This document shows, piece after piece, positions 1-24,106 of a DNA stretch of 24,106 bases. How positions within the stretch are numbered: position 1 is the first letter of the stretch; each line of letters starts with the position of its first letter. Source of the stretch: a virus; the IMG/VR virus record IMGVR_UViG_3300017779_003251, positions 1 through 24,106 of that record. The stretch is one strand, 5' to 3'. The notes below the pieces were generated by a model. That model had not been told where the DNA came from and ran no database searches. It saw only the letters and a program-made list of their open reading frames with translations. Position numbers and translations under genes: made by a program.

Positions 1-3000
1 ACAGGTTCAAATCCTTGATCAGCAAATGATTGTTCAGATCCATCAACACTTGTCGCAGATATAGTTCTTACACGACCACCAACTGATGTGCCTGGTGGTG
101 TCATCGTAGTTACATTTGGTGTAATAGTTTCAAACTGTATGTTTTGTGTTGCTTTTACATTAGTTCCACCACCACGTTTTGAGGATGAGAAGAAACGATC
201 AGGTATAGATCCTCCACTTCTATCTGTGCCATCACTATTCATATCAACTTTAATATGATAGAAGTCTAGATCTTTGTCATTTGGAACAGTCGCAGCTGGA
301 CTATTCATGTCATGAATCTTGTTAATTCTTCGGAGAGAAACACCAGAAAATTCATATTTTCTAATTATATCTCCTGATGAATGACTTGATTGAACAGTGC
401 TATCAATACCTCTAGTTGTAACACCAGTAATAGAACCATTTGCAACGCCAGTGTAAGATAAAATCTCATCTCCGATAATCGCATATCCATAATTTGTTGT
501 TCCAACTCCAACTCCTTCAAATGTGGCAAAGTTAGATGATGAAACGACTGATATATCAGATGTTGCATCATTATCATAATCAACAGTTAATTTAGTCTCA
601 GGAACATCTGATTGAACATCAGACATCTTAACTAAATTATTAAATGCATGTAAACCATGAGCTCTATGATTAATTTTAAAATGTAATCCATCATTTGTTG
701 AATCAACATCAAAGGAACTGATTGTCACACCACTTCCAATATTACCGTCTGCTGTAACACCAAGACCAGTAGTTCCATCAAGTCCAAGAACAGCAGAACC
801 ATTATTAAATCCAACTGTTCCAACACCAGTGACAAAAGAACCTTGAATGTTATCAACAATTATACTGTTTCTTTCAGTGATCACTCCAACAGAAACAAGA
901 GCACCACTTCCATTTCCAAGACCCAATGTTCCAATTCCAAGAGTGTCTCCTTGTGCATAGTTTTTACCACCACCATTTGTGATAGTTACAAATCCAACTT
1001 CCCCATTATTAACAACAACATTAGCAATTGCTCCACTTCCCTCACCAGTTTGAGTCACAAGTGGTATGTCAGTGTACACTAAGAAACCACTGGAGGGAGT
1101 ATAACCAACTCCAGAATTAATGACACTCGTTTCAGTTGCAGCAACACCAGCAACATTAATCAGGGTTCCAGATGCATTTAGATTACCAAATTGACTAATT
1201 TTAACGCCAGGCACTAACCCAGCTGTATCTGGAATAGTGACTCCTAAACCAATAATTGCTTTTTTAGATAAAGAAGTGATTGGATTAGGTGCTAAAGTTG
1301 GAATCTCATCATTACCAGATGATAATTCTGAGTTGAAGAATCTACCCACAGATGGTTCTGTGTTAAACACAGCCCTTCTGATGGTAAACTTCATATCTTC
1401 ATACTGACTAGGATCCCATGTAGTACCATTCTGTGACTTGAATAGAGAACCTAAGTATGGTTGTTGACTAATTAATACCTGTTGCTCGTCTGGTAAATTC
1501 GCAGTTGATATATCAACTTCTCCCATTCTTGATATCCAACAGTTATAATTTTCTGCTGGAGTTACAAGAACCAAAGCATATTCCTGTTCACCAGTTAGAT
1601 ATATTGGTGATTCAAAGGTAAATGTAGTTGGAATTGATGCGTCTTCTGATACATTAACTTCACTTGGATCTTTAACAACAACACTAAATGGTAAGATCTT
1701 AGATGTTGGTAAACCAGTCTCAACAGTTCTAACTTGTAATGTAAGAGGTAATTCCTCATCTTTAGTTTGCATGAATACATCAACAGATGTGATGAATATA
1801 CCAGTGGTTTCATCAACACGGAATGTTTGTGCAAGAGGGTCATAATATTGAACACCTGTAACCGCAACTGATTGTCCAGCAGGGCCTTCAACTTTTCTTG
1901 TAATTCTATCATTTAGAACTCTTTGTTCCTCTGTTGACAATCTTTCAATTTGTGGAGTCTTAATACTTAATACTTGTTCTTGAACTGTATCTAACTCTCC
2001 CAATGACTTAAAGTTTGCTTCAGCAGATCCAGTCACAGTTCCAGAAACTGTAGAGTTTACTGGACTTGTAGTTAAACGAAGAGTTTTTGTACCAGTTTCA
2101 AATCTTGGATTTGCATCTATATTTGGATCTGGTATTTCAAAACATCCTTTTAAAAATCCTAAAGTATCAGTTATAAGTCTGACATTTGTTATTGTTGCCT
2201 CTGCACCACTTGTTTGACCAACAAGTTTCATTCCATTTTTGGAATGTCCAAAAAACTCACCTTGAACTTGTTGTGCAAGACTAAATGTATCAACGTTTAG
2301 AATCGTGGATGATGTAGAATATACAGTTGATATACCAGCTGCATTATCATAAGGGTTTAATGTGATAACTTTTGTTGGTGCATTGTATGGGCCTTCTTTA
2401 TGATTTGGTGTGGCAAGTCTAAATGTCATTGTATTTGTTGGCCCAGGCGCACCACTAAAGGAAGTTAGTGTTGTGCCTTTTACAGTTTCCCCAGTCTGAA
2501 ACACACCACTTGTCATACTAACTTCAAGTAATTTTGGTGTAGTAAATGAGGTTACATCAACATTATCAAAGTAAACATAGAAACGAGTTCTAGGTTTCAT
2601 GCGATGAGTTGTAATTTGAATATTCCTCTTTCTCATAAAAGGAATAATATCACGACTTAGTGTTCTATCTCCAAGAGATTGATTATTAATTGTTGGAGTA
2701 ACTTGGAATTGAATACCTTCTCTTGACTGTTCAGTTGTTGTTATAGTATCTTCAAATTTTTGACTAGTTCTTAAAACAGCATCAGTAATCTTACCAGCAC
2801 CTTTTGGAAGCCATTTTCCATTCAACTTCATTACCATTCCATAGTTGGCAATATGTTTAAGTTGAGATAGATCTGTGCCTGGTGGTAAATCTTTAGGATC
2901 AACTGTTCCTAACTGAGTTTCTGTTGTTTGTTCCCAAGTTTGTGTCACTGACTCAGATGTCCAGTTCGTTTCCCATGCACCCCAGTTAACTTCACTAAAT

Positions 3001-6000
3001 CCAGTCTGTTCATCAATACCTAACGTTGCAACTACGTTATCATATTGAGAAGTATCTACAGTGACATTCGCATCTACTCTCTTCGTATCCATCCAGATAT
3101 CAGAATCTGGTGAAATATCCATATCACCAGAGTAGTAAACAATTAAGAATGGGTTTACGTTTTCAACTCTTGAAGCATAAATTTGCTTCAACATTTCAGT
3201 CTCTGTATAATCTAAAGTTAAAAGTCTTCCTGATTTTTTAATATTTTCTCCATCAACGTCAGTGATATGATTAAGATCTAAAGTTGGATTTGCAGTTGTT
3301 CCAATACCAATAAATGATCTTGAACCAACAACCAAATCAAGACATGTTGTATAATGGCCAGGTCTTAGATACCCATTTTTTGCATCGGTACTAGCGGAGA
3401 AATCTGGATGTGCAATTTGATGAGCATTATGTTTTTTAAAGTTGTCTACAAAAAATCCTGACTTAAATCTATTCAATCCATTTGCATCAGTAATTGTTAA
3501 ATTTGCAGTATCAGTCTCAAGAAGAGATAATCGAGTATAGTATTCAACACTATTAAGTCTTTTTTCAAGTCTTCCAATGTCAGACATTGTAAAACGTTTA
3601 TGATTCGTACGAACCATTTTAATTTGATTTACATTATCAACAAATGGAGGCATTGATATTTTTGCAATCTCTATTGCATCACCAATTGTCTGAGGAAATT
3701 TTGGATCATCAGATGGGACACCTTGAAGATAAACGAAGTTACCAGTCTTATCTAAAAATAATTTATCATTTCTTCCTTGATAATAATTATAAGTTACAAT
3801 TAAAGTTTCATCTGGAACTAAAGGATCGGGAACGTTAGTTCCTGATGAGAAAGATCTTGATGCAAAGTCAAATGGAGATACTGTTGAACTAGTATTGTAT
3901 TCGGCAACTCTTGGCCTAACATCTATTAAATCGTTTACAGATTGTCCATAATTACGATCCACTGGAATTAATTCTTGCGAATCTGTAGGATAACTAGATG
4001 CAGTGAAAAAGTCTCCAGTATCATCAGATGTAACGAAGAAGTTTTTAAATACAATCTTTAATCTATTTGTAGGTGATTCAAATTCTTTCTTTCTCTCTAC
4101 AAAAGAATAATCATAATATGTTGGTTTGTGATTTACATCTAATAGATATTGATTTGTAATGTTACGATCACCAGAAGTGCTAGTAGTTAGCAACGCAGTA
4201 ACACCAGATCTTTCAGCTTTTATAGTTTCACCAATATTGAATGTATTTTGATTTAGTAATACAATTCCAAGTGTTGTAGTGTTTGGTTTCTCCACAACAA
4301 GAGCAATGGCATTACTATCTAATCCTGTTATTTTTTCCCCAACGATTAAATCTGAGTTATTGCCACTTGGGCCTGAATATGCTGTTAAGGTTAATGATGG
4401 TAAATCAGCATCACCAGAGTCATTTGATTCAAACACACCTAATAACTGACAAGCATCAGGAACATTTAATGAAATTTTACGATCTTGAACTCTGGTTCCG
4501 AATACTCTGTTAAATGTTAAACCATCATTTAAACTATTAGTTCCAATACCTGATGATGCTAAAGTTGAACGACTAATATTAATTACATTCGATTCGTTTA
4601 ATTTTTTAAGTTTGTTTTTAACTTTACTCTTTAAAACTGTTGCAAAAAGATTTGCCTTTCCAGAAACTGAACTCAATCCCACGAAAGTTACAGTTTTCTT
4701 ATCCGCAGCGATTTCAACCTGACTCTCTTTTAATGGTTCAATAGATCCCTCATTATAAGATATAAAATATCTTTCCTCATCAAATGGTTGAAAGAATAAA
4801 TCTGCACCAGCATTAGGTGAAGTAAATTGATTATTAGCGACTGTAATATCAGAATATTGTTTTCTAAGTTGAACCGTGGTAGTAGTTACATCTAAACTTT
4901 CAATATTATTATGTCGTACAGGAGTTAAAAGACTATTTTGGTCTAAATCAAATGATGTCTTGCGAAGTAAAAGATCATTTACATCAAGTGACCCTGCAAT
5001 TAATCCATCTAAGACTCCACCATTACAAACATCTGTAACTGATGCAACACCAACAACATTAATTTTTGAACCATCGGTTGATACACCAGTGATTCTATTA
5101 AATCTTGGAAGAGTTTCGCCAGGAACACTATAACTTACGATATTATTTGAAGTTATAATACCTGAGAAATTACTACCAGATGATGTAATAATACCAGCAT
5201 TTCCAGAGGTATTACTTAATCTTAAATTACCAGAAATTAAATTAGTAAGTTTAGTTCCACCATCAAGTAAAACATCTGCTTCAAATGTTGATATACCAAC
5301 AGCGCTCTTTAATGATTTGACATCATTGAATCCAAAAGAATCAACCTTAGTTATAACTCTTCCATCTTGAACACCATTTATTAAAATAGATTCATCTTTT
5401 AAAAATTTACCAGTAACATCAATTAAACTAAAATCTGTAACGTTAGTTGCAGAGGCTCTTACAAATCCTGTTGCACCACTTCTTGCACCTTGTATCTGAT
5501 CTGATGCAGTTAATGAAGTAATCGCAGTTGCAACTTTGACATCTGTGAATGTCTTTACATCAAACAAACGAGTTTCATACTGTGTCGATGAATTTACAAA
5601 ACTTGCAGATTGTGCTTTAAAATCATAAAGTCTTGCAAGACCTATCTCAGATCCACCACCATCTCTTCTTTTGTCAAGTAACGAAACTGTTGCAGTTGTG
5701 CCTATTCCCAAACTTGGAGATCCGAAAACGTTATTTACAAATAAAGGATCACCAGTTGTATAACTGACAGCTTCTTGTTCTACAGTTTTAGTTGTTCTTG
5801 GTTTTGGAACATCAATAAAACTTGTTGATATTTTTTCAATTGAATATCCTTTTATATACGCTTTTCCAGGCGATACTTGCATTACCATTAAATCTTTTGA
5901 TGGTATGTTACCCTGATTTGTTTTTTGTTCTGATGAGTAAATTCCTTTGTTTCCGATAGAATCATTCAAAGATTCTTTTGCAAAAACTTCAAAAGGTTTT

Positions 6001-6932
6001 ACATAGTAATCTCCAGATTCATCATAAGTCCTTTTGGCTAATCTATCATTAAGAAGATTATACTGTGTATCTTTTACAAAAGTTTGTAACTCACCACCTT
6101 GAACACGAGCAATCTCAATGAAGTTTTGATCATTAGTATCATCAAGACCTTTTTTCATCAAACTGATATTGATTTGAAGACGATCAGCGCCAGGAGCAGC
6201 AAAGTTTGTGAATCCTGATGCGTTATCATTTAATGATGGATCTTCATCAGCACTAATAAAGTCCTCTTGAACATCAAATCCAATTCTATAGGATGGAGTG
6301 CCACCATATTGATCTAGTATTAGAGTTTCACTTTGAACCTGAGCAAAAGTTCCACGAATAAAATATACACCCTCTCCTATTGACATTGCAGAACCAGTTG
6401 CAGTCGCACCAAATGCTAAAGTGTTTGCAAATGGTTCACTCGCAGCAATGACACTTGCACCATAAATAATGTCTTTACTTGCAGATAAACTCTCACCATC
6501 ATCAAATTTTTCAGTGGTAAAGTCATCACCAGATTTTTCATACTTTATGTAAAGTGTTAAATTACCTCTATCTGAGTCTTCTTTTGATAATATTTTTTTA
6601 ATCGTTGCAGTTACACCTGATCTTGCACCTGTGATTCTTAAACCAACTAATTGACTTGCATATAATGATACTGGAATACCTAAAAACGCATCTTCAATTT
6701 GAACACATGTAAAGTTATTATCATAACTTAAGTTGCCTGGAATTACTTTAGAACCCTCTTTGAAAAAATGAGTACCAAACTGTTCAATCTGATTCTGTAG
6801 AATCGACTGTAAGGCACTTAGTTCTCGTGCCTGAACTGGAGATCCTGGCTTAAAAAGAACTCTATAAAAGTTTTTATTCTTATCAAAATCGTCAAAATAT
6901 GGCGATACGTTTAGATTAGTTTCCTGTGGCAT
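1..6932 (-). CDS. DUF4815-type giant virion structural protein, 3' end beyond window
   Basis: The reading frame starts at ATG 6932-6930 and stays open to the left edge, giving at least 2310 residues with no stop. The N-terminus (residues 12-66) has the DUF4815 hallmark: a YFDDFD-type opening, VLFKPG, then QARELSALQSILQNQIEQFG. A central segment (about 3370-3620) reads RLEKRLNSVEYYTRLSLLE and then GFFVDNF, possibly a helical or coiled stretch. A later conserved block has YYDPLAQTF (about 1821-1850) followed by NYNCWISRMGE (about 1525-1555), a signature I associate with this family in marine T4-like phages. Nearer the left edge are a GxGY beta-repeat block and an RG/HSSGD module ending in GVSLRRIN. 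It starts 6 bases after the gp8 stop with only an AAAGAA element upstream, so it is probably translated from the gp8 transcript. Family assignment is from remembered motifs; a role as peripheral baseplate or fibre-like protein is inference. No enzyme motif was seen. Confidence 0.85.
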   Translation of the reverse strand, partial: MPQETNLNVSPYFDDFDKNKNFYRVLFKPGSPVQARELSALQSILQNQIEQFGTHFFKEGSKVIPGNLSYDNNFTCVQIEDAFLGIPVSLYASQLVGLRITGARSGVTATIKKILSKEDSDRGNLTLYIKYEKSGDDFTTEKFDDGESLSASKDIIYGASVIAASEPFANTLAFGATATGSAMSIGEGVYFIRGTFAQVQSETLILDQYGGTPSYRIGFDVQEDFISADEDPSLNDNASGFTNFAAPGADRLQINISLMKKGLDDTNDQNFIEIARVQGGELQTFVKDTQYNLLNDRLAKRTYDESGDYYVKPFEVFAKESLNDSIGNKGIYSSEQKTNQGNIPSKDLMVMQVSPGKAYIKGYSIEKISTSFIDVPKPRTTKTVEQEAVSYTTGDPLFVNNVFGSPSLGIGTTATVSLLDKRRDGGGSEIGLARLYDFKAQSASFVNSSTQYETRLFDVKTFTDVKVATAITSLTASDQIQGARSGATGFVRASATNVTDFSLIDVTGKFLKDESILINGVQDGRVITKVDSFGFNDVKSLKSAVGISTFEADVLLDGGTKLTNLISGNLRLSNTSGNAGIITSSGSNFSGIITSNNIVSYSVPGETLPRFNRITGVSTDGSKINVVGVASVTDVCNGGVLDGLIAGSLDVNDLLLRKTSFDLDQNSLLTPVRHNNIESLDVTTTTVQLRKQYSDITVANNQFTSPNAGADLFFQPFDEERYFISYNEGSIEPLKESQVEIAADKKTVTFVGLSSVSGKANLFATVLKSKVKNKLKKLNESNVINISRSTLASSGIGTNSLNDGLTFNRVFGTRVQDRKISLNVPDACQLLGVFESNDSGDADLPSLTLTAYSGPSGNNSDLIVGEKITGLDSNAIALVVEKPNTTTLGIVLLNQNTFNIGETIKAERSGVTALLTTSTSGDRNITNQYLLDVNHKPTYYDYSFVERKKEFESPTNRLKIVFKNFFVTSDDTGDFFTASSYPTDSQELIPVDRNYGQSVNDLIDVRPRVAEYNTSSTVSPFDFASRSFSSGTNVPDPLVPDETLIVTYNYYQGRNDKLFLDKTGNFVYLQGVPSDDPKFPQTIGDAIEIAKISMPPFVDNVNQIKMVRTNHKRFTMSDIGRLEKRLNSVEYYTRLSLLETDTANLTITDANGLNRFKSGFFVDNFKKHNAHQIAHPDFSASTDAKNGYLRPGHYTTCLDLVVGSRSFIGIGTTANPTLDLNHITDVDGENIKKSGRLLTLDYTETEMLKQIYASRVENVNPFLIVYYSGDMDISPDSDIWMDTKRVDANVTVDTSQYDNVVATLGIDEQTGFSEVNWGAWETNWTSESVTQTWEQTTETQLGTVDPKDLPPGTDLSQLKHIANYGMVMKLNGKWLPKGAGKITDAVLRTSQKFEDTITTTEQSREGIQFQVTPTINNQSLGDRTLSRDIIPFMRKRNIQITTHRMKPRTRFYVYFDNVDVTSFTTPKLLEVSMTSGVFQTGETVKGTTLTSFSGAPGPTNTMTFRLATPNHKEGPYNAPTKVITLNPYDNAAGISTVYSTSSTILNVDTFSLAQQVQGEFFGHSKNGMKLVGQTSGAEATITNVRLITDTLGFLKGCFEIPDPNIDANPRFETGTKTLRLTTSPVNSTVSGTVTGSAEANFKSLGELDTVQEQVLSIKTPQIERLSTEEQRVLNDRITRKVEGPAGQSVAVTGVQYYDPLAQTFRVDETTGIFITSVDVFMQTKDEELPLTLQVRTVETGLPTSKILPFSVVVKDPSEVNVSEDASIPTTFTFESPIYLTGEQEYALVLVTPAENYNCWISRMGEVDISTANLPDEQQVLISQQPYLGSLFKSQNGTTWDPSQYEDMKFTIRRAVFNTEPSVGRFFNSELSSGNDEIPTLAPNPITSLSKKAIIGLGVTIPDTAGLVPGVKISQFGNLNASGTLINVAGVAATETSVINSGVGYTPSSGFLVYTDIPLVTQTGEGSGAIANVVVNNGEVGFVTITNGGGKNYAQGDTLGIGTLGLGNGSGALVSVGVITERNSIIVDNIQGSFVTGVGTVGFNNGSAVLGLDGTTGLGVTADGNIGSGVTISSFDVDSTNDGLHFKINHRAHGLHAFNNLVKMSDVQSDVPETKLTVDYDNDATSDISVVSSSNFATFEGVGVGTTNYGYAIIGDEILSYTGVANGSITGVTTRGIDSTVQSSHSSGDIIRKYEFSGVSLRRINKIHDMNSPAATVPNDKDLDFYHIKVDMNSDGTDRSGGSIPDRFFSSSKRGGGTNVKATQNIQFETITPNVTTMTPPGTSVGGRVRTISATSVDGSEQSFADQGFEP
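310..480 (-). other. RG/HSSGD structural module in the DUF4815 protein
   Basis: The translation reads GDEILSYTG, then a TRG turn, then SSHSSGDIIRKYEFSGVSLR. Related segments lie in gp7 at 20223-20291 (NEIITYTGIGTTSFTGCIRG) and 11025-11185 (NDEFMKI, VRRGR, NHSAGDTVTKFLG). The pattern is a short acidic/Glu-Ile strand, an Arg-Gly turn and an HSxGD strand. This looks like a reused beta module rather than a catalytic site. Confidence 0.5.
880..1145 (-). repeat. GxGY beta-repeat pair in the DUF4815 protein
   Basis: Two consecutive units can be read: INSGVGYTPSSG, a short strand, a GSGAIANVVV strand, then VTITNGGGKNYAQGD and GSGALVSVGV. The consensus is ItnGGxGY, a run of hydrophobic/Pro residues, GxGxxAxxxV, then GxVxxVxItnGG. 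Equivalent units occur in gp8 (7623-7862) and gp7 (five clusters). The boundaries are approximate because the unit was delimited by eye. Confidence 0.65.
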
Positions 6933-6938
6933 GATTCT

Positions 6939-8498
6939 TTAAAATTCCAGTACGATCTTGATGTCTTCTTTCTGCTGTGAACTGCGAGTAACAGCAGCTC
7001 TGTTATCAACGTAAATGATATCACCGCTATATTTTTCAACCTCTGGGTTAGCAACACCTTTTACAAAACTCATCCCTAAGTTATAAGTCCTACTATTTAT
7101 TGAGGTAGAAAGACCAGGCTGTAGGGAAGTTCCGAAATTGGTATCTATATTTAGATTACTTGTTCCACCAAATATAGTCGTTCCCGCTCCAGTTGCAGGG
7201 TCAGCGTTAAATCTGAATAATTCGTATCCGTATGTAGGTGCAGTTCCGTTTGTTGATATTGCAAGTCTACGATCTTGCCAATATTTGAGAACTCCAGTTG
7301 TAGCGTCATAATTTATGACTCTACCAACAGCTGTTGAACCAATACCAATTTCTTGAGTAACCTCTGCGTCAGATGTAAAGGTTGCGGTTGTTGATCCAGC
7401 ACCAGTTAATTTCAATGCATAAACAGCACTCGCTTTTGAAAGTGTAAGTTTATTATCTGAACCAAATGCTAGAGGATCTCTACAAAGACCTACACGAGCA
7501 AACTGATTTCCCACAATAAAGTCGGGATTTGATGCATCATTTTCTAAACGAGAATATATTAGAACACGATTTGCACCTAATTCTTTATATACATCAGCAC
7601 CATGTCCATCTTGAGGAGGAACAATAACGTTAAATGCTGCATCTGTGGAACCTGATGGGTTTGTTAGTCCAACATCACTTAGTCCAACAGTTCCAAACGT
7701 GTAATTAGAACCACCGTTAGTTATTTCAACTGAATCTATCTTACCAGCAGCGTTTACCACAACAGAACACCTACCACCACTTCCATCACCCTTGATAGGA
7801 ACGTTATTATAAGTTGCAGCAGTTCCATAACCAACACCACGATTCGTGATTGTGACAATCTTCAACTGTCCACTCGTTGAAGCGTTATTTCTAACTGCAG
7901 CAACATCATTGTTAGTTGACCAACTTTGAGGTAGAGGTATGAAACTTGTTGAATCAAATTTAATAATACTATTTGGGTCGATTGTAAATAGATACTTCCA
8001 AATGTATCCGTCTCCAGATGCACCAGCAGATCTTGGTTCTAAATCTGTGAATAATGGTTCGTCAAGAGATGGTCTTCCCGATGTGTTTTCTGGGTTTGTA
8101 CCATTTTGTAGACAAACATAAACACGGAAGTTTTGATTCATTACATAATAATTTGTGTCATACAAATTAGTTGAACTAGTTTGCGGTGACAAGTTAGATC
8201 GAGAGTAATCGTCTCGATACATTTCATATGTTGTACCTGATGACCAAGTTATTTTTCTAACGACTCTTGCAATATCATCTGAATTCAACTTCTTGAGTGC
8301 GATCATTGTATCCCAATAATCTCTCTCCTCACTAAAAGAGTCTTTTGGTGATGGTGGATTTTCACTCCAATCTGACTGAAAATCTGCTGGGTTAGGGAGA
8401 CCAATCCACGCATAATAACTATTCGTAGTTGAAGCTATCCCCGCTACAAAATTCTCAGAGTTTAATATTCGCAGTTGATCAGTTATAATTGCTGACAT
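6939..8498 (-). CDS. 8: baseplate wedge protein gp8
   Basis: A 519-residue homologue of T4 gp8, a component of the baseplate wedge. Residues 162-171 (GDGYIWKYLF) match the T4 GDGYVWEYLF core, and the C-terminus (SGDIIYVDNR at 491-500, ending in IKIVLEF) parallels T4 SGEMIYMENR ... INILFTF. The N-terminal half keeps the expected pattern, including YRDDYSR and NFRVYVCLQNG before the GDGY block. T4 gp8 has 334 residues; much of the excess lies at about 213-292, where two GxGY beta-repeat units are inserted, and at about 310-480. The ATG at 8498 is 22 bases downstream of a perfect late promoter in the 30-base gap after gp7. There is no clear Shine-Dalgarno sequence, only A-rich leader. The gene order gp6-gp7-gp8 supports the call. 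Confidence 0.92.
   Translation of the reverse strand: MSAIITDQLRILNSENFVAGIASTTNSYYAWIGLPNPADFQSDWSENPPSPKDSFSEERDYWDTMIALKKLNSDDIARVVRKITWSSGTTYEMYRDDYSRSNLSPQTSSTNLYDTNYYVMNQNFRVYVCLQNGTNPENTSGRPSLDEPLFTDLEPRSAGASGDGYIWKYLFTIDPNSIIKFDSTSFIPLPQSWSTNNDVAAVRNNASTSGQLKIVTITNRGVGYGTAATYNNVPIKGDGSGGRCSVVVNAAGKIDSVEITNGGSNYTFGTVGLSDVGLTNPSGSTDAAFNVIVPPQDGHGADVYKELGANRVLIYSRLENDASNPDFIVGNQFARVGLCRDPLAFGSDNKLTLSKASAVYALKLTGAGSTTATFTSDAEVTQEIGIGSTAVGRVINYDATTGVLKYWQDRRLAISTNGTAPTYGYELFRFNADPATGAGTTIFGGTSNLNIDTNFGTSLQPGLSTSINSRTYNLGMSFVKGVANPEVEKYSGDIIYVDNRAAVTRSSQQKEDIKIVLEF
7623..7862 (-). repeat. GxGY beta-repeat insertion in gp8
   Basis: Residues about 213-292 read as two units: KIVTITNRGVGYGTAATY, a GDGSGGRCSVVV strand, then KIDSVEITNGGSNYTFG and an AAFNVIVPP strand. 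I see no counterpart in remembered T4 gp8, in which the GDGY core is followed directly by the rest of the protein. The same unit recurs in the genes on either side, gp7 and the DUF4815 protein. Confidence 0.65.
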
Positions 8499-8520
8499 TT
8501 TATCAATGACTTTTTGTTTT

Positions 8521-8528
8521 TATTTATA
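8521..8528 (-). promoter_or_regulatory. T4-type late promoter for gp8
   Basis: Read on the minus strand, the sequence is TATAAATA followed by AAAAC, a perfect match to the T4 late promoter element recognised by the gp55 sigma factor with gp33/gp45. It sits immediately after the gp7 stop codon (8531-8529) in the only gap between gp7 and gp8. With initiation a few bases downstream, the gp8 leader would be under 20 nt. The other perfect copy, before gp25, has the same AAAAC extension. Confidence 0.85.
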
Positions 8529-11500
8529 TTAAGAATAGGACTCTTTTAAATCACTAGTTCTAATGATTACAGGGCCAGTTTTAATTCCTGTGATACCATC
8601 GTTGGTGATCGCTGTAAATGCCTTAGTATCCTTCTTAACGAAGTCGTGTAAACGACCCCATGAGAACTTACCAAATGATCCACTTCCAATACCAATACCT
8701 TCAGTTGAACTAACACTTACAGTTACTCTTCTCAAAGCAGTTGCACCAATACCAAGAGCAGGCCCTTGTATAGTTTTAGCACTATGCACCTTGTATATAT
8801 TATCTAGGAAGGAAGTTGCAATTCCAACTGTTGTAATCCCAATTGGATTATCATATGATGTTAAACCACTCCCTACATTGCTATCAAACACAGTAAAGTA
8901 ATATCCAGATGCAATACCACTTACAGTTACAGCAGTTCCCACTACTGATGTATCCCGAAGAACAGATCCTTTTGGAATAAACAAATCAAATTGTAATGCT
9001 GTTCCAATTCCAGCAACAGTTGATGTTCCGATTCCAACCACTTCACCAAAATCACCTTGATATTTAATACTTCTTAATTCGTCTTGAGTTACCGCTTCTG
9101 GTTCAATCATGACTAATGGTGGACTTGTATGAGTATATCCAAATCCAGCGTATGTGACTGTGATCGCAGATATTGTTCCAGCAGCAGACACGGTTGCATC
9201 CGCAGTTGCATTTCCAGAAGTTGTACCAACCCCAGCAGTAATCGTGCCGATTCCAGCGGTGACGCCGATTGAAACTTTTGGTGCAACGGTGTATCCCGAT
9301 CCACCATTAGATATTACAATACTGGTTATTGATCCACCAGCAGAAACTACAGCTGTTGCAGCTACTCCAGTTTTAGATGTTCGATCAAGAATTAAGACTT
9401 TCTGCTTAACTTCAACAAGATCATCTAATTGATTAAACATTGGAACCGCTGTATCTGTAAATACCTCACTTGAACCAGCAGAAACACTCTTAATGATATA
9501 TGCAGTTGGTCTGATATTAGGTTCTAATTCAACTCTATCTTTACCAATTCCTATGTTATTAACAAATACATCTTGTGTTTGTTTCTTCCAAGTAACTGGT
9601 CTCTCAAGTGTTCTAACAGTTGTAATTCCAGCCTTAACATATGTGTTTGTAGTTACTGTATCAGATGTTGTAATACCTGTAACTGTTCTTGGTTCTTGTT
9701 GGAATGCGTCATCTAGACCAACATCAGGATATTTATTAATTGTTAATTGATCACCAGTTTTGACTGTTTCTAGAATATCAACTTCAAGAACATCATCATC
9801 AGATGCACGATAGTAATAAATTCTTAATTTATCATCTGCTTTAGGAGCTTCAGAAAATGTGATTTGTGAACCACCACTATACACATAACTCTCATTAGGA
9901 ACTTGAAGAATATCATTTAAGAATATTAAAGTGTTATCTGCAACTTTAATTGGAGATCCTTTCGCAGACCTTATAGTAATTGGTGTTTCAACCGCACCAA
10001 TGGTCTTAGTTATTGGGAATGATCTTCTATCACCATCAAATAGATTTTCAAAACTATTTAATTTTTCTAGTTCACCAAATGTGAATCCAGCAAAACTGTC
10101 GTTGAATGTATCAAGGACAGTTAATTGGAAATCCTTAACTACTTTATTCGCATCTGTTAGAATTCCAGCTTGTCCACCTTCCTCTATTGTAAGAACATCA
10201 TTAATTTTGTAATTATATCCAAAGTTCGTAATTTCAAAACTAATTATACTTGATGCGGTGCCAACACGAACCGATATGGACGCACCGATACCAGTTGAAC
10301 TACCAACTAACCTTAAGTTTTCATAGTTAAGTGGTTTTTCAAACTCAAGAACTGGAGGAGTTGCAGAACTAAATCCAGAACCACCACCATTTGTAATAGT
10401 TACAGAAGTAACTAGTCCAGCAGATACATTTGCCTTACCTATAGTTACAATGCCAGAACTTCCACGAGCCTTAACAAGTATATTTGTTTGTAATCCGACT
10501 CGATAACCAGAGCCACTGTTTCCGATTGATACAGACTCAACAGTTCCAGCAGCAGATACAATCGCAGTTCCACCAGCAGCAACTAAGGGTTGATATCCAA
10601 AGTTTGTTGTTTCACCAACAGAAACAATAATACCACCTCTAGGAACTGATGATATGTTCACATCATAATTGTTTGTGGCACCAACACCTGTAAAACTTAC
10701 AGAAGTGATACCAGCAGTCTCAACAATTGTATAATCATCATTTGGATTCTGGAATATTTCATTTAAAAGAATCACACCTGTATTAGTTGCAAATCCAGTT
10801 ACGTTTGAACCACTAGATTTTAGAATAAAGTTAGTTGAGATTCCTGTAAACTGTTCCTCCACAGTATCAAACACAAAGTTATCTGCATAAGTTTCTTGTG
10901 TTCCGCCAGGAACTCCAGTTCTAGTGAATACTCTACCAGCGAACGTAGATGTGGTTGTTAATCCAGCTGGGCCTTTTTCACCTTTCGGTGGATCTGTAAA
11001 GTTAATTGTATCTTCAACAATCTGATAGTTACCTAAGAATTTAGTAACAGTATCACCAGCGCTATGATTTGCGATTGCAGAATTAAGTCTTCCTCTTCTT
11101 ACAAGTATTCTATTTGTAGATCCAATACCAACAGTATCAATCTTCATAAACTCATCATTAACTTTAATCGTATCACCTGAGAAGAATGATGATATACCTG
11201 TTATTGTAATGAAGTCAGTTTCTAACGCTGCATCAAATGATAGTTTGACATTTACAGGAGATTGAATTACTGGACTTTGAATGTTATTATCAAGAGTTAT
11301 TAAAGCTTTAGAGTTAAGATTCTTTGAAGTAAATGAATGAGTTGTTCCAATTCCAACAGATGACACATCAATAACCTTTGGAATAGCTTGTAGTGACTCA
11401 GCCGCCGTTCTAGCGACTTTAAATTTATTTTCTGCAAGTTTAACTGCAAATACTGTAGATGGTAATTTTGTGGTAACACCAATTCCACTAATAGCCGTTG

Positions 11501-14500
11501 CTGCGATACCGATACTCATTGTTGTACCAGCACCAGTTGGTGTATAAGTTATTTCTTCACCAGTCTGGAAGAAGTGATTATTGACCACAAATGTATCATT
11601 TGTAACATCAACTACGGCAGTGTCTGATGAATCAAATGTCTTATGGAATATTGGATCTCCAGCATGTTTTAGAGGGAATGAGAACTTGATGTCATTCTCT
11701 GTTCCAGTATATGAACCTTCAGCAGACTTTAATCTAGAATTTGTAAATGTAACAAAACCAACTCCACCTGTTCCAGTTTCATTAAAGTTTCTTTGGAATA
11801 CTTTAGTTGTTATCGCTGTATTTGCTGGAGGAGTTAAACGAAGTTCAATATCACCACCAGATGCTGTTGAATAACCAACACCAATAACTCCAAGACCAGA
11901 TGTTGAAGTATTGTTTGTAGAGAAATTATCCATGTAACCAAATTCTGTAAAGAAAGGTTCACTACCATCATGAATCGCAGTTACCTGAGTGACAGCATAC
12001 TTGTCATTTGTTGTATCATGTATTTCAATTAATGCATCAAAGGCAGTATATGTGTTGGAATTAATTCCACTTATTCTTGTGGCCTGTGGAGTTCCTGTTG
12101 CTGCAATATTAGTAGTTGTTGATAGTAACTCTGTCAGTGATATGGTTGTACTTCCAATACCTGTTGCAGTTGAACCTATGGATGTTTGATGAACTCTCAT
12201 CGTTACACCAATTCCAGTCTCAGGTGTAAAGTAAACACTTGTGATACCAGATCTTACATCTGCACCAAATGTTCCAAGTCCGACACTTGGAGAGTTAGTA
12301 GCAGATATATTATCATTAATCATCTGTGCATAGTCTAAGAGATACACCTCTTCACTATCATTCAATACAACCAACTCGTTTATTTGAGTTCTTTCCTGAC
12401 CACCTAACTCTTGTGTTTGAACAAGCAATTTAGAAGTTGTAACCGCAGTGGTTCCAAATCCCACAACTTGAACTGGAGATGGATCTGTAGAACCAATACC
12501 AGCTGATGAGGATATGATACTAACACCAACTCCAACGTTTATCTCGGTTCCAATATCTCCCTCGGATGCAATCGTATTTTTAAATGTTTCTATAGCAAAT
12601 AATCTTAAAGCATAATTGTTAAACTTAGATTTAGCTGGAACGAATCTTAAATTGCCTGTTGTTCCTGTTATTGCAAAATCAAAATCACCAAGATCTATAG
12701 ATGTTTCCACACGACCAAACTTCATCATGTAACCAATGGATCTATCATGAATTAGATTAACCTGAATTATTTCTTTTTCACCTGAAAATCTAGTGTCAAA
12801 AAGTAGCACATAGAATTTAACGCCATCAACTTCATCAATGTCAAAAGCAAAAACATCAGAGAATGCAGTCGCACGAGGTAAGTCATTAAACTGAGAACTA
12901 ACACTATCAACTGAAATTGCTCTGTTTGTTCTAGATTCAATGTAATCAGTTAATATTCTATTACCAAAATTAATTTCATCAGATGCGAATAAACCGTTTA
13001 CATCCTTAGAATTTTCTGTGACCAAATCAAAATCATACGACATATGAAGAGATTCATCTTCACTTACTAAATCTGCAACAACCACAGCGACTGCACTTGA
13101 TACACCAACAGATGCATTACTGCGATTCTTGTCATCAGTAGATGCAATTGAGACAACACTTACATCTGCAAAATTTCTAAATCCAACAACATGACCTAAA
13201 CTATTAACAGGATCTTTCCATGTGTCATAATCAATTGTACTGCCTAATGAATATGAGAATGTCTGGTAATAATCATTATCTGCTAATTTCTGTAGTTCCG
13301 TATTTAATTTTCCTGTATCTCTTCGGAATCCACTTCTAAATTCTGAATCAGAGTCAATATTAAACACAGAATCAAATTTAGTTGTTTGTTCAATCAACGC
13401 AATTGATTTGGAAGATGAACCATTAATTGATTCTCCAACATTAAATGTATCATTTGAAAGAACTTTAAGATACTTATTATTCTCATTCCATGCAACAACC
13501 GTTCCCTGTTTATCACCTGTGCTTACAATTTCACCAACACTAAATTGGTTTGTATCAACACCAATATCAAACTGTGCAATATTTTCAAAGGGTATTGCTT
13601 GTCCTGATGATTTTGATGCACTAAATGTGCCTGGCTGAGTAACTGATGAATCTAATTTGTAAGAAACGGTAGCATTTCCTCCGCCTGGGTTTGTGTTAAC
13701 ACCAGTGATTACAAAAGGTTCATAATCGTAGTTTGCTGAGTTAAATCCACTTCCTGTTGATCCAATACCTATGTTTTCAACATATAATTTTTCTCCCAAA
13801 GTAAAAGGATATGTTGATGAAGTATAACCACCTTCGAGTGTTAGAGTTACAACATTAGTGCCACTTGTAAATGATAAGTTTTTAACTTTAATTCCATTAT
13901 TATTATTTGTGGCGACTATTTTTGGATTCGTATCATATAAAGAGTTTGTATTTCTTAAAATTTTAACCTCAGATACAGATGTTCCTTGTAAGTCAGTCTC
14001 AGTTAAAACTTCGTCTTTAGTTAAACCAGTCACACGATCAATTACCACAATATTGGGTGGTTCTAAGTAATTTTTACCGCCAGAGCTAATTCCTATGTTT
14101 TCAATTTTAGATAATCTATCTAATCTCAGTATTTGTGGTAATTGAACAGATGGTTGAATTGTTTTATCTGCTGAGTAATCAAATCCAATGTTTTTAATTG
14201 TATAATTTCTTAATTTGCCTGTTTCGTTACTATTCAATCTAACTACAGCGCCAACTCCAAGAGTAGATCCAATTGATGTCACAACAGGAATATTTTGATA
14301 GTTTCTACCCTTTGATACGATTCTAATTCTATTGATAGATCCTATAGCATGAGTAGACGAAGTATTATATTTTAAAGTTGTTGATTCTTCTTTTGTGTAT
14401 CCGTCTTTTTCTGGTTGAGATGGTAACACAAATGAGAATGTAGTGCTTCCGATACCTGTAATAACATAATCGCCATTGTAAACACTATCTGATATTTTTA

Positions 14501-17500
14501 AACTTGAATGATTAATTACATCAGTATCAACAATAGGATTTCTCTTAAATGGAGCATTAACATTTAAGTTTACAGGTGTTAGTTTGTAAAATAAATCATT
14601 TGGAGCATTTTCTGTTACAGATAGATCAACTCTCGCAGTGGTTGTGACTCCTACTGTTCCAACACCTATAACTTGGAATCCATCATCCTCTGTATTGTTA
14701 AAATATGGATTTGTAAAGTTTGTATCTCTGAATAATTCAAAATCAAACACCTGTGTTCTTTTTCCAGATATAACTTGTGTTAATGATGTGTCAGATACAG
14801 CAAAACCAACTTTGTATCCACGAGTTAATGATAATGGTGGATTGATGAGAGCTATAGTGTGATTAGATCCTGTTGATGTGAGTGAAATGCAATCAGGTAT
14901 TAATTTTTTAGATTTAAACGCAGTTGAAGATAATTTGATTGTATTCTTATCAATTCTTACTACAAAGTATGTAAAGTTATTAAATAATGGACTTGCTGGA
15001 CTAGATGATTTGTATAATATTTTATCACCAGTTTTATATCCATGATTAGGAAGTATAATTTCATCTTTGTTAATATTTACAGCAGACGCACCAAAGTTAA
15101 TTGGATTAACAAATGTTCGACGAGTTGTATCATCAAATTGAATATCAAATGTAGTTGTAATGCCTGGTATTACAGATATTGAAATACGATCATTTGCAAT
15201 TAAATTATGAGACTCTTTACAAACAACAGTCCCAACTACTTTTTCAGCGAATCCAGTTATCTGAGGTTTTGTTGGTGTGAAACTATGTGATTCACCACTT
15301 CCAAAACCATCAAAGAATAAACGATAAGCTGTTGAACCAATACCAGTTATTCCTCCAGTAGATCCGATTCCCAAAGAATTTGTAGATATTCCTAGTAAAT
15401 CTTTACTCTCTTTTATAGCAAATACTGGAGAGTTATTAGTTAATCTAAAGTTAGGAACTGCATTTATGCCGTTAGAAACTAAAAGTGGAGTTCCATCATC
15501 ACTTGAATATATGAGTTTATCTCCAGTTTCAAATCCATGATCTTGTAAAAATATATTTTGAGTTGGTATAAATCTCTCAGTTGAAGCACCCCCAACAACT
15601 TTGTATGAGTAACTAATAGTTGACCCAATACCAACACCTGATGCTGTTCCTATCGCAACACTTTCAGTCGGATTAAAATAGTATGGAACGTTAACTCTAG
15701 TTTGAATATCAGTGTTTATACCTAGATTAAACGTGATATTGCGATTTAAAGATGTAATTAGAGATGTGCTTGTATGTGCAGTTCCTAAGACTCCATCAAA
15801 TTCTCTCTTAACTCTAACTTTATCATTTAAATCATCAACATTAAGAACTAAGAATCTTTCTGTATTAATACCTAGAACATCATTTGGAGCAATTGAATTT
15901 CGAGATAAATCACCAGTCACAGATAAATTTGTAATCATGCCAGTTGGGCCAGTTGTTCCAATACCTGTGTTTAATTTTAAGAATGAAGTATTAAATCCAA
16001 TCTGATGTCTACCATCTAATTTTCTTAGGGAATCTGTTGAAAGTCCAGAGATGGTGACAAGATCGCCGACAACTAAATCATGTGGTTGTGATGAGAGTCC
16101 TGTTACTTGTCCATTTTGATTATTATAGGTAAATACTATATTTTCTATTTTAACTACAGTTGAAGCTATGGATACAATTTCTTTACCCTCAACTTTTGAT
16201 ATTTCACCAGAAAATCCATTTCCTTTATCTAAATTTTTAATTCTAAGAGGATCTTTAACTTGATACCCAGATCCAGAACTCAATAGTTCATATTGATTAA
16301 TTCTACCAGCAGAGGCATAATTAACTTCAATTTCTTGGTCAACTATCTTTCGACTATCATGTATGCCTTCATAATTTGCACCAGATCCTTCAAGTTTATA
16401 TGGATTTGTATTTCTTCTTAGATTTAAAGTGTTTAAATCAATGTCTTGATTATTAGTCTCTGTGAAGTTCCAATCATCAGGTTTTGCAGCATAATTAGCA
16501 CCAATTAGATATGGAAAGACTGGAGAACGGAAGTTTTTAAATGTTCCACTAGTTTCATTTTCATTTGGATTAATTGTTGCAAAGTAAGCAAATGTTCCTT
16601 TTGGGTAATCTGGAGTAACACAATATCTTCCATTATTTTCATCTAAGTCACCATTTCCAAGATATTCATAATCTTCAATAAAAAATCCTAATGGAAATGT
16701 TGATATAGGAGGGCCATTCTCTCTTGTAGTTTTGAGAGAATATCCAGATCTCATGAGTCTTACAATACCACCATCCTTACGATCATATCCATATGGGCCA
16801 TATATTGGATTACCATCATATGCCCAACCAATAATAGGTGAGTGGTTGAGAGAAACTTGTTCTGCGTTGTTTAGAAGATTTAAGTCATTTGATGTATAGT
16901 CAATTGTACCATCACTATTTTTTGATTTTAATATTTTTCTAAGGCCTCTTGGTGCATAGAATGTTGAAAATTTAATTCCCTCATCATTATCTCCTCTTGT
17001 TAAGAATCCATCATCACCATAGAATATATCTTCATATCTTTTAACATTATTAACTGCCCAAGATCTGATCTTTGGTAAAAATACAGCACCAGTGCCAGGA
17101 ATTACTTCTTGAACACCGACACTTGCAGTTGAATATCCAACACCACCATTATCAACAGTAACTTGATCAACTCTTCCATTACTAATTGATGATATTATTT
17201 TCGCACCAACACCATCACCTAAAATTGTTAAATCGGGAGTAGATGTATATTCTGCACCAGAACGAGTTATAATTACAGATTGTATTCTTCCATTTGTAAC
17301 AATCGCTTTATACTCAGATGATGAACCAGAGGAAACACGAACTTGAGGTGGAATACTAAAGTTAAAGGTAGAATCATTTCCATATCCAAGACCAGCGTTC
17401 TCAACGTTGATAGATGTAATTGAACCTCTTACAATTGGATTGACTCTTGCATGATAGTTTTCTGGTTCTGATGTGTTGATTCCTATAGATCCTTTAACAC

Positions 17501-20500
17501 GAACAGTTATTGGTGGGTAATTAAATACATGATCTCCAGAACCAACAGATGTCAGTCCAACAAACTGTTTTGATTGATAATTTGCATTAGACAATGTTGT
17601 TCCAATACCAGCAGATGCCAGTCTGAAACGGCTGTCACTAACTTTTAAAATATAATAGTCTTGATCTGTATCTAATCCACCAATCTTAACTTGGTTATTT
17701 GAATATCTAACAAGTTCTCCATCTTCAAATCCATGATTTGTATATTCAATAAAATCAGAATATGTATTAATACCAGCAGTAGGAATTAACCGCCTCTTAT
17801 TTTCATACCCTTCGCCAGGATTATCGATGATAATTTGACCTAAAACAAATTTCTTTCTTAAACTTTGAAGTCTCTGTGAACCATCAGCAAAACCAGTAAG
17901 ATTGATTAAATTAGATTTTGTTATTGCATCATTCTGATTATTTGCAAGTTTGATAGTTGATTGATTAACTTTTGATACAAAGTAGATTGATTCATCAACT
18001 AATCTTTGATCTGGATTAATTTGAATTAAAGTTGTTGTAATACCAGCACTGGCGATGCCAATTGCACCAGTATTAAATGTTTTATAGATTACAGCTTCTC
18101 CATCACGAAACTTATGAAAAGTTCCGAAACCAATTGTATCGTTTGCGATATTAATTGCATTACCTGTAGATGATGCATCAAAATCTACAAAGTGATCAAT
18201 TTGTTTTAATCTTGATCTTGCAATCGCATTTTTACCATTACCACCACTAATTTCTATAATTGGTGGTGCAACATAGTCAAAACCTGAATCTATAATATCG
18301 ATTCTTTCAAATTGACCTCTAACGTTTGCTGTCGCACTCACACCAGCTCCAGTTAAACTTTCAACACTTACTGTTGGTGGAGTGATGACATCAAATTGAG
18401 AACCACCCTCTAAAACATCTATTGATTCAACACCACCAAAAAATATAACATCACCTGACTTATAGTTTAGTATCTCTGTGCCATTTACAAGCATGCCAGT
18501 GGCGCCTGGCGCTGTCTCACGTCTCGCCCCATCAAATACTGGATTCAATGAAAATCTCTTTAATAATTTTTGATGATCAAGTTTTTTGTTTGATAAATCG
18601 GGAACAGAGATTTTGAATGTTCCATTTCCAGTTGCATCTACAAAATCACCGTTTACTAAGTCAGGCAAAGAGTTTGCAAGACGAATATTGTTAGAATCAA
18701 CACGACTTATATAATAATTTTTACCATCAATGAGTTGACCTAAGAAACCGTTAACTACATTGTATGTAACAACTTCTCCAGAATAGAATCCATGATCTGC
18801 TGCACCCTCTGTAACCTGTATCAACTGTATAAGGTCTCCGCCAGTAGCGCCAGTCCATGTTATAGACCTATCTGGTGCAACTATAGGTTCATTGCCTAAA
18901 CTCGGTAAAGAAGGAGAGGCGACGTACATATGAGGATGTGGAGGTAATGCTAGTGCATTATCGCTACCATGATCATATACATTTTGAACATCAGTTGTAT
19001 ATTTTGTGATATTATCATGAAGAGAACTATTACCTCTCTTTAATCTTCTACGAATAAATGCAAAATTGTTTTCAGCAACGCCAGGCAAGTCACCTACTAT
19101 AAATGTTGAACTACTAATGACACTTAAAACACGACCAACTGCAACTAAATTAGAATTACCATCTAAAACTTCAATAGCATCCTCTTCTAAGAATCCGTGA
19201 TCAGAAAGACTTTCAATTTTAAAACTACTACTTGATTGTCTTAAGACAGTTTTTGGCGTAAATCTTACAGCAGAGTTATAGACCCATGAACCAAAGTTAG
19301 AATCTTCAGAACTTTTATTGATACCAAATGAACCAACTTTAACCTTATCACCTTTATTAAAGTAAAAAGTTGTATCTGGAATTGAAAAATCCTTTAAAAC
19401 ACCAGTGATTAATACTTCGATCTTATTTGTATTATTTGCAAAAGAATATCCATATGCAACATTATTATATCTAACATCATCTCCAACACTTAAAACATCA
19501 ATAGATGTGTCTACTCCTACAAATTGATTTGCAGTTTTACTTGTATAAGTAACAACTCCAGCGTTACTTGCTGTCGGTAATGATAAAGATCCACTTGTAG
19601 GAAATCCAACAGTTGTATCAACTGTAATAACAGTTGAACCAAGTGATACTGAATCAGTAACACGAGTTCTGCCTGGAATTATAAAATCACCGTCAATTGA
19701 ATCTTGTGATACACTAATCTGATAATAGTGTTCTCCACCATATAAAAAGTCTTTAACATCTGATATCGCACCAGAAGCACCTCGAATATTACCATCATCC
19801 TCGTCAGCATCTTGAAAAAGTGTTGATCCTTTTAAATTACGAGGATCTCCAGAGACAGGTTTGACAACAAAATCTTGTGCAAAACCATAATCAGCATCAG
19901 ATGGTTTAATTAAAAACTGTGATGGTTTAATAACATTAACTTCTTGACCATATAATACTCGAAATAAAATGCGATATGACTCTTCTGTCCCCTTTGTTCG
20001 ATAAAAATCTTTAACTTGACGAATGAACTTAACTTGATCTAAATCACTACTTAATTTACGATTTTCAAATCCACTAGCATATGTTGTTTTTAATTTACTA
20101 AAGAACTCACGAATGAAAAGATTTGATAAGTTATGAACTTTTGTGCCACCAGTATGAGAAACTCCTACACTGGTATTAAATGATAGTAAATCTGATCGTG
20201 TGGGTTGATCCATATTATCAACGCCACTAAAACCACGAATACATCCTGTAAATGATGTTGTTCCAATTCCTGTATAAGTAATGATTTCATTATCAATTTT
20301 TAGTAATCCATACTTACTTGGATATCCTTTTGTCGAATCTACGAATATTGTATCCGAATATGATTCGGTATCTGTTGATAATCCAGTATATTGTGTAAGT
20401 GCAGCACCAACGTATGTTTGTAATTTAGTATATCTGTCAAGATTCTCAGCAATATTAATTGACCCACCTTGATACTCTTGAGAGATATAGTATTGTTTCA

Positions 20501-20600
20501 TGAAATCCACAAAAAGTGGACTTTCAGACTGCACAAACTCAGGTAACTGATTTTCAATTACCTGATTGATTTCGACTCTTTGTATTGAGGTATCTATCAT
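8529..20600 (-). CDS. 7: giant baseplate wedge protein, gp7 position
   Basis: A single 4023-residue frame between gp6 and gp8, where T4 encodes wedge protein gp7 (1032 residues). ATG 20600-20598 overlaps the gp6 stop by one base (TAATG). The N-terminal cap is like that of marine T4-like phages: VDFMKQYYISQEYQG (31-45), RG module (104-126), and VKDFYRTKGTEESYRILF (196-213). Downstream are HGF/GD repeats from about residue 466, GxGY clusters, a YHYH-like domain (1252-1367), three IHD modules (about 2577-2943), a conserved core with IQSPV and STFAGRVFTRTG (about 2971-3330), a NDILQVPNESY module (about 3510-3740), and a C-terminal GKFSWGRLHDF block. Composition is Gly/Ser/Thr-rich with few Cys; I saw no signal peptide, membrane span or catalytic motif. 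It is presumably the extended wedge arm. Calling it gp7 rests on synteny and the N-terminus; most of the length has no T4 counterpart, so fibre-like functions are possible. Confidence 0.85.
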   Translation of the reverse strand: MIDTSIQRVEINQVIENQLPEFVQSESPLFVDFMKQYYISQEYQGGSINIAENLDRYTKLQTYVGAALTQYTGLSTDTESYSDTIFVDSTKGYPSKYGLLKIDNEIITYTGIGTTSFTGCIRGFSGVDNMDQPTRSDLLSFNTSVGVSHTGGTKVHNLSNLFIREFFSKLKTTYASGFENRKLSSDLDQVKFIRQVKDFYRTKGTEESYRILFRVLYGQEVNVIKPSQFLIKPSDADYGFAQDFVVKPVSGDPRNLKGSTLFQDADEDDGNIRGASGAISDVKDFLYGGEHYYQISVSQDSIDGDFIIPGRTRVTDSVSLGSTVITVDTTVGFPTSGSLSLPTASNAGVVTYTSKTANQFVGVDTSIDVLSVGDDVRYNNVAYGYSFANNTNKIEVLITGVLKDFSIPDTTFYFNKGDKVKVGSFGINKSSEDSNFGSWVYNSAVRFTPKTVLRQSSSSFKIESLSDHGFLEEDAIEVLDGNSNLVAVGRVLSVISSSTFIVGDLPGVAENNFAFIRRRLKRGNSSLHDNITKYTTDVQNVYDHGSDNALALPPHPHMYVASPSLPSLGNEPIVAPDRSITWTGATGGDLIQLIQVTEGAADHGFYSGEVVTYNVVNGFLGQLIDGKNYYISRVDSNNIRLANSLPDLVNGDFVDATGNGTFKISVPDLSNKKLDHQKLLKRFSLNPVFDGARRETAPGATGMLVNGTEILNYKSGDVIFFGGVESIDVLEGGSQFDVITPPTVSVESLTGAGVSATANVRGQFERIDIIDSGFDYVAPPIIEISGGNGKNAIARSRLKQIDHFVDFDASSTGNAINIANDTIGFGTFHKFRDGEAVIYKTFNTGAIGIASAGITTTLIQINPDQRLVDESIYFVSKVNQSTIKLANNQNDAITKSNLINLTGFADGSQRLQSLRKKFVLGQIIIDNPGEGYENKRRLIPTAGINTYSDFIEYTNHGFEDGELVRYSNNQVKIGGLDTDQDYYILKVSDSRFRLASAGIGTTLSNANYQSKQFVGLTSVGSGDHVFNYPPITVRVKGSIGINTSEPENYHARVNPIVRGSITSINVENAGLGYGNDSTFNFSIPPQVRVSSGSSSEYKAIVTNGRIQSVIITRSGAEYTSTPDLTILGDGVGAKIISSISNGRVDQVTVDNGGVGYSTASVGVQEVIPGTGAVFLPKIRSWAVNNVKRYEDIFYGDDGFLTRGDNDEGIKFSTFYAPRGLRKILKSKNSDGTIDYTSNDLNLLNNAEQVSLNHSPIIGWAYDGNPIYGPYGYDRKDGGIVRLMRSGYSLKTTRENGPPISTFPLGFFIEDYEYLGNGDLDENNGRYCVTPDYPKGTFAYFATINPNENETSGTFKNFRSPVFPYLIGANYAAKPDDWNFTETNNQDIDLNTLNLRRNTNPYKLEGSGANYEGIHDSRKIVDQEIEVNYASAGRINQYELLSSGSGYQVKDPLRIKNLDKGNGFSGEISKVEGKEIVSIASTVVKIENIVFTYNNQNGQVTGLSSQPHDLVVGDLVTISGLSTDSLRKLDGRHQIGFNTSFLKLNTGIGTTGPTGMITNLSVTGDLSRNSIAPNDVLGINTERFLVLNVDDLNDKVRVKREFDGVLGTAHTSTSLITSLNRNITFNLGINTDIQTRVNVPYYFNPTESVAIGTASGVGIGSTISYSYKVVGGASTERFIPTQNIFLQDHGFETGDKLIYSSDDGTPLLVSNGINAVPNFRLTNNSPVFAIKESKDLLGISTNSLGIGSTGGITGIGSTAYRLFFDGFGSGESHSFTPTKPQITGFAEKVVGTVVCKESHNLIANDRISISVIPGITTTFDIQFDDTTRRTFVNPINFGASAVNINKDEIILPNHGYKTGDKILYKSSSPASPLFNNFTYFVVRIDKNTIKLSSTAFKSKKLIPDCISLTSTGSNHTIALINPPLSLTRGYKVGFAVSDTSLTQVISGKRTQVFDFELFRDTNFTNPYFNNTEDDGFQVIGVGTVGVTTTARVDLSVTENAPNDLFYKLTPVNLNVNAPFKRNPIVDTDVINHSSLKISDSVYNGDYVITGIGSTTFSFVLPSQPEKDGYTKEESTTLKYNTSSTHAIGSINRIRIVSKGRNYQNIPVVTSIGSTLGVGAVVRLNSNETGKLRNYTIKNIGFDYSADKTIQPSVQLPQILRLDRLSKIENIGISSGGKNYLEPPNIVVIDRVTGLTKDEVLTETDLQGTSVSEVKILRNTNSLYDTNPKIVATNNNNGIKVKNLSFTSGTNVVTLTLEGGYTSSTYPFTLGEKLYVENIGIGSTGSGFNSANYDYEPFVITGVNTNPGGGNATVSYKLDSSVTQPGTFSASKSSGQAIPFENIAQFDIGVDTNQFSVGEIVSTGDKQGTVVAWNENNKYLKVLSNDTFNVGESINGSSSKSIALIEQTTKFDSVFNIDSDSEFRSGFRRDTGKLNTELQKLADNDYYQTFSYSLGSTIDYDTWKDPVNSLGHVVGFRNFADVSVVSIASTDDKNRSNASVGVSSAVAVVVADLVSEDESLHMSYDFDLVTENSKDVNGLFASDEINFGNRILTDYIESRTNRAISVDSVSSQFNDLPRATAFSDVFAFDIDEVDGVKFYVLLFDTRFSGEKEIIQVNLIHDRSIGYMMKFGRVETSIDLGDFDFAITGTTGNLRFVPAKSKFNNYALRLFAIETFKNTIASEGDIGTEINVGVGVSIISSSAGIGSTDPSPVQVVGFGTTAVTTSKLLVQTQELGGQERTQINELVVLNDSEEVYLLDYAQMINDNISATNSPSVGLGTFGADVRSGITSVYFTPETGIGVTMRVHQTSIGSTATGIGSTTISLTELLSTTTNIAATGTPQATRISGINSNTYTAFDALIEIHDTTNDKYAVTQVTAIHDGSEPFFTEFGYMDNFSTNNTSTSGLGVIGVGYSTASGGDIELRLTPPANTAITTKVFQRNFNETGTGGVGFVTFTNSRLKSAEGSYTGTENDIKFSFPLKHAGDPIFHKTFDSSDTAVVDVTNDTFVVNNHFFQTGEEITYTPTGAGTTMSIGIAATAISGIGVTTKLPSTVFAVKLAENKFKVARTAAESLQAIPKVIDVSSVGIGTTHSFTSKNLNSKALITLDNNIQSPVIQSPVNVKLSFDAALETDFITITGISSFFSGDTIKVNDEFMKIDTVGIGSTNRILVRRGRLNSAIANHSAGDTVTKFLGNYQIVEDTINFTDPPKGEKGPAGLTTTSTFAGRVFTRTGVPGGTQETYADNFVFDTVEEQFTGISTNFILKSSGSNVTGFATNTGVILLNEIFQNPNDDYTIVETAGITSVSFTGVGATNNYDVNISSVPRGGIIVSVGETTNFGYQPLVAAGGTAIVSAAGTVESVSIGNSGSGYRVGLQTNILVKARGSSGIVTIGKANVSAGLVTSVTITNGGGSGFSSATPPVLEFEKPLNYENLRLVGSSTGIGASISVRVGTASSIISFEITNFGYNYKINDVLTIEEGGQAGILTDANKVVKDFQLTVLDTFNDSFAGFTFGELEKLNSFENLFDGDRRSFPITKTIGAVETPITIRSAKGSPIKVADNTLIFLNDILQVPNESYVYSGGSQITFSEAPKADDKLRIYYYRASDDDVLEVDILETVKTGDQLTINKYPDVGLDDAFQQEPRTVTGITTSDTVTTNTYVKAGITTVRTLERPVTWKKQTQDVFVNNIGIGKDRVELEPNIRPTAYIIKSVSAGSSEVFTDTAVPMFNQLDDLVEVKQKVLILDRTSKTGVAATAVVSAGGSITSIVISNGGSGYTVAPKVSIGVTAGIGTITAGVGTTSGNATADATVSAAGTISAITVTYAGFGYTHTSPPLVMIEPEAVTQDELRSIKYQGDFGEVVGIGTSTVAGIGTALQFDLFIPKGSVLRDTSVVGTAVTVSGIASGYYFTVFDSNVGSGLTSYDNPIGITTVGIATSFLDNIYKVHSAKTIQGPALGIGATALRRVTVSVSSTEGIGIGSGSFGKFSWGRLHDFVKKDTKAFTAITNDGITGIKTGPVIIRTSDLKESYS
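9100..10550 (-). repeat. C-terminal GxGY beta-repeat clusters of gp7
   Basis: Two clusters lie in this span. The first (about 10155-10550) has VSIGNSGSGYRVG, SVTITNGGGSGFSSATPP and FEITNFGYNYKINDVLTI. The second (about 9100-9365) has SIVISNGGSGYTVAPKV and AITVTYAGFGYTHTSPP. They are separated by a different module containing LIFLNDILQVPNESY. Each unit pairs a GxVxSVxITNGG strand-turn with a proline-containing strand, consistent with a repetitive beta structure. The boundaries are approximate. Confidence 0.6.
10610..11690 (-). other. conserved IQSPV/STFAGRVFTR core module of gp7
   Basis: Residues about 2971-3330. In order: FPLKHAGDPIFHKTF, NHFFQTGEEITY, KFKVARTAAESLQ, ALITLDNNIQSPVI, NDEFMKI with an RRGR turn and NHSAGDTV, GNYQIVEDTINFTDPPKG, STFAGRVFTRTG, and FDTVEEQFTGI followed by VILLNEIFQNPNDDY. 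I recognise this order of motifs from large structural proteins of marine T4-like phages, so this is probably the best-conserved part of the C-terminal half. No function is known to me for it. Confidence 0.5.
11770..12870 (-). repeat. three tandem IHD modules in gp7
   Basis: Three consecutive segments share a layout of a hydrophobic strand, a D(R/G/S)S turn, an aromatic strand with FG or DY, a variable loop and a strand reading LRFVPA, VYFTPE or LRLTPP, then an alternating basic/aromatic strand. Copy 1 (about 12590-12870) has QVNLIHDRSIGYMMKFG and NLRFVPAKSKFNNYALRLF. Copy 2 (about 12180-12450) has ELVVLNDSEEVYLLDYA and SVYFTPETGIGVTMRVHQT. Copy 3 (about 11770-12060) has QVTAIHDGSEPFFTEFG and ELRLTPPANTAITTKVFQR. 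The copies are divergent, so this is an old duplication. It was found by eye. Confidence 0.55.
14025..14330 (-). repeat. mid-gp7 GxxY beta-repeats
   Basis: Three units can be read: RIVSKGRNYQNIPVV with GVGAVVRLN, NYTIKNIGFDYSADKTI, and IENIGISSGGKNYLEPPNI. They follow the GGxxY-strand-Pro-strand pattern of the other clusters but have lost most glycines, so they are a degenerate set of the same family. Confidence 0.5.
16500..16847 (-). other. YHYH-like domain inside gp7
   Basis: Residues 1252-1367 resemble the YHYH domain: NHSPIIGWAYDGNPIYGPYG (1252-1271), then LDENNGRYCVTPDYPKGTFA (1319-1338) and YFATINP, ending in FPYLIG (1362-1367). The DG-PIYGP and LDExNGR elements are the ones I recall from that family. 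The Tyr-His-Tyr-His element that names it is replaced by AYFAT, so any metal or ligand role that needs those histidines is unlikely here. It is embedded between HGF/GD and GxGY repeat regions, which suggests a structural insertion. Confidence 0.7.
17095..18420 (-). repeat. N-terminal-half GxGY beta-repeat clusters of gp7
   Basis: One cluster (about 18225-18420) has GGSQFDVITPPTVSVES and IDIIDSGFDYVAPPIIEISG followed by GNGKNAIARSRL. The other (about 17095-17410) has three units: NVENAGLGYGNDSTF with PPQVRVSSG, SVIITRSGAEYTSTPDLTIL with GDGVGAKIISSI, and QVTVDNGGVGYSTASVGV. These are the clearest examples of the unit, including the GRIQSV/GRVDQV linkers between repeats. A further single unit (LLSSGSGYQVKDPLRI) lies near 16250-16300. 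Confidence 0.65.
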
Positions 20601-22657
20601 TAATATCCGTATCCAGAACTAGAAGATGATGAAGATGATGAAGATGATGAAGGAGTGCTTGAACTAGAAGAACTTGTGGTTGAACCTGAGTAAGTTCCTC
20701 CACTCGTGGTTGTAGTTGAAGTTGAAGAAGCAGTTGATGGAAGTATCGCTGCGGCTGTTGAAACTGGAGAATTTGATTTTCTTATGAAAGTTGGTGTGTA
20801 ATAACTGTGAGTATGAACAAATCTTGATCCAGAGGTATTTTCTCCTGATGCGATTAGGTCTTGTATCATATTGATTGTTGTATTTGTCATATCAAACTTA
20901 ATATACAAATCACGAAGTCCAACAATATCATTTGAATGGGGAATTGCCTGAATTTCAACTATACCGTTCGCAACCACTGTTGAAAGTATATTTACAGTAT
21001 CTATAAGAACTTCACCAGTCATATAATCAACAGTTCCAGCATTTTTCTTTACAATACTTGGAGTTCCACCTTCAATATATGTAAAGAAGAAAATTCTTCC
21101 CTTTTCACGATTAATTACTTCATCTGCAAGATAAACAGTGCCTGTAACACCTTCAATCGTGAATCCTGTTGACACTACGTTATAAGAACTCTCCTGAGTA
21201 TGGAATCGATTACCATAACAAACCTCATATTGAGCAAATTGACCCAAAACTGCTTTTAGATTTCGTCTAATTGTTACAAGAGTGATATTTGATGTAATTG
21301 ATGCATCAACGCTATCAATAAGTGATATAGCCTTACTATATTTGAATCTACCACCAAATTTATTAACATCTATTGAACGTGAATACTGTGTGAGAGCATT
21401 TGAGATACCAGTTTTTAAATTGTCTGGATCATCATTCAAACTTGGATTATAATATGGATTTGATTGTAACTCAACATACAAATATTTTAAATCTATAAAT
21501 TCTGGTACAATACCAGCAACCGCATAACTCTTCAATCTTTGTATCAACTCTCTTTTTGTCTCGTCTGATAGAAAATCACCATTTCGAGGTTTTACAGACA
21601 TAAAAACCTTTCCAAAACGAGGTGGACTCATTTCTTCACCACCAAAAGCGGTGACAGATTCAACGTTTGGATAAATGTAACCTAAAACTGCTTCATAATC
21701 CGATGCCGTAACTGCACGATACTGAGAAGAGTAAATTCGAGGTGCATAATACTTAATTGATGATATTGATTCGATTTCATCACCATCTCTTGACTTTTCA
21801 TCAGTTGAAACTAATGAAACTAATGATGCATTAATGGCAGCACCATCTTGATTTGTAATATTTCCTACAAAACTGAACTCTGAAGCACCATTTCCATCCC
21901 TTCCATCAGTTACAATGTATGAAACATCAATAAAGTTGTTATTTGATAATTTTTTACCAATTACATTGTCTCCGAAGATTAATTCATATCTTTCATCTTC
22001 AATTTCTTGTAAAAGATAAGAAGCTGCGGTTGAAGTAACTCCTACAATGTTATCAATTTGTTTATATGTAACACTTGATGATGAAGATTCAGATGGAAAC
22101 ACCTTAACCTTAATTGTTGATGTATCAATGAATGAATTATCTAAAATATACTTTTGATTTGCTAAAGATGTATCAACTGTGAAACTTTCAGTAACATAAG
22201 TTCCTTCAAATATCTGTATCTCACTAAATTCAGCAACTCCATTAGTAACAGGAACTGTAATATCCTCTGGAATTGAAAATATGTAGTTTGTGTTCTGACC
22301 AGCACCATTACAAATCAATCCAGCGTTCAATGTAAGTGTTGATGTATCTTCAAGACTATCAACTGTAAAAGATATCTTTGCTCTTGCAGATTTACGAGAT
22401 CGAGGAACATATCCAATATTTCTGGCAAGTGCAACAACGTTTTCTCGAAGAGTAGAGGAGTCAAGAAAACACTCATTCGCTGCCATATTAGTATTGTATG
22501 CAGTGATGTATGTATTATACGCCAGTGCGTCAATAATGATTGAAAGGTTAGACCCCTCAAAATCATAATCGGTGAAATTTGTATTTGCCCTCAGATAATC
22601 TCTGATAGACAGTTTTATTTCATCAAAATCTAAATTTACATATTGACCGAAAGCCAT
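20600..22657 (-). CDS. 6: baseplate wedge protein gp6
   Basis: A 685-residue homologue of T4 gp6 (660 residues), which dimerises to join neighbouring wedges in the inner baseplate and interacts with gp25 and gp53. The N-terminus has YVNLDFDEIKLSIRDYL (6-22) and EGSNLSIIIDALAYNTYITA (34-53), typical of marine T4-like gp6. Residues 324-356 contain YIYPNVESVTAFGGEE and PPRFGKVFMSVKP, a conserved gp6/J-like block. The ATG overlaps the gp25 stop by one base (TAATG), and its own TAA overlaps the gp7 start in the same way. An AGAG element lies about 4 bases before the ATG. The last 45 residues are a Ser/Thr/Gly-rich tail ending in SGYGY, not expected from T4 gp6. Otherwise the gene looks intact. Confidence 0.94.
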   Translation of the reverse strand: MAFGQYVNLDFDEIKLSIRDYLRANTNFTDYDFEGSNLSIIIDALAYNTYITAYNTNMAANECFLDSSTLRENVVALARNIGYVPRSRKSARAKISFTVDSLEDTSTLTLNAGLICNGAGQNTNYIFSIPEDITVPVTNGVAEFSEIQIFEGTYVTESFTVDTSLANQKYILDNSFIDTSTIKVKVFPSESSSSSVTYKQIDNIVGVTSTAASYLLQEIEDERYELIFGDNVIGKKLSNNNFIDVSYIVTDGRDGNGASEFSFVGNITNQDGAAINASLVSLVSTDEKSRDGDEIESISSIKYYAPRIYSSQYRAVTASDYEAVLGYIYPNVESVTAFGGEEMSPPRFGKVFMSVKPRNGDFLSDETKRELIQRLKSYAVAGIVPEFIDLKYLYVELQSNPYYNPSLNDDPDNLKTGISNALTQYSRSIDVNKFGGRFKYSKAISLIDSVDASITSNITLVTIRRNLKAVLGQFAQYEVCYGNRFHTQESSYNVVSTGFTIEGVTGTVYLADEVINREKGRIFFFTYIEGGTPSIVKKNAGTVDYMTGEVLIDTVNILSTVVANGIVEIQAIPHSNDIVGLRDLYIKFDMTNTTINMIQDLIASGENTSGSRFVHTHSYYTPTFIRKSNSPVSTAAAILPSTASSTSTTTTSGGTYSGSTTSSSSSSTPSSSSSSSSSSSSGYGY
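20603..20737 (-). repeat. serine-rich low-complexity tail of gp6 with 9-bp tandem repeat
   Basis: Residues 641-685 of gp6 are almost only Ser, Thr and Gly, ending in a run of twelve serines and GYGY. The DNA includes an exact 9-bp unit (gaagatgat on the plus strand) three times in tandem at 20622-20648, encoding TCA/TCT serine codons. This is a microsatellite-like tract prone to in-frame slippage. Its role is unknown; it could be a flexible linker. Confidence 0.85.
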
Positions 22658-23049
22658 TATACTCTAGCTGGTTGTAGGATAACTTCGACTGATTGTGTTG
22701 GTGCTGAAAGTCCAGTAATATCATATTGAATTGTACAATTCAATTCATTTGTATCTGAATACACTCTCGCTGTTGTGATCACATTACTAATTCTTGGTTC
22801 AAATCTACTTAAAGATGACGTAATTTCATCTGAAACACGAATTTCATTTAAATTAGTGCTTAAATCAAACAAAGAATCATTAATTATTGATCCAAATGTC
22901 GGATCAAATGGTTTTTCACCTAAAATTGTGAAAACTATGTTCCTTACAGATCTTTTAATAGCATCTTCATTACGAATTGCAACCACATCATTCGTCACAG
23001 GATGACGTTTGAAGGATAAATTGATATCTTTGAATGCCCTAGAAGTCAC
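22657..23049 (-). CDS. 25: baseplate wedge protein gp25
   Basis: A 130-residue homologue of T4 gp25 (132 residues), a lysozyme-fold-family structural protein that nucleates sheath assembly at the baseplate and binds gp6 and gp53. Diagnostic motifs are KPFDPTFGS (46-54; T4 RPFDPEFGC), LFD (60-62) and SRFEPRIS (81-88; T4 RNYEPRID). The N-terminal RAFKDINLSFKRHPVTNDV is the form typical of marine T4-like phages. The start is GTG at 23049; an in-frame TAG lies two codons upstream, so no longer product is possible. A late promoter is 26 bases upstream. There is no strong Shine-Dalgarno sequence. The stop overlaps the gp6 ATG, suggesting coupled translation. Confidence 0.94.
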   Translation of the reverse strand: MTSRAFKDINLSFKRHPVTNDVVAIRNEDAIKRSVRNIVFTILGEKPFDPTFGSIINDSLFDLSTNLNEIRVSDEITSSLSRFEPRISNVITTARVYSDTNELNCTIQYDITGLSAPTQSVEVILQPARV

Positions 23050-23075
23050 TATCTACACAAAAAGTTTGCTGTTTT

Positions 23076-23083
23076 TATTTATA
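23076..23083 (-). promoter_or_regulatory. T4-type late promoter for gp25-gp6-gp7
   Basis: The minus strand reads TATAAATA followed by AAAAC, identical over 13 bases to the promoter before gp8. It lies in the 43-base gap between the speD stop (23095-23093) and the gp25 GTG. The predicted leader is about 20 nt. It would drive gp25 and, through the overlapping starts, gp6 and gp7, and separates them from the speD transcript. Confidence 0.85.
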
Positions 23084-23092
23084 CCGATTTTT

Positions 23093-23440
23093 TTACCTTT
23101 TTATAACACGAATTCGATATTTTTCAGATTCTAAAGCGTTAATAATGTATTTAGCACAAATTCGAGGGTCTTTTTCGCCGCAAGTGAAGAAATCTGCGTT
23201 CATACGACCCAATTCAGGCCAAGTATGACAAGAAACATGACTTTCTGCTAATGCAAAAAGAGATGTGACACCACATGGACTGAATTTATGTGTATATTCA
23301 TTTAATATTGTCATCTTCGACTTCAAAATAGCACGAGTGAAGATGTCCCGAAGGAAATTAGGACTGTTTAAGTCCTCAAAATACCCATCGTAGACATCTA
23401 GTATTAGATGCTCACTCATTTCATCCCAATTCTGGTTCAT
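23093..23440 (-). CDS. speD: S-adenosylmethionine decarboxylase proenzyme
   Basis: A 115-residue prokaryotic-type AdoMet decarboxylase. It self-cleaves and makes decarboxylated AdoMet, the aminopropyl donor for spermidine synthesis. Compared with the Thermotoga maritima enzyme, the processing site is Glu66-Ser67 in LAESHVSCHTWPE, with Ser67 becoming the pyruvoyl group; His72 and Cys87 (in DFFTCGE) match its catalytic His68 and Cys83. All key residues are present, so activity is likely. speD is a known auxiliary metabolic gene of marine T4-like cyanophages. The annotated ATG at 23440 overlaps the upstream gene by 20 bases. A second ATG at 23419 (Met8, MSEHLILD) begins one base after the upstream TGA, has GGGA four bases before it, and fits the family N-terminus better; either start leaves the enzyme intact. 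It lies before the gp25 late promoter and so is probably co-transcribed with the upstream gene. Confidence 0.94.
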   Translation of the reverse strand: MNQNWDEMSEHLILDVYDGYFEDLNSPNFLRDIFTRAILKSKMTILNEYTHKFSPCGVTSLFALAESHVSCHTWPELGRMNADFFTCGEKDPRICAKYIINALESEKYRIRVIKR

Positions 23441-24106
23441 TTAAGTCAATTTTAAAGTCACCACCATAAAAATCAGCGTTCATATCAGTGCCTCCAGCAC
23501 CTACACTCACGTCAAGAGACCTTTCTTTCGCTGTTTTCCAAAAATAATTCTCTTCTGAACCTAATCCATCACGATCATGACCATTCTCCACCTGATAATA
23601 CACGGTTGAAACCTTAAAATCAGGAATCTTAGGTGTCTCAGGAGTGATACTGTTGTCATATATCCTCATTCTGTTGTTAGGATACAGTGCAAACTGACCA
23701 TTATCTAATTCTAACAGGTTATGAGACTTATGTTCCGCTGGTTGTTCACTGGTCGAGTAGTCGATAGCGTCTACATCAGAGTGATAGTTATCTAAAGTAC
23801 AAATATATGTACCAGTCTGATTACCATAGTCTCTTGTATAGACCTCATAGTGCATTGAACCGATGAATTGTTTCTGTACTGCAACGACACCATAGTCCAT
23901 ACAGTTCCAGAACTGTAGATTATGTAGTGTCATATCTGGATCGGGTATCTCAGGAGAGGAGAGAAAAGCGCTTATCGGTAACTTATCAAACATTGCAGCA
24001 TACTCTGGTAGATACGTTTCAAAATAAAACGCACGGCCAGGAATACTCTTTGCAGAAACCCATACTCCTTTCACAAATTCACCATGACCACTCTTATGAT
24101 CGGTCA
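23421..24106 (-). CDS. conserved-looking protein of unknown function, start at right edge
   Basis: The frame is open from the right edge to TGA 23423-23421. A GTG at 24074 would give 217 residues, but the coding frame continues upstream as TDHKSGHGEF with no stop, and the two bases left at the edge (TG) could complete an ATG just outside, giving about 228 residues. The sequence is rich in Tyr, Asp and Asn: GRAFYFETYLPEYAAMFDKL and PISAFLSSPEIPDPDMTLHN near the start, a middle with YPNNRMRIYDNSITP, and an acidic C-terminus. No signal peptide, membrane span or catalytic motif is seen. I have an uncertain memory of similar proteins in cyanophages near baseplate genes, but no function. It overlaps speD by up to 20 bases. 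A role in the virion is only suggested by position. Confidence 0.85.
   Translation of the reverse strand, partial: TDHKSGHGEFVKGVWVSAKSIPGRAFYFETYLPEYAAMFDKLPISAFLSSPEIPDPDMTLHNLQFWNCMDYGVVAVQKQFIGSMHYEVYTRDYGNQTGTYICTLDNYHSDVDAIDYSTSEQPAEHKSHNLLELDNGQFALYPNNRMRIYDNSITPETPKIPDFKVSTVYYQVENGHDRDGLGSEENYFWKTAKERSLDVSVGAGGTDMNADFYGGDFKIDLNEPELG

Follow-up and report, generated by a model that had tools for sequence, protein, structure and literature searches.

The nearest described counterparts of the baseplate locus analysed here are the T4 wedge protein gp8 (PF09215; 1n7z) and domain I of the T4 tail sheath protein gp18 (PF22639; 3foa, 3fo8). Domain I, a six-stranded barrel with a helix that is inserted in domain II, protrudes from the tail, takes no part in sheath–sheath contacts, touches the baseplate and binds the retracted long tail fibres; the gp18 mutations G106S, S175F and A178V inhibit fibre retraction (PMC3004832). 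The published numbering omits the methionine, such that these residues are G107, S176 and A179 of the T4 translation, with G107 being the glycine of PGSNY, the domain I motif. Smaller gp8-like chains of 172–180 residues have been solved from phages phi812 and A511 (9euj, 6hhk). Phage immunoglobulin-like domains provide a further point of comparison, as small β modules carried on many virion genes; both their promiscuity and a proposed role in binding the host surface are quoted in PMC9230969. Finally, the tailspikes Dpo31/Dpo36 (28lx, 28mg, 8ck1) contain a single GxGY pair at residues 446–505 (E 0.0075).

The window, that is the whole stretch of DNA analysed, covers an entire IMG/VR record (24,106 bases), which is a fragment of a T4-like phage. 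Its minus strand carries speD, gp25, gp6, gp7, gp8 and the start of a gene encoding a DUF4815 protein (Table 1). An S-adenosylmethionine decarboxylase gene and a neighbour with the PHROGs label ferredoxin adjoin the baseplate genes. The window gp8 falls within the T4 gp8 wedge family (PF09215, phrog_438) in both sequence and core fold: 272 residues of the predicted structure align with T4 gp8 (Z 19.8), and the core covers the phi812 and A511 chains nearly wholly (Z about 14–15). There are 532 matching records for this protein, 468 of which cover at least 80% of it; the nearest annotated relatives are from Synechococcus and other marine phages, with identity no higher than 62.2% among the matches listed.

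Table 1. Genes, GxGY units and other features of the window (positions in bases of the window; residues in brackets).
Feature	Positions	Strand	Evidence or remarks
gp8, baseplate wedge protein, 519 aa	6939..8498	-	phrog_438 E 2.2e-164; Pfam Phage-Gp8 E 4.6e-11; fold match T4 gp8 1n7z Z 19.8
gp7, baseplate wedge protein, 4023 aa	8529..20600	-	phrog_2885; Pfam Baseplate_wedge 27.1 bits
DUF4815 (VrlC-like) protein, cut by window end, 2310 aa visible	3..6932	-	Pfam DUF4815 E 5.6e-64
gp8 GxGY unit pair (210-298), predicted domain with six strands and short helix	7605..7871	-	models, profiles, predicted fold; residues 213-298 match sheath domain I
gp7 unit cluster A (718-800)	18201..18449	-	unit model and profile tests
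gp7 single unit (914-954)	17739..17861	-	seed model only
gp7 unit cluster B (1054-1182)	17055..17441	-	unit model, profile tests, predicted structure
gp7 single unit (1427-1472)	16185..16322	-	seed model only
gp7 unit cluster (2083-2203)	13992..14354	-	unit models; outside profile-profile tests
gp7 unit cluster uC (3348-3487)	10140..10559	-	unit model and profile tests
gp7 unit cluster uD (3752-3848)	9057..9347	-	unit model and profile tests
DUF4815 protein GxGY units (1937-2016)	885..1124	-	weak as single sequence, clear as orthologue profile
Second module segments, gp7 (3100-3190; 300-390)	11031-11303; 19431-19703		
Second module segment, DUF4815 protein (2110-2200)	333-605		
DNA repeat family D1, gp8 copy	7318-7348		GIGST-like coding
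DNA repeat family D1, gp7 copies	8725-8755; 9007-9037; 11482-11512; 12472-12502; 15316-15346		
gp7 DNA repeat families D3 and D5	15008-15048; 15503-15543; 17699-17739; 18775-18798		HGF...GD-type coding
YHYH domain in gp7	16563-16859		Pfam PF14240, E 2.5e-23
S-adenosylmethionine decarboxylase gene and neighbour labelled ferredoxin	23093-23440; 23421-24074		phrog_3704 (ferredoxin label)

The first-pass annotation placed GxGY units in five clusters of gp7, in gp8 and in the DUF4815 protein, and all of these are located by unit models. In gp8, two units occupy positions 7623–7862 on the minus strand, corresponding to residues 213–292. The iterated model finds 12 units above 8 bits in gp7, which resolve into five multi-unit clusters and two single units once weaker units from the seed model are added; a YHYH domain is also present in gp7, past unit cluster B. 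The interval 880–1145 given earlier for the DUF4815 protein refers to bases of the window and is equivalent to approximately residues 1930–2018. With a model built from 15 gp7 units alone, the gp8 segment reaches 36.1 bits, while the highest score in 2000 residue shuffles is 11.6 bits. With the same model, the best domain of the DUF4815 segment, taken as a single sequence, scores 13.1 bits, the best of 2000 shuffles having 12.7, and its full-sequence score of 6.7 is also attained by 14 of the 2000, making this segment marginal by itself.

Profiles resolve the relationship between the units more clearly. They were built from strict single-gene orthologue sets (gp8, 205 rows; DUF4815 protein, 36; four gp7 clusters, 28–36; gp14, nine), because an iterated DUF4815 search drew in rows from gp7, gp8 and gp14 and was therefore circular. 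All 21 unit pairs, 15 of them between different genes, match in profile–profile comparison with probabilities of 89.2–99.7, whereas units compared with equal-sized control segments reach at most 2.7 in 84 pairs. Shuffling the columns, which retains composition, yields at most 9.6 in six pairs with 60 shuffles each, against real values of 94.9–97.3. Mutual profile match is common to the units of gp7, gp8, gp14 and the DUF4815 protein, and these make up the GxGY family. The GxGY units of gp7, gp8 and the DUF4815 protein can thus be regarded with confidence as a homologous module on the strength of their orthologue profiles, in agreement with the earlier proposal of one module shared by three neighbouring genes. 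Random glycine-rich β sequence, considered as an alternative source of the likeness, is ruled out by the residue shuffles, control segments and column shuffles. Among the controls themselves, four of 66 pairs scored 70–92.5, which indicates that these proteins have further modules in common. A second, different module is common to gp7 and the DUF4815 protein, the control segments concerned matching with probabilities of 92.5 and 70.4. None of the Pfam or NCBIfam models reported by the scans names the GxGY unit, an NCBIfam scan of five proteins returned no family, and no paper on the unit is among those listed by literature searches, though one may exist.

In gp8, the units form a segment that is extra relative to T4, as the first reading of the sequence had also suggested. 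T4 gp8 aligns at two flanks only (T4 182–212 to residues 161–191, and T4 299–334 to 485–519), with the result that 86 T4 residues face 293 in the window protein. The profile comparison with T4 gp8 ends at residue 191, and a middle anchor, by which the unit would account for about 85 extra residues, falls short of significance (probability 1.1). While the core is shared, T4 gp8 does not have the GxGY unit: searching it with the unit models, as a check for the same segment, gave no match. In all 20 aligned gp8 proteins, from phages of seven host groups (cyanobacteria, Pelagibacter, Methylophilales, Sinorhizobium, Stenotrophomonas, Caulobacter and Rhizobium), four residues of the segment do not vary: G221, G237, G263 and Y266. 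These are joined by G239 as invariant in all of a larger set of 122 mostly metagenomic gp8s (the window and 121 contigs, taken from the best 80 matches per search); the tyrosine of the first motif is not invariant. Across the 122 phages, mean consensus frequency is 0.61 in the unit region versus 0.64 in the N-terminal core. This conservation argues firmly for an old origin of the extra domain.

The module also extends well beyond the three genes first recognised, a count that proved too low: gp14, tail-fibre genes and one sheath also carry units. In a panel of 19 phage loci and the window, unit pairs (E below 0.01, scaled to 1000 sequences) were matched in gp7 in 18 of 19 cases, in gp8 in 18 of 20 (S-PM2 and Melnitz-1 being missed), and in gp14 in 8 of 14; for the DUF4815 protein the figure is 5 of the 20 phages in which an ORF bears this label. 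Seven cyanophages have four units each in the neck protein gp14 and S-CAM9 has eight, and the unit model finds none in the short gp14 proteins (212–278 aa) of T4, phiM12, Mendera, Cr30 and P10VF; the gp14 gene of S-ShM2 is cut in its locus, and a search of the whole record gives a unit match within the span of that gene. A tail-fibre gene of S-PM2 and further structural genes are also among the carriers. Four unit segments match 6, 3, 17 and 14 PHROGs families, respectively; those whose function is named are all virion or tail families. Phage S-CREM2, which is absent from all models, has units in gp7, gp8 and the gene at the DUF4815 position; its gp122 (gp7) and gp123 (gp8) were detected in the virion by mass spectrometry, and gp124 is absent from the examined rows of the mass-spectrometry table (PMC10665884). 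The tail sheath of Stenotrophomonas phage Marzo contains a canonical GxGY pair at residues 240–317 (81 bits) and that of S-PM2 a weak match (E 0.03), with no unit found by search in the sheaths of RB11-B, P-SSM2, ACG-2014b and S-CREM2.

Structure prediction suggests a link between the gp8 unit and T4 sheath domain I. The gp8 model has a mean pLDDT of 89.9, with values of 84–94 in the blocks spanning residues 201–300, and six strands with a helix of four residues are predicted for the unit. Residues 213–298 align with T4 gp18 residues 99–188 (3foa, Z 5.7, rmsd 3.0, 75 aligned, 19% identity; 3j2m, Z 5.6), the next fold rows at this segment having Z of about 2; a Z of 5.7 lies within the range that the tool flags as a possible common arrangement. 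In Foldseek, gp18 is absent among the best 50 of 317 matches listed for gp8. A model of gp7 residues 1030–1200, confident only in model residues 62–139 (approximately 1091–1168), gave no gp18 among 43 fold rows; its best rows are weak (Z up to 5.0) and mostly immunoglobulin folds. For the same model, Foldseek found nothing in the PDB at E of 0.001 or lower, and 22 matches at this threshold among predicted viral structures, the named ones being mostly cyanophage structural proteins.

Comparisons by sequence give varying results. Among 69 ORFs from a 22-kb stretch of T4 (82000–104000), gp18 is the sole significant match of two unit models, A2 (E 0.001) and it3 (E 0.00045), with the alignment in domain I; for a gp7-only model it ranks second and is not significant (E 0.38; best ORF E 0.11). 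The whole T4 record gives one unit-model match (E 0.004), reported without a location, and among solved structures a T4-type sheath is third of four for A2, which is not significant alone (E 2.7). A domain I profile of 15 Straboviridae sheaths outscores every one of 40 column shuffles with six of the seven unit sets, and every one of 100 with the mixed set A2; for the remaining set, gp7 cluster A, one of 40 shuffles scores equally well. The probability assigned to the sheath profile is 89.5 for the DUF4815 set and only 3–16 for the other six. The Pfam domain I model (Gp18_dom_I, PF22639) matches T4 gp18 itself and is unreported for gp7, gp8 and the DUF4815 protein at E up to 10, HMMER filters dropping most weak matches.

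Like the gp8 unit, T4 gp18 domain I is an inserted β domain of a virion protein; six strands and a helix are described for domain I and predicted for the gp8 unit. A GxxY motif is present in the first hairpin of domain I in 14 of the 15 Straboviridae sheaths, while the second-hairpin GxxY is found in T4 alone. At approximately residues 147–151, the T4 reference sheath reads GKNY, and the other 14 aligned sheaths differ, including one that is 99% identical. The two systems are further separated by the carrier, which in the window is gp8 and not a tail sheath protein, by the silence of the Pfam model on the window proteins and by the moderate Z. The Marzo sheath, despite its canonical pair, carries it away from the position of T4 domain I and has no Gp18_dom_I match. 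Taken together, the GxGY module is probably related to T4 gp18 domain I. This probable connection with the sheath is the new lead of the analysis.

We propose that the units are copies of one β module, each some 40 residues long and usually paired. The module would have entered many virion genes long ago, in branches of the T4-like phages other than that of T4, and have been passed down in place from then on. The pair in gp8 would add a domain of about 85 residues to a T4-type core. The module may act as an outward docking surface on proteins of the baseplate, the neck and, in some cases, the sheath, with which these would hold fibres or one another. As a whole, this account of an ancient homologous module, inherited in place, related to domain I and serving for docking, seems to us evenly balanced between right and wrong. 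Its functional part extends by analogy from the fibre retention known for T4 gp18 domain I, and both the docking role and the partner of the modules in gp8, gp7, gp14 and the DUF4815 protein are therefore put forward conditionally. The near-equal conservation of the gp8 unit and core is easier to reconcile with a partner conserved within the virion than with a host receptor that varies.

That conservation bears directly on the proposal that the units attach to glycans or other groups on the host surface and add weak adhesion, as suggested for phage immunoglobulin-like domains. The best sequence match to a solved structure is the Dpo31/Dpo36 tailspike, units occur in tail-fibre families and the predicted fold of the gp7 units has a weak likeness to immunoglobulin domains; however, a receptor binder under host pressure would not be expected to be about as conserved as the gp8 core over 122 phages, and the neck protein gp14 would make an improbable adhesin. 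Dpo31/Dpo36 is also a tailspike enzyme, not a wedge protein, and the match is confined to the one pair. In contrast to phage immunoglobulin-like domains, the GxGY module appears older and fixed in position, and Pfam scans report no immunoglobulin-type match in the units. Host adhesion is an unlikely role. Equally doubtful is that the units are structural spacers or stabilisers in the wedge and neck without a ligand of their own. The invariant glycines and tyrosine would suit a folding need and the number of gp14 units ranges from 0 to 8, as that of a spacer may, but domain I of the T4 sheath lies exposed and outside the sheath–sheath contacts, which counts against a spacer if the two are related. 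Docking may also be imagined on a larger scale, with GxGY modules on gp14, sometimes the sheath, and gp8, gp7 and the DUF4815 protein forming a track along the tail onto which fibres fold while the phage is not infecting; T4 domain I would then be a remnant or cousin, in which a Gly-to-Ser change in GxxY blocks retraction. This extended form is speculative, and we think it rather improbable.

Regarding how the units spread, the first-pass annotation suggested duplication or recombination between adjacent genes. Older dispersal among virion genes is upheld by the units of gp14 in 8 of 14 panel phages and of the Marzo sheath, whereas recent duplication, recombination or gene conversion finds no support in unit identities, tree or DNA repeats. 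Were gp7, gp8 and DUF4815 units kept alike within each genome by recent exchange, units of different genes would be more alike within than between genomes. Identities are instead 0.348 within versus 0.350 between genomes for gp7/gp8 (15 genomes, p 0.58), 0.326 versus 0.333 for gp7/gp14 (eight genomes) and 0.362 versus 0.359 for gp8/gp14 (eight genomes), giving no within-genome excess and hence no signal of gene conversion or concerted evolution; the comparison covers these three genes because the DUF4815 units are too short. A tree of 104 unit pairs (59 gp7, 20 gp8, 13 gp14, six DUF4815 and six from elsewhere; 65 columns, with matches that were shorter or weaker left out) requires 18 changes of gene label against a shuffled mean of 41.9 (minimum 36), and 86 changes of genome label against 82.7 in shuffles, 971 of 1000 of which were at or below the observed value. 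For 4 of the 104 pairs, the nearest row from another gene comes from the same genome, where 6.1 would be expected. Units therefore cluster by gene, not by genome, and recent exchange between neighbours is without support. With 7 of 101 inner branches well supported, the tree does not place old single transfers, and rare single events could have occurred. At the DNA level, none of 10 repeat families of window positions 6939–20600 has a copy in the gp8 unit (7605–7871). One of them, D1, is common to gp8 and gp7 outside the GxGY units, and gp7 has two others, D3 and D5 (Table 1). Recent exchange, for which the adjacency of the genes and the differing number of units between phages could be cited, is consequently very improbable. 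Least credible of all is convergence on glycine-rich β hairpins without common descent, since the short, glycine-rich motif and a DUF4815 sequence hardly above its shuffles are outweighed by profile matches in every unit pair, which controls and column shuffles fail to reproduce, and by an order of positions kept along whole unit pairs.

An anciently dispersed module inherited in place hence remains the preferred reading. Though unnamed by the family models reported, the GxGY unit is found again and again in virion genes of marine phages that are abundant. Should the link to sheath domain I hold, the decades of genetic work on T4 fibre retraction would provide a direct hypothesis for large parts of the baseplate and neck of cyanophages that are at present unexplained.
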